Assembly: GCA_035578905.1 (NCBI GenBank)
Contig: JAQJVL010002538.1
Coordinates: forward strand, 29,549 to 93,548
DNA: 64,000 bases
Direction: 5' to 3'
DNA from: Stictocephala bisonia
Taxonomy: Eukaryota > Arthropoda > Insecta > Hemiptera > Membracidae
The number at the start of each line of letters is the position of its first letter. The first letter of the stretch is position 1. Made by a program: the position numbers and the translations under genes. Below are positions 1-64,000 of the stretch, one piece after another. The notes beneath the pieces were generated by a model, which did not search any database, had not been told where the DNA came from, and worked only from the letters and a program-made list of their open reading frames with translations.

Positions 1-1020
1 ACCATTTTTTCATCCACTTACTTCATCAATGGCTCCAAAGAATTGGCACAAACTTTCCCCCACATTAAACACTAAAAAATCTAATTTTGAAAATTACCAG
101 TTTGATTCCCAAATATGTTTTTTTGTCATAACTCAAAAACTAGTCACGTTAGAGACATTCGGTTTTTACTAAAAAAATTAAATTGTAATATACATATTTC
201 CTTAAAATTTAATGAAAATCGCTGTAGCCATTTTTTTTGAAAATTTCATAATTGTATGTTTTTGCCCATACAAATTAAAAAAAACTTAAATTTCAAAAAG
301 TGAAAAAATTTTCTAGAGTTATTGGCTAAATACATCCACATAACAAATTTCATAAAAATGTATCCATCCGTTTGGTCTCAAGCGAACTTCACACTCACAC
401 ATATGGACAGATACTAAAATTCTTTTACAAAAAACCCTACTTTTTTGGGTTCAGGAGACCCTAAAATGGAATTTTAGACCAATTTGTAAAAAATAATTTT
501 TTTACGATCACAATACTTTCTTTATGCTCACGCATATGGGAGAAAGTAAAAAAAAATAGTTTAGATATTTTATTTGATCAATTCTAACAATATTTGTTGT
601 AAAATCTTTAAACGCCAACAAGAAATAGAAGTAATTTACTGTAACTAAAAATATTATAATCGTTCTTTTCTGTTACAAGTACTACTAATCCATTACATTT
701 TCCATTCTTTTGTGAATCCCTCTGGTCTGAGGAAGGTGAACGTGGTTCACCGAAATCGATCACCATAATATTTGTGCATTTTGTACTTGTATTGTAATAT
801 ATACTTATATATTTTGTGCTTATATTGTTATACATTTTGTGTTGTGTGATGTTTCACTTTTACAATACGACTAATCGTATTACATATAATTAAATATTTT
901 AATTACATTTTCATTCGCACATATATTGAAATTGTAATTTGTATTTAATATAATTTCAGAGTATAGTATTTTATTATTATATTAAAATACATTTTGTTAA
1001 GAAGAGTCCGATCTGCTTTT
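1..1020. other. AT-rich intergenic, no gene recognised
   Basis: No open frame with recognisable protein features is present. The stretch around 300-430 (a phrase about stable flanks such as atccatccgtttggtctcaa) has the look of a transposon untranslated region, but I cannot assign it to a family. The remainder is A/T-rich low-complexity sequence. Confidence 0.5.
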
Positions 1021-1024
1021 AACC

Positions 1025-1225
1025 TTACTCTGCCAATTTGTAGTATCTGTACAGGGAACTTATTCAGACAGAGCAAGGGAGAGAACCAAAATAGAACAAA
1101 GTGAACATTACTGACAAAAACTTCCAGTCAAAGCCAGGATTCGAACCTTTCCTATCTTAAACTCAGAAACAAGGACCTGACGCCTTAGACAGTGGTCAGG
1201 ACCAACGGCTCTTCCATTAGTATTG
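1025..1225 (-). mobile_element. tRNA-derived SINE (Ser/Leu-like head family), diverged
   Basis: On the minus strand a perfect RNA polymerase III B box, GGTTCGAATCC, lies at 1137-1147. The body (starting at accttactctgcc on plus) matches, block by block, the better preserved copy at 24045-24260: the phrases ttactctgcc, cagacagag, gaaccag/gaaccaa, gtgaacattactga and ccttagac occur in the same order and spacing. The A box is decayed here, whereas the 24-kb copy keeps TGGCCGAGTGG. A SINE is the best reading; a functional tRNA is excluded by the poor cloverleaf. Confidence 0.7.
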
Positions 1226-1229
1226 TGTA

Positions 1230-2394
1230 TTAACTACCCGACGTCTCAAACATAAATGTTCAGTCATAGAATATCCATCAAGCAGTTTAGTTATAACTGA
1301 TTTATGGACATTTACGGACATGGACATGGATTATATATAACAGATCTCAATAACGTTTGGAAATATATCTCTAAATACTTTCAATTTAGGAAGCTATGAA
1401 AATTAACCTTTAATTTTCTTTAATTCCGTAGCGAATTTGGAATAAAATTGGCATAAACTGCAAAATTGTTGGGTATTCTTCTAGACCCTAATCTTAATTA
1501 GCATAACCATATAATTGTCCTACAAAAACAGCTGCGTTCAGTTTATGAGAGATTTATGCGCTAAATTCAGATGGCATAAGACAAGCCTACTATGGTTCAT
1601 GCCCTTCTTCTTTGGGATAATTCTCCTAATACTATTGCAATCTTCAAGATAAAAAAAGTCTGTACGTACTATTGTCAAATCCAAGAAAATATAACACTGT
1701 AAACGAATTTTTTTCACAAAAGTATTCTAACTTTGAACTCTGCGTATATTTTACATTGTCTTGTGTATATACAAAACAATATACACCTTGTTAGTTTTAG
1801 AAATTCTGTACATAGCTATGAAACTAGAAGTAGAAACAACATTTTATATGTCCCACTAGATTGAATAAATGTGACAGTAGTACTATGGCAGCAGCTTGCT
1901 GTTTTTACAATGAGTTACCTGTAAATATTACAGAACTTCCTACTTTATAATTAAAAAAAGACTTTTAAAGTCTTTGATTATTAGGGCCTTTAATTCTGTC
2001 ACAGCAATTGGATAGCTGATAATTTTAAGTAAGCTAATATTAATGTACATTGACATGCCTATGAGTTTGTACAAAATATATTTTTCTAAATAAAATCTTA
2101 TCATATTATTGAGTGTCATCTTATTAAGTATTCTATGAAACATTGTTTTAACTTGGTGCTGTATCAATACTGGTTAAGTATAAATAACATTGAATAGCAT
2201 GAGAATGTCAGACAGGAAAAAAATACAGTGAGAACTACTCAGGCACTCGAAACTGCATTTTATAGCACGATTTCAACATTTGTTTATAAAGAAGGTTTTT
2301 AATTTATAATTTATGTCAGTGTTATTGTAGTGAAACCCCTCAGTGTTTACTGTAAGTTATATGCCTTATTCGATTTCTACACTCTTGAACCACT
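1230..2394. other. AT-rich intergenic, nothing recognised
   Basis: Only short open frames occur, without recognisable domains or codon structure. I see no repeats shared with the rest of the window. Confidence 0.5.
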
Positions 2395-2535
2395 TAAAAT
2401 TACAGATCGAAATTAACGATTCGTTAACAATTGTGCAAATGCATTAAGCTTAATGGATAAGAGGTTTGCAACAATACGCCAGAGAACAAAGCTCCTTTCA
2501 TCAACTTCCGATCATTTGACATCTAAGTCACTCCT
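2395..2535 (+). repeat. dispersed repeat, copy 1 of 2
   Basis: The segment containing taatggataagaggtt, gcaacaat and agagaacaaagc followed by cgatcatttgacatct is repeated with substitutions at 21735-21845 (taatggataagaggttagc, agagaacaaagccc, tgatcatttcacatctg). Both copies are in the same orientation. I do not recognise the family. A 60-residue open frame at 2453-2635 starts inside it and has no visible domain. Confidence 0.6.
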
Positions 2536-4977
2536 TCTTACTAATTTTCAAGTGTTATTTCGTCAATTGAAATTCTTTTGTAATTTTTATATTTATAAAG
2601 AGTTATTTTCAATTTATTTATTTATTTTATGTTAAACTTCAAACTTTATTTTATGTCAAAAATTAAACTTTACCCAAATGTGCAAATTCACATAGTAGAT
2701 ATGAATTATAAAATGTATAATTATTATTCTCAAACAAAACTTGGCATATTACGTAAATATCGATACACATAATAATAACACTTATAAAAAAAGTTTCTAA
2801 GACAGGAAATCATGCTTCTATGAAATGACAGCCAATATATTTCTCCGATATAAAACTGATTATGTAAACACTATTAATGATAAATAGTAATGAATTAAAT
2901 ACCTCAATATGACCTACAAAATCACTCTTAAATTAATATTTGTACTAGTTTTAAAGTTCCTCGTCTAAATGTATGATGTATGAAATGTGTTATGGCAGTA
3001 CAGTAGCATACCATTTTACACATAATTGTTCTTTTTTATATTTATAGTATTTTTATTTTTTATTTATTTTACTTTTTTACATGCTCATGCCATATTATTA
3101 ACAGCATATATTTATTTTAAGAATCAAACGTGCTAATTTTTACTCTTCATTATCTTCAAAAGTTCTGGAAGGTCTTATTAGTTCATTATTTATTTGAACA
3201 GATAAGGGCTAAGAATTTAAGTTTTACAAATCAATTCCACGCCAAAAATGTACCTTTAGAAGCATATTACATGTTTGCATCATACCAGGATTCAGGAGAA
3301 AATTTTAAACAAGATCATAAGTCAAGTTGCCAGCAAATTAAAGGAAAACACAATGTAAAAATGTGATACTTAAAAGTGTAAAAACATACGAAATGGTGGC
3401 TAAAAAAATAAAAAAAATGGCCCTGATAAAAAGTCACACAATTTTTTAAACCATTGTAGATTAAAACAATAAATTATAAAAGATCGATAATGTGTCTAAA
3501 ACTACGTTTTTAAAGCAATTTAAATTGTTTATCAAATCAAAGGTGGTTGTTCGAAAGGAGTCAGAAAAAGACATTAAATAAAAATACGTTGATTTATATT
3601 GTAAACTAAAGATTTTAATTAGGAGAACAGAAAGGTACAAAGCCAAATTAATGTCCATCCTACATAAAAATGGTACTAGTTGATATGTAAAATATTTGGA
3701 TTCTAAAAAAATGGGTTGTCGTTCTTGAAGAACGTTCCCAAATAATTCGTTTTAAAGGCCATAAGTGTCTGTGGATTTTAAACAACTTTTTTATTCACTG
3801 TCTAACTAAACTCATGTAGAGTTATTGAAATAAACAAACAAAAAATATTTAAGTGTATTTGTATACAAAATACACTCAAACAACCACTATTAAAAATAAC
3901 TCTTGAAATAGTACATATTCCACCAAACTATATTCACATCTCATCCAGCTAATGTTCCGACTAAATATATGTCCCTCGGGCTTAACTTTTAGGTCTTGCA
4001 CAAATCCTACTGACATGTGCAAATCTGAAGGAGCGCATGAAGAATATGACTCAATATTCATAATCGAATATTCAAACGAAAAATGGATTTTAGATTAACA
4101 TATGCGATATCTTCCACTCCAGGTTCTGCATTTCCAGAGGCAGTCCAAAATAATGCTAGTTCAAACGAATGTAATTCTTTCTTAGGTCTTTTTGATTTTA
4201 TATTAAAGTACCTGTGACTGTAAAATTCGTTTTTGAGCTTTTTACCGATTAATTTTTACAAGAGGCTGTATGAAGTCACTGTCAATAGTTTTTAAAGCCT
4301 TCTATACCAAAGCAGAATCAGTTTTAAACTAACAATTTTTTTTCAGAGACTTACATAGCAAAATCTTGGCTTACGTGGAGCAGCCTACCTCGAAACGATT
4401 CCTCATTGATCACACCTAATGAATCACATGATAAATTTATGTCACGTGACCACTTAGATATAAATAAGCCATATTTAATAAATGATTGAATGATGCAACT
4501 TCTGTTTTTTTACTGTTTGAGAACACATATTTTGTTAAATAAATAAACATTTAACTTAAGTAGGCCTTATCTCCAATAAATAGTCCGAAATATATCTCCA
4601 AAAAATCGTTCCATTAATAGGTTGACATCATCAGAGTACTTCCCAAATGTTAAATCAAAAAAGTTCTACATGTTAAATACAGATAACTAAGATGTTTTAA
4701 GACATTAGTGTCGTGTATTTAAATTGTGAATTAATATAAATTAGACGGTCTGAATAATGTACTACCAAATTAAAACAGCATTAAGTAAATAAGCTCATTT
4801 AATATAATATGTTTAAAGAACGTGATAAAAGATACCATGATGGATTTTTATGTGATCAGTATTCTTGTGATGTTTCGATGTTTCAAACAGTAATTGTACT
4901 GTTAGCAAAATCAGTGACGTATTTCATGCGATAATTATGTTGGAGAAAATGTTTTAAACAGCAAAAAACACCTGAAT
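2536..4977. other. AT-rich intergenic, nothing recognised
   Basis: Short open frames (for example 3130-3366 plus and 3876-4061 minus) show no domain, signal peptide or conserved motif that I recognise. They are best treated as chance frames in AT-rich DNA. Confidence 0.5.
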
Positions 4978-6014
4978 ATACAGGGATATACAAAAGGTTC
5001 AGCTTGCTATCCCTTTTTTCAGATTCTAAGAGTGATTCGCAGCTAAAAATGAAGAATAATATTTTTTCAATTTCCGCTTAGTTAAGCAGCTAGACGTAAT
5101 TTTGTTTTTTCCTTAAAACAATTTACATCTTTGTTGTTATCTTTACGATTATTACAAATTTCGGTAAACAGGTTTATGTTAGAAGGTAGTATTTAATAAA
5201 ATTATATTTTCAAATTATCTTTATTATTTTCAAAAAAAAGCAGGCATTTTATTTTTCTTTTAACAAATATATAAAAAGACACTGCTTTTATCAAACTGCT
5301 GTAAGTCACAAAAAATCTTGTAAACAACTTTTCCTTTCCAATTATATCTCATTTGTGAGAAATAATTATTTTATGAATTAACTAAAATTCACAAACAAAC
5401 TAAATGGCTACTAATTTGACAGTATTTTAACAGTATGTGAATGAAAGTTAGCTCATAAAATATTTATTTCATATGCGTTTTTTACAAATGAGGTATTATT
5501 GGAAAGAGAAAGTTGTTTAAAAACATTTTTTGTGACTAGCACATTTTTTTATAAAACCAGTCGTTTTTTAGATATTTGTTATAATAAAATGCCCCCATTA
5601 AAAAAATTATTTAAATATACTTTTATTAAATACTAAATTCGAACATGAACCCATTTACTAAGTTTTGTAATAATCGTAAAGATAACAACATAAACAAAGC
5701 GAAAATTAAAAAAAGATATTTTTAACTTAGAATCACATATAGAATCAGAAAATGCACAGCCAGCCCAACCTTTTTGTAAAATCAGTCGTTTTTTAGATAT
5801 TTGTTATAATAAAATGCCCCCATTAAAAAAATTATTTAAATATACTTTTATTAAATACTAACTTCTAACATGAACCCATTTACTAAGTTTTGTAATAATC
5901 GTAAAGATAACAACATAAACAAAGCGAACATTTAAAAAAAAATATTTTTAACTTAGAATCACATATAGAATCAGAAAATGCACAGCCAGCCCAACCTTTT
6001 TGTAACACCCTGTA
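4978..6014. mobile_element. Foldback (long inverted-repeat) DNA element
   Basis: The left end reads tacagggatatacaaaagg and the right end cctttttgtaacaccctgta, which are inverted near-copies. The homology runs on inward: left-arm blocks at about 5120-5290 (tgttgttatctttacgatta, gtatttaataaaa, ggcattttattt) recur inverted in the right arm at about 5560-5710. The right arm is itself tandemly duplicated with a 225-bp period (5556-5780 and 5781-6004). I see no transposase. The ends resemble the CAGGGTGTTACAAAAA ends of non-autonomous insect DNA elements; the superfamily is not assignable by eye. Short open frames inside are shadows of the repeat. Confidence 0.7.
5556..6004. repeat. 225-bp tandem duplication in foldback arm
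   Basis: The block starting cagtcgttttttagatattt occurs at about 5558 and 5783 and is near-identical through to cagcccaacctttttgtaa. Only a few substitutions separate the copies, so the duplication is recent relative to divergence between the left and right arms. Confidence 0.85.
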
Positions 6015-6019
6015 TAAGC

Positions 6020-7012
6020 CTGAAGTAAGATAAGATGCTGTTTTTTGCACATTTTTACTGTTTTTTGACGAGTAATAACATTTAGAATATATCATTGGAA
6101 TATTTTCGACTGTAATACATTAAAAAGTAATACATAATTGTACCTATATTCCAATAAAAATATTCTTTCCCCTTTCAATTGCGTTAATAAAAGATCGTCT
6201 TGCAAACAAATAACAAGATGTGTATTATTCAGACTGCTTACTTAATGATGACTTTGCTACATATAGTTCCAGAATATTCTCCGTAGAGATATTATAATAC
6301 AAGTAACGCTGTTTCGCCAGTTGAAGTAGGTTCCATAGAAACTACTTAAAGAATGGTGGAGTGCTGAGGTATTCACTTCAACTTCACTAATGAGATGACG
6401 TTTAAATAGGATTTCACATTCCTCTCTCCTCCCTAGTCATATTACTATTGTCTTTTTATCAATTTTATATAGTTAATAGGTATGATTTCAATTAAAATAA
6501 TTTAAAATAACCTCAAAATTTCCGAAAACCCGTTTATTATTTATTTTGTTATATTACTCCTTATTATCATATTAATAAAAATAATATGTTTACATTTACC
6601 ATCTTTATGCGAATATTTATTCTTTTAATTATTTTATTTTACATTACTTATGATAAATACATGAAATTTAAAAACTATTGAATATGATAGTTTGTACATT
6701 TTATTTTCTTCTCCAACAGGAAATATGGTATTAATTGTGATTTATTAGTGATATTTATGCAATATAAATACCTTGTCAACATATAATTACAGATGTATTC
6801 TACTGGTTCGTTAGTTTGAATGTAATATGAATTTAATAGATTAAATTTATTTATTTTATTTATAATATGGCCCGATATTATTGATGTATATTATCTATGA
6901 TAACATATTTAACATACTATGAAGGTAGATTAATTTTCTTAACACATTAAAACAATTTTTGTTGAAACTAATTTTTACTCAGTTTATTATTTATCCTGTA
7001 TTACTTTTCCGC
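6020..7012. other. AT-rich intergenic, nothing recognised
   Basis: Strongly AT-rich DNA with no open frame over 60 codons and no repeat that I can pair with another part of the window. Confidence 0.5.
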
Positions 7013-7020
7013 TATAAAAC

Positions 7021-7562
7021 TAGGGATGTGCCAAACTGCTGTTTGAAAAAAGCAGCTTAGCTGAAAACAGTTGCTATCACTGAGCTGCTTAATTAAGATG
7101 CTTATTAAAAGCAGTTTAGTTCAGCTACATCCCACATACTGGCACGTTGTTGTTGACTGAAAACTGCTTAGCCATCTTTAAACTTGCTTTTAACTAAATT
7201 ATAAGATCAAATAAATTAGTTAAACATACATATCAAAGAGTTACAGCAAATTTACAAAGACTAGGCTATACAATTTCTTGGAGATAGTTTAATAAAGTTT
7301 GTGTGTACCTTTCCATTAATAGAACGTTTAATTCAAAGTATATCGTACATAATGACAGTGTATCGCAACAGTACAAGAGAGCTGCAGATAACAACTAATA
7401 TAGAAAAGCGCTTAATGTTCACTGCTGTTTGGTCAACCCGCTTTCTGTAACTATTGGGCGGGGACAACTAATGTCGATAAGCTGAAATTCTTGCTCAAAT
7501 GTTTAATAGCTAAGCTGCTTACTTTAATAAGCTGCTGCTTAAGCTTATTTGGCACATCCCTA
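7021..7562. mobile_element. hAT-type MITE with 8-bp target-site duplication
   Basis: The ends are a perfect 15-bp inverted repeat, TAGGGATGTGCCAAA and TTTGGCACATCCCTA. They are flanked by 8-bp direct repeats, TATAAAAC (7013-7020) and CATAAAAC (7563-7570), one mismatch apart. An 8-bp duplication and T/CAGGGATG-type ends are characteristic of the hAT superfamily. Subterminal regions are packed with copies of aagctgctta/ctgcttaa in both orientations, as expected of transposase binding sites. No transposase frame is present in 542 bp, so it is non-autonomous and would need a hAT transposase in trans. Confidence 0.9.
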
Positions 7563-7570
7563 CATAAAAC

Positions 7571-8175
7571 TTCATTTACCTACAGAAAATGTGTTTCTCC
7601 CTAAGGTTAAAATATTTTTTTAAATAATTCAATCGTTTAAAATAAACTTTAAGTGAATTAACAAATTTAAGCAGGTTGAAGGTGTAAAAAGTCCCAGTAA
7701 TTTAAGAATTTTTAATTATTTGCTTGATGAGTTTTAATGAGTTTTAATAATTTGATGAGTTGATGAGTTTTAATTATTTGCTTATATGCCTATAAATATC
7801 TCACATACTCAGTCTATATTTGATAATTTTATTCATTTACTTTATTTCTTAAATCACGCATTTACTAATATTATAAGGTCAACTTTATTTAATTACATTG
7901 TAGACGATACATTATTGTATACTGGTTAATTTATTAATTTATAAATCGTAACAACTTACAGATTTATAGTAAGAAAGAAGTTTATTTCATTCAACTTTGG
8001 TTTGCAATAACTTATTGCACATATTATATAATATATGGTATATGCAATTAAATTCAAATAATAAAGACTACTTTTTAATATTGAGTATAAAACTAATCAG
8101 ACAAAATAATATTATTGTTTATTTAAGTTAAGTTTTAACATAAAGTTACGTTAGTTACGAACGTTTGCTAATTAT
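7571..8175. other. AT-rich intergenic, nothing recognised
   Basis: Contains a short local triplication of gatgagttttaat near 7730-7770 but no gene or shared repeat. Confidence 0.5.
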
Positions 8176-8376
8176 AAATAAATAATGAGAAAAAATGTAG
8201 TTTCAATCAGATAAGGTTTAAAATTGTCAGCCCTTATTTCTACTCCAACCCTCTGTAAAATGTCCGTTTTCACATTGACGGTTTCATTTCCTTTTCACTT
8301 TGAATTATTGAACGGTCGTTTGGCTTTCACTGAGACAGTTTACACCCTGCGTTCGTCTTTGTAAAGAAAAGGCACA
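8176..8376 (+). repeat. dispersed repeat, copy 1 of 2 (same strand as 16031-16245)
   Basis: About 200 bp shared with 16031-16245, including the long identical stretch around tttcatttccttttcacttt, gaattattgaacggtcgttt and ttcactg.gacagttta. No TIR, pol III box or coding signal is visible, so the class is unknown. Confidence 0.75.
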
Positions 8377-8379
8377 TTA

Positions 8380-9525
8380 AAATAAAACAGAATCTATTTC
8401 AGGATATATTTTTCAACAAATCGTTACCTCATAAACATTTTATAAATATAATTCATACCACTTTTGTAATTTATAATTGAAATAAATCTTATGAATATTC
8501 TTAATTTTTACCAAGTTTAAGTAGCTTTTTAGTATGCTGAGCATATTACTTATTTTTACAGCAATAATTTAATACGAAAAAATCGTTCACGCTTAGCTTT
8601 TTTTTATGCGACAGAAAGTTGTTCAGTTTAAGTGTTTCAGATAGTTACTTTTGTATTTTATAATATAATAATGAGTGAAGGGATAGAGAAGAAATAAATA
8701 TAAGTCACGTCCAATAATGCGCTGAATGTATGTCGAGAAGTATGTCAAGTAGTTATTTCTCCAGTTTCCTATTCAGAGGTCGGAGCCAGCACCTTGTCAG
8801 CCCCTCCACTTATTCCTCCCAAGTCCTCAAGGATATATGTGATATGTATTACTATAGATGTATTAAGATTTAGATTAATTTTAATCTACTATTAACTGTT
8901 CCTGAGGCGGTCGCAGTGACCATAAGAAAGCGTCCTCTGTTTCTTTTTCCCTGTGATGAAGGCCGGAAATAAATTACTAACACGTTGTTAAGAACATACC
9001 AAAGTTTTTGTGCGTACGTGGTATACTTGTGTAATGGGGTTGACCAGGCAACAGGCCTGTGTGTAGTATACATATTTCAGTAACGTGGGCTTCACTGTAC
9101 CTCGAGAGGGTTAGATATGACCACATCTAGTAAATAATGAAACAATGCAGAATTCGGTATCCCTTTAACATGAAATGGTTTGCTATCTCTAAAAAAAACC
9201 CTTCACTTACTGAAATATATTTCCTTATTAAATCACACCACCACATAAAGTTTTTATAAATAAGAATCCGGAATTAAGCTTTGTATGTGTTTTTTCGTCA
9301 GTTTAACATTCTTGCAAGCTGCAAACAAAACGTGCACACAGGTGTCTTTGACTGACTGAATATATCCAGACACGTTAAGTTAATTGTATGTTGAAGATGG
9401 CACTGTATTGGTTTTTATTCATAAAATTGTTAAATGAAACACAATTTTAAACTAATATTTATTACTGTATTCAAGAGGCCTTTCGACAGCCTCATTTATT
9501 TATTTTTTTATTTATTTATTTTTAT
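8380..9525. other. intergenic, slightly more GC-balanced at 8760-9110
   Basis: The 8760-9110 part (ccagcaccttgtcagcccct; ggcggtcgcagtgacc) is less AT-rich than its surroundings and looks like old repeat sequence, but I cannot name it. The 67-residue minus-strand frame at 8870-9073 shows no domain that I recognise. Confidence 0.4.
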
Positions 9526-9531
9526 TTTTGT

Positions 9532-9641
9532 TTTAACTTTACTCGCCAGTTGACATGGGCCTACAGTCATGTGCGTCAACTTTATTCAACGACCATGCCC
9601 TCCGCAGTCCGAAGCCTAATCCACTGAGTCACCTCGCCGAC
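9532..9641 (-). mobile_element. SINE-like repeat, minus strand, copy 1
   Basis: On the minus strand an A-box-like tgactcagtgga is present. The segment aligns in order with 19044-19195: shared cttcacttgccagtt / ctttactcgccagtt, catgtgcgtcaac / cctgtgcgtgaac, and the terminal ccactgagtcacctcg / ccgctaaaccacttcg. The head resembles a tRNA but the B box is lost in this copy. Confidence 0.55.
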
Positions 9642-9826
9642 AATATTTGTAATGTATCTGACAATGATAACCTTGTTATCAAATGGCCTCACGAATAAAG
9701 ACATAAATATTGGTTTAAAATTATATTTAATACAACAACTCTACATAGTATTTATAGAACTTGATATATTTTTATTCCTTGTGATTAAATTCATTCTGTG
9801 CTGATAAAAAATGATAAATCACTTCT

Positions 9827-9884
9827 GTTTTTATTTATTTATTTATTTTTATTTTATTTATTTATTTATTTATTTTTATTTATT

Positions 9885-9931
<47 letters not shown>
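9827..9931. repeat. (TTTA)n followed by 45-nt poly-T
   Basis: A TTTA/TTTTA simple repeat at 9827-9886 leads into a pure T run at 9887-9931. On the minus strand this reads poly-A then (TAAA)n, the usual look of a retroposed 3' tail, but the sequence 3' of the T run (gaggagttgggcttcatact) is not a retroelement that I recognise. Confidence 0.85.
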
Positions 9932-9932
<1 letters not shown>

Positions 9933-10909
9933 AGGAGTTGGGCTTCATACTTTAGTTACTATTAATGTAATATATTGGTAATTGATGTTGTATATGATGC
10001 AGAGACCCGCAAAGCTCGCTAAATTATTCGACAGTCATTTGTTGTACACTTGTTGTTTTTTTGTTGTTTTTTTATGTTAGGTTTTTGTAGGGTAAGTTGG
10101 GTTACACGTTTTTTCTGTTGGATGTTTACGTTGGGTTACAGTGAACCCCTTGTCCACTTCACACTCGCGTTTTAGTATTTAGCATACTGTATATATTATT
10201 AAGTTTATAGAGTTTAATTTGAACGTAATATGTCCTCTGTACTATAAAGTTAGTGTATTAATGATTGTAAGCTTGTTAGTATCTTGTTTATTGGAGTGTT
10301 ACGGTTTTCTTACAGTTTCTCATAAATAGTTATTAATTAAGTAAACTCTTGTACTTTTACCGTGTTTATATTTAGCTACGAACCCAACGTAGTTTTATTT
10401 AGACGTTTAGTTTTATGTGTAACTTGAGCATTATTGTTTCAGAACATAAAAATTATTAACATTAAAAAGGTTTTTTTAATACAAAGAAATCGCTAGTATA
10501 TGCGTTTAAAGAGAAAATAAAATTGGACCTTAATAGCTTCCTTGGGGAGACTCTAACTTTCACCAAAAAACCTTTATACTTAGCCACTTCAAACCTGCCT
10601 CACTGTACGAACATGGTCGGTTTGTTGCAATGCTCGGACAATAAATTTAGGTTAGTAACGATCTGATGTACTACACTTGATCTTTTCTTTGTAAATTCCC
10701 TCAACGTAGTCCCAAATGAATATTCCTAAAATCTTCATTTAAATTCTGGTGTTTACGATCTGTAGTTACGTTATCACACTACTGGTTTATTCTATTATTG
10801 TTATTTTACGAAAGCTGAATTATTTTGAATTCGTAGTATAACAATCCAAACCAAAATGGTAACAGTAATGTTCTTATTTAATTTCAAAATATATTCAAAT
10901 ACAAATAAA
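9932..10909. other. AT-rich intergenic, nothing recognised
   Basis: No coding potential and no element termini were found by eye. Confidence 0.5.
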
Positions 10910-10996
10910 TAAACAGGTTAAGTGGAAGAAGGGACTTTCTAGTCCCAACTTCGCCTCGTTAAATAAAGACGTTTTTCATTTCATTTCATTTCATAA
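10910..10996 (+). mobile_element. LINE 3' end with (CATTT)n tail
   Basis: The phrase ggaagaagggactttctagt followed by cttcgcctcgttaaataaag and then cattt repeated (10977-10994) is the form of a heavily 5'-truncated non-LTR retrotransposon: a short conserved 3' UTR ending in a pentanucleotide tail. No coding sequence remains, and the 5' boundary is uncertain. Confidence 0.55.
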
Positions 10997-11512
10997 ACTA
11001 TCGCATTAAAACCAAATCGGACAAGTATAAAGTATAAAATTATAACCACCAAAGTACGTAACTATTGGTAAAGGTATTATTACGATTATATTGCTGCGCG
11101 TTATTTATTGTAGCTTAAACATTTTATTCACGGGTGAAGTATTCCACTAAACAAAGCTGTGGAACAGAGTGTGTTCAGGTTTTGTGACAGTTCAGTTATA
11201 GTTTCAAAGTATATATACAATATATATATAAATATAGATCCATTTTCTTGGTTAAATTTATACTTGGTTGACCTTACTTCATTACGTATAGTCAAGTACT
11301 AATTGTCAGTAAAGTGGTACTTAATCCGAGAACGAATCCCTCACAAGTCGAGTAATTAACGAGACTAAGTAACATTTCAGCTCAACTCTGCCTGACAATA
11401 TTATCATTTACCTTCTTGCTACTAAGTTTATAACTTGTTTGAATCCTAATGAACTGCACTATTTTACAAAACTCGTAAAGATTGACTTTCATGTGTTGTT
11501 TTTCCTTTATTA
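10997..11512. other. AT-rich intergenic, nothing recognised
   Basis: No gene or shared repeat seen. A short (at)n tract lies near 11215-11235. Confidence 0.5.
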
Positions 11513-11905
11513 TTCAGAGTGGAAAAAAATATGGAAACGCTTTCACAACTTTTGTATAACTTCACTTCTGATATTTCATCTTTTCAAGGGGACTGCCCAC
11601 AAGGAATTGAATGGAAATCTTCAATGTAAGCCTAGAGGTCAAGTTTGATATCATATTAAAGATCTATTTAATATAAATTAATTACCGCAAACTGGACTTC
11701 GAAAGGTTTAAACGTTCCAGAGTAGCGGTTATTTGAATTTTACAATAACTAATTTGAACAATATTATTTATCCACCATATGACGGTTTCAAGTAAATTAT
11801 TATGATCAAAATTATACTTTAAGGAGCACAATTATTTAAAAAAATTAAATATGGAAAAAATAAAAAGTTGTTGTGAAATCCTTTCCATATTTTACCACCC
11901 TGTAA
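11513..11905 (+). mobile_element. TIR element, copy 1 (inverted relative to 22278-22725)
   Basis: Left end cagagtggaaaaaaatatgg, with cgctttcacaact following. Right end gttgtgaaatcctttccata, then ttttaccaccctg. These are imperfect inverted repeats of about 30 bp. Internal sequence is shared with the 22-kb element in opposite orientation, for example gactttcgaaaggt-type and ctaatttgaac-type blocks matching acctttcgaagtccggtttg. No transposase frame is visible; a 69-residue frame at 11439-11648 is not a credible protein. It is a non-autonomous DNA transposon of unknown superfamily. Confidence 0.7.
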
Positions 11906-12310
11906 ATCATCACTCATTTATTTAACGTTTATGAAGATGAAATATGTATGCTTAATGTTTACCCGTTTAAGATATATGCTATTTACATATATTTTATGAG
12001 ATAATAAGTGAATAAGATGGATAAATTGTAAATTTTGAGTAAAATACTTCTATCATTTCATTTATTTGGTTAACTTAAAGTTGAAACAACGAGCTCAGAA
12101 ACAATTTGTTTTGCTTCACAACCATTAAAAAAAATAGTATTAAAGTATATTCTAGTTCACATATATCAAGTAGAATTTAGGAATCAGTAATATGCCTTTT
12201 CTGTAGTCACATATTGAAAGTATTCAAGCAAAATACGAGACCGATGAAGTAACGTAGAGAATTATTATTATATAGTCTGGACCTTTTTCGTTAATTATTA
12301 TTATATAGTC
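11906..12310. other. AT-rich intergenic, one extra MITE-end copy at about 12280
   Basis: The phrase tctggacctttttcgttaat at about 12277-12298 is a partial extra copy of the left end of the following MITE. Nothing else is recognised. Confidence 0.5.
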
Positions 12311-12311
12311 T

Positions 12312-12475
12312 GGACCTTTCCCGTTAATTCACTACCACTACATTGGTTAGGTTATGTTTGGTTTGTTTAGGTTATGTCAAGTTTGGCTAGGTTAGTTATG
12401 TTTTGTTAGTTTTAGTTTGGTTATGTCAGGATAACCTAAGTTATGGTTATGGTAGTGAATTAACGGAAAAGATCC
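12312..12475. mobile_element. Small MITE with about 25-bp TIRs
   Basis: Left terminus ggacctttcccgttaattca followed by ctacca; right terminus tggtagtgaattaacggaaa followed by agatcc. They are inverted copies with one or two mismatches. The interior is rich in ttaggttatg/ggttatgtca-type repeats. Length is about 164 bp and there is no coding capacity. The target-site duplication is unclear. A solo right end of the same family lies at 13185-13210. Confidence 0.75.
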
Positions 12476-12479
12476 CACA

Positions 12480-13576
12480 ATCATAATCGTTTATGGGTCA
12501 ATTTCCTAGTGCACTTCTCACTTATTGTATACTTATTCTTGTTTGTCATTTGTTAAAATCTTAAAAATATGAATATATATTTTTTTTAATTTTCTCAAAA
12601 TATCTTGTGGTGTGTCAGTATTCTTATAAAGTGTCTTGTGGTCCTTCAGTGAAAAAAGCTACGAACCACTCATGTGTTATAAGAAATCGGAGGATACATA
12701 CCACTACAAATATATATTATAAAAGCAATATAAAACTCTTATTTTATTTTTATGTATTTAATTGGGAACAAATAATTTAAAATACAGTCTATTTGGCCGG
12801 ACACAATACATAATATCCTTGTAGGATTAAAACCTCTTAAACTCTTAACCTGACCGAAAAAATTCATACGAAAAACATTTTAAGTTAATTTAATATTAAT
12901 ATTCCGTAAGTATTCCGTTATTCATTACCACTTGATAAATATTGTATTGCTCTAAAAACTGTTCCCTAATGATTTTTACGTCCACTGTGGTATTCCTTAA
13001 CCGCTAGGAATCCGATATCGCTGGCCTTATCTTATCGCTTCCAAGACTTACACACAGAGAACGCATTCGGTTGTAAGTCAATCATTGGATTTACCAGTTT
13101 GTGATCAATTTTTATAGCCACCTAACTTAACCTAACGGTAACTGCGATAAAAATTTAGTGGTGGTGAAGTAACAGAAAAAGTTGTAGTAGTGAATTAACG
13201 GAAAAGGTCCAATTTTCCCCTTACAACATTACATGTAATTGCAATGTCTTGCCCTTCAACTAAATTACACTTATTTTAAACACGTACAGCTAAAATTTTA
13301 CCATGCGATAAGTAATGAGTGTATTTTTAGATACGAGTAATATGCCCCATTGACATACATTTCAGACGTCACTAATAAGGGCGAGTTGAAGTAAGTCTAA
13401 GTATCAAAATTGCTACTTATTAATATAATGGAATCATTCTCCTATTGTCTACATTGACATTTGACTAAAATCGTTTATAGACAGATGTAAACAGATTAAT
13501 AAATCACCAATACCTATGTGAAATCTAAGAAACATACCTTTAAGATAACATTAAAAAACTACTTGACTGAAAATCA
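12480..13576. other. intergenic with a solo MITE end at 13185-13210
   Basis: The phrase gtagtgaattaacggaaaag followed by gtcc at about 13187-13210 duplicates the right TIR of the 12312-12475 MITE, without a recognisable left partner. The rest is anonymous. Confidence 0.5.
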
Positions 13577-14570
13577 TCTATATACATATAAAAGTCAAGT
13601 ACCACTGACTCACTCATAATGAAATCTCAAAAACCGAACGGATTTTTACGAAATTTTAAAGGAAGTTAGCTTTAGAATCGAAGGGACTCACTAAGAAAGG
13701 ATTTTTCAAAATTCCATTCCTAAGGGGTACAAACAGCTCCTTAAAATTTCCTTTCTCCATAAGAATAGAATTGGGTTGATTCTAGTATATTAATAACAGA
13801 TGTTTTGTAAATTAATAAACATGTTTATTTTGTAAATTTGAAATTACACTATTGCTGCATTAAGAGTTTAATCTTGAGCTGTTAAACAAAAACAAATGAA
13901 AAACACGTTTAAAATAGACTAAGTAAGTACCGTATACTAATAAATAGGTGACAATGCAAGTAATGTGAGTGAAATACTGTAAATAAAATTTAATATTGTG
14001 ATTTTACGTTATACAGATAATCTACTATTATTTGTAGTCAAAGTCACATGCTGAGGCCAAAGGCCGAGGTGTATCGAGCACAGCGAGAATCGGAGCTGGC
14101 ACGTGAAGTGTACAGGGATTTATCCTGGTAATAAAATCCAAAAACTATGTAATCTCTCACTACATAATCTCCAGAACAACTGTACAGATTTTGAAGAAAT
14201 TTAGAGGGAAGTTAGTTTTGTAAGAACCACTAAGAAAGGTATTCTCGACATGTATTCCTAAGAGGTAGAAAGAGCCATTCAACGTTTTCTTTTTATTCAT
14301 AAGAGGAACGTTAGCATCAATTTAATTGTTTTATTTCAAATAGCTGACACAAAAGCTTGGCTACTTTGTTTTTCATTGAGAAATGTTTATAGTCAGTTCT
14401 AGTAACTCTAAAATGGTGAACTACTTTTCATCCTTCCAAAGTAGACTTGTGGGCTTTATATACTTTAAAACTTTGTTATCTGGAAGAACGGTAGCAGGTT
14501 AAGCATTTATATTGCTGGAAGGGTAAGCAAGCGTACAGGACCATCCCGTAGCGAAGCAAGGGCTGTCGGC
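13577..14570 (+). mobile_element. Helitron-like non-autonomous element (putative)
   Basis: The left end, TCTATATACATATAAAAGTC followed by aagtaccactgactcactca, has the TCTATATA...AAAAGTCAAGTGCCACTGACT look of arthropod Helitron 5' ends. Near 14545-14570 there is cccgtagcgaagcaaggg, a short GC-rich hairpin (ccc...ggg), followed by ctgtcggcag, similar to Helitron 3' ends. Blocks at 13630-13760 (ggaagttagctttagaatcg, actaagaaagg, ttcctaaggggta) recur at 14190-14280, so the interior is partly duplicated or two elements are fused. Sequence from 13950-14110 recurs at 38290-38450. No Rep/helicase frame is present. Boundaries are uncertain. Confidence 0.45.
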
Positions 14571-14765
14571 AGATCTTTCATAGAAAATTGAAGATTTTAT
14601 ATTTCAATAATTTAAAAAATGCTTCATGTTTTACTTTTGTTTCATATTTTTATTTTTATTCATTTATATTTTATATATTTAAGTGAATAAAATTAAAATT
14701 ACTATAATTAAATTTATACAATATTTAGTCATGTCTGACTAACGTTTGAAGCAATTTACTAATTT

Positions 14766-14945
14766 ACTACAAATGTTATTATACTGCAGGCCTTCAGCTG
14801 TATTCCCAGAGAGAGGTATTGATAACATGTCTACACTTGATGGATGGTAGATGGTAGCTGACAAACTGATGCTATTGCTGTCAATCAGGCCACGGAAATA
14901 GAATATAAATTTCACAAGTTGAGTAACTTCTCAAATATCAGAGAT
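14766..14945 (+). repeat. dispersed repeat family R1, copy 1 of 3
   Basis: Shares actacaaatgttattatact, gagaggtattgataac.tgtc, acacttgatggatggta, caatcaggccacggaaat and ttctcaaatat in order with 18761-18945; a shorter copy lies at 45930-46035. No pol III box or TIR is apparent, so the class is unknown. Confidence 0.75.
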
Positions 14946-15096
14946 AAGGCAGATTGTAACAGATTGTGTTTAAAATGTATTGTTATTGGTGATGTTTATA
15001 ATCATGAATACAAATGTCTTTTCTTTAATCATTTGTCCTATTAATGTTGATATTAAATATTTCACTTAATTAAGTAAATGAATTACTTAATTTAAG

Positions 15097-15315
15097 CCCA
15101 GCTTCATAAGCTGTAGTTCTCATTTCGATCCCAATCAGAGTCATAATAAATTTTGAAAGGAAACAGCTGATAACCACGGGCTGTTAATTTGTCATCGGGC
15201 TATTAATTAATGACTCTTTCTAATAAATGATCGGCCTTAGTTTGGAACAATGACTACATTCACTCATGTACACTCATCTCACTCATTCAATATCCATAAT
15301 CGTCCATGTCTTTAA
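15097..15315 (+). mobile_element. tRNA-Lys-like SINE, 5'-truncated copy
   Basis: Matches 39325-39560 over its length (agcttc.taagct, atcccaatcagagtc, agctgataaccac, gggct.tt.attaatgac, gtcggcctt/atcggcctta, catccataatc/catactcac). It keeps a B-box-like ttcgatccc at about 15127 but lacks the A-box part seen in the 39-kb copy. Confidence 0.7.
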
Positions 15316-15319
15316 ATTT

Positions 15320-16030
15320 TACGTGTTAATTATAATTTAATTAATTAATTTTATTAACTATTATAGAATATTGGTTAAAATATAATTTGAATAAATATCA
15401 GTATTCAATGAAAGTCAACAATAAATTTTGAGCAACTGTAGGTTAGTACATATTATTAAATCTTTGACAACTGATTCAAGAAGAAAGCGATTTTTACCGT
15501 ACAAAGTTTTTAAAAAAATTCTAAATTATGGCTGTATGATTTATAGATCTATGTATTATTACTACTTATTATTTTTTTATTTGTTGATGATAAATGTTTG
15601 TTTAGTATGAATAAGTATTGTAATTTTAAGTATTTTAAATGTAATAATTTTGTCTATTATGTATTTGTACTATTAATTTTCATTTTGTTTGTTACTGATT
15701 AAATATTTTACCTTGGGATTTCTAACTCATATAAAATTGTGTTAACTAAATTTCTATATTTTTATTATTATTATATTAATTTTACTATACAGTAAGAATG
15801 TGTATATATGTTGTATATTTTAGAACTAACATATAATATATATCTTAAGAAATTGACGATTGTAATGCATTTTTATGTCCTCATGTGCTTCTGCAATAAA
15901 AAAAAATTATTTATTACAATATTGTATTATAGTTATTGTTTTTTTCTACACATAAAAGATATACAGTAAAAGAACACATGACGATAGTATAAAATTCGAA
16001 TTATGACGTAAAGCTGTTATATTAAAAGCA
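15320..16030. other. AT-rich intergenic, nothing recognised
   Basis: Only a 60-residue frame (15428-15610) of hydrophobic, low-complexity composition is present. I do not regard it as a gene. Confidence 0.5.
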
Positions 16031-16245
16031 CGTTTGCTTGATAAAAATAAGTAATGAGAAGAAATGTAGTTTTCAATCAGATATGGTTTGTAACTGTCGG
16101 TCCTTATTTCTACTCAAACACTCAGTAAAAGCTTGTTTTCAGATTGAAGGTTTCATTTCCTTTTCACTTTGAATTATTGAACGGTCGTTTGCTTTTCACT
16201 GTGACAGTTTACAATGTACATGAGTCTTAGTAAAAAGCAGGCACC
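16031..16245 (+). repeat. dispersed repeat, copy 2 of 2
   Basis: Second copy of the repeat at 8176-8376, about 80 percent identical by eye and in the same orientation, conserved through gaattattgaacggtcgttt. Confidence 0.75.
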
Positions 16246-16249
16246 TTGA

Positions 16250-16759
16250 AAGAAAAAAAATTATTTTGGAAGCTCGTTATATGATAAAGTTTGAAAAAAA
16301 TCACTTCCCGATGGCCGATCGATAATTTTTCTTAAATTTAATTATCTACTTAATACTGTTTTTTCGTCAAAAATAGTCGGTGAATATTTAATTTATATTG
16401 TTCTATGTCGTTTTTTATTTTTACTTCTCACTACACTTAACCCACCAGATATCAACCTCGTTAACTCTATATGGAAATAAATACTTTGGCTCTTGCACTT
16501 TTTTTTTTTTTTTTAATGACTGAAAGGTATTTATGAAAAAGGTTATTGTACTAATAAACTATACTTACATTCAATATTGATTAAAAAAGTTAATAATTCA
16601 GTAAAAAAAATTGAACCATAAAAACTAAACAATTTTAGGGGGGAGTATTTTATTACTGATATTTTATATTAACCTCTTTAATTATTTGGGATCAAAGTAA
16701 AAAATATCTTGGTAAAAGCCATTAAAAAAGCATTTCTTGTAGCTTTTAGTGGGGAGATA
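16250..16759. other. AT-rich intergenic, nothing recognised
   Basis: Includes a 14-nt T run near 16500. No gene or paired repeat was found. Confidence 0.5.
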
Positions 16760-16764
16760 TGACC

Positions 16765-16965
16765 AATTAAGAGACAACTCCTCGCCTGCTTAGACAAGCC
16801 CATTTTTGTATAGTAGGCTCGTTGGAGCATCAGCTTAACATGACTTACAAATCACGGGAGCGTAACAGAGGTCAAATCTGTTATGGTCATATCGGGAATC
16901 GAACCCATACCAGCTGCTTGGCAAGCCACCGTCTTACCCCCTTTATCTACGGTCACTCCCATAGT
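16765..16965 (-). mobile_element. tRNA-derived SINE, minus strand
   Basis: On the minus strand a perfect B box, GGTTCGATTCC, lies at 16895-16905, preceded by a tRNA-like segment (gggagtgaccgtagataaag, then ggcttgccaagcagctggta). The A-box region is diverged. The body continues to about 16765 on plus (tcctcgcctgcttagac), is less AT-rich than the flanks, and has no other copy that I could pair in the window. A decayed tRNA pseudogene is the alternative. Confidence 0.6.
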
Positions 16966-16969
16966 TATG

Positions 16970-17639
16970 GTAAAAGCCATATATAAAAAGAATTACTAAA
17001 ACATTTGTTAAAATCATAAAATTATTTTTTAAACTTTGAATGTTAATTTAATAAAAATGTCTCAAATATTTCCTTAAATAGTGTTATCTAACTTACGTTT
17101 AGTTTACTAATTATAATAAAACCTAAGGCTATACTAATAGTATAAACAATATAAACTGAGATACACCTAATTTCGATTTTTCTAGTTCACGAAACTGGAG
17201 GATATATAAATGGCCGATATTCAAAGCAATACATAAATTTTATTTTGTTTATTTGTATTTATTCCGGGATATTTGGTTCCTAAAATCCTTTATTAACGTT
17301 TAGTACATCCTCTTTAAAAACTTCACCTTTTAAAACGTTGATTGTATCTTTGGACTAAATGTTTCAAGTTTAAAGTTCGCTATCTGATTGGTCAAAGATA
17401 TCTGTCACAAACTTTATTAACGTTATTTCATATACAATATCGTACCCTTTAACAAAACTATATCACCAAAATTATTTTAAATTGGTGATTAATTAGTGAT
17501 AAATTAGTGATGCCTATTGGTCCTACTGACACAAGGAATAATATAATTAAAATCAGGTCCTACCCTGATAAATAAATAAATAAACATTAAATTATTTTAA
17601 ACCAAGTGTTTAGCTAATGTTTCTATGATGCAAACAGTA
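16970..17639. other. AT-rich intergenic, nothing recognised
   Basis: Short phrases such as ttggtgattaattagtgata (17480-17515) are locally repetitive. No gene is seen. Confidence 0.5.
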
Positions 17640-18575
17640 TTGGGTGTATTTTGAAGTACGGGACGAAGTATTGACCCACCCATTCACCCATATATGTCCA
17701 GTAGTATTGACTCGCTCTCCCATCTATACTCGTAAAGTGGTATTGACCTAATAGCCCACCCGTATAAAACCCACTGTAGTATTCACGTATAGAAGTATTG
17801 ACCGACCAGCCCACCCATACTCGTACAGTGGTTTGACCACCAACCCACGCATACTCGTACAGTGGTTTGACCAACTAGCCCACCCATACGCGTACAGTGG
17901 TTTTACCGACCAGGCCACCCATACTCGTACAGTGGTTTGACCGACCAACCCACGCATACTCGTACAGTGGTTTGACCGACCAGCCTACCCATACTCGTAC
18001 AGTGGTTTGACCGACCAACCCACGCATACTCGTACAGTGGTTTGACCACCAACCCACGCATACTCGTACAGTGGTTTGACCAACTAGCCCACCCATACGC
18101 GTACAGTGGTTTTACCGACCAGGCCACCCATACTCGTACAGTGGTTTGACCGACCAACCCACGCATACTCGTACAGTGGTTTGACCGATCAGCCTACCCA
18201 TACTCGTAAAGTGGTTTGACCGACCAGCCCACCCATACTCATACAGTGGGTTGGCCGACCAGCCCTCCCATACTCGTACAGTGGTTTGCCCGACCAGCTC
18301 ACTCATACTCATACAGTGGTTTGGCCGACCAGCCCACCCATACTCGTACAGTGGTTTGACCGACCAGCCCACCTATACTCGTAAAGTGGTTTGGCCGACC
18401 AGCCCACCCATACTCGTACAGTGGTTTGACCGACCAGCCCACCTATACAAATAAAGTGGTTTTTCCGACCAGCCCACCCATACTCGTACAGTGGTTTGAC
18501 CCACCAACGCACCCATACTCGCATAGTGGTTTGATTGACCAGCCCACCCATACACGTACAGTGGTAGTAATAATA
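17640..18575. repeat. Minisatellite, 35-bp period, about 26 units
   Basis: The consensus unit contains ctcgtacagtggtttgaccg followed by accagcccacccata. Units vary at a few positions (cgaccagcc, caactagcc, caccaaccc). A run of about six units is itself repeated with a 209-bp offset (the variant cccatacgcgtacagtggtt at 17882 and 18091), which shows a higher-order duplication. Since 35 is not a multiple of three, long open frames occur in several phases on the minus strand (repeating NHCTSMGGLVGQTTVRVWVG-type peptides). These are repeat shadows, not a gene. The first units (17640-17800) are more diverged and carry ttgacc/attgacc-type variants that resemble the array at 20050-20430. Confidence 0.95.
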
Positions 18576-18619
18576 AATCGCGAAAATGAGCCCAAATAAC
18601 ATTCATTATATAAGCCATT

Positions 18620-18757
18620 AAGAGGACTATGTTAAATGGTCTTCATAGACTCTTATTGTGTACATCACCGTTTAACTGATGGTGTTTATAAATAGCTATA
18701 CAATGTGCTATCTTAATTCACCCATATGTGCCGAAGTAGAAACTATAACCATTTGTA
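18620..18757. other. unique spacer
   Basis: Short unique spacer between the minisatellite and a dispersed repeat. No feature was seen. Confidence 0.4.
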
Positions 18758-18760
18758 TCA

Positions 18761-18945
18761 ACTACAAATGTTATTACACTGCAGGCATTAAGCCATAAAA
18801 GTCACAGGGAGAGGTATCGATGACCTGTCCACACTTGATGGATGGTAAAGGGTAGATAGCAAACTGAATATTACTGTCAATCAGGCCACGGAAATGGAAT
18901 ATAAAGTTTCAAAAGTTGAGGTTCATTTCTCAAATATACAAAGAT
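18761..18945 (+). repeat. dispersed repeat family R1, copy 2 of 3
   Basis: See the matching blocks in the copy at 14766-14945; this copy keeps actacaaatgttattacact and caatcaggccacggaaatgg. Confidence 0.75.
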
Positions 18946-19043
18946 GTATATTAGTATTGGTGAACAGATATTCATTTATAAAAGGTCGACCATCAAATTT
19001 GCTTGTCTAAGATTTTTGTATTGAGATAGCATTTTTTTCATAA

Positions 19044-19195
19044 CTTCACTTGCCAGTTCAAATGGCAAACCGGACCTGTGCGTGAACCATTTGAAGTACC
19101 AAGAGTGAAGTACCGACCGTTAGCTCAGCTGGGTTCGAGTCTTGGACCTTTCCCACCGCAAACCAAAGCCTTATCCGCTAAACCACTTCGCATCA
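19044..19195 (-). mobile_element. SINE-like repeat, minus strand, copy 2
   Basis: Minus strand: gcgaagtggtttagcggata contains an A-box match (tggtttagcgga, complement at 19174-19185) about 45 nt upstream of a B-box-like region. On the plus strand ggttcgagtc (about 19133) is also a B-box match because the region is near-palindromic. The body aligns with 9532-9641. It is best read as a tRNA-derived SINE with the head at the right end. Confidence 0.6.
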
Positions 19196-19199
19196 AGAA

Positions 19200-20049
19200 A
19201 TTATTTGTAAATTCGTAAAAAAGTATATAATTCAATAATATGTACAGCTAATGGAATAAAATAATAAAAGGTTCATAGATTATATCAATATTGTAAAAGT
19301 GTAATAGTATTGTATATGATTCTCTAATTTAGTTAGATAAATTATAGAACTTTAGATTTTTAGATAGATAAATAATTTTAGATTCATATGGGTAAAATTA
19401 TTGTAACGTCCTTAAATTATTTTCAAATTCATCCATACACTATTTACATATAATGTGATTGCTTTATCACCTCCCTACAATAAAAATGTTTAACATTTAT
19501 GGGTATTATATTTTTAAGGAAATGTTACATTCTTGAATAAACGTTCAATATATATTCGACAACAGCATAAGTTTACTAAATCTACTTGATATATTTTTTC
19601 TATAAAACTAGAAGTAAAATATCAGTTTATGAAAGTGCTGAGGAAAAATTACGCTACTTTCACGGCTAATGGTAATGCAATATAATTTATCAGGTACCTT
19701 CCCAAGTGTGTCTGAGACGTGAGGTTTTTCTCGTGACAAAATACCGTTACTTGTGCTGTCACTATTTCCCGTTCTTGTATATAAGATCCGTCATGTTGGT
19801 TAGAGTTATTTTAAAGTATAGTAGTGTAGTATTGGTGCTCTGTAAATGAAAATAAGTTTTGTATTTGATGAATAAATTTTATTACTTAGTATGAGTTCTT
19901 TCGACATTTTTAGGGAATTGTATGGATTTATATAAATCAAGTTCCATTAAGAGAACATTCAACATTTCTTTTTTTTATTGTATTGGATAGTTGGAAAACT
20001 GGCCACAATTTTGTATGGCTAGGTCAATGGATCAATGCCACGTACATGT
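19200..20049. other. AT-rich intergenic, nothing recognised
   Basis: Spacer between two inverted, related minisatellites. No gene was seen. Confidence 0.5.
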
Positions 20050-20430
20050 ATGTAGGGGATGGGTAGGAGGTTCATCACTGTTGAACATGTATAAGTGGTG
20101 GTTGGGTCAATATTATTGTACATGTATGGGTAGGTAGGTGGGTCAACATTATTGTACATGTATGGGTGGTGGTTGGGTCAATATTATTGTGCATGTATGG
20201 GTAGGGTAGGTGGGTCAATATTATTGTACATCTATGGGTAGGTAGGTGAGTCAAGGCCACGTATATAGTTACGTAGTAGGGTCCTTACCGATGTACAAGT
20301 ATGAGTGGTGGGTGGATCAATATTATTGTGCATGTATGGGTAGGGTGGGAGGTTCAGTATTATAGTGTATTTATAGGTAGGTGGGTGGGTCAATATCATG
20401 TACTTGTATGGGTGGGTGGGGGGACCCCAT
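20050..20430. repeat. Minisatellite, about 36-44-bp units, inverted relative of the 17.6-kb array
   Basis: Irregular units contain gtacatgtatgggtaggtag followed by gtgggtcaatattatt. Compared with the minus strand of the 17640-18575 array (tatgggtgggctggtcggtc, then aa-accactgtacgag) the order is the same: TATGGGT, a G-rich stretch, GGTCAA, then A.T-rich, then GTAC.-G. The two arrays are therefore homologous but in opposite orientation. Minus- and plus-strand open frames over it are shadows. Confidence 0.9.
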
Positions 20431-20644
20431 ATCCACTTGTTGCTGTATCAGCCACTTCCAAGAGGTTTGGTACTTTTTGGTTAGGTAAAATTAATGATAA
20501 TGAATAAAACATTAAATATTTGACCACGTTTGGCAAGAAATATAATTGTACATTCATCTTTCATAACAAGCTCTATTCTATTTCAAATTAAACTATCCGA
20601 ACTCAATGAGAATAGCAACTAAAGATGTATCATTAACATTTCAT

Positions 20645-21610
20645 TGTATTTGGTGCTGATTGGAACTAAAGATCAATGTAAAGTCTAATTGTATTTGGTG
20701 ATTGTTTCAACTAACAGTTCTGTCTGTTATTTAAATGTATTTGGTGATTGTTTCAACTAACAGTTATGTCTGTTATCCAAATGTATTTGGTGATTGTTTC
20801 AACTAACAGTTCTGTCTGTTATCTAAATGTATTTGGTGATTGTTTCAACTAACAGTTCTGTCTGTTATCTAAATGTATTTGGTGATTGTTTCAACTAACA
20901 GTTATGTCTGTTATCCAAATGTATTTGGTGATTGTTTCAACTAACAGTTCTGACTGTTATCTAAATGTATTTGGTGATTGTTTCAACTAACAGTTCTGTA
21001 TGTTATCTAAATGTATTTGGCGATTGTTTCAACTAAAAATTCTGTCTGTTATCTAAATGTATTTGGTGATTGTTTCAACTAACAGTTATGTCTGTTATTC
21101 AAATGTATTTGGTGATTGTTTGAACTAACAATTCTGTCTGTTATCTAAATGTATTTGGTGATTGTTTCAACTAACAGTTATGTCTGTTATCTAAATGTAT
21201 TTGGCGATTGTTTCAACGAAAAATTCTGTCTGTTATCTAATTGTATTTGGTGATTGTTTCAACTAACAGTTATGTCTGTTATCTAAATGTATTTGGTGAT
21301 TGTTTCAACTAACAATTCTGTCTGTTATCTAATGTATTTGGTGATTGTTTCAACTAACAGTTATGTCTGTTATCCAAATATATTTGGTAATTGTTTCAAC
21401 TAACAGTTCTGTCTGTTATAAAAATGTATTTGGTGATTGTTTCAACTAAAAGTTCTGTCTGTTATCTAAATGTATTTGGCGATTATTTAAACTAACAGAT
21501 CTATCTGTTATCTAAATGTGTTTGGTGATTGTTTCAACTAAAAGTTCTGTCTGTTATCTAAACGTATTTGGTGATTCTTTCAACCAACAATTCTATCTGT
21601 TATCTAAATT
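20645..21610. repeat. Minisatellite, 46-bp period, about 20 units
   Basis: Each unit reads tgtatttggtgattgtttca followed by actaacagttctgtctgtta and tctaaa. Spacing between successive cagtt.tgtctgttat blocks is 46 bp (for example 20715 and 20761). Alternation of ttct and ttat variants and a few diverged units at both ends suggest unequal exchange. The plus-strand frame at 21516-21707 is an artefact of the array end. Confidence 0.97.
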
Positions 21611-21734
21611 TCTCCTGCGACGAATTAAAACTAACTTTTCCTTTAAAATCCGTATTCATTACTATTTAATATTCATTCATTACGCTATTTTGACACACTG
21701 TTGGTAAACTTGGAATTAAAAGTTAAAATTCAGG

Positions 21735-21845
21735 ATTCATTAATAACTTCCTACGTGCATTACACCTAATGGATAAGAGGTTAGCAACAATGTGCTAAGA
21801 GAACAAAGCCCTTTCCATTAATTCTTGATCATTTCACATCTGGTG
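21735..21845 (+). repeat. dispersed repeat, copy 2 of 2 (pairs with 2395-2535)
   Basis: Shares taatggataagaggtt, gcaacaat and agagaacaaagc with the copy at 2.4 kb, in the same orientation. Confidence 0.6.
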
Positions 21846-21849
21846 TTCC

Positions 21850-22277
21850 GTTGGCAAGTACATTTTCACAGTAAAACTTAATAGTAAACTATAATTTAAT
21901 TTCCTTTTTCATATTAAATATTATATTTGGTATACTAATTTCATATTAATTATAATAATTTGTATACTAATCTAAAATTCAAATTGAATTCTATATTAAT
22001 GATACTAAATAATAAGTGAATTACTAGTAAATTAATTATTTTGCCAACATTACTTCAAGTATATTTAACAAAATTATTACAATCGTAATATTTTACGGTA
22101 TGCGTTTTACTGAAAGATCACAACTGATATCTTATACTTGACGTTTTCATGATATAAAAAACACAACCAATTCAATCTAAGTTAGTAAGGTGTGATATAA
22201 TACGAGCAAGACTTAACTTAGATCCTCAGTTTCTGCTGTTAGTAAGTATTGAGTATGCTATCACAGTCTAATAACAA
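21850..22277. other. AT-rich intergenic, nothing recognised
   Basis: No gene or element ends were seen. Confidence 0.5.
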
Positions 22278-22725
22278 AAAGGGTGGAGGAAAAATATGGA
22301 AATTCTTTCACAACAACGTTATTTTTTCCATACATAATTTGATTGATTGATTTTTTTTAATAATTGTGTCCCTTACATTTTTAATCATAATAATTTACTT
22401 GAAACCGTTCAATAGCGAAGTAATAATATTTTTCGAATTAGGTACTTTGAAATTCAAATGACCACTAATCTGGAAAAGATACACCTTTCGAAGTCCGGTT
22501 TGTGGCAATTAATTTCTATTGAATAGACCTTTCATTTGATACCAAACTCGACCTATGCTTATATTGAAGATTTTCGTTCAACTCCTCGCGGGCCGTCCCG
22601 CTGAAAAAATGAAATTGGCGTCAAAAGTGTGTTTTTAGTAACCATGATGATCTATAGGATTTGACTTTTACAAGTGAGGTTATACAACAGTTGTAACAGC
22701 GTTTCCATATTTTTTCCACCTTGTT
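22278..22725 (-). mobile_element. TIR element, copy 2 (inverted relative to 11513-11905)
   Basis: Left end gggtggaggaaaaatatgga followed by aattctttcacaac; right end gttgtaacagcgtttccata followed by ttttttccacctt. They form an imperfect TIR of about 30 bp. The interior is the reverse complement of the 11.5-kb element (cctttcgaagtccggtttg; tttgataccaaactcgacct; tatattgaagattttcgttc) with an extra GC-richer block (ctcgcgggccgtcccgctg) near the right end. No transposase frame is present. Confidence 0.75.
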
Positions 22726-22729
22726 TAGT

Positions 22730-23160
22730 TACGACACTCTCATTGCTCCGCTGTGGACGCTAGCGATCCAAGTAACCGGACCGCACAACTACATTACCGT
22801 TGCATTGCATTATATCTAGCAAATAAGTGGAATAATAGCAATAGAAAAAATGGCATGACAGAGTATAAACACGAGTCATTTGATATTTACTAATCACAGC
22901 TATATGTGTAAACAGTGCAGAAATCAGCACTACTGTCGTCCTACCACTAGGACCGCTGGTGTCGTGCTTGTCGCCAATTTTAACAAAGCGTCGTCATTGT
23001 GTGTTATTAGATTGTGATCTACTATACTCTGGTATGTTCATATTGTGATATTACATGATGTAAAAGATATTAACGCCAGAACAACAATGTTCTTCTTTGA
23101 ATGTTTTAGTTTTAAAAAAATGTAAATATCTTTAATATGATAAATAGATTTATTGATTAT
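22730..23160. other. intergenic, nothing recognised
   Basis: A less AT-rich patch at 22740-22800 and 22920-22990 has no recognisable feature. Confidence 0.45.
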
Positions 23161-23161
23161 G

Positions 23162-23192
23162 AATTGACATAAACTTAAAATTTATGTCAATT
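23162..23192. repeat. perfect 12-bp inverted repeat next to SINE
   Basis: AATTGACATAAA (23162-23173) and TTTATGTCAATT (23181-23192) with a 7-nt spacer; the right arm ends exactly where the tRNA-like head begins. Confidence 0.8.
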
Positions 23193-23370
23193 GCCTCTTG
23201 CTAGCGTAGTGGTTAGCACTTCTACCTCCAATGCAGAGGGTCACAGGTTCAAATCCCGGGAGGTCCACTTAAATTTGTCAAAGGGGTTTGGACCGTTGTC
23301 CCTCAACAACGTACGAATGTAATGTAAAAGATGCCATCGGCGTAGGCAATAAAATATAATAAAATTACAA
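23193..23370 (+). mobile_element. tRNA-derived SINE (Val/Asp-like head)
   Basis: Intact pol III A box tagcgtagtgg (23202-23212) and B box ggttcaaatcc (23246-23256), 33 nt apart as in a tRNA without a long variable arm. The head (gctagcgtagtggttagcac) resembles tRNA-Val/Asp, but the acceptor stem pairs only partly and position 33 is not T, so a functional tRNA is unlikely. A unique body follows (gtttggaccgttgtccctca) and an A-rich end (aataaaatataataaaa). A perfect 12-bp hairpin (23162-23192) abuts the 5' end. Confidence 0.75.
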
Positions 23371-23374
23371 ATCA

Positions 23375-24010
23375 TTGTTATTGTTGTTACAAAAGTGTTA
23401 TTTATATCAGGTTATTATTATCTTAATAGAGCCCGAAAATATTATATTGGTGACATGTTTATACTTCCACCATTAATACAACTAACATAACCAAGGAATA
23501 TATCAGAAATCAAATATTTCCAAAAACTATAACTAAACAGAAACTACACTTTCGTAATCCTATTAATAAAATAAGGTTATTTTTAAAGTGAATTGGCAAC
23601 TACATAATATGAACATTGTATGTAATATAATAACCAATTGTCTTTAGGTGAGAGAAATGAAAACATACAGACAACTTGTCCTCTAGTTTCAATTTTGATT
23701 AACTTTAATACTGTTCTGATAGGGAAAGTTATGTTGCAAACTGTATAATGAAATAAAGTCAGATAAAAACCGTCACTTAAAAAGTACATTCAATAAATTG
23801 CAATAATTTAACCTTTTAATGTACATTAGATTATGTATCCACTGTAGATATGTTCTTTTACTTTTAAGACGGCACTCCTTACTAACAGGAAATGTTATAA
23901 ATATACACTTTGTAAACAAGGTCCATCCCTGCTTTATTTTTTAACACGAACATAAGGAAAATTCAATTTTCCATTTAGGTGAGTTTAAAATAAATATTTC
24001 TAATTCATGT
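23375..24010. other. AT-rich intergenic, nothing recognised
   Basis: The 68-residue minus frame at 23583-23789 has no recognisable domain. Confidence 0.5.
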
Positions 24011-24017
24011 TAATTTT

Positions 24018-24260
24018 TTTTTATATATATATATATATATAAAGGAGAGGCCAACCTCCTTTTTTACCTTACTCTGCCCATTCCTCATAGACTATTGATC
24101 TGTGCGAAGAACTTAATCAGACAGAGTAAGGGGGCGAACCAGTACAGTAGAAGGTGAATATTACTAATAAATCTTCCGGTCTAGGCCGGATTCAACCAGC
24201 GCTATCTCTAACCCAAGCTCAAAGTCCTGATGCCTTAGACCACTCGGCCACCGGCTCACC
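24018..24260 (-). mobile_element. tRNA-Ser/Leu-derived SINE, minus strand
   Basis: Minus strand: gccggtggccgagtggtcta contains the classic Ser/Leu A box TGGCCGAGTGG (complement near 24238-24252), and the B-box-like ggttgaatcc lies at 24188-24197. The body ends in an (AT)n tail at about 24020-24041 on plus. A diverged copy is at 1025-1225. The first 24 bp of the head recur directly after the N gap (30172) because the duplicated segment begins inside this SINE. Confidence 0.8.
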
Positions 24261-24264
24261 CAAT

Positions 24265-24636
24265 TACGAGGTCTAAGGTAAGGTCAAAGGTCTAAAGTGG
24301 GAAATTTTTGGACACCCTCCCTAAAGTCTGGACCTCGCGCCTTCAGATTACCATCTGTTCCCCAAACTGAAAACATTCTTGGGTGGGAAGCAGTTTGGAA
24401 ACGATGAAGAACTGAAAGAAGAAGTGACATCCTGGCTCCTATCTTTGGTGGCTGAAGAGTATAACACCGGCATTGAAAAACTGATTCCTCGGTACAATAA
24501 ATGCTTTGACAACCAAGGCAACTTCATTGAGAAGTAGGCTAGGTTACTGTGAGTATGTAAATAAAGTTCTGTGTTGTTATCTTTCGTTTCTAATTTTTTA
24601 TACCTAAACGTTCTTTACTTTCTGGACGACCCTCGT
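24265..24636 (+). mobile_element. Mariner element, internally deleted, copy 1
   Basis: The 3' terminal inverted repeat is ctttactttctggacgaccc followed by tcgta (24612-24636); the complement begins TACGAGGGTCGTCC, typical of insect mariners. A partial 5' end (TACGAGG-TC) lies at 24265, so most of the element is deleted. The remaining coding part, 24313-24537, encodes the end of the transposase. Confidence 0.8.
24313..24537 (+). pseudogene. mariner transposase C-terminal fragment
   Basis: Read in one frame, the fragment gives HPP, a stop at 24322-24324, then LDLAPSD and YHLFPKLKTF, continuing to a terminal IEK and TAG at 24535-24537. The mariner signature PYSPDLAPSDxHLF is therefore visible with its Tyr codon mutated to TAA; the Asp at 24346-24348 is the third catalytic residue of the DD34D triad. 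The DNA-binding domain and the first two Asp residues are missing, so it cannot transpose. The frame after the stop is undamaged, suggesting moderate age. A second copy lies at 30248-30472 in the duplicated segment. Confidence 0.9.
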
Positions 24637-24879
24637 ATGTACCGGCTCGCCCAACTAATGTACATGTAATAGTTTTGAGGTTAGGTTTCGATGGGATATT
24701 TTGTTTTCGGGTGAAGTTAATGTTAATAACAAACATTACAGTTTGAAGCAAACTTTTCTGCACTTTACATGTTGTTACTACTGTACTTTTTGGTATGAAA
24801 ATGGCATAACAACAACAAACTAACATCACATTTTCAAATACTAGTAGTAACTTTTCATATTTGAGAAATTTTCTTTTTT

Positions 24880-24925
24880 AAATATTCTATCACCTACAAA
24901 CCACATAAACTTTTGTAGTTTGTAG
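24880..24925. repeat. local inverted repeat
   Basis: acctacaaac and gtttgtaggt form a perfect 10-bp stem around accacataaacttttgta. It is also present in copy 2 near 30830-30860, slightly altered (gtttgtagtg). Confidence 0.6.
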
Positions 24926-25479
24926 GTGCACTACTAAACTTTTGCATCATGCTGCACTACTAAAATATGCAGTCTTTTGAGTTTGTTGTGTTGTATTCTT
25001 TAAAACAAGATAAAAATAAGGAAGCTTTGAGTGAGCATTTCCATTGTATTCCAGGAACAAATAAACAAAGTTACAAAATAAGTTTTCAAAGACGTGTACT
25101 CTATTACCACCTACGTATAGTACCTGAGAAACAAACTTACGTTTGTTATCTTATTTTAAATCATCATGTATATTATTTTGTATTTTTGTATGCAGTTGTT
25201 TTATTTATATTAAATGAATAGAAATAAACAACGACAATAATGTAATTTAACAGTTTCTTGTTTATTTTACTACAAACAAATAATACAACTATCAAAACAT
25301 AACACAATATATTTTAATGTAATGCAATCGAATAAAAATATAGTATTAATTAATTTAACATGTATTAATAAGATTCTGATCATCAATACAAGGACGAATA
25401 TAAGTATCGGATAAGTTTGTATGAGCGAGTGTGGTCATTGTTACTAACGAAGGTATCAGTTCCTTATTAATGGCATTTT

Positions 25480-25770
25480 ATTACTACCCCAATAGCCAGG
25501 TCAATTAAGGGACCTAAATCTTAAAGGGGAATCCGAACCACGTAGGTTTTGGTTTGACTGTTGTCTAACTGCCTAACTTGATTCTCACATCTCTCCCTTG
25601 TACAACAACTAAATCCTGAAAACCAACCCACGCGAACGCCTAAGATCAGTGTAATAGTTGCTACATTGATGGAAACCACTTAGCGGAAGCAATTTCAGTG
25701 CCAAGAAGACTGAGATTAGAACCTATGGCCTAAAATCTCTACGGAGGGAGGCACCCCTCAGTATCAGATA
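25480..25770. repeat. diverged dispersed repeat, related to 61510-61760
   Basis: The phrases aatagccaggtcaatta.ggacctaaa.ctta and gaatccgaaccacgtag resemble, at perhaps 60-65 percent identity by eye, the segment near 61520 (aatagccaatatccagggca; gacctagagctttacgtggg). A second copy lies at about 31530-31820 in the duplicated segment. Class unknown. Confidence 0.4.
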
Positions 25771-26069
25771 GCCATATATTGTTTATATATACTGTGTAGA
25801 TAAATTCTTAACAATAAATTACAATTATGAAATAATAAAAAAGAAAAATATTATTAGACTAATATAAACCTACGGACTAAAATAATACAAAATTTAACAA
25901 TGTGGTATTATTAAGTAGAATATAATTATATAAAAATCTAAAATTGTGGAAAGAATGTGTTTGTGAATTACCAATATTGAATTCGTATAGTAATACGCTC
26001 TTAATTTTATTATTAGTGCTGTATTTTAAATTTTAATGAGTATTCATGAGGTGAATATTACTCAAGGTT

Positions 26070-26074
<5 letters not shown>

Positions 26075-26126
<52 letters not shown>
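26075..26126. repeat. (AT)26 microsatellite
   Basis: Pure AT dinucleotide run; the corresponding run in copy 2 (32128-32171) is shorter at about 22 units. Confidence 0.97.
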
Positions 26127-26128
<2 letters not shown>

Positions 26129-27022
26129 TACCTCTTAATCTAATTTTTTTATAGATTATTCACATGACTGGTTCAGTTGTGAAGTGGATAAATAATGTAA
26201 CCGTTTAAGAAGGCTGTTTCGCTTCAAGAAAAAGCAAAAACGTGAATTTCTATTTCAACGATTCGGTTCGTAATGATGATCATATCGTAACGTTTGAAGT
26301 ATAATTTGGTAGACGAATAACTGTTATAGGATATCGAAAGTGTTTTTTTATAAAAATTTAGTATTTTTATAATGTTTTTACAGTTTAAAATATCAAACTT
26401 TAAACGTTATTCTTGACGATTTTAAATTAAAACACGTCATAACAACTTTAGTCTACTAGATTGTACCTTACATAACAATACAGCATTCAATACAACTCAT
26501 TACAATAATAAAAACAAAAAAACGAAATTTAAAATAGAACATCGTGTGTTAGCCCACTAGTGTTAATGTTGCATGTCTAGTAAAGAGCTGTTAACTTCCC
26601 CAGGATAACTTGGTGGTTTGGAAAGTGGCCTCCTCAAAACCGAAACTTAACATATTAAACTCATGCATATTTAACATCGTAACTTGCCAAAGTTTGGTTT
26701 TTGAAGTCACTTTCGTCAAGTTTTGGATTGATTATAATTGGTTTTGATCCTTTGCCCAGCTTTTATTCGAATGGTATTTATAACTTTTTAAATGCCTAGA
26801 AGTGATAATTTGAGGATTAAAATATTAAATCCTAGATTGAATTCAAATTATGATGATATTATTATTATTATTTTATTAAAATCGTAGAGTACGTATTCTT
26901 ATGTTTCAGTAGAGTTAATGACTGATTTATTCGATTTTTTAATGGTTAAATTATCGCAATTGTATTATTTTAGGCCCGAACTCATCGTGATTCTAATGTG
27001 TTGATAAAATAGAATAAAAAAC

Positions 27023-27285
27023 GACGAGGTCCTCAGGAGAGTAGGAGAGAATAGAAGCTTGCAGAAATCAGTTGCTGAAAGAAGAGTTGGTCTTGTTGGC
27101 AATCAAATAAGACATAATGGAATCCTGAACACTATATTTGAGGCTTCGAGGAAGACCACGACTGAGGTACATGGACCAAATCATAAGACATGTGGGTTGT
27201 GAGACCTATGGAGAAATGAAGAGGAAAGCGGGAAGACGTGAGAAGTGGATATTTGCTGCTAATTTGAAAGCTGCCAAGCAATTTT
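27023..27285 (+). pseudogene. LINE ORF2 C-terminal relic, copy 1
   Basis: Frame 1 (27023-27133) reads DEVLRRVGENRSL and then ends RHNGILNTIFE. After a frame change it continues from 27141 as RLRGRPRLRYMDQIIRHVG, then CETYGEMKRKAGRREKW. This is the conserved tail of insect non-LTR retrotransposon ORF2 proteins (xVLxRVGExRSL...GHxxRHxGLL...GRGRPRxxYMDQIxxDVGxxxYxExKRxAxxRxxW). The linker between the two blocks, normally with several Gly/Lys/Arg residues, is deleted, which causes the frame change. No reverse transcriptase core remains. The same deletion is in copy 2, so it predates the duplication. The clade is uncertain. Confidence 0.75.
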
Positions 27286-28784
27286 TTTTATTAATCACTA
27301 TAGAAGAAGAAGAAGATAAGTGATAGTGAGTAATCATTTATGACCTTATATTTTCCTTAATACATAAACCATAAAGCTCATTGGGACCGTTATGTTGTGG
27401 TTAAAATACTTTACTTCAGTCAAAACATATGATCAATGACTTCGTAGTTGGAGTTTAGGCAATACAGGAGAACTTAAACAGTTTTTTCTTACCAAAGTAA
27501 ATTGATTAAGGTAACTGTACTTATCATACACGACAGACGAAAAAGCAATTACGTAGTTGGAAGTTGGACTTTTAAGCAGTACAAAAGTAATTTAAATTTA
27601 AAACTGGGCATAAAATATATGATGGTGTGCCACTTTGGTCAGGGTATATATGTACGAAAGGGGAAGATTCCATTTTTCACATATATCTTATTAAAGTAAA
27701 ATTTTATCTTCACTGCACTTAAACGGTGAACCGTAACAATTCATTTGGATACAGGTCAGTTATGGGAGACTGTTATTTAACAAATGCATATCACAAAGTG
27801 TATATGATTCTGTACTTTTAATATGTGATGGCGTGGAACCGTGATTCAGATACATGCGAGTAGGGAGTGAATTGCCTCAGATTGAGTGAAGGCGCTACCA
27901 TGTAAATGAATATTTATGTGATAAAAGAATTGTTCTGTTGGAAGCTGCTTTAGTTATTATTTTATTGCTGTTTTATTTTTTATTAATATTTATATATTAA
28001 ATTTTTTTCAAGTAACATTACCATTGTCAATGCCGAGCAAATAGTTATTTTACGATATTTAAAAAATTCAGATTCTGTAATACTGTACAAGGGATTATAA
28101 CAACAATTAATTAGTCATTTTATTCTATGACTTTTGAATCCACAAGGATATAAGAACAGGTTTTGTTTTATTTAGGGTTGCTACTGTGGAATTTGGTTCC
28201 CAGGAAAGTTTGACTGTTCTTGCTACAGATATCCTTATTATATTCTTTTTTTTTCTATAAATTCGGTATTAATGATATCATAAGTTTTACAATTACTCGA
28301 TACTGTTTACTATTAGTACCAGTTATCACCCAAACCAAAACCACTATTTATTACATTAATTTTACTTTAAAGTTGCCTCAAGCACATGAATATTTAGAAT
28401 CTAATAAACTCATAATTATCAATATTGATATTAATTATTTATCAACCTCTTATCACTCAATATATATACCTATTTAGGTAACTTAATTTGTTACCTAAAT
28501 AATTGTTTAAATTAATAGTTAAATTTTAGATTGTTCCCTTTTAACAAAAAATAAAATGTGCAAATGAAATGTTTGGAAATAAATCATATGTTTCCCATGT
28601 TTTGTAGATAATTTCATTTTAATTTGTTTTGACTTTTTTTCAAATTTAGGTTACTTTTAATCATATGTGAATTGACAAGGAAAATAGAATAAGGTCCAAA
28701 AAATTACGTCGAATTTAATTAGTTTGAGAAATAGTTTAATTAGTTAAAAGGGTTCTTCGTTCATACAAAAATGTAATTACCAAT

Positions 28785-28832
28785 AGTGTGCGCGCGTGCG
28801 TGTGTGTGCGGGTGCACGCATGTGCGTACAAC
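28785..28832. repeat. alternating GT/GC tract
   Basis: gtgtgcgcgcgtgcgtgtgt continuing gtgcgggtgcacgcatgtgc: alternating purine-pyrimidine, prone to Z-DNA. Identical in copy 2 at about 34902-34950. Confidence 0.8.
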
Positions 28833-30072
28833 ATTTAGAATGTCACCAGAATTTCAGCTCATGCTGTGCATTGGCAAACTCAGTGGTAATGCTGAATTAG
28901 CCTTAGATGGCCCCGACGACCCACGCAAAACCTAAGTTGGCATTGGCCCTTAGGTTGAACTACGCTATAAAAATAACTATGTACCAAACAAAAATAAGAA
29001 AAATTATTAAAACACTTTTGGTGGTAGGTGTACCCAAAAAATAGTTTAAGAAAATTACTTAAATAATTTGTTACATTTTTGTGAAAACTATTTAATTTAT
29101 CGTACTATGTACATTAAATGATAGCTGTACGCAGCAATAGATCTTATCCTTGTTCTTAAGCAGTATTAGTAATATGACAATAAATACATTGCGAGGCTAT
29201 ATTATCTGACAGGGTCATCATTTTGACCTCAGGTTTGGACTTTCGTGTTGAACAAACAAAGACCCTTAAAATGAGGTATAACTCGAGGTAGGCTTACGTT
29301 TAAAATTTATTAAATTGGTTGTACGATCCCATTTTAAATTAGCTATACGAAAAACAAGTAAAATATATCTAAATGTTTGGTATAGAGACATAAACATAGC
29401 TACAAAGTGTCATTGCTTTCCATTAAATTGCTTTAAAAATAATAAATATATCCCAGATTGTTTCCCAGCCCTGTATATCTTCTAGCAGTATTTCAAGGAT
29501 CACACGTCACACAATAGCGTTTCCTGCAGCTTCCACTAGACGTGATGTGAAACTTTGAACACTCCTCGTGAACCTCTCTCTGTACTTTACCATCACTCTA
29601 ATATTGCCCTCATTTTTCTTTTTTTTTTTTAACAAAAGAGCCATTTATATGAATAACCGTTCCAGATGAAGTATTGAAACTCAGCTCACAAAACTGGATA
29701 TGAAAATGGAATTTTTGGCGTTACTTTATAATTTCCATCCCTTCCTTAAAATGACCCACTTGGAGTATAAAGAAAATCATTAATACAAGCATATATAATC
29801 ATGCATATCAAATTAAAGGTCTTTATTAACATTATACAATACTACAAATTTCATTTCCAATGGACGACTAACTTGGAAATGACAGCCATTTGAAGTCTGT
29901 ACTAGATGTCCATTGGTTAAGCATTGTAAAACTGTGAAATAGTTTAATAATCAATCAACCACTTTAGATATCAATCCGAAAAACTTTATTATATTTACAG
30001 ATCACAAAAACCTACTAACAAGGCGTATCAAGTGACTGCTATAATTCCTGATGGATGGTCCACTAGGAGTAA

Positions 30073-30171
30073 NNNNNNNNNNNNNNNNNNNNNNNNNNNN
30101 NNNNNNNNNNNNNNNNNNNNNNNNNNNNNNNNNNNNNNNNNNNNNNNNNNNNNNNNNNNNNNNNNNNNNNN
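30073..30171. other. assembly gap (99 N)
   Basis: A run of N that lies exactly between the end of copy 1 and the start of copy 2 of the duplicated segment. Confidence 1.
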
Positions 30172-30247
30172 AGACCACTCGGCCACCGGCTCACCCAATT
30201 ACGAGGTCTAAGGTAAGGTCAAAGGTCTAAAGTGGGAAATTTTTGGA

Positions 30248-30571
30248 CACCCTCCCTAAAGTCTGGACCTCGCGCCTTCAGATTACCATCTGTTCCCCAA
30301 ACTGAAAACATTCTTGGGTGGGAAGCAGTTTGGAAACGATGAAGAACTGAAAGAAGAAGTGACATCCTGGCTCCTATCTTTGGTGGCTGAAGAGTATAAC
30401 ACCGGCATTGAAAAACTGATTCCTCGGTACAATAAATGCTTTGACAACCAAGGCAACTTCATTGAGAAGTAGGCTAGGTTACTGTGAGTATGTAAATAAA
30501 GTTCTGTGTTGTTATCTTTCGTTTCTAATTTTTTATACCTAAACGTTCTTTACTTTCTGGACGACCCTCGT
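30248..30571 (+). pseudogene. mariner transposase C-terminal fragment and 3' TIR, copy 2
   Basis: Same fragment as 24313-24636, including the in-frame TAA in the PPxSPDLAPSD-type motif and the terminal TAG at 30470-30472. The 3' TIR ends at 30571. Confidence 0.9.
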
Positions 30572-31227
30572 ATGTACCGGCTCGCCCAAATAATGTACCT
30601 GTAATAGTTTTGAGGTTAGGTTTCGATGGAATATTTTGTTTTCGGGTGAAGTTAATGTTAATAACAAACATTACAGTTTGGAGCAAACTTTTCTGCACTT
30701 TACATTTTGTTACTACTGTACTTTTTGGTATGAAAATGGCATAACAACATCAAACTAACATCACATTTTCAAATACTAATAGTAACTTTTCATATTTGAG
30801 AAATTTTCGTTTTTAAATATTCTATCACCTACAAACCACATAAACTTTTGTAGTTTGTAGTGCACTACTAAACCTTTGCATCATGCTGTACTACTAAAAT
30901 ATGCAGTCTTTTGAGTTTGTTGTGTTGTATTCTTTAAAACAAGATAAAAATAAGGAAGCTTTGAGTGAGCATTTCCATTGTATTCCAGGAACAAATAAAC
31001 AACCTTACAAAATAAGTTTTCAAAGACGTGTACTCTACTACCACCTGCGTATAGTACCTGAGAATCAAACTTACGTTTGTTATCTTAGTTAAAATCATCA
31101 TGTATATTATTTTACATTTTTATATGCAGTTGTTTTATTTATATTAAATGAATAACAACGACAATAATGCAATTTTACAATTTCTTGTTTATTTTACTAC
31201 AAACAAATAATACAACTATCAAAACGT

Positions 31228-31343
31228 TGTACCTCGCTTGCCAGTAGGTGTGGAGGCCAGGCGTACAGGGCGTATGGGCACATGGCAGTGCCCACTGATG
31301 AGACCTGATGCCGGTCGAAACGCCGCGTGTTGTAGATCTAACA
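31228..31343 (+). mobile_element. 116-bp ribozyme-bearing insertion with 11-bp TSD
   Basis: Copy 1 of the duplicated segment has an empty site (aactatcaaaacataaca, about 25290). Copy 2 has 116 bp of extra, GC-richer sequence between two exact copies of TATCAAAACGT (31217-31227 and 31344-31354). That is the mark of a target-primed or endonuclease-driven insertion and not of random indels. The insert has no coding capacity, no tRNA-like A/B boxes and no poly-A tail. Its core is a full hammerhead ribozyme at 31269-31324, with about 41 nt before and 19 nt after. Known carriers of hammerheads are Penelope-like elements, retrozymes and some satellites; a short non-autonomous relative of one of these is my inference. 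Confidence 0.85.
31269..31324 (+). ncRNA. Hammerhead ribozyme (type III topology)
   Basis: Every consensus element is present in order. Stem III 5' strand GGCG (31269-31272), then U (31273) and cleavage-site A (31274), giving a GUA site. Stem I: TGGGCAC (31275-31281), loop ATGGCA (31282-31287), GTGCCCA (31288-31294), 7 bp without mismatch. Core CTGATGA (31295-31301). Stem II: GACC (31302-31305), loop TGATGCC (31306-31312), GGTC (31313-31316). Core GAA plus the A that pairs with U16.1 (31317-31320). Stem III 3' strand CGCC (31321-31324). Helix III is the open one. Loop I GGCA (31284-31287) is fully complementary to loop II TGCC (31309-31312), as expected of the stabilising loop-loop contact in natural hammerheads. 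Predicted self-cleavage is after 31274. Activity is inferred and not shown. Confidence 0.88.
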
Positions 31344-32122
31344 TATCAAAACGTAATACAAAATATTGTAATGTAATGCAATCGAATAAAAAAATAGTAT
31401 TAATTAATTTAACATTTTATTGATAAGATGTTGATCATCAATACAAGGACGAATATAAGTATCGGATAAGTTTGTATGAGCGAGTGTGGTTATTGTTAAT
31501 AACTTAGAAATCAGTTCCTTACTAATGGAATTTTATTACTATCCCAATAGCCAGGTCAATTAAGGGACCTAAATCTTAAAGGGAAATCCGAACCACGTAG
31601 GTTTTGGTTTGACTGTTGTCTAACTGCCTAACTTGATTCTCACATCTTTCCCTTGTACACCAACCAAATCCTGAAAACCATCCCACGCGGACGCCTAATA
31701 TCAGTGTAATAGTTGCTACATTGATGGAAACCACTTAGCGGAAGCAATTTCAGTACCAAGAAGACTGAGATTAGAACCTATGGCCTACAATATCGACGGA
31801 GGGAGGAGCCCCTCAGTATCAGATAGCCATATATTGTTTATCTATACTGTATAGATAAATTCTTAACAATAAATTACGATCATAAAATAATAAAGAAGAA
31901 AAATATTATTAGACTAATATAAACCTACGGACTAAAAAAATACAAAATTTAACAATGTGGTATTATTAAGTAGAATATAATTATATAAAATTGTGGAAAG
32001 AATGTGTTTGTAAATTACCAATATTGAATTCGTATTATAGTAATACGCTCTTAATTTTATTATTATTAGTGCTGTATTTTAAATTTTAATGAGTATTCAT
32101 GAGGTGAATATTACTCAAGGTT

Positions 32123-32127
<5 letters not shown>

Positions 32128-32171
<44 letters not shown>
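32128..32171. repeat. (AT)22 microsatellite
   Basis: Orthologous position to 26075-26126 in copy 1, about four units shorter. Confidence 0.95.
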
Positions 32172-32173
<2 letters not shown>

Positions 32174-33070
32174 TACCTCTTAATCTAATTTTTTTTATAG
32201 ATTATTCACATGACTGGTTCAGTTGTGAAGTGGATAAATAATGTAACCGTTTAAGAAGGCTGTTTCGCTTCAAGAAAAAGCAAAAACGTGAATTTCTATT
32301 TCAACGATTCGGTTCGTAATGATGATCATATCGTAACGTTTGAAGTATAATTTGGTAGACGTATAACTGTTATAGAATATCGTAAGTGTTTTTTTATAAA
32401 AATTGAGTATTTTTATAATGTTTCTACAGTTTAATATGTCAAACTTTAAACGTTATTCTTGACGATTTTAAATTAAAACTCGTCATAACAACTTTAGTCT
32501 ACTAGATTGTACCTTAGATAACAATACAGCGTTCAATACAACTCATTACAATAATAAAAACAATAAAACGAAATTTAAAATAGAACAGCGTGTGTTGTTA
32601 GCCCTTTGGTGTTAATGTTGCATGTCTAGTAAAGAGCTGTTAACTTCCTCGGCATAACTTGGGGGTTTGGAAAGTGGCCTCCTCAAAACCGAAACTTAAC
32701 ATATTAAACTCATATATATTTAACATCGTAACTGGCCAATGTTTGGTTTTTGAAGTCACTTTCGTCAAGTTTTGGATTGATTATAATTGGTTTTGATCCT
32801 TTGTCCAGCTTTTATTCGAATGGTTTTTATCAGTTTTTAAATGCCTAGAAGTGATACTTTCAGGATTAAAGTATTAAATCCTAGATTGAATTCAAAGTGT
32901 GATGATATTATTATTAGTATTTTACTAAACTCGTAGAGTACGTATTCTTATGTTTCAGTAGAGTTAATGACTTAATTATTAGATTTTTAATGGCTAAATT
33001 ATCGCAGTTGTATTATTTTAGGCCTGAACTCATCGTGATTCTAATGTGTTGATAAAATAGAATGAAAAAC

Positions 33071-33325
33071 GACAAGGTCCTCAGGAGAGTAGGAGATAAT
33101 AGAAGCTTGTAGAAATCAGTTGTTGAAAGAAAAGTTGGTCTTGTTGGCAAACGAATAAGACATAATGGAATCCTGAACACTATATTTGAGGCTTCGAGGA
33201 AGACCACGACTGAGGTACATGGACCAACTCATAAGATATGTGGGTTGTAAGACCTATGGAGAAATGAAGAGGAAAGGGGGGAGACGTGGATATTATCTGC
33301 TGATTTGATAGCTGCCAAGCAATCT
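33071..33325 (+). pseudogene. LINE ORF2 C-terminal relic, copy 2
   Basis: Same relic as 27023-27285 with further decay: the second block has lost bases after the MKRK-equivalent (aggaaaggggggagacgtgg), so the open frame no longer continues to the end. The shared linker deletion shows that it was already dead before the copies separated. Confidence 0.75.
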
Positions 33326-34306
33326 TTGGATTAATCACTATAGAAGAAGAAGAAGATAAAATAGTGAGTAATCATTTATGACCTTATGTTTTCCTTAATA
33401 CATAAAACATAGAGCTCATTGAGACCGTTATATTATGGTTAAAATACTTTACTTCAGTCAAAACATATGATCAATGACTACGTAGTTGGAGTTTAGGCAA
33501 TATGAAATGAAAAAAAAAAGAAAATGAAATAATATAGGATATACATATAGGAGAGCTTAAACAGTTTTCCTTACCAAAGTAAATTGATTAAGGTAACTGT
33601 ACTTAGCATACACGACAGACGAAAAAGCAATTACGTAGTTGGAAGTTGGATTTTCAAGCAGTACAAAAGAAATTTGAATTCAGCACTGGGCATAAAATAT
33701 ATATGATGGTGTGCCACTTTGGTCAGGGTATATATGTACGAAAGGGGAAGATTCCATTTTTCACATATATCTTATTAAAGTACAATTTTATCTTCACTGC
33801 ACTTAAACGGCGAACCGTAACAATTCATTTGGATACAGATCAGTTATGGGGGACTGTTATTTAACAAATGCATATCACCAAAGTTTATATGATTCTGTAC
33901 TTTTAATATGTGACGGCGTGGAACCGTGATTCAGGTACATGCGAGTAGGGAGTGAATTGCCTCAGATTGAGTGAAGGCGCTATCAGTATAAATGAATATT
34001 TATGTGATAAAAGAATTGTTCTGTTGGAAGCAGCTTAGTTATTATTTTATTGCTGTTTATTTTTTATTAATATTTATATATATATTCACTTTTTTCATGT
34101 AACATTACCATTGATAATGCTGAGTAATACAAGGGATTATAACAACAATTAGTAATTTTATTCTATAAGTTACTCATTTTATTCTATGACTTTTGAATCC
34201 ACAAGGATAGAACAGGTTTTGTTTTATTTAGGGTTGCTACTATGGAATTTGGTTTCCAGGAAAGTTTGACTGTTCTTGCTACAGATATCCTTATTATATT
34301 CGTATT

Positions 34307-34308
<2 letters not shown>

Positions 34309-34369
<61 letters not shown>
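34309..34369. repeat. 61-nt poly-T run
   Basis: The same site in copy 1 (about 28246-28255) has only about 10 T. Confidence 0.95.
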
Positions 34370-34372
<3 letters not shown>

Positions 34373-35724
34373 ATAAATTCAGTATTAAAGATATCAGAAG
34401 TTTTACAATTACTCGATACTGTTTACTAATTTTACCAGTTATCACCCAAACCAAAACCACTATTTATTACATTAATTTTACTTTAAAGTTGCCTCAAGCA
34501 CATGAATATTTAGAATCTAATAAACTCATAATTATCAATATTGATATTAATTATTTATCAACCTCTTATCACTCAATATATATACCTATTTAGGTAACTT
34601 AATTTGTTACCTAAATAATTGTTTAAATTAATAGTTAAATTTTAGATTGTTCCCTTTTAACAAAAAATAAAATGTGCAAATGAAATGTTTGGAAATAAAT
34701 CATATGTTTCCCATGTTTTGTAGATAATTTCATTTTAATTTGTTTTGAGTTTTTTTCAAATTTAGGTTACTTTTAATCATATGTGAATTGACAAGGAAAA
34801 TAGAATAAGGTCCAAAAAATTACGTCGAATTTAATTAGTTTGAGAAATAGTTTAATTAGTTAAAAGGGTTCTTCGTTCATACAAAAATGTAATTACCAAT
34901 AGTGTGCGCGCGTGCGTGTGTGTGCGGGTGCACGCATGTGCGTACAACATTTAGAATGTCACCAGAATTTCAGCTCATGCTGTGCATTGGCAAACTCAGT
35001 GGTAATGCTGAATTAGCCTTAGATGGCCCCGACGACCCACGCAAAACCTAAGTTGGCATTGGCCCTTAGGTTGAACTGCGCTATAAAAATAACTATGTAC
35101 CAAACAAAAATAAGAAAAATTATTAAAACACTTTTGGTGGTAGGTGTACCCAAAATATAGTTTAAGAAAATTACTTAAATAATTTGTTACATTTTTGTGA
35201 AAACTATTTAATTTATCGTACTATGTACATTAAATGATAGCTGTACGCAGCAATAGATCTTATCCTTGTTCTTAAGCAGTATTAGTAATATGACAATAAA
35301 TTCATTGAGAGGCTATATTATCTGACAGAGTCATCCTTTTGATCTCAGGTTTGGACTTTCGTGTTGAACAAACAAAGACCCTTAAAATGAGGTATAACTC
35401 GAGGTAGGCTTACGTTTAAAATTTATTAAATTGGATGTACGATCCCATTTTAAATTAGCTATACGAAAAACAAGTAAAATATATCTAAATGTTTGGTATA
35501 GAGACATAAACATAGCTACAAAGTGTCATTGCTTCCCATTAAATTGCTTTAAAAATAATAAATATATTCCAGATTGTTTCCCAGCCCTGTATATCTTCTA
35601 GCAGTATTTCAAGGATCACACGTCACACAATAGTGTTTCCTGCAGCTTCCACTAGACGTGATGTGAAACTTTGAACACTCCTCGTGAACCTCTCTCTCAT
35701 ACCTTACCATGACTCTAAAATTAC

Positions 35725-35727
<3 letters not shown>

Positions 35728-35769
<42 letters not shown>
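35728..35769. repeat. about 42-nt poly-T run
   Basis: The same site in copy 1 (about 29620) has a T run roughly half as long. The 70-residue lysine-rich minus frame across it is an artefact. Confidence 0.95.
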
Positions 35770-35775
<6 letters not shown>

Positions 35776-36208
35776 AGAGCCACTTATATGAATAACCGTT
35801 TCAGAAGAAGCATTGAAATTTAGCACACAAAACAGGATATAAAATGGAATTTTTTGTGTAACTATAATTTCTATCCTTTCCTTAAAATAAACCACTTGGA
35901 GTATAAAGAACATCATTAATACAAGTATATATAATTATGCTTATCAAATTAAAGGTCTTTATTAACATAATACAATACCACAAATTTCGTCTCCAATGGA
36001 CGACTAACTCGGAAATGAAAGCCATTTGAAGTCTGTACTAGATTTCCATTGGCTAAGCATTGTAAAACTGTGAAATAGTTTAATAATCAATCAACCACTT
36101 TAGATATCAATCCGAAAAACTTTATTACATTTACATATCACAAAAACCTACTAACAAGGCGTATCAAGTGACTGCTATAATTCCTGATGGATGGTCCACT
36201 AGGAGTAA

Positions 36209-36770
36209 GAAGAACGTTTTTAATTAAATCAAAGATTAAATTTACACCAGGTTAAATGTGCTTATTAGTAGAACTTCATTCCACAATTCTAATGTTAAAA
36301 GGGAAATTCTCAGTAAAATGGCAGCAAATTAGTCTCAGATAATTGTTGAATTTCAAACTGCTACCATACTTGACTCGATTGTTCGTTAGAGGTAAATGTT
36401 GAGGCATTGTGATCTATCGATAAACACCTTCAAGTTGATATCCATATTAACGTACGCTTGCCTTAAAGATTTTCTCTGGAGTTAAAGAGGGCTGTACTCA
36501 AGATGGTATATAAATTGTTCGGTTACGGCAAAAAGTACGGTTTTAGATCATGTTTATGAGTATTGAGTTTTATTGCTTTATTTGGAACGGTAAGAAAATG
36601 TTAAGCTGTATCAGAACTTATTCCCCCCCCCTATTGAAAATAGTTTCTTGTCAACTACCAGCTACTTATTTATTTATTTTTTTATCATTAAATATATACT
36701 GAGAACAAGATCCAAAAGTCGTGCTATTTATCAATATAAATAATACAATTATATCATGTCATAAAGCTTA
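36209..36770. other. unique AT-rich sequence after the duplication
   Basis: No gene or element ends were seen; a CCCCCCCC run lies near 36623. Confidence 0.5.
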
Positions 36771-36774
36771 ATCC

Positions 36775-36995
36775 AATCGATTTATGACCTGTCTCACTGA
36801 TTCAATTTGTCTTAGCCCGTCTCTCCGTAAAACAGTGCAGGGGCACTCTGTAACTATGTGATCTGTTGATTAGATAGACTCTCCACAATCACATGACTGA
36901 TCTATTGTCAATCCCTATTTATAATCCCAATAGTTACATCTGCCCACACCTGTTCGGAAGTAATTTAACACCGTCATTTCCCTACGAGGGAGGTT
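36775..36995 (-). pseudogene. LINE ORF2 C-terminal zinc-finger relic
   Basis: Minus strand, one frame: LPRREMTVLNYFRTGVGRCN, then YWDYK, a stop, and after a few codons SCDCGESI, a stop, STDHIVTECPC and TVLRRDGLRQIE. It has the conserved C-terminal form of many insect non-LTR retrotransposons: LPRxxxxxLNxxRTGxGRC, then a CxCG...H...C finger (C-x-C-x8-H-x4-C) ending in DHIVxECP. Two in-frame stops and no upstream reverse transcriptase block show that it is a dead fragment. It is unrelated in sequence to the LINE at 41-44 kb, which has a different C-terminus. Confidence 0.75.
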
Positions 36996-36999
36996 CATC

Positions 37000-37492
37000 C
37001 CACCTACAGGATGGGGGTATGATGTTATTCGAGTCCACAAAAAATACTTAAAGCTTTACGTACTCCCTAGGAAGTTCTAAACTAGCAACAAATTTGGTAG
37101 CTGGACTGTCACGAATTTGTGATCTCCCAGCTATGGCAACTATGACCAATAACAAAACAGCCATAATCGTCATATATATAATACGTGAAGCCGTTTATTG
37201 TCAATTCAACTCCTCCCTTATTTCTTGGCAAATATAAACGGATGAGGTATCAAACGATATGCATCTGGTGGTCGAAGTTACGGTCTTAATGTTTCAATAT
37301 TTTCATCCTGAAGGGTATAGGAATCCCTCAAAGTACGTTTTTAGCCATAATAATAACATGAAGAGAGGTTTTAATGAATCTAAAAGTTACAGTTGTTCAA
37401 ATTTAAATCATCATTTCCAAAAAGTTTTAACAGCTTTTGGAATGTAAACAATGGTTGATTTTAATAATGAAAAGGTTTGATATTTCATAATG
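37000..37492. other. intergenic, nothing recognised
   Basis: The 62-residue plus frame 37259-37447 has no recognisable domain; it is probably chance or old repeat. Confidence 0.45.
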
Positions 37493-37496
37493 TTAA

Positions 37497-38097
37497 CCCT
37501 CCGAGTGCTAGATAAACCACTTTCAAGTGCTAGGCGATTTTCAAACGATGCGCAAGGTTTCTTTTTAATTTACTTAAAAAATAAAAAGTATTATAAATCA
37601 AGTTATTCAGAAAGTTTTTTACTATAAAGTAATGAGAAAATAATAGACTTTCCAATCTCCATTCAAAACGATAGACTCTGTTATCCAATAAGTTTTTTTT
37701 GCACTTTTTTATGTTCCTAAGTCTTAAGTTTTATTTCAGGTGATAGATGTCAAAATTCCGAGATAAATAAAATGTTCCAAGTTGTATGGCAAACCAAAAA
37801 AACATAAAATATAGTGACACAACATAAAAATAATACCGAAAAAAAGAAACTGAAGTTGCTAAGAAAGGCGAAATCAGCTGACGAATAAGTATGGTATATC
37901 CGGGGATGTTAAAAAAAAAAACCTGTTCTACTGTTGTCTAAAAATAGTATATAACTTCACGTGTAATAATATATAAAATACGTAATCATTGAATAAACAG
38001 GTTTACTGTAATTTGACGAAAATGGACAAATCTCACAGTGATAGTAACAGATAGTAGACAGTAAACAGATAGTAGATAGATAGTAACACCCGGAGGG
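37497..38097. mobile_element. piggyBac-type MITE
   Basis: Begins right after a TTAA (37493-37496) with CCCTCCGAGTGCTAGA and ends ...AACACCCGGAGGG followed by TTCA(A), a one-base-altered TTAA. The termini are inverted repeats (CCCTCCGAGTGcTA / CCCTCCGGGTGtTA). TTAA targeting and CCC...GGG ends are characteristic of the piggyBac superfamily. A subterminal repeat of the end lies at 37520-37540 (tttcaagtgctaggcgattt). Length is 601 bp and there is no transposase. A small gatagta/cagatagtaga tandem lies just inside the right end (38040-38085). Confidence 0.85.
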
Positions 38098-38284
38098 TTC
38101 AATCAGGGAAGGTTGTAAGGATGGTTTTATTCACATTCTATTGTAGGGCTCTACTCTGCTGGACCTGAAGATTTCAATGGTAATTTAATTCAGTTATTTT
38201 ATTTATTTAATTAATCTTTAGCTGTTATATAAATACAAACTAAATTAACATTTCTGAAACAGGCTAATTAATATCATTGGGTGT

Positions 38285-38460
38285 TTGTACTGTAGCAACA
38301 CAAGTAATGTTAGTGACATACTGTAAATAAATTTAATATTTTGCTTTTACGTTATACAGATAACCTACTAATATTTGCAGTCGAAGTCACGGGTGAAGGC
38401 CGAAGTGTGACGAGCGCAGCGAGTAACGGAGTTGGCACGCGAAGCCGGACATTAGACATT
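38285..38460 (+). mobile_element. Helitron-like fragment related to 13950-14110
   Basis: Shares gcaagtaatgt.agtga, tactgtaaataaa, tttacgttatacagata, aaggccgaagtgt/aaggccgaggtgt and gagcgcagcgag with 13950-14110, ending ggcacgcgaagccgg. The GC-rich gcacagcgagaatcggagct-type block is common in arthropod Helitron families. No termini are clear here. Confidence 0.5.
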
Positions 38461-39320
38461 TGACTGTTTATTCATGTAAATAAAATTATTCCCTACCAAT
38501 ACTTTTTTACATTACCTTTTTCTCAATGTCTCCAACAACTTAAAATGAAATATATTTTAGTAACTGCATTTTAAATCCATAAAAATAATGTCACATTTTT
38601 GATACTGCTCAATAAAATCTGTTTACTCTTTTTTTTATCAACAGCAATCAACGACGATGCACACTTTACCACATTGCATAAAAGTCACAAATTACTAATA
38701 ACAAAAACGTTGTGTGTTACGAAAATGTTTTAAACAGTAGCGTTTAGTATGTCTTGTTAAAATACAAAAAGTGTTGTTTCTAAAGCTCTCGGTCGGTGAA
38801 AAATCCAAGAGTTGAAATCGATTTCAACAATTCGTTGAAACCACAGTCGATTGATTCGTCAGTGATTGGAAGCACAACTTTTTGGAGACTTGGAATTCAT
38901 TTGCTTGGAACGGATGTGGTAACAATTTACAACTAAATTTCTCTCCATTTCGACATATTGTAACATATTCTTCCCATTAATTAATGTTTTTTTTTATATA
39001 TATAATTTATCATTTTGTCACCTATTCGTACTGTAAAAGACTTGTTTTAAAATGGAATATTAGATATATCAATTATGTGAAGGTCACAATTACTTTCATG
39101 TATCATAAATAGTTATGGGCATACATGACCTTCTGCTATTAGTCCTTCGATATTCCTAAGAAACACATTAATGATTCTGCATATTACACTCTCATTAAAT
39201 GCATTCTTGATAACAGACGATTCATGGGAAATGAGACACTAACATATTCCTTGAGATTCAAATTCATAGAAAATTTAACGTAATTCTTAATCACACAGTA
39301 GAAAACTTGAATAGTACAGA
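38461..39320. other. AT-rich intergenic, nothing recognised
   Basis: No gene or paired repeat seen. Confidence 0.5.
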
Positions 39321-39324
39321 ATGT

Positions 39325-39560
39325 GTTCGGTAGCTTAGTTGGATAAATCCCAGCTTCTTAAGCTAAAGGTTCTCAGTCCAATCCCAATCAGAGTCGTAAC
39401 ACATTTTGAGAAAGATCAGCTGATAACCACCGACTGTTCATTTTTCATTGGGCTGTTCATTAATGACACTTTCTAAGGAATAGTCGGCCTTTGTAACGAT
39501 GATTACAATCGCTCATCTACACTCATAGCACTCATCTGATATCCATACTCACCCATATCT
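39325..39560 (+). mobile_element. tRNA-Lys-like SINE, fuller copy
   Basis: The head reads cggtagcttagttggataaa, then cccagcttcttaagc: perfect A box tagcttagttgg at 39331-39342 and an anticodon-like loop ttcttaa (CTT, Lys). The B-box region (agtccaatccc) is slightly mutated, whereas the 15.1-kb copy keeps ttcgatccc. The body is shared with 15097-15315. Not a functional tRNA. Confidence 0.75.
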
Positions 39561-39564
39561 CAGA

Positions 39565-41186
39565 AATATATTCAATTACATTTTAATAAAACAGTCCAAT
39601 GAATTTTTCTGGCGACAGAGTAATATTTTCTTAACTTATTCCACAAGATAAGGCCAGAAATGCGTCAGTGGAATACTTAAATAGCATAAATATAGTAAAA
39701 AAAATAGTAAAGAAGTAAGGAATATGATTTTTTGAGTGAAATTCAACCCTGATAGAATGTAGAAAAAATTTCATAATGCATTGAGCCGTATATTTTAATG
39801 TTTCGTGCATTTTTACATATCTAATGTAAGAAAACCTCGTTTTATCTATTTATTTTAAATTTGATAATTTGGTATATAACTTGAACAAGAATGTGTTTTT
39901 AATTTATAAAATAAAATAATGCACATCGGACATATTTGAATAAAAATCACAACCTTGAACAGTAAGTTCTTGCAATCACTTTTAATTACCATAAAAGATG
40001 TTGGTAGTAAATTTAAAACACGTCAAAGTTTTTACAAACTACTTAATTTTTCCATATTACTTTGATTTAACTTTGGGTTTTTGTTTAAATAATATTGTTT
40101 AACAATTATGATATCATGGAATCGTATTTTTTTTTTTTTCAAATTCCCCAAAAATTGCATTGGCCTATTTTTACTAAACAAATCAAATATTTTTATAAAA
40201 TTATATAGATATGTGACCGTAGTAAAACACTAGAACTATAAGTTTACTAAAATATGATTCTATTTTATTTCTGTAATATCTTCATTTTCTAGCTATTATT
40301 AATAAAAGGAAACAATATGAGGACTTTACGTCAACAAATACCATTATTTTAGATTAACATCTCAACATTCTGTCAGATAAATGTCCATACATTTTTATTA
40401 CAGAAACGTTCTTCAACCCGGATTCCCTAGCTTCCAGTGGTAGCTGAGGAACAAAATAATTCCTTGCATAACTAAACTGAAGGCTCATTACAAACATAAA
40501 ATATAAGATCTGTTAGTTGGAATTTAATAATTTGTTAATCCGTTGTTATAATAGTGGAGAAGTAACAAATCTCAATCTACTTTCAAAACAAACATTGATT
40601 TAAACCTCCTAAATTATATAAAAAGGAACAAACCTGTTTTTTTCTTTCTCTTTTCGTTAAATTATCCTTTCCAGTTCTTACGTGCTACAGGATAGTGAGT
40701 GAACATAGTGAATTAGTGAAGAAATATTCGTCATTTGAGTTATTTAAAAAACAAATATGTTTTTGAGTTGGTTCCTCATGAATTTACCGCGGTCCAAAGG
40801 CTTAGTCACTGGGCCATCATGTTGGAAATTTTATTTAATGTTCATTTGATAAGAATATCAATCTACGCACGCAAACACACATCATCATCATCTATGGGGA
40901 AGGTTTTAAAATGGTTTCCTATACAAAATAATTGCAGGTAACATCAAAACACCTAACTTTTGGATGGCTTCCTAATTATTCCATGCTAGTCTTTTAGGTA
41001 AATAACGTTATTTTTTTTTTTCTTTTAACGTTACAGTTTGTCACTCATTGGCCGTGATAGGGCATAAATCAAAATTTTTTACCTCATTTTCAACTTTTTT
41101 CCTCTAATTAGTCCACACTCTTTGTCTGTTTAAAAACTAAGACTCCTAAATGCATTTTTTTATTTACTTTTAGTACGCCCGTGTGA
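39565..41186. other. AT-rich intergenic, nothing recognised
   Basis: Open frames of under 70 codons only (for example 40735-40941), without recognisable domains. TTTTTTTTTTT runs lie near 40127 and 41010. Confidence 0.5.
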
Positions 41187-41210
41187 AATCAATCAATCAA
41201 TCAATCAATC
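41187..41210. repeat. (AATC)n tail of the LINE
   Basis: Six tetranucleotide units; on the LINE strand (GATT)n directly after aataaat. A simple-repeat tail in place of poly-A is usual in CR1/L2/Jockey relatives. Confidence 0.9.
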
Positions 41211-41396
41211 ATTTATTGGGCACAATTGACAATATATCTTGCATTTTCCAAGTCAATATTATACATTGAGTATATATATCTAAATAATTTTACAAAGTCA
41301 GTATTAACTATACACAATGTTTGTATTTTAAAATATTTACAAATAAGAAAACTAAAAATACATAAAACTTATTTACCTTAATGAAGAATGTCGGAA

Positions 41397-44051
41397 CTAT
41401 TCTACATGACCGCCAGCCACATATTCCTTGACGCTGTAATGGCATTTATCAATGAGGTATGTTTTTATCTGACGCCGGAACTTAGTGCTATCGGACTCCA
41501 TCCTCAGTGCAATTGGCAAGCTATTGAAGAGTTTTACTCCATTGTATAGAAGGTTACGTTTAAAAAAAGAAGTAGAATGAGACGGAATGTTAATCATGTG
41601 GTTATTGCGGAGGTTGTAAATATGATTAGAAGCTGTTGAAAAATGGTGGAAATTTTGTTTAACAAAGCTCAGGGTTTCTAGAATAAAAATTGAAGGGAAG
41701 GTAAGAATGTTAAACGTTCGGAAGTATTCACGGCAAGAGTCACGCCTTTTTAATGAAAATATCACCCTTATTGCTTTTTTTTGCAATCTAAACAAGAATA
41801 GCGTCCTCCGAGACTCCCCACCCCACACGGGAACCGCATACACAAGATGTGGATACAGCAATCCGTAGTAGGCAGTGAGAAGGACCTCAGGGCCCACCGT
41901 CCCTGCCAGATTCCTCAATATGAAGATTCCAGTGCTCATTTTATTGGATACATTCATAATATGTGGATAAAAACTCAATTTATCGTCTATAGTTAGACCC
42001 AGGAATCTCACAGTCTCCGATGATTCTAGTTCTGTGTCTCCAAGGAAAACACTGAACCCAGAGTCAAAATCAGACGAATTTTGACTTAGGTGAAATTTAA
42101 TGAGATGTGATTTTAATGAATTGACTTTAAGTGAATGATCCTCAAACCATTGAAGGAGGTTATTAGATTCTAGAAGAGCATTGATTTCCAATTGTTCTCG
42201 AGAAGGAGCGGACAGTGAGAGGGAAGTGTCATCAGCAAAAAGGCAAACTTGGGCAGTTTTTACTGTCGTTGGAAGATTGTTAATAAAAATTAAAAACATA
42301 ATTGGGCCGAGTATAGACCCCTGGGGGACGCCACTAGTTACTGTGGTCACAGCAGAGGAGTGACGCAGTTGAAAACCCGCGGTGTTCACTGCGGATATTT
42401 CCACGAACTGCCTCCGACCCTGAAGATAAGACGAAAACCATTCTAGAGCATGGCCTCGTATTCCGATGTGAACCATTTTATTTAACAACAAGGTATGGTT
42501 GACTGTATCGAAGGCCTTGCTTAAATCAAAAAATAGGCCAGCACAGTGGTTTTTCCTATCCAATCCTCTAACTACATTATGTAGTAGAGAGAATATAGCA
42601 TTGGTCGTTGATTTTGTCTTCACAAAGCCAAATTGGTCTTCACATAGAATGCTGTGTTTCTCTAAAAAACTACTCAATCTGTTTAGAGTTATTTTTTCAA
42701 AGATTTTCGATATGGTGGGGAGAATGGAAACTGGCCTGTAGTTGTCACACTTAAACTTGTTGCCTTTCTTCAAGATAGGTTTTACAATGGCAAGCTTCAG
42801 TGCGTCAGGAAACAGACCACTTACAAAAGACTCGTTTATCAAGTAACTTATAGGGCCAGCTAGACACTCGTTCATTTCTTTTATCAAAATGTCAGGTATT
42901 TCGTCATTACCAGCTGATTTCTTACTTTTTAATGATTTTATTGCACAGCTTACTTCTTCCTCTGACGTTGGTAATAAAAAAAGGGATTCTCTGCTTATTG
43001 ACGTGCCATTCTGGATTATCCTGTGTGGTGAACATATCTGAGATGTTTTCCTACCTTCTCCAACATTATTGAAAAAACTGCTGAGTATGTTAGCAATGTC
43101 ACCAGGGTCGTAAACTAGCTCACCATCATCTTTTTCAATGCAAAACTCTGATATTGAATTTGTTTTCTTCGACGGTGCTTTATTTTCATTTATTATACCC
43201 CATATAGCTTTCGATTTCTGATCTGACCTTTCAATTCTTTTTTTTATATTCTCAGCCTTGGCCTGATGTATTGCTTTCCTGTACTTGTTTTTTGTTCTAA
43301 GATAATACTGCCTCATAAAGTTATCAGAAGGGAGATCTTTCGTTGTTATATACAGATCAGTCACCTTCTCTTTTAGCTCAAATATTTCTTTGCTTAGTTT
43401 AATTCTATGAGATTTCATATCTTTGATCTTAAGCAGCTTTTTTGGGAACGATACTTCAAAGTGTTGCTTTAACTGGGCATAAAATGCATCAAACTTATCA
43501 TTGAAATCAGCTGGTTTATACATATCGTTCCACTCATCTTTATTAAGCAAATTTCTGAAAAGCTGCTTGTTTTCTTTAGAGAAAATTCTACCATATCTGG
43601 ATTTCAATCGTAAAGGCTTCGTAACTGGTTGATGGGGGATGTCAGCTGTCTGTGCATGGTGGTCTGACAACGCTGACACTACCACTTCAGTCTTTATTGA
43701 AATATCGTCAGAGAATATATGGTCTATTAGAGTTCGAGACTGTAACCTCTCTCTAGTGTACGAGGTGACTAGGTTCTGTAAACCAAAACTGGCCATAATG
43801 GTAACAAATCTATGTCTTAAAAACGAGTCCCTTGCCAAATCAATGTTAAAATCCCCCACCACAATGGTCGTACAGTTCTTCCTCATATTCCTTTCAAGGC
43901 AATTTGACAGTGTTTCAAAAAATATATCATGCTGGTTTGTAGGTGGCCTATAACCCACCACCAGCAGCAGCTTCTTACCCTGTCTTGACTGCAGTAATGC
44001 CGCAGCAAGCTCACAGTAGCCTTCGATACAAAATTCTGTCACATCTATCAC
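41397..44051 (-). CDS. LINE ORF2: endonuclease (partial) and reverse transcriptase
   Basis: 884 codons open from an in-frame GTG. Residues 30-140 are the C-terminal half of an apurinic-type endonuclease: VVGDFNID (64-71), LIDHIF (108-113), SDHHAQT (129-135). Reverse transcriptase spans about 375-690: NYRPVSILPTISKIFEKI (437-454), DLSKAFDTVNH (509-519), SGVPQGSILGP (573-583) and the catalytic LFADDTSL (604-611), then the thumb (FLGLTIDDKLSF, 683-694) and a C-terminal region without a zinc finger. The protein would nick target DNA and copy the element RNA onto it. The true frame extends upstream: beyond a TGA at 44073-44075 it continues with NMGGVGIW, LSEHSLKSPE and LAHQNIRGLASKIEQLNSF, the endonuclease N-terminus. 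So this is one stop short of a full ORF2. The clade is CR1/Jockey-like; finer placement needs a tree. Confidence 0.95.
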   Translation of the reverse strand: MIDVTEFCIEGYCELAAALLQSRQGKKLLLVVGYRPPTNQHDIFFETLSNCLERNMRKNCTTIVVGDFNIDLARDSFLRHRFVTIMASFGLQNLVTSYTRERLQSRTLIDHIFSDDISIKTEVVVSALSDHHAQTADIPHQPVTKPLRLKSRYGRIFSKENKQLFRNLLNKDEWNDMYKPADFNDKFDAFYAQLKQHFEVSFPKKLLKIKDMKSHRIKLSKEIFELKEKVTDLYITTKDLPSDNFMRQYYLRTKNKYRKAIHQAKAENIKKRIERSDQKSKAIWGIINENKAPSKKTNSISEFCIEKDDGELVYDPGDIANILSSFFNNVGEGRKTSQICSPHRIIQNGTSISRESLFLLPTSEEEVSCAIKSLKSKKSAGNDEIPDILIKEMNECLAGPISYLINESFVSGLFPDALKLAIVKPILKKGNKFKCDNYRPVSILPTISKIFEKITLNRLSSFLEKHSILCEDQFGFVKTKSTTNAIFSLLHNVVRGLDRKNHCAGLFFDLSKAFDTVNHTLLLNKMVHIGIRGHALEWFSSYLQGRRQFVEISAVNTAGFQLRHSSAVTTVTSGVPQGSILGPIMFLIFINNLPTTVKTAQVCLFADDTSLSLSAPSREQLEINALLESNNLLQWFEDHSLKVNSLKSHLIKFHLSQNSSDFDSGFSVFLGDTELESSETVRFLGLTIDDKLSFYPHIMNVSNKMSTGIFILRNLAGTVGPEVLLTAYYGLLYPHLVYAVPVWGGESRRTLFLFRLQKKAIRVIFSLKRRDSCREYFRTFNILTFPSIFILETLSFVKQNFHHFSTASNHIYNLRNNHMINIPSHSTSFFKRNLLYNGVKLFNSLPIALRMESDSTKFRRQIKTYLIDKCHYSVKEYVAGGHVE

Positions 44052-44075
44052 TTCGGAAGTTACTTCAGCTTTTCA

Positions 44076-44345
44076 CCAGATTCCCACTCCCCCCATGTTA
44101 AGCGATGGCCTGCAATAGGCTGTTACATATACATAACCCTCCAATATGATGTTTTCAACTTCTGGGGATTTTAGTGAGTGTTCTGACAAGCAAATAATAT
44201 CTGGGTTCTCTACATAAATAAACGAATTCAACTGCTCTATCTTCGATGCCAGACCCCTAATATTTTGGTGAGCTAGTTTAAGGCAGTTCGCGGGGCGTCC
44301 AGACTCTTGCTGAGGTAATTCCTCCAGGGTATCTCTAATAAATTG
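44076..44345 (-). pseudogene. ORF2 N-terminal endonuclease part, cut off by a stop
   Basis: Same frame as the ORF2 below it, separated only by TGA at 44073-44075 (context GGVGIW-stop-KAEVTSE). It shows HQNIRGL (the QNxRG metal-site motif of LINE endonucleases), then ENPDIICLSEHSL (catalytic Glu in the xxLSEHxL motif). The frame stays open upstream into the ORF1 overlap (LEELPQQESGRPANC), so ORF2 starts by overlapping the end of ORF1 by 70 or more bases in another phase. Confidence 0.85.
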
Positions 44346-44647
44346 TGGGGTTGAGCTAAAAAATGTTTGTTATAAAAAGTTTTGCATTTTGGTTTATTTA
44401 CCTTCTTGCCGAAGGCCACTCTGGCCCGCTTAAGAAAATTATTAGAAGGTGGATTAAAACTGATGGAGGGGTATTGAGGTGTAAGAGGAGCATTAATTGG
44501 TTGCCGGACGGACACTTCACCAAAAATGGCATCCGACAGCACGACAGCAAGACGCTTTTTACCGCGCATGTTGAGATGCATACCATGTCTGGTGTATAGA
44601 CCTCGTGTCAAAGAGCCGATCGACACGCAAGCCAGATAAATAAACAC
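44273..44647 (-). pseudogene. LINE ORF1 C-terminus with SGNH-esterase-like end, truncated
   Basis: 124 codons open to TAG at 44273-44275. Near the start, LYTRHGMHLNMRGKKRLA matches the DxxH-box end of SGNH/GDSL-type hydrolase domains (xxTRHGLHLNxxGKxxLA) found in ORF1 of several insect LINEs. The rest is basic and of low complexity (NNFLKRARVAFGKKVNKPKC). The N-terminal part, with the catalytic Ser block, is absent because the element is 5'-truncated; sequence beyond about 44650 is ordinary AT-rich flank. The initial Met is not the original start. Confidence 0.7.
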
Positions 44648-44649
44648 AG

Positions 44650-45925
44650 ACTAAAAGATCAACTTTAATTTCTTATTTGATATGATTATTTAGATATTTC
44701 CCTCATAAGGTACAACAACCAAGGACAACAGTAGTGGAGCCCTTTTTAATGTTGTATTCTTCAACTTACTGTCGGCGCATAGAATATGTGCACACGAGTT
44801 TGAAGGTTATTTTCTAAGCAACTAAGAGGCACAGGAAAAATCTAATTACACCATTGTTTTCCTCATTTGAATATATGAGGAAAACACTGTTTAACTTCAT
44901 TACAAGCTGTATTAATTTTGATCGTAGTTGGAACAAAAAAAGTACCGTAATTTCAACTGGTTTTTACTCTACATCAAATTTACGCCGTTATTACTCAATA
45001 ACCCATTAATTTATCGCATTTGTATTCTAATACCTGGTATAGTTTTCATAAATTTTAGAAATGTTTAATTCTATAAACTTAAATTGATAAATTGATCGAA
45101 TTGATACATTTAAATTGATTTAATTCAATATAAAATCACTGCATTTACTTACACATATAAAAGTAATGTATCGTAACTATACATGTCATAAGGATTACAA
45201 CAAGACCACTTCATTAATTTCACTCTATAAGCCAAGAAAACAATATTTCAGTAAATTGAAAAGACTTTTTCTAAAATTTAAAATTCTAAAACTTACAAAA
45301 CTGATAGAAAACATTCTTATGAACATGGTATTTAAATCGGGCGCAGACCTTTAAATCCCTTTAAGCCATTTAAAACGACTGATAACCATCGATGTGATAA
45401 CCTAGTGACGAGCTTTCCGCATTCCAATCAAGGCCGCGGCCTTCCCCCTCCCCGACCTCAATCCCCTAGCTGATATTTCGTATAAATATGAATTATCATG
45501 CGCACACACGAGCGCGCGCGCTCGCACACACACACATCTGGTACATGTTTTGTTCCGATTACGATAAAAATGTTTAAAACTTGTAATAAAATTAAAATTG
45601 CATGATTCATAACGTACAGTCAACCGAGAAAAACAATGGAGGAATTAAACGTTTCGTAGGCCTCTTAGTTCCGTAGAAAACAAACCTCAAACTCGGGTAG
45701 GCCTACTCAAAATTTCTGTGCCGCCAGTAAATATAGCACTGTATCAAAAATATCAAATGAGAATGTTTCATAAGGCTAAAGGATATATGTACTGTTTCAT
45801 TATACTTTTCCGAATGGATAAAGTTTATGGGACGGATCATTAAATATTTAACCATATATAATCTACTTGTGTAAAAGTAACATCTAATGGCATTTGTATT
45901 GAACAACTGTATATATTATTGTGTC
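44650..45925. other. AT-rich intergenic with a short GC-rich patch
   Basis: A GC-rich patch at 45405-45475 (gccgcggccttccccctcc) is followed by an alternating purine-pyrimidine tract at 45499-45535 (gcgcacacacgagcgcgcgc, then gctcgcacacacacaca), prone to Z-DNA. No gene is recognised. Confidence 0.5.
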
Positions 45926-45929
45926 GCAT

Positions 45930-46035
45930 TCATTCAACCATGCCAATAACAGGGATAATAAGTATTGATGACCTGTCCATGTTTGATGGATGATTGCGAG
46001 AAGCTGACAAACTGAATATTGCTGTCATTGTGTCA
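45930..46035 (+). repeat. dispersed repeat family R1, partial copy 3
   Basis: gtattgatgacctgtccatg, tttgatggatg, gctgacaaactgaatattgc and tgtcat match the middle of the copies at 14.8 and 18.8 kb; the ends are lost. Confidence 0.65.
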
Positions 46036-46103
46036 CAAAAATGTACGTAAAATATGTTACAATTGAGAGTTTGCGTCCTACTAACTTACCCAGTTAAGGT
46101 GGT

Positions 46104-46687
46104 GCAATCGGTTTTCGGTGAGTTGATTATTTCCCTATTTTATAGGACAAATTAGTTAATTTAACTTCCCTTGAGACAGAAAAAATTTTTTTTTATTTCA
46201 GCCACTAGGCCCTACATTAGAACTTATGGCCTTATGAAGTGGTGACGTTGGCTGATTTAAATCAACTAAAAGATAAAACCGTTTAAAGTACAAATTTAAT
46301 TGTGAAACTACGTTTTTTACACAACTTAAGGGATTAAGATGTTTTTAATTTTAAAATGTTTTAAATATTTATAATTTTAAAGGTGAAAAGAGGTAATTTT
46401 AACTTTTAAATTTATTGTATGAATTTATTTTTACATTTTTTTATGAAAAACATCTTAATAGCTTCATTTGAGAGTAAAAAACGTAGCTTTAAAAAATTAT
46501 ATTTATACTTTGAACAGTTTTGTCTTTTAATTGATTTAAATCAGCTCAATTCCACACTTCATAAGGCCACAATATCTAATACAGTGGTTAAAAATTTGTA
46601 TTAAATATTTGTCAGTTCTTAAGTGGGTACATTAATTAATTTTGATTGTAAAATTGGGATATATTGAACTCACCAAAAACCGATTGC
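46104..46687. mobile_element. Foldback MITE, hairpin over its whole length
   Basis: Ends GCAATCGGTTTTCGGTGAGTT and AACTCACCAAAAACCGATTGC are inverted repeats with one mismatch in 21. Inverted homology continues nearly to the centre: gccttatgaagtg.tg, gctgatttaaatcaactaaa, cgttttttac and attaagatgttttt on the left recur inverted on the right (46440-46600). Arms of about 290 bp leave almost no loop. There is no coding capacity; the 61-residue frame at 46419-46604 lies in one arm. A transcript would fold into long double-stranded RNA. The target-site duplication is unclear and the superfamily unassigned. Confidence 0.85.
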
Positions 46688-46689
46688 GT

Positions 46690-47279
46690 ATATCGTTCTA
46701 TACATACTTTATTTTACCATAAATAGTACAAATGTCAAAAATTAAGAAGACAATAAAAGTGAAGTTAAGAATCAGGATATGATCAATACTGAACATCTGT
46801 TAATTGTATTAATTATTTATTACTAATGTACATCTTCTTTAGTGTTGAACCTTACTTGTACACAAACTACTACTGAGGCTTGTGTTTCTCTTTCTATGTC
46901 AGCTAAGTGAAATGCTACTTCAATGTTATCCCTCTTATCTTCATCGATGTAAACAATCTATTTATAATACTATTAGGGACACCCCTGCACGCTTCACTGG
47001 CCATAATATTGAGTTGAATACTTGAAATCAAAATATTAAGTAAAAATTCCAACAAATTCAAGAACATTAAAAAACTACTTAAAGTAAATCAAACTAAATA
47101 ATTTGTTTTTAAAAACAAATCTAATAGCTAATTTTAGAACAGCTTATGTTATGTAGCCTATAATTTACTATTGCAATAACTTTTTTTTAGGTTAGCTTAC
47201 CACAATTTATTCAGTTTGTTTTTATTTAACAACTGTTAATCAAATAAATCAATCAATTAATATAGCTCCATAAGAATAC
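46690..47279. other. AT-rich intergenic, nothing recognised
   Basis: No gene or shared repeat seen. Confidence 0.5.
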
Positions 47280-47433
47280 CATGGGAACTTTAAAGGCCGG
47301 TAGGACGGAGTGCTGAGGTTGGAGAGGAAAATCCTTTTTTAGTGAGCCTCTAGGGGCCAAGATAAAACCTATGTTCAAAATTTCAAGTCAATTGAACGTA
47401 TAGTTTTGGAGAGATCGTGATGAGTGGTAAATG

Positions 47434-47470
<37 letters not shown>
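47280..47470 (-). mobile_element. Helitron-like 5' end, minus strand (putative)
   Basis: Reading minus from 47470: TCTA followed by (TA)n, then taaaagacatttaccactca and cacgatctctccaaaactat, with gctcactaaaaaaggatttt further in. The arrangement is the same as at 13577 (TCTATATA..., AAAAGTC, ACCACTGACTC, then actcactaagaaaggatttt). The (TA)n at 47440-47468 has expanded as a microsatellite. The 3' end was not found. Confidence 0.45.
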
Positions 47471-47474
47471 TTAG

Positions 47475-48439
47475 AATTTTAAAATGACACTTATTTCATT
47501 GACGATTTTAACATTAAATGAGCGGTGAAAATTACCCTTATTGTGGCTGTTTTACTGCATGTTAATAAAATCTTAAGGAAATATTAATCAGGCATCCTAT
47601 ATTTAATTTGTTTTTATACAACTTATATAATTTGAAAAGTTATGTTACATTAGTTTGGGTTTAAATAGCGTTCATTCATACACTATAGTTATTCCTTCAC
47701 AGTTTGCATTATCTTTCCGTAAATTTATTTCTTTATAATGTTTTTTAATGAAATAAGACTTTATCTCCAAATCTTTTATTTTGCTGATTTAATTTTTCCC
47801 CCAAACATTCTAATACCACCGGAAGTGTTTGCAGTGTAAAGACATCTCATTTCTGTAAACATCGCCATTACAGAGAACGGTTGTTCAGTGGTAAAATGTT
47901 CATTGGAAATAACGGGACAAGTCTCACACAATACATGATGGCCCAGACATTTGCCTCACTCATAACATTTTATCTCACCTTTCGATCTTACTCACACAAC
48001 GTGTTAGAGGCTATAAACACCTCTGGCCTTATGTAAGTCTTATATTTCGTTTTATCTCTGGTGCGTGCAGGAATTATGGTATGTTAACATGTTCCTAAAG
48101 GTAGTAAGAATTAAGAATTGTGGATTTGATAAGTATAGACATATTTAAAACTACTCTTTAGTTTAGTTTATTGATCAAACCTAGCATGTTTAATTATGTG
48201 GACACTTATATGACTTGAGGATTATATTTTAGCCGAATCCAAAGGGTAAGGTAATTCCTCTCCAAACCATCCCTAGAGTCGAACTAATACTGTAAGTGGA
48301 TTCACGGGCGGGATAGACAGAAGAACTGTACTGTCTAAAATACGATAACTAGTACGTAAGATGAATTATTTCATGACCTGCCAACTACTTCAAAATAAAT
48401 TTAAAAAAAAAAAAACTTAAAGATCGTCTTATTTTAACC
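47475..48439. other. AT-rich intergenic, nothing recognised
   Basis: No gene or shared repeat was recognised. Confidence 0.5.
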
Positions 48440-49620
48440 AGGTAAAGTTAGGACTAAGAAGCTCTATCTAACACTTAACCTGGGGACCAACGGATTAAAG
48501 GTGACTTCCGACCACCACCACTCACAGTAACGAGTAGTGATGGGCCAGAAATCACGACCTGTGATTTGGTCACCATGATTTTAGAATCACAGGTCGACCT
48601 GTGATCACGGGTCCAAACCAAACCGCTCAGTACAGTGATTTACTACGTCATCAGCTCACCCGCTCCGGCTCTTCTCAAGTGAACTGCCTATGTGACTGTT
48701 CTTAATTGTACTGACTGAACGAGAACGACTGAGCTGGAAATTAGTTTGCTTTCTTTCCGACTTTCTTGCTTTTGATTTATTTTGAGACTAATGCTTATAA
48801 TTAATTAATGTTATATTAATTAACAGTTCTATCAAACTGATATTCTGTCATATGTGTTTAATAGATAAGCAATAAAAAAGTCTATTGTAAACAATAAAAA
48901 AACTATAATTTAAAAGTAAACTACCTGTTTTTATTTATTTACCAATATATCAATTTGATAAAATATATGTCTAACGTATATTTCTTCAGTTTTATAATTG
49001 TGTATAGCCTATTACCAATAATAATCAATAAATTTAGTATGCTGTAAAATTTACTTGTCTACAATGCTTGTGTGGTAAATTCTATCTAACTTAAAAATAT
49101 ATTTGTTTTTTGTATATTCTGGATAGATTTAAATTATCTGTACAATAGTTTAGGTACATGTTCAATATTTCATGCCAAATAACATCTCAACTATTCAGCT
49201 CATCTATGTTTTATTCTACTCCGTTCATCAATCATTTGTAATAACTAACAATAACTTCAAACCACCCATAGCATAGGCCCAATCCGTTATTTGTTGTTCT
49301 ATTCAGGGACATGGAATCACGGTTAGAATTGAAAGAGCGGAATCGCCGAAATCACGGTTAGAGGCTGAAACAGCGGGAATCACTCTTAATCACAGGTTAA
49401 AATCACAGGTCTGGCAAGTGAGCGGGAGCGGTTATCACTGCTCAGCTAAAAGAGCAGGTAATCCCATCACTAGTGACGAGCAGGCGGGCTGCGTGCAAGG
49501 ACGGTATCGCTCAGATGGTCACCCATCCAAGGGACAGCCACGCTCGATTGTTGCTTGACTCCTTTATATTGCGATAACGTCCAGAACCTTTGGGTAAAGT
49601 CAAGATAACACATTTTCTGA
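48440..49620 (-). mobile_element. 5S rRNA-derived SINE (SINE3 type), interrupted by a hAT MITE
   Basis: Minus strand from about 49600: gtcaagcaacaatcgagcgt, ggctgtcccttggatgggtg, accatctgagcgataccgt. This follows 5S rRNA (gttaagca.cg.cgggcg.gg, tagtacttggatgggtgacc, ctgggaataccg) across box A, the intermediate element and box C, the internal pol III promoter. The body continues on the far side of the hAT insert (48440-48534: cttaacctggggaccaacgg, aaaggtgacttccgaccacc). An uninterrupted, noisy copy is at 54885-55080. A 5S pseudogene alone would not carry the shared non-5S body, so SINE3 is preferred. Confidence 0.7.
48535..49472. mobile_element. hAT-type MITE with 8-bp TSD
   Basis: Ends TAGTGATGGG (48535-48544) and CCCATCACTA (49463-49472) are perfect 10-bp inverted repeats. 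Flanks GTAACGAG (48527-48534) and GTGACGAG (49473-49480) are an 8-bp duplication with one mismatch, as for hAT. Subterminal blocks repeat aatcacaggt, acctgtgat and atcacgg motifs many times in both orientations. 938 bp without a transposase frame. It sits inside the 5S-derived SINE and is therefore younger than it. Confidence 0.9.
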
Positions 49621-49624
49621 TAAT

Positions 49625-51089
49625 TTTAGATCAGAAAATAATGCCAACTTATCTTTTGCAAAGGGATTCATCTTCAGTGAGTCATGTCTTTTATTAAAAT
49701 TAGCTCATAAATTTGATGTCTATGATACTATTAAATGACAACGTTAACCTTCTTTCAAATAAGGTAGATCTTCTAGATTATTCAATACAGGCTTATAGGA
49801 AAGTGGGAAATAGTCTGGATGACCCTTCCCCCTCCCCCACCCAATAAAATCGTTAAATCCCATTAAGCAATACTGAAACCAACAATTAGGCTACCCAGCT
49901 GCTTGCGGCTCTGCGTGACTCCTTCTAAGTTCTAAACCCACGTGGTGGCCAGATTACCACAGATTTGGACATCTCCTACTTAACATTTTTGAAAAATATC
50001 AAGAAAGTGAGGATAAAATTATAAATTTTTTGGCAAGGCTGTTCAAATATCCTAACTCAGACCGACACCCGTATGAAAAAAGGAAATCCGTTACTCAAAC
50101 TTTCTGCCAATGAAAGAAATGGAAAACTTTGGTTGAGGCAGAATTTGGTTTATTTTCCACCAATAACGAGAGAACTGGATTGATCCAGCTTTACCGAAAA
50201 GTAAGGGTGAGCATTTTTAGATGAAGCGGTGGCGAGCGCTCGCTTTTGTCATTGAACAACCCCTCTTGATTCTCTGGCGTTCCTTCTCTACGTTGTTCAA
50301 TACAGAATTTAACAAATATCTGTTTTATCATTCTGACTTCTTTAGCTAAACATTGTAAAATAGTTCACAAATCTATACAAAAATCCAAAATATTCCAAAA
50401 TTAGCTGGGTTTTTATACACGTAATTAAATTTCCACTTCACTTTGGGAACAATGGTCTCTTATATTCAATTTAGAATGTTGAGGAAATACATCAAATTTG
50501 CAAAACATTCTTCTAAAGTATATTTCTAATTTAATTAATAGTCATAAGTTTTCTAAAAATACCATCACATTCAAAACTCAGATAGTAAATATTTTAATAT
50601 TGTAACCTTGCCATTGTTTTAACAGTTGCCGATTTTTAATACAAAACATGGGATACTTTGTGACCCATACGTAATAATGAAAGTAACGAACGTAAACTTA
50701 AATGAAAAATGTATTTTTCATCGTTCACACTATCACCCTTTCTTTATTTATCAAACACTACATAATTGGTTTTCGGATAGTAAAAATGAACAAGAATAAT
50801 ATTTAAGGATAGTAATTGCTACTAAGTAGAGACGAGAATAAATGTTTTAGAATTAAAGCAAATACTATTGATTTTATATAACTCAAAAACACTCAAAAAA
50901 AGTCTCTACTTAAAAAAACAATGAGTATCATTCATTTTCAAACTTAGATTACTAATTCTTATTTTAGTATCATCTTATGTTGTACTATTTTACTTTCATT
51001 CGATAATTTTGTCTTATTTTAATAACTTCGCGAAAAAACTATTTCTTCTACTCAAAGGTTAACATCTAAAACACCTTCACCTCATTTAT
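49625..51089. other. intergenic, nothing recognised
   Basis: A less AT-rich stretch at 49800-50280 includes ttccccctcccccaccc near 49827. No gene is recognised. Confidence 0.45.
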
Positions 51090-51091
51090 AA

Positions 51092-51497
51092 ATATTCAAT
51101 ATTAACCATCAGAGGTTAGAGAGGTATCAGAGGTATTCAATATTACCATCAGAGTTAGAGAGGTATCAGAGGAATTCAATATTACCATCAGAGGTTAGAC
51201 AGGTATCATAGGTATTCAATATTACCATCAGAGGTTAGAGCGGTATCGGAGGAATTCAATATTACCATCACAGGTTAGAGAGGTATCAGAGGAATTCAAT
51301 ATTACCATCAGAGGTTATAGAGGTATCAGATATATTCAATATTACCATCAGAGGTTAGAGAGGTATCAGAGGAATTCAATATTACCATCAAAGGTTAGAT
51401 AGGTATTAGAGATATTCAATATTACCATCAGAGGTTAGAGAGGTAATCAGAGGAATTCAATATTACCATCAGAGGTTAGAGAGGTATTGAATATTAC
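51092..51497. repeat. Minisatellite, 40-bp period, about 10 units
   Basis: The unit reads attcaatattaccatcagag followed by gttagagaggtatcagagga; units are highly similar, with small indels. Confidence 0.96.
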
Positions 51498-51699
51498 CTT
51501 TCACGAACGCCTTTTTATTAAAGTGACTTAAAAACCAAATTTAATAATGGCTTTGCATCGTTGACAAATAATGATTTTGTCAATATTCACAGAAACAAAT
51601 TGACGATTTGTATAGGAAAGTAAAAATGCTAAAGAGACAGCTTTTTTCCTTAGATCGCTCAAAATTTGGTTGAGAATCAAGTTTTTAAATTGTTTCCCA

Positions 51700-52830
51700 A
51701 AGGGGATGGACTTATTGTCGGAGGAAGCCTAATTGATCCCCAAGGAGGGACTTATTGTCGGGGGGAAGCCAAAAATTGATGCCAAGGATGGATTTTTTTG
51801 GTCGGGGGGGAAAGCCTAATTGATGCCAGAGGAGGGGAATTTTTGTCGGAGGAAAAAGCCAAATTTGATGCCAGAGGATGGACTTATTGCCCGGGGGGAA
51901 CCCCAAATTTTGATGCCAGGGGAGGGACTTATTGTCGGAGGAAGCCAAATTTGATGCCAAAAGGATGGACTTATTGCGGGGGGGAAGGGCCTAATTGATG
52001 CCAGAGGAGGGACTTAATGTGGGAAAGAAGCCAAATTAAATGCCAGAGGTTGGCCCCTTTTTTGTCGGGGGGAAGCCAAATTGATGCCAGAGGAGGGGTT
52101 TAAATGTGGGAGGAAGCCAAATTTTGATCCAGGGGGATGGACTTATTGTCGGGGGGAACCCCTAATTGATGCCAGAGGTTTGGATTTTAATTGTCGGGGG
52201 AACCCAATTGATGCCAGGGGAGGGAAAACCTTATTGTCGGGGGAAACCCCAAATTGATGCCAGGGGAGGGAAACTTAATGCGGGGGATGCCAAATTTTAT
52301 GCCAAGGAGGGAAACTTAATGTGGGAGGAAGCCAAATTTGATCCCCAGGGAGGACTTTTGTCGGAGGAAAAGCCAAATTGATGCAAAAAGGAGGGACTTA
52401 ATGTCGGGAAAAAAAGCCCCTAATTGATGCCAGAGGATGGACTTACTTTTCCGGAGGAAGCCTAATTGATGCCAAAGGTTTTGGAAACTTTTTGTCGGGG
52501 AACCCTAATTAAATCCCAAAGGGGAAATGGACTTAATGTCGGGGGGAAAGCCAAATTTGTTTCCAAAAGGATGGACTTATTTTCGGGGGGAAGCCTAATT
52601 GATGCCAAAAAGGAGGGACTTATTGTCGGGGGAAAGCTAATTGTTTGCCAGGGGAAAGGGAAACTTTTTTCCCCCAGAGGAACCAAATTTGTTTCCAGGG
52701 GATAAAAATTTAATTGTCGGAGGAAGCCAAATTTGATGCCAGAGGAGGGAAAATTTATTGTCGGAGGAAGCCAAATTTTGATCCCCCAGGGGGATGGACT
52801 TTTTTTGGCCCGGGGAAGCCAAATTTACTT
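51700..52830. repeat. Minisatellite, about 40-bp period, about 28 units, noisy
   Basis: The underlying unit reads gatgccagaggagggactta followed by ttgtcggaggaagccaaatt. Units vary in length mainly because A, G, C or T runs are lengthened (gggggg, aaaaa, cccc), a sequencing-type error pattern. Open frames here on both strands are repeat shadows. Confidence 0.93.
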
Positions 52831-54284
52831 ATTAAACCCGTCTAAAAAAGGGTTTTAAAGTATTTTGCCGTGGCCCATCGCAATTAATGAAGATCAAGTT
52901 CTTCGTTGAAGAGAGTTTTCCAAGAGTCACTTGACTGACGTCTTCAAATGTTAAAAATTTTTAAACCAGATTTTTTTTCAAAAAATTTTTCTTTATAAAC
53001 TATTAATCTACAATTTTTTTAAACCCCTTAATGAAACAAGGTACTTTTTCAATTTGTAATCGTCCTTTACTAGTTTTTTTAATGTTTATTTTAAATAAAG
53101 TATGGTAACTGAATTTATTTACACTTTTTTTTGCATAAATAAAAAGGCGGTTTATCAGAAAGTATCTTTTCCCGTAATGAAGATAAAATGATTTCGTAAG
53201 AGAAGAAGAGGCGTTTTTATAAAACCCATTACCAAAAACTTTTCCCTCTTTTATGTGTTAAATGGAATTAAACTATTTATGTAAAATTTAAATTTTTAAT
53301 GGCACGATAAAGGTCAGAGTTTAGTTTTTTGGGGAAAAGAAATTTTGTGAAACCCTTTCCCCTGGGCGTATAAAGGGAAATTCTAGGGGAACATTGTTAA
53401 AAAAAATATGCTTATTTTTTTGGTTTCCCGTTTATTCTAAAAAATTTAGAGAAAAATCCCTTAATTTCAAGATTTTTAAGGGGTTTTTGAAAAATTTAAA
53501 AAGCCTCCTTTGCTAAATGCTATGGGAAATTAATTAAAGACAAAAAAATTATACCTTTATTTGGGAAAATACCCAAAAATTTAATTTTTGAAACACAAAA
53601 TTTAAAATTAAATTGTCATAATTAAAAAATTTCAGAGAAATTTTTTTTAAAAAGCTAAACCCAAAAACACTGGTAAATTTTTTATTTTAGTTTAAAAACT
53701 GCAGCTTTGTTATTTTTTTAAACAGGTTTAAATTACAAAAAATATGTTTAAAATTAAAGGTGGAAAATTTTTAATGATTTTCTATAGTTAAATTTATAAA
53801 AATGCTTTTAATTGTGGTTTTGTGCTTTGCTCGATTTACAACTAATTACTTTTCTTTTTTAAGCATTTTAAAAACTATTTTAGAAAATTAAAAATGTCAA
53901 GTATTAGATTAGTATCAGAAGTTTCTTTTTAAATTGCTCGAGTGCTACGTAAATTTAATAATCTTTATGTTTATTTACACTATAGGCTTACTAGTAATAT
54001 ACGTGAGGTTTCTATGCGGGTTTTTAACAAATATTATTTAATTATTGGGTGGGGGTAGCCTACAAGTGGAAAAAGGAGGAAAGTTCAAAATTCAAACCCT
54101 TTATAATTTTCACTATAGAATTTAAATTAAAAACCTTCTTATGTTACAAGGCGTAAGATCTTACATTTTTATAGCAGAATGGAAATTAAAAGTGGGCAAT
54201 TTTAGCTTTAAGAAAAATATTAAAGTTGGTTATTTTTTACTGACACTGATGTTTCAATATAAAAACTTTCTTTTTATACGGAGA

Positions 54285-54415
54285 GTACGGCTTTTGCGCG
54301 TGACCTTTGTTTCTATATACGGACCCGTAGGGTGTGGGGCGTAAACCTTTTGTCCGTATATACGGAGGCCTAGGGAATGTGCCGCGTGCCCTTTCTCCGT
54401 TTAAAAATTTCCCCG
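54285..54415. repeat. about 43-bp tandem repeat, three units
   Basis: tatacggacccgtagggtgt...gtccg and tatatacggaggcctaggga...ctccg are successive diverged units, preceded by a third (gcgcgtgacctttgtttcta). Unit junctions contain the palindrome tccgtatatacgga. GC-richer than the surroundings. Confidence 0.65.
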
Positions 54416-54884
54416 ACAAACAAACGTCCCAAAGAAAAAACTTTTCCCAACGAATAAAAAAATGTATCCCCTTTTTTTTATTTTTGAAAAAGCAAATCAA
54501 AAACTTTTATCAAAGCAAAACTTTGTATTTTATACCCGGGAAATTATTTCTTTTAAAATCGTTTTTTAATTTTTAAAAAAAACTGAAATTTTTGGGCCCT
54601 TTAAAGTATTTTTTATTTTTCTTTTTTCTTATTTTAAAAAATTGTTTAAACTTTTTATTTTTTTTTTAAATCAAATCGACGGAGTTTAAATTGGGGATGT
54701 TTTTAGACATAAACCCCGCTTTCCCTCATTAAACCTTACACAAAATTCAAAAAAATTACGAACCTCAATTATATTTTTAAGACGGGAAACCGTTTTTAAA
54801 TCAGCAGTTTTAAACCTGTTACAAGTAAGATAGATGTTTCTTTTATAAAATTTTAAAAATTTTATCAATACAATTTTGTACAAA

Positions 54885-55080
54885 AGTTTAACCCTTGGGG
54901 ATCAATGGCTTTAAAGGTGAAAATTTGAACCCCCACAGGGGAATTGGAAAAAGGGGGCCCTGAAATGCAAGGACGAATTCCTCATTGGCACCCGCCCCAA
55001 GGAAAACACCACTCTTGATATTCCCGTTTGCCTTTATCTTGCGATAAAAATTGGGAACCCCTTCCGGTCAAGGTCACTGG
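54885..55080 (-). mobile_element. 5S-derived SINE, second copy (error-laden)
   Basis: Matches 48465-48534 joined to 49481-49600: taacccttggggatcaatgg, cttaaaggtga, tgcaaggacg, cattggcacccgcccc-aag, cactcttgatattcccgttt, atcttgcgataa. The hAT insert is absent, so it approximates an empty site. Homopolymer errors blur the boundaries. Confidence 0.6.
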
Positions 55081-58000
55081 AAGTTTTTCTTAATAATATT
55101 TTGGTTAATTTTTAATTTTTTTTTCATAAGGGGTTAAAAATATTGTCAGTTTTATACCAAGCCCATACCTTTTAGTAACATATTATGAAGGGGTTGTAGA
55201 AAATGAACGGGGGGTCCATACCTGAAAAATTTACATAACAATAAAAAAATTTTTTTAAAGGGGCAAATAGTTAATACATTGATTAAATTTTTTAGGGTTT
55301 ACTCTGTACAATTTGAAAAAATTGTTAGTAGTAGGCTCCCAATTCCACAAGTATTTTTTTTTAAAAAATTCATGATACTCGATACTAGGGCATTTTTTGT
55401 TTTCAAAATTGACCCCAACAATTTTGAACAATAGTCTAGTATTTTTTTTGGAATTGTACGTTTTTGGAAAGTCCATAATTCCAATAAGTTTTTTATTTCA
55501 GTCTTGTAAGCCTTCGTTGGGTCTTTTTTTTGTGAAAACACGAAAATGTCTTGATCTTTCCCCTTGTAACGTTGGATTTTATTTACATTTTTTTACTTAT
55601 TTTTTTTACTGTTTAGGATAAAAATATTTTTAAAATTTGCAAAAAAAAAAAATTTTTAATTTAAATTTTTATCACACTTTCAATAAAAACTTTTTTCTTT
55701 TTTACTTGTTTTGCTAAAATATCTTTGAAAAAATTATAAACAATGGTTTTTTATATTTTTATGTACATAAAAAAAGGATAAGATACAGATAAAAACGAAA
55801 AAAGGAAGGGTTTTTAAGAAAAAATTAACTAAGGATTAAAATTTATGCTTATTAATATGTTTTAATTTTTTTCAAAATTTTTCTATTTTTTTAAGAAGTT
55901 TTTAAATGTGGTATTTAGATATTTTAAAAAGGGTTAAAAATTGCTTCAATGTTTTTTTTGGGAATGGGTTTTTTAAACTATAAAAAAATTCGTTTTAAAA
56001 TTTTATTGAAATTTTTTTAAAATTTTTTGTTGTTGTGTTTTTAAAAAGCCCCCATGATTAAAAAAATTTTTTTTAAATTTTTGTTCAAAATCAAAATAAA
56101 ATTTTTATGATGAAAAATTTTTTCCCCAATGTAGTTTTTTAAAAAATTAAATTTTTTAAAAATTTTTTGTTTTAATTTTTTTTAAAGGGTGAAATTTAAC
56201 GTTTTTAAAAATAATTTTAATTGAAAAAATGTTTTTCACTGTAAAAATATTAAGATCTTTTGCAACCTTTTGAATAAAAAAAAATTTTTCCCCCAACCCA
56301 ATTTTCCCAAAAACCCCTCTTCCTTAATCCTTAATTGTCTAAAAAGGAAGATGCGGAAATTTCCGGGAGCTGAGGTAGCCAAAAAAGTGGCCCAAAAACA
56401 ATTTAAGTTTTAAAATGACTTTTTAGATCATTTTTCTTTTTTTCCCTTTAATAAAAGCCAAAAATTTTAAGCTCCCATTTGCTTTAAATTTACCAGAAAA
56501 TATACATTTTTATTTCGAGTTTTACTCCCCCCCAAAAAATAAAAAATTTAAAAAAAAAAAACTCCCCCCCCCCCTTTTGGTTTTCCCCCAATTTTTTTCA
56601 TTTTTTTCTCTTAATCTTTTTTTTTTAAAATAAAAAAAATTAAACTTTTTAGGAAAAAATTTATATTTTTTCCCCCCGATTTTTTAAGTTTTTCTAAAAA
56701 ATGAAAAAATTTCCAGCCCCCCCCAAAAATTTCATTTTTTAAATCCCCCGTTAAAAAAAAAAACCCAAAATTTAATTTGATTTTTTTCCTTTAAAAAACA
56801 TACTGTACCCCCAAAACAAAAACATCTAAAGGGAAAATTGCTTATGAATGTCTTCTGTTTAGAAATCACATAAACCCTTTTTCCAAAATTTTTTTTTTAG
56901 AATAAATTTTAAAGTAAAAAGAACCAGTTATTCTCCCCTTTTTAAAGCCTTTTACGAGGCTTTTGTGGAAAAAGGGGGAAACGGAAGGGTTCTATTTTAA
57001 TTTAGGTGTTCAAACCTAAAAAAAAAATTAAACACAGGTTTTTTTTTTAATTTAAATAAAATTGTTGAAAATTTTATACCTATTTTTTGGGGGTTTAAAA
57101 ATGAGGCGGGAAAATTACCTTTGAGTCACAATGGTTTACGTGGCAAATGGTGTCCCCACAGGTTTTCCCGCTCCGCTGAAAATGTACAAATTAACAATTT
57201 CCCTTTAAATTAACGGGGGTTTTTATTTTAATTTTTTTTCCTTGTTCCTCTTTAAATTTATTAAAAATTTATTTAAATCATTTTTTTCGAAAGGGCAAAA
57301 AAAGGGTTTCTTAAAAAGGGTTTCCCCCCCAACAAATATTTTAAATATAAAATTAAAAGTACTAAATTAAAAAAGTACAAATTTCATTATTGGCCCATCA
57401 ATTTATATTTAAAAAAATTTTTAAAATTAAAATACTTTTTTTACTTAAAGTTAAAAGGGTTATATTTTGTTATTTTACTTTTTCTTGAAAAATTTAAAAA
57501 ATTAATAATCTAAATGCAAGTGTTTGGATGTTTGGTTTTCCTTTTTGGCAAGTTTGGTATGTATTTATTTTTTTTTTCCGTAGTTTAAAAATTTTTACAA
57601 AAATTAAACCCCACAAACCCAAAAAGCTGGGGGTATGCTCAGCTTAAATTTAATTTCCCGCTTTGCGTTTTTGATTTTTAAAAATATTGCTCATATTTTA
57701 ATACAAAAAGTTTATAAGAAAACCCACAATAGATAATAATTTATATTTTTTATAATATAATCATTTTAACCCCCCACATAGGGCGATATTGGGATACTCT
57801 TATGTACCCCAAGAGGAAGTTTTACATAACAATTTATTTGTATTTAAATGAAATTGTTTTCAAACAAAAAAAAACTCAACCCATAATGGGCTTTATTTAC
57901 GTTTTAGATCAAAGAAATATCAAAACGCACTTTTAAAAAAATTACACTAGAAATTGGGGAAAATTTAATCTTTTTAAAAGCTTTTTCACTCGGTTCCGAA

Positions 58001-61000
58001 TTTTGAAACTTTTTGAAATTTTGATTGGATAGTGTCGGAGGCCGAGGGTTAAGTTGTCAGGGGAAAAAATCCCGATGTATACAAAGCAAAAAGTTTTGAA
58101 TCCTGGGGCCTTCACTAAAAAAATTTTTTTTTTAGTAATAAATTTTCCTTTACACTTACCTTGTCCCAATTAGTTTTCCCGGGACAAAATTTAAAAATTT
58201 ATGGGGAAAAGAAAAAAAAAGTAAAAAAAAAAAAAACCCTCTTAAAAAAAAAAACCAAAATTTTTTATCAGGTTTTATTTTAAAAAAACACTTTTTTTAC
58301 ACTTCATTCAAACTTGTGGTTCGTTAGGGGAGACACTCCAGTGTTTTTCTCAACAGACAAACCCAAAACATATACCCATTGATTAAGCTTTTTATTGTGC
58401 TCAAACCAAAATGTAGATAAGCTTTTTTAGCTTTTGCCATTGGGCAACCCCGTCGGATAAAACAATAAAGGCCCGTAAACAAGGGGTTTTATATAAAACC
58501 GCTTATCCGGGGGAGGTATAGCCCTGAGTGTTCTAGCTTAAAACAGAAATTTTATAAACACTCTAATCTCTAATCCCGTCTACCGAGGAAACCCTTTTCA
58601 GGGTTTTTTTCCTTATGAGGAAATTAAATTTTCTTTTGTATTGAAAGGTTCAAAAAAGTTTCGGGGGAGTTTTTAAGCGTTTATCATAGCTATAGGGTTT
58701 TTTGGCCACATGATACATTTTACGTAAAAAATATTAGTTACAAAATTTTACTAGCAGTATGTATTAAATTTTTTTCGGGGCGTAAGTTTTTTTAAATATT
58801 AGATTTTAAAAACTAAGGGTTTTTTTATTTTTTATTTTGTTTTTTTATATATCAATTTTTAGTCCAAAAAAGCTTTCTATTTTTTACTATTGGAAAAATT
58901 TTCTACTTATTGGACCTTTTGTGGGAAAACCCCACTTAAACCCTTTTTAAAAAAAACCCGTTTCGTTGATGAATAGAATAGCAAGTCACAGGGGTTAAAA
59001 AAGTTTTTAAGGGGACTCCCCCCCCTAAAGATCACCGTTTTTAAAGTGTGATGTTGCCCGGATAATTTTTAACATCTTTAAAAGCCTCATTGTAAATATA
59101 CAACCCAAATTTTTACGTATTAATTAAATTTTTTATTATTTTTATTTATTTAAATTTAAAAAAAATTTTAAATTCAATTTTTGTTTATTTTTTATAGTAA
59201 TGGGGGTTCCTTTTTTATTTTTAAATTTAAAAGAGGGTTTTTTTTTTAAAAAGAACAAAAAAAATAACACTGAACCCAATTTAGGTTAAAAATTTAAAAA
59301 TGAAGTGTCAAAAAAAGTTGTAGATCTGTCTAGTTATTGTTTAAAGTGGTTTATTCTTATAACAAAATTTCCCCCCCGTCAAAGGGGTCAAAGCAATAGC
59401 GCCATTGGGTTGGGATAAATTTTGAAAGGGGGAAAGTAAACTGTCAAAGTCACGGTTTAGTCCTTAAAGGGGGGGAAGGGGGGGGGGGGGTCGATTTTTT
59501 ACAAATGTGGGGGGATTAAAGGGGTGCAAAAAGTGTTTGGAAGAAAAATATTGGGAAGTATTATCAATTTGAACATTTTTTTGAAGGAAGTTAAAAAAAA
59601 AATTTAAAAATGTGGGTGATTTATCCCCTGGGTTATTTGTTTAAACAGTTTAAATCAGGTATTTTTAAAGGTCAAAAGGGCGATCATCATTACCATCAAA
59701 AATTTCGGTTGGGGTGGGGTTAAATTGGTTCTGAAAATACCCCTTGGAAAATTTTAAGTGCTTTCATGTCTAAATTGGGTTTATGGCTTACATGAATAAA
59801 AACATGTTTTTTAATTTCCCGATTAATTTTTAAAAGGGTATCAGTCAAAAAGGGTCCTTTTTTTCACTTTTTGTGTAAAATTTTTCATGACAAAATTTAA
59901 ATTCAAATTATAAAAAATTTTGACTACTCCTTTTTTCCCAAACACTTTATTTTTTTTCTCTTAAAAGCTGGGAAAACCCCCCCACATTTATGCATTAAGC
60001 TTCGGAAAACAACCCAAAGTTTTTTAAACTCTTAGAGATTTATTAACAAGATTTCCGTAAATAATGATCGCTAGCAAAATTTTGTATTGAGGGAAAAAAA
60101 CTGCTTCGAAACTCAGAAAGTTAAAAAAAGAGTAGTTTATAAGGAAAACATAGAAGACCCTTTAATTAAATGCTGTAAAAATGTATATATAGTGTTTGGT
60201 ATATACATCACTCAAAACGTAAAAGTCTTGAGAGAAAAGGGGCTTCTAAAAAAATATCTTTTAAACTTTTTAAATCAACCCCCTTTCTTTCATTAAAAGA
60301 ATTAAAATTTAAAACTTTTTTCCAAATTTAAAAAAATTGATTCAATTAAAAATTTTTCCCTTTAACCCAAATTTAAAAATTTAAAAAACTTTTTTCCCGA
60401 AATTTAAAAAAAGTATATTAAACAAGTTTTCAAAAATGATCAAAAGTCACTCTGGGCCCATAAAAGAACACTCTTTACAGTACAGGGAAAAGTCACAAAA
60501 AACACAAAAATTTTTTACAATATAAGCAAAAAATGCACAAATATAAAAAAAAATTTCAAGTACAAAATTTACAAATATTATGGTGATCGATTTTGGTTTA
60601 ACCCTGCTCACCTTCCTCAAAACCAGAGGGATTTTACAAAAAAAAATGGAAAATGGTGTTCAACAACTCAATTTAAAAGCCCTATGATCACGGAAAAACC
60701 CTTTTGGGTGGGGAAACCCAAAAAAGGCCCGGCCCCGCTGTGATATTTTTGGTTAATCCCTATTGGCTTTTACTTTGTTCTTTTTAGTTTTCTGAAAAAA
60801 AAATTATTAAAAAAAATATTTTTTTTAAAAAAAATTAAAACCCGTTCATTATAAATTTATCACGATCATTAAAATTCCCTTTTTTAAAATAAAAAAACTC
60901 TTCCCAAAACATTCAAAATACGACCCCCTTTTTATAAAATTAATTTAAAATCTACATTTTAATCTATTTTATTTTAAACTGTACTTCAATTCAGCTACAG

Positions 61001-61509
61001 TAAACACTCTTTACAATATGCATGTCTTATTTTCCCTTTTAAAAAAACCCTGAAAAACCCAACACACAGACAGAGCCCCGGCTTAATTAATTTCGTACAG
61101 GATACCTTCGGCCCCTAACATCCGGTCATTTTTCATTGTTTATGGGGTCTATAAACCCAAAGGGGACATTTTGGGGGGGGACATTGGCTAGACAGCTGTT
61201 AGACCCTAAATGAACCAACCCCTTACTGTCCCCCAAAAGTCCCCTTACTTTTAAAAAATTTCCCGTAAAAAAGTGTATAACCTGTTTTTATATAAAAAAT
61301 TCTTAATTAATAAAACCCTTTTCCCCCCTTTTTTTTTTACAATTTGGGGCCAAAATTTCATGAATAAATTTGGGAACTGTCATCATTCATTTCTAAAAGG
61401 CCCGGGTCGAAAAGGGTATGGCCCAATATTTTGAAGTGAATCATGTTAGGGTTTCGTGAAAGGGGGGATATCCCTTTTTTACTATCTGAGTACTACCTTA
61501 GCTCATAAA

Positions 61510-61760
61510 AAAAAATATTTATTAATAGCCAATATCCAGGGCAACTATGAGACCTAGAGCTTTACGTGGGAATTTCGAATCAATAATGGGTTTGGGGTAA
61601 ATTTTCAGCTTACAAGTCTGACATCCCTTCCTTCCCTTAAAAAATCTGAACCTTGACTACCAAACAAACATGGACCAAACCCCATACTTCCTAGTTTGTG
61701 TCCACGTCGATGGCAAACCCTTGAAACGGGCGCCAAGGTTTGGTTTTGAAGAGGAAAAGA
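61510..61760. repeat. diverged copy of the 25.5-kb dispersed repeat
   Basis: Weak but ordered similarity to 25480-25770 (ttaatagccaatatccaggg; gacctagagctttacg; gggaatttcgaatcaa). Read quality limits confidence. Confidence 0.35.
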
Positions 61761-63399
61761 GCATGGGGAAATTATAACTTAAAAATTTTACCAAAAAAAC
61801 TTTGTCCCAAAAAATAGCTGGGTTACGCACTGCACCAAAAAGGGGCCAAAAATTTTAAAAAAATTTAATTAATTAGTATAAAAAGTTGACTCTATTTTTT
61901 GAATTAAATTTTAACTTTGTTATTTTTAAAATGTAAATTTTTAAAAAAAATACGTTTTTTAAACATCTGAAAAAAGGGTCAGTTTTTTATTCATTGTTAT
62001 TTTTTTTTGGGTTTATGCAAATGTTTTTTTGTTTACCCCCTTGGGGTTTTAAAAGAATGGAATGTGTAAAATTTTAAATTATGTTTTTTTTTGTCTTATT
62101 AAAAGGCAAAAAAACACAGCCAAAAAGAAAAGTGGATGTGGGGTGAAAAAGTTTTTTTTAAGAAGTAAAAAGAGTTGAAAGATGAGCACAAAGAGGGTTT
62201 TTTTCTTGTAATATTTCAAAAGGGAATTTTAAAACAATTTTCTCAAAAAAAAAAACCCTAAAAACTTTAACTTGGAAACGAATTTAAAAAAAATAAATTT
62301 TAACCCTCATTACAAAATTGTATTTTTTTTTTCATTTAAAATGTATTTTCTTTATTAAAGGGTCAATTAATTTGAATTTTTTATTATATTTAATGATACG
62401 ATAACATTCGTAGCTAACCGTATACCCTCGTGAGGGGAGAAGGAAAAATCGCAACGTCCAATCCTTTTAATGGTAATTTGGGGGTCGTTTTTTAAAAAGT
62501 TTTTTAATAACCAAAAAACTAAATATTTTTTAAAGACGGGAATTTAACCCAAAAAATAAAACTTTAAAAAAAATTTACAGTAATGAAAATTTCAAACATG
62601 TTCAAAAACAAATACTTCACAATCCAATATCAAAAACCCATGATAACCACAGTAAATTAAAAGAAAAGGGTTTGTTTTGAATGTATCCATGTAACTATCG
62701 GGAAAAAATAAACAAACATCCTTTTTTTTTTTTACAAGTGAATTTTTAATAAATAAAAAAAAATCATTTTTTTTAACAGGTTGTTAAAAGCTTCAAAAAT
62801 ATAAGAATTAAAATTTCTTTTGCTTTTAAACGAAAAATTGAAACACCCGATCACGAAGGGAATTCAGAATTTTCCCACAAAGGTTTAAAATTTTTGTGGG
62901 AGAGTTACTTTTTATCGGGATACGTAAACTGGGGTTGTGAGATATATTACTTTCGTATTCTCTGTCCCAATTTTTTTACACAAAGGGAAATTTAGTTACT
63001 GTAAATATGAAGTGTTTACATATCTGATTTATTTTCAATATTAATTGGGAGCTCTTGAATTTTTTTTGTACTGACATGAAATGTCCCCCAAGCTTTTTAT
63101 CAAGGTTTTTCAATTTTTTTTTTATAGTCTGTTAATATTTTTAAAAATACGCTTCATATATAAAACCCAAAAATATAAAAAACTGGCTATCTAAACTCTC
63201 TATCGTTCATGGAAAACTGAAAACCATACACAAACCCCCGCAAACTTAAATTTAGGGGCTTTTTGGGACATAAATTTTTCGTTTGATTCATGCCAACTAC
63301 TGTCCAAACAATTTATATATTAGTTTTTTAATATTTTTTAAACACTTAACCATATTTTTAATTAAGGTTACCCTCACATAAAAATTTTTTAATTTAAAA

Positions 63400-63720
63400 G
63401 TATGAGTTTTAATAAGTACAAAAATTATTTTTGTAAGTGGATATTTTTGCACTACAAAAAAAATTTAAGGTTTTCTTTTAAATTTTTTAAACCGAATACA
63501 CAAAATGGGGTTTTAGATTTGTACTACAAAAGCATAAAACCTTTTGGGGTGTTTTTAAATATGTTTTTTCGCTACAAAACTTTGAATTGTTCTTAATTGC
63601 TAAAACCCAAATACACCCCCATGGGGGTTTTTTATTTGTACTACAAACATAGCCTTGGAAGGTTTTAAATAGTTTTAACCCCTACAAAACTTTAAAGAAG
63701 TTTTGGGTTTTTTTATTCAC
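63400..63720. repeat. about 115-bp tandem repeat, 2-3 units
   Basis: The phrases atttgtactacaaaagcata / atttgtactacaaacatagc and cgctacaaaactttgaattg / cccctacaaaactttaaaga recur at about 115-bp spacing, with a diverged earlier unit near 63410-63470. The 64-residue plus frame here is a shadow of the repeat. Confidence 0.6.
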
Positions 63721-64000
63721 TTCATACTTTCAATTGGTTTTTTTTTCTTATTATATTGCTTACCCATATGGTTTTGAATTGTTTTATTCGGGATAGTCTT
63801 GAAAGTATTTTCTATTACCAAAATAGTATTCCCTAATACATTTAAAATTTAAATTGTAAAAACACAAACTATTTGGGGTCCAGTCTTGTGTTATATAACA
63901 TTTAAATTAAATTAAATAGTTTACTTCATACAACCAAAAATATTGCATAAATATATTAAATTAAAAAAAGTTAAATTTATATTTAACCCAAAAAAAAATG

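What the first reader, a model, noticed from the sequence alone, without database searches (positions are those of the whole stretch)
31269..31324. Complete consensus hammerhead ribozyme in an insect-like genome
Seen directly: the CTGATGA and GAAA cores, stems I (7 bp), II (4 bp) and III (4 bp plus the A15.1-U16.1 pair) without mismatch, and an allowed GUA cleavage triplet before 31275. Helix III is the open one (type III topology). Animal hammerheads in retroelements are, to my knowledge, mostly type I with a short stem III, so this topology is itself notable. Chance occurrence of all core positions plus three perfect stems in 64 kb is very unlikely.
Basis: partly seen in the sequence, partly recalled or inferred. 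Interest (0 to 1): 0.92.

Follow-up and report, generated by a model that had tools for sequence, protein, structure and literature searches.

The report
Self-cutting RNA in a jumping element
A small RNA motif that should cut itself, found in an insect-like genome, belongs to a non-coding mobile element that probably carries such motifs on both strands and appears to be pasted in by the genome's own Penelope-type retrotransposons.

Summary
The hammerhead at window 31269-31324 is real: exact type III fold, intact core, no match in 60 random windows. It scores 33.8 bits on Rfam RF00008, below the 48.5-bit cut-off. It lies in a 116-bp insertion (31228-31343) with an 11-bp target duplication; the empty site stands at 25290-25298. 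One genome search gave 46 matches, a lower bound. The full element is a ~860-nt non-coding unit. Its minus strand carries a second hammerhead candidate with covarying stem III, but isolated RNA prefers another fold. Many copies are head-to-head inverted arms. Target duplications of 9-15 bp occur in 26 of 34 loci tested; one end with a ~35-nt 'tail' and one without in 19 of 19 copies scored. A Penelope-like (PLE) copy in the same genome has the same geometry. Inner arm ends cluster at the predicted cleavage site (6 of 28 loci, 1.4 expected, post hoc), suggesting cleavage in vivo. Best reading: a PLE-mobilised, retrozyme-like element with type III hammerheads, probably on both strands. Nothing was tested in vitro.

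The parts
31228..31343 (+). Solo insertion of the element: 5'-truncated, one arm, ending at the tailless end (..TAGATCTAACA)
   Evidence: Flanked by an 11-bp direct repeat; absent from the paralogous site at 25290-25298
31269..31324 (+). Type III hammerhead ribozyme (HHR+)
   Evidence: RF00008 33.8 bits; lone fold = hammerhead; pair counts over 34 sequences of the family
31274..31275 (+). Predicted cleavage site GUA^U
   Evidence: Hammerhead geometry; inner arm ends of 6 of 28 loci lie within +1..+22 of the equivalent site
31217..31227 (+). Left target-site duplication TATCAAAACGT
31344..31354 (+). Right target-site duplication TATCAAAACGT
25290..25298 (+). Empty site (single TATCAAAAC) in the other copy of the local duplication

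Best explanation
The window holds a truncated copy of a low-copy, non-coding retroelement with a unit of about 860 nt. Plus RNA, read through more than one unit, is cut by its type III hammerhead, so some template RNAs begin at the cleavage site. The GIY-YIG/reverse-transcriptase protein of the genome's Penelope-like elements cuts both strands of a target and primes one cDNA at each of two adjacent sites on the element RNA (CTAAC, and CTTAACGT about 35 nt downstream). The two cDNAs are joined head to head, giving inverted arms with one tailed and one tailless end and a ~10-bp target duplication. A second hammerhead on the minus strand would process antisense RNA. SHOWN by sequence: both motifs, stem covariation, arm geometry, ends, target duplications, empty site, and a PLE copy with the same geometry. 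INFERRED: ribozyme activity, the PLE protein as the enzyme, RNA circles, and any antisense RNA step.
For: HHR+ (34 sequences, 26 distinct): covariation score 0.189 vs 0.145 shuffled, 0 of 500; 29 of 34 keep core and triplet. HHR- (29 sequences, 24 distinct): 5 of 10 stem III pairs change on both sides; 24 such cells vs 8.8 shuffled and score 0.206 vs 0.117, both 0 of 500; sliding the partner drops the score to 0.069 or less. Descriptor scan: 8 of 14 element loci have matches, all of them HHR+ or HHR-; none in 1500 random element-sized sequences. Target duplications of 9 bp or more in 26 of 34 loci vs 2.3% of 664 control flank pairs. One tailed and one tailless end in 19 of 19 two-armed copies scored (read). 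PLE copy L055: palindrome, one end about 33-37 nt longer than the other, 11-bp target duplication. Neighbouring PLE endonuclease hits within 6 kb, copied: 15 minus-plus, 0 plus-minus, 23 same-strand. PMC11167929 (parts 1-2 of 4 read): PLE reverse transcription starts at two adjacent sites, giving a 30-40-bp tail, with both strands cut and extended. PMC3846280 (passages): PLEs with inverted pLTRs, 31-bp tail on one, 8-10-bp target duplications. In L025 both inner arms start exactly at the cleavage site.
Against: No cleavage, RNA or circle data. The one PLE family examined shares no significant sequence with the element, so how its enzyme would recognise the element RNA is unknown; a search for other elements sharing the tail did not complete by the server. 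Pfam on that PLE ORF listed only RVT_1, not GIY-YIG, although the genome search put GIY-YIG over its cut-off there (31.8 vs 22.6 bits). Every Rfam score is below the gathering score. Two of five covariation measures do not beat shuffles for either motif: pairs with both-side changes (HHR- 5 vs 4.2, HHR+ 2 vs 2.8) and pair types (12 vs 12.2, 9 vs 9.7); the sequences are related, which shuffles ignore. HHR- gets no Rfam hit at E up to 1, its hammerhead fold is 7.8 kcal/mol less stable than a competing hairpin, and 10 of 29 copies have a changed core or triplet letter. Cleavage-site clustering is post hoc on hand-read coordinates. 8 of 34 loci show no target duplication of 9 bp or more, among them the non-inverted, longer-than-unit copy L037.
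Confidence: 0.77

Rival explanations
1. The inserts are DNA copies of a viroid-like or delta-like circular RNA that replicates RNA-to-RNA with ribozymes in both polarities; PLE insertion is only how it leaves fossils.
For: Hammerhead motifs on both strands with covarying stems; no long ORF in three copies checked; very stable folds, z -9.2 and -7.1 against 20 shuffles each; termite and toad delta-like RNAs carry type III hammerheads in both polarities (PMC7936874, PMC7761336, passages).
Against: No RNA evidence; the arms point to plus-strand templates; HHR- may not be active; divergent genomic subfamilies look like a long-resident element.
Confidence: 0.25
2. An ordinary DNA transposon or foldback/MITE with long terminal inverted repeats that happen to hold a hammerhead.
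For: Inverted arms and target duplications of similar size.
Against: Arms end at variable inner points; outer ends differ by a ~35-nt tail; copies run over more than one unit (L025, L033, L035, L037); single-arm copies with target duplications (window, L016).
Confidence: 0.03
3. The minus-strand motif is not a ribozyme but a conserved hairpin used on either strand.
For: More stable alternative fold; GU vs AC counts give no strand preference, 11 to 16; 10 of 29 copies have a changed core or triplet letter, five of them G12 to A.
Against: 19 of 29 copies keep all core positions in register with a cleavable triplet; the family-level core difference is at the free position 7 (A 17, T 12); 0 of 1500 random elements match.
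Confidence: 0.37
4. The palindromes arise by self-priming (snapback) rather than by two cDNAs.
For: Arm lengths agree to within 45 nt in 13 of 19 two-armed copies vs 4.3 by permutation; PMC3846280 proposes self-priming, on an antisense template, for PLE palindromes.
Against: One tailed and one tailless end in 19 of 19; arms of L010 (87%) and L014 (94.7%) are each less alike than they are to an arm of another locus; in PLE L055 and in L033 one arm holds an extra full unit.
Confidence: 0.2

Closest known systems
Metazoan non-LTR retrozymes (PMC7229834, passages)
   Same: Non-autonomous, non-coding, hammerhead-bearing repeats; longer target duplications than plant retrozymes; PLEs proposed there as the likely mobiliser
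   Different: Those have type I hammerheads, 150-450-bp units and tandem arrays; here type III, ~860 nt, inverted arms, a second hammerhead candidate on the other strand
Plant LTR retrozymes (PMC4918200; only the listing was seen, details from PMC7229834)
   Same: Type III hammerhead; circRNAs of 600-800 nt in plants, a unit of ~860 nt here
   Different: LTRs with PBS/PPT and 4-bp target duplications; likely mobilised by Gypsy elements
Penelope-like elements (PMC11167929 parts 1-2; PMC3846280 passages)
   Same: Inverted arms, tail on one end, target duplications of similar size, hammerhead in the element RNA
   Different: PLEs code for RT and GIY-YIG; their hammerhead is a minimal type I variant; no significant sequence shared with the family tested
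Delta-like RNAs with type III hammerheads, and isolated hammerheads in termite and fly genomes (PMC7936874, passages)
   Same: Type III, both polarities, insects, GGC/GCC-type loop complementarity (29 of 34 HHR+ copies here)
   Different: Those are 1.5-1.7 kb with a delta-antigen ORF and longer helices; the termite genomic motifs were described as isolated
Carnation CarSV retroviroid (listing of PMC10019309 seen; features recalled)
   Same: Viroid-like RNA with hammerheads on both strands and a DNA counterpart (recalled)
   Different: 275 nt, plant, DNA linked to a pararetrovirus (recalled)

Membership tests
Type III hammerhead (HHR+) | Core CUGANGA..GAA, NUH triplet, three stems, helix III open | tested here: met
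   Window copy; 29 of 34 family sequences keep core and triplet
Type III hammerhead (HHR+) | Rfam gathering score | tested here: not met
   33.8 vs 48.5 bits in the window; 32.8-36.0 in the other loci searched. Filed on fold, core and covariation, not on Rfam
Type III hammerhead (HHR+) | Self-cleavage | not testable with these tools
   Indirect only: arm ends near the cleavage site
Type III hammerhead (HHR-) | Core and three stems | tested here: inconclusive
   Core and triplet in 19 of 29, stems I and III met, stem II only 2 bp; competing fold; no Rfam hit
Retrozyme, broad sense | Non-autonomous retroelement with hammerhead and no coding capacity | tested here: met
   No long ORF in three copies; retro-insertion marks
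Retrozyme, broad sense | Circular RNA intermediate | not testable with these tools
   No RNA data
Metazoan retrozyme as described | Type I hammerhead, 150-450-bp tandem units | tested here: not met
   Type III, ~860 nt
Plant LTR retrozyme | LTR/PBS/PPT and 4-bp target duplication | tested here: not met
   Target duplications of 9-15 bp; PBS and PPT were not looked for
Penelope-like element (autonomous) | RT plus GIY-YIG ORF | tested here: not met
   No such ORF in three copies
PLE mobilisation signature | Tail of 30-40 bp on one end, inverted arms, target duplication | tested here: met
   19 of 19 scored and 26 of 34; same in PLE L055
Delta-like virus | Delta-antigen ORF, 1.5-1.7 kb | tested here: not met
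   Unit 857-873 nt; longest stop-to-stop frame 147 aa in one arm of L025, broken in the other arm; no comparison with delta antigens was run
Viroid (Avsunviroidae) | Autonomous RNA replication without a DNA form | tested here: not met
   DNA copies in the genome; RNA replication not testable

The most novel reading that the evidence does not exclude
An insect hosts a viroid-like RNA with hammerheads in both polarities that replicates through RNA circles and is copied into the germline by Penelope-like elements: an animal counterpart of the plant retroviroid, and a link between viroids, delta-like agents and PLEs.
Probability: 0.22. Interest if true: 0.93.

Novelty: new variant of a known kind. 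Interest (0 to 1): 0.74.

Why it matters
PMC7229834 proposed PLEs as a strong candidate to mobilise animal retrozymes (passage); here the PLE tail, inverted arms and target duplications sit on a hammerhead element without similarity to the PLE examined. It also offers sequence evidence that hammerhead cleavage sets the 5' end of some PLE-type templates; PMC11167929 found cleavage not needed in vitro and no RNA-seq reads ending at the site. Hammerheads on both strands of a genomic animal element would link retrozymes to viroid-like replication. All of this can be tested with standard transcription and RNA-end assays.

Tried and rejected
Rejected: a chance hammerhead; a DNA transposon or MITE; one-template snapback as the general mechanism. 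My first idea, snapback from the stem I hairpin (note), was dropped after L010, L014, L033 and L055. Coding capacity of the unit: nothing found in three copies. Two viral-contig pattern scans with exact patterns: 0 matches each. GU/AC strand test: 37:11 for HHR+, 11:16 and inconclusive for HHR-. tRNA scan of the window: none. Rfam on the PLE loci found no hammerhead at E up to 5 and a loose type III descriptor found none in L054; the PLE's minimal type I candidate was read by eye. Literature searches for a type III or two-strand hammerhead retroelement in insects and for PLE structure; no listed title or abstract start describes this element, but only open-licence papers are held. My note says 28 of 34 target duplications; a recount gives 26 of 34, which stands. 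In one search one inner end of L033 was typed as +11 where one search gives +9; neither count changes.

Full report
THE OBSERVATION. The 56-nt hammerhead at 31269-31324 is exactly as written. Rfam places it in RF00008 at 33.8 bits, E 0.0019 for 64 kb, below the curated 48.5 bits; in gathering mode the window has no hit at all. Alone it folds into the hammerhead as its minimum-energy structure (z -1.85, 12 of 200 shuffles as stable), though a longer 121-nt stretch is predicted to fold otherwise. A descriptor scan (stem I at least 5, II at least 4, III at least 5 bp, full core) finds only this site in the window and none in 60 first-order random windows, both strands.

WHAT IT SITS IN. The window carries a local duplication, 24237-30072 and 30172-36208, 93-98% alike in its pieces. 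Only the second copy has a 116-bp insert, 31228-31343, flanked by TATCAAAACGT on both sides; the first copy has the empty site at 25290-25298. No other piece of the element and no PLE piece was found in the window by BLAST. Searching the window's own 1.68-Gb assembly with the insert gave 46 matches (40 of 109 candidates scored), and with a body piece 43 matches (40 of 47 candidates). Both are lower bounds. I fetched 45 further loci (L009-L053). Some are copies of each other (L026/L027, L018/L019, the two copies in L035; L028 and L033 share a right flank), so loci are not all independent.

ANATOMY. The unit from one hammerhead to the next is 857 nt (L025) to 873 nt (L035). It has no long ORF in three copies (the longest stop-to-stop frame, 147 aa, lies in one arm of L025 and is broken in the other) and a very stable fold: z -7.5 for a 743-nt stretch of L035 plus strand, -9.2 and -7.1 for L025 plus and minus (20 shuffles each). 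Many copies are head-to-head inverted arms, minus arm first, with the hammerhead reading outward and the arms meeting at variable inner points. L037 is a non-inverted copy longer than one unit. L026/L027 look like a 5' inversion. L041-L049 and L051-L053 align to the young copies in pieces at about 66-94%, so the family has old branches.

ENDS. In 19 of 19 two-armed copies that I scored (L009-L015, L022-L025, L029, L031, L033-L036, L038, L048), one outer end stops at CTAAC(A) or its variants and the other runs ~35 nt further to CTTAACGT or its variants (read by eye; L014's tailed arm has a small deletion before the tail). Not scored: L040, whose minus arm ends inside the body, and loci with an incomplete or unclear arm (L017-L019, L026, L027, L032, L042, L043, L053). 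Of 34 loci tested for a target duplication, including single-arm ones, 26 have a shared string of 9-15 bp at the two outer ends; L019, L020, L021, L026, L028, L037, L039 and L050 do not. Control flank pairs reach 9 bp in 2.3% of 664. The shared string may include a few terminal element bases, and those of L032 and L048 are simple sequence. The old fragments L041-L047, L049 and L051-L053 were not tested.

THE MACHINERY. A GIY-YIG family search of the genome scored 150 of 4772 candidates; 16 of the 150 lie in open frames of 802-810 aa, with a tandem array at 2634-bp spacing (C1027). Neighbours within 6 kb lie minus-plus 15 times, plus-minus 0 times, same-strand 23 times (I copied the contigs with more than one hit). 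One array was read (L054): an intact 801-aa ORF with RVT_1 over its cut-off and relatives including an Anolis carolinensis protein at 29% identity. Pfam did not list GIY-YIG for this ORF, although the genome search scored it over its cut-off there. An inverted copy (L055) has palindromic arms, one end about 33-37 nt longer than the other, and an 11-bp target duplication. Published PLE work describes a 30-40-bp optional tail between two adjacent reverse-transcription start sites and cutting of both strands (PMC11167929, parts 1-2 of 4 read), and inverted pLTRs with a 31-bp tail and 8-10-bp duplications (PMC3846280, passages). The element therefore has the PLE insertion signature but no significant similarity to the PLE that I examined.

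WHAT THE HAMMERHEAD DOES. If plus RNA is cut by HHR+, template RNAs start at U1.1 and full-length cDNAs should end there. Inner arm ends of 6 of 28 loci (L025, L032, L033, L035, L036, L037) fall within +1..+22 of the cleavage site, against 1.4 expected, binomial p 0.002. The 28 are 27 of the 45 fetched loci plus the window; the rest had unclear inner ends, were duplicates or were old fragments. L025 is exact on both arms; L036 is ambiguous because stem I is itself near-palindromic. The test is post hoc and coordinates were read by hand.

THE MINUS STRAND. About 190 nt from HHR+ on the unit (from the coordinates), the minus strand reads CAAAAAUAGUA^GGGUGGCCACCCCUGANGAGGGACCCGAAACUAUUUUUG: all hammerhead core positions, stem III of up to 10 bp, stem I of 4 bp, stem II of only 2 bp. 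I extracted 32 sequences (one arm per locus except L042) and aligned 29 (L040, L044 and L046 dropped as truncated or lacking the 3' half). Stem III covaries: 5 of 10 pairs change on both sides, 24 such cells vs 8.8 in shuffles and score 0.206 vs 0.117, both 0 of 500; sliding the partner destroys it. Two other measures do not exceed shuffles (pairs with both-side changes 5 vs 4.2; pair types 12 vs 12.2). Core and triplet are intact in 19 of 29, and position 7, the free one, is A in 17 and T in 12; five copies have G12 to A. Against it: no Rfam hit at E up to 1, the hammerhead fold is 7.8 kcal/mol less stable than a rival hairpin, and the GU/AC count shows no strand preference. I hold it a hammerhead with probability about 0.63. 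For HHR+, 34 sequences give 94.5% paired cells, an A-U to U-A swap in stem I in 10 of 26 distinct rows, covariation score 0.189 vs 0.145 (0 of 500) and 11 both-side cells vs 5.7 (4 of 500), but 2 vs 2.8 pairs and 9 vs 9.7 pair types; GU 37 vs AC 11; core and triplet intact in 29 of 34; loop 1 GGC and loop 2 GCC both present in 29 of 34.

HOW THE ARMS FORM. Two cDNAs joined head to head explain the two kinds of end. Arms of L010 and L014 appear to come from different templates: each is closer to an arm of another locus than to its partner. In PLE L055 and in L033 one arm holds an extra unit. Partner arms were nearest relatives in only 15 of 30 tests (15 two-armed loci), though the lengths compared differ. 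Yet arm lengths agree within 45 nt in 13 of 19 (4.3 by permutation). That is unexplained; a coupled dimeric enzyme or annealing of self-complementary cDNA ends are guesses. PMC3846280 instead proposes self-priming on an antisense template.

COMPARISON AND NOVELTY. The element fits retrozymes in the broad sense but neither described kind: not plant LTR retrozymes (target duplication size) and not metazoan ones (type I, smaller units). Type III hammerheads in both polarities are known in delta-like RNAs, and isolated genomic ones in termites and flies (PMC7936874, passages). I found no description of a PLE-type animal element with them in the open-licence library (searches named in Tried and rejected). 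I rate it a new variant of a known kind.

Noticed in passing
window 24237-30072 and 30172-36208: Local tandem duplication, 93-98% alike in pieces; only the second copy holds the hammerhead insert.
   Followed up: partly
window 41397-44072 (-): LINE reverse transcriptase ORF, 891 aa, RVT_1 and endonuclease; best named relatives are leafhoppers.
   Followed up: partly
window 17798-18565, 20684-21609, 51094-51487, 51704-52637: Minisatellite arrays with units of 35, 46, 40 and 43 bp.
   Followed up: no
L054, L055 (G000 C1027, C1902): Tandem and inverted PLE arrays, units 99.9% alike within L054; candidate minimal type I hammerhead CTGATGATGGTCTTTCGAGACCGAAA by eye.
   Followed up: partly
L025 2485-2541: 57-nt spacer between the inner arms is a copy of flanking DNA at 3548-3604.
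   Followed up: partly
L012 ~2000-2010 (+), L025 ~3112-3122 (-), L035 ~1521-1531 (+): A second minus-strand motif of the unit, AGGGCTGAYGA, is kept in three families; no matching GAAA was seen by eye in L025 and L035. Role unknown.
   Followed up: no
L040 1787: Minus arm's outer end lies inside the body, not at either usual end, though a target duplication is present.
   Followed up: no
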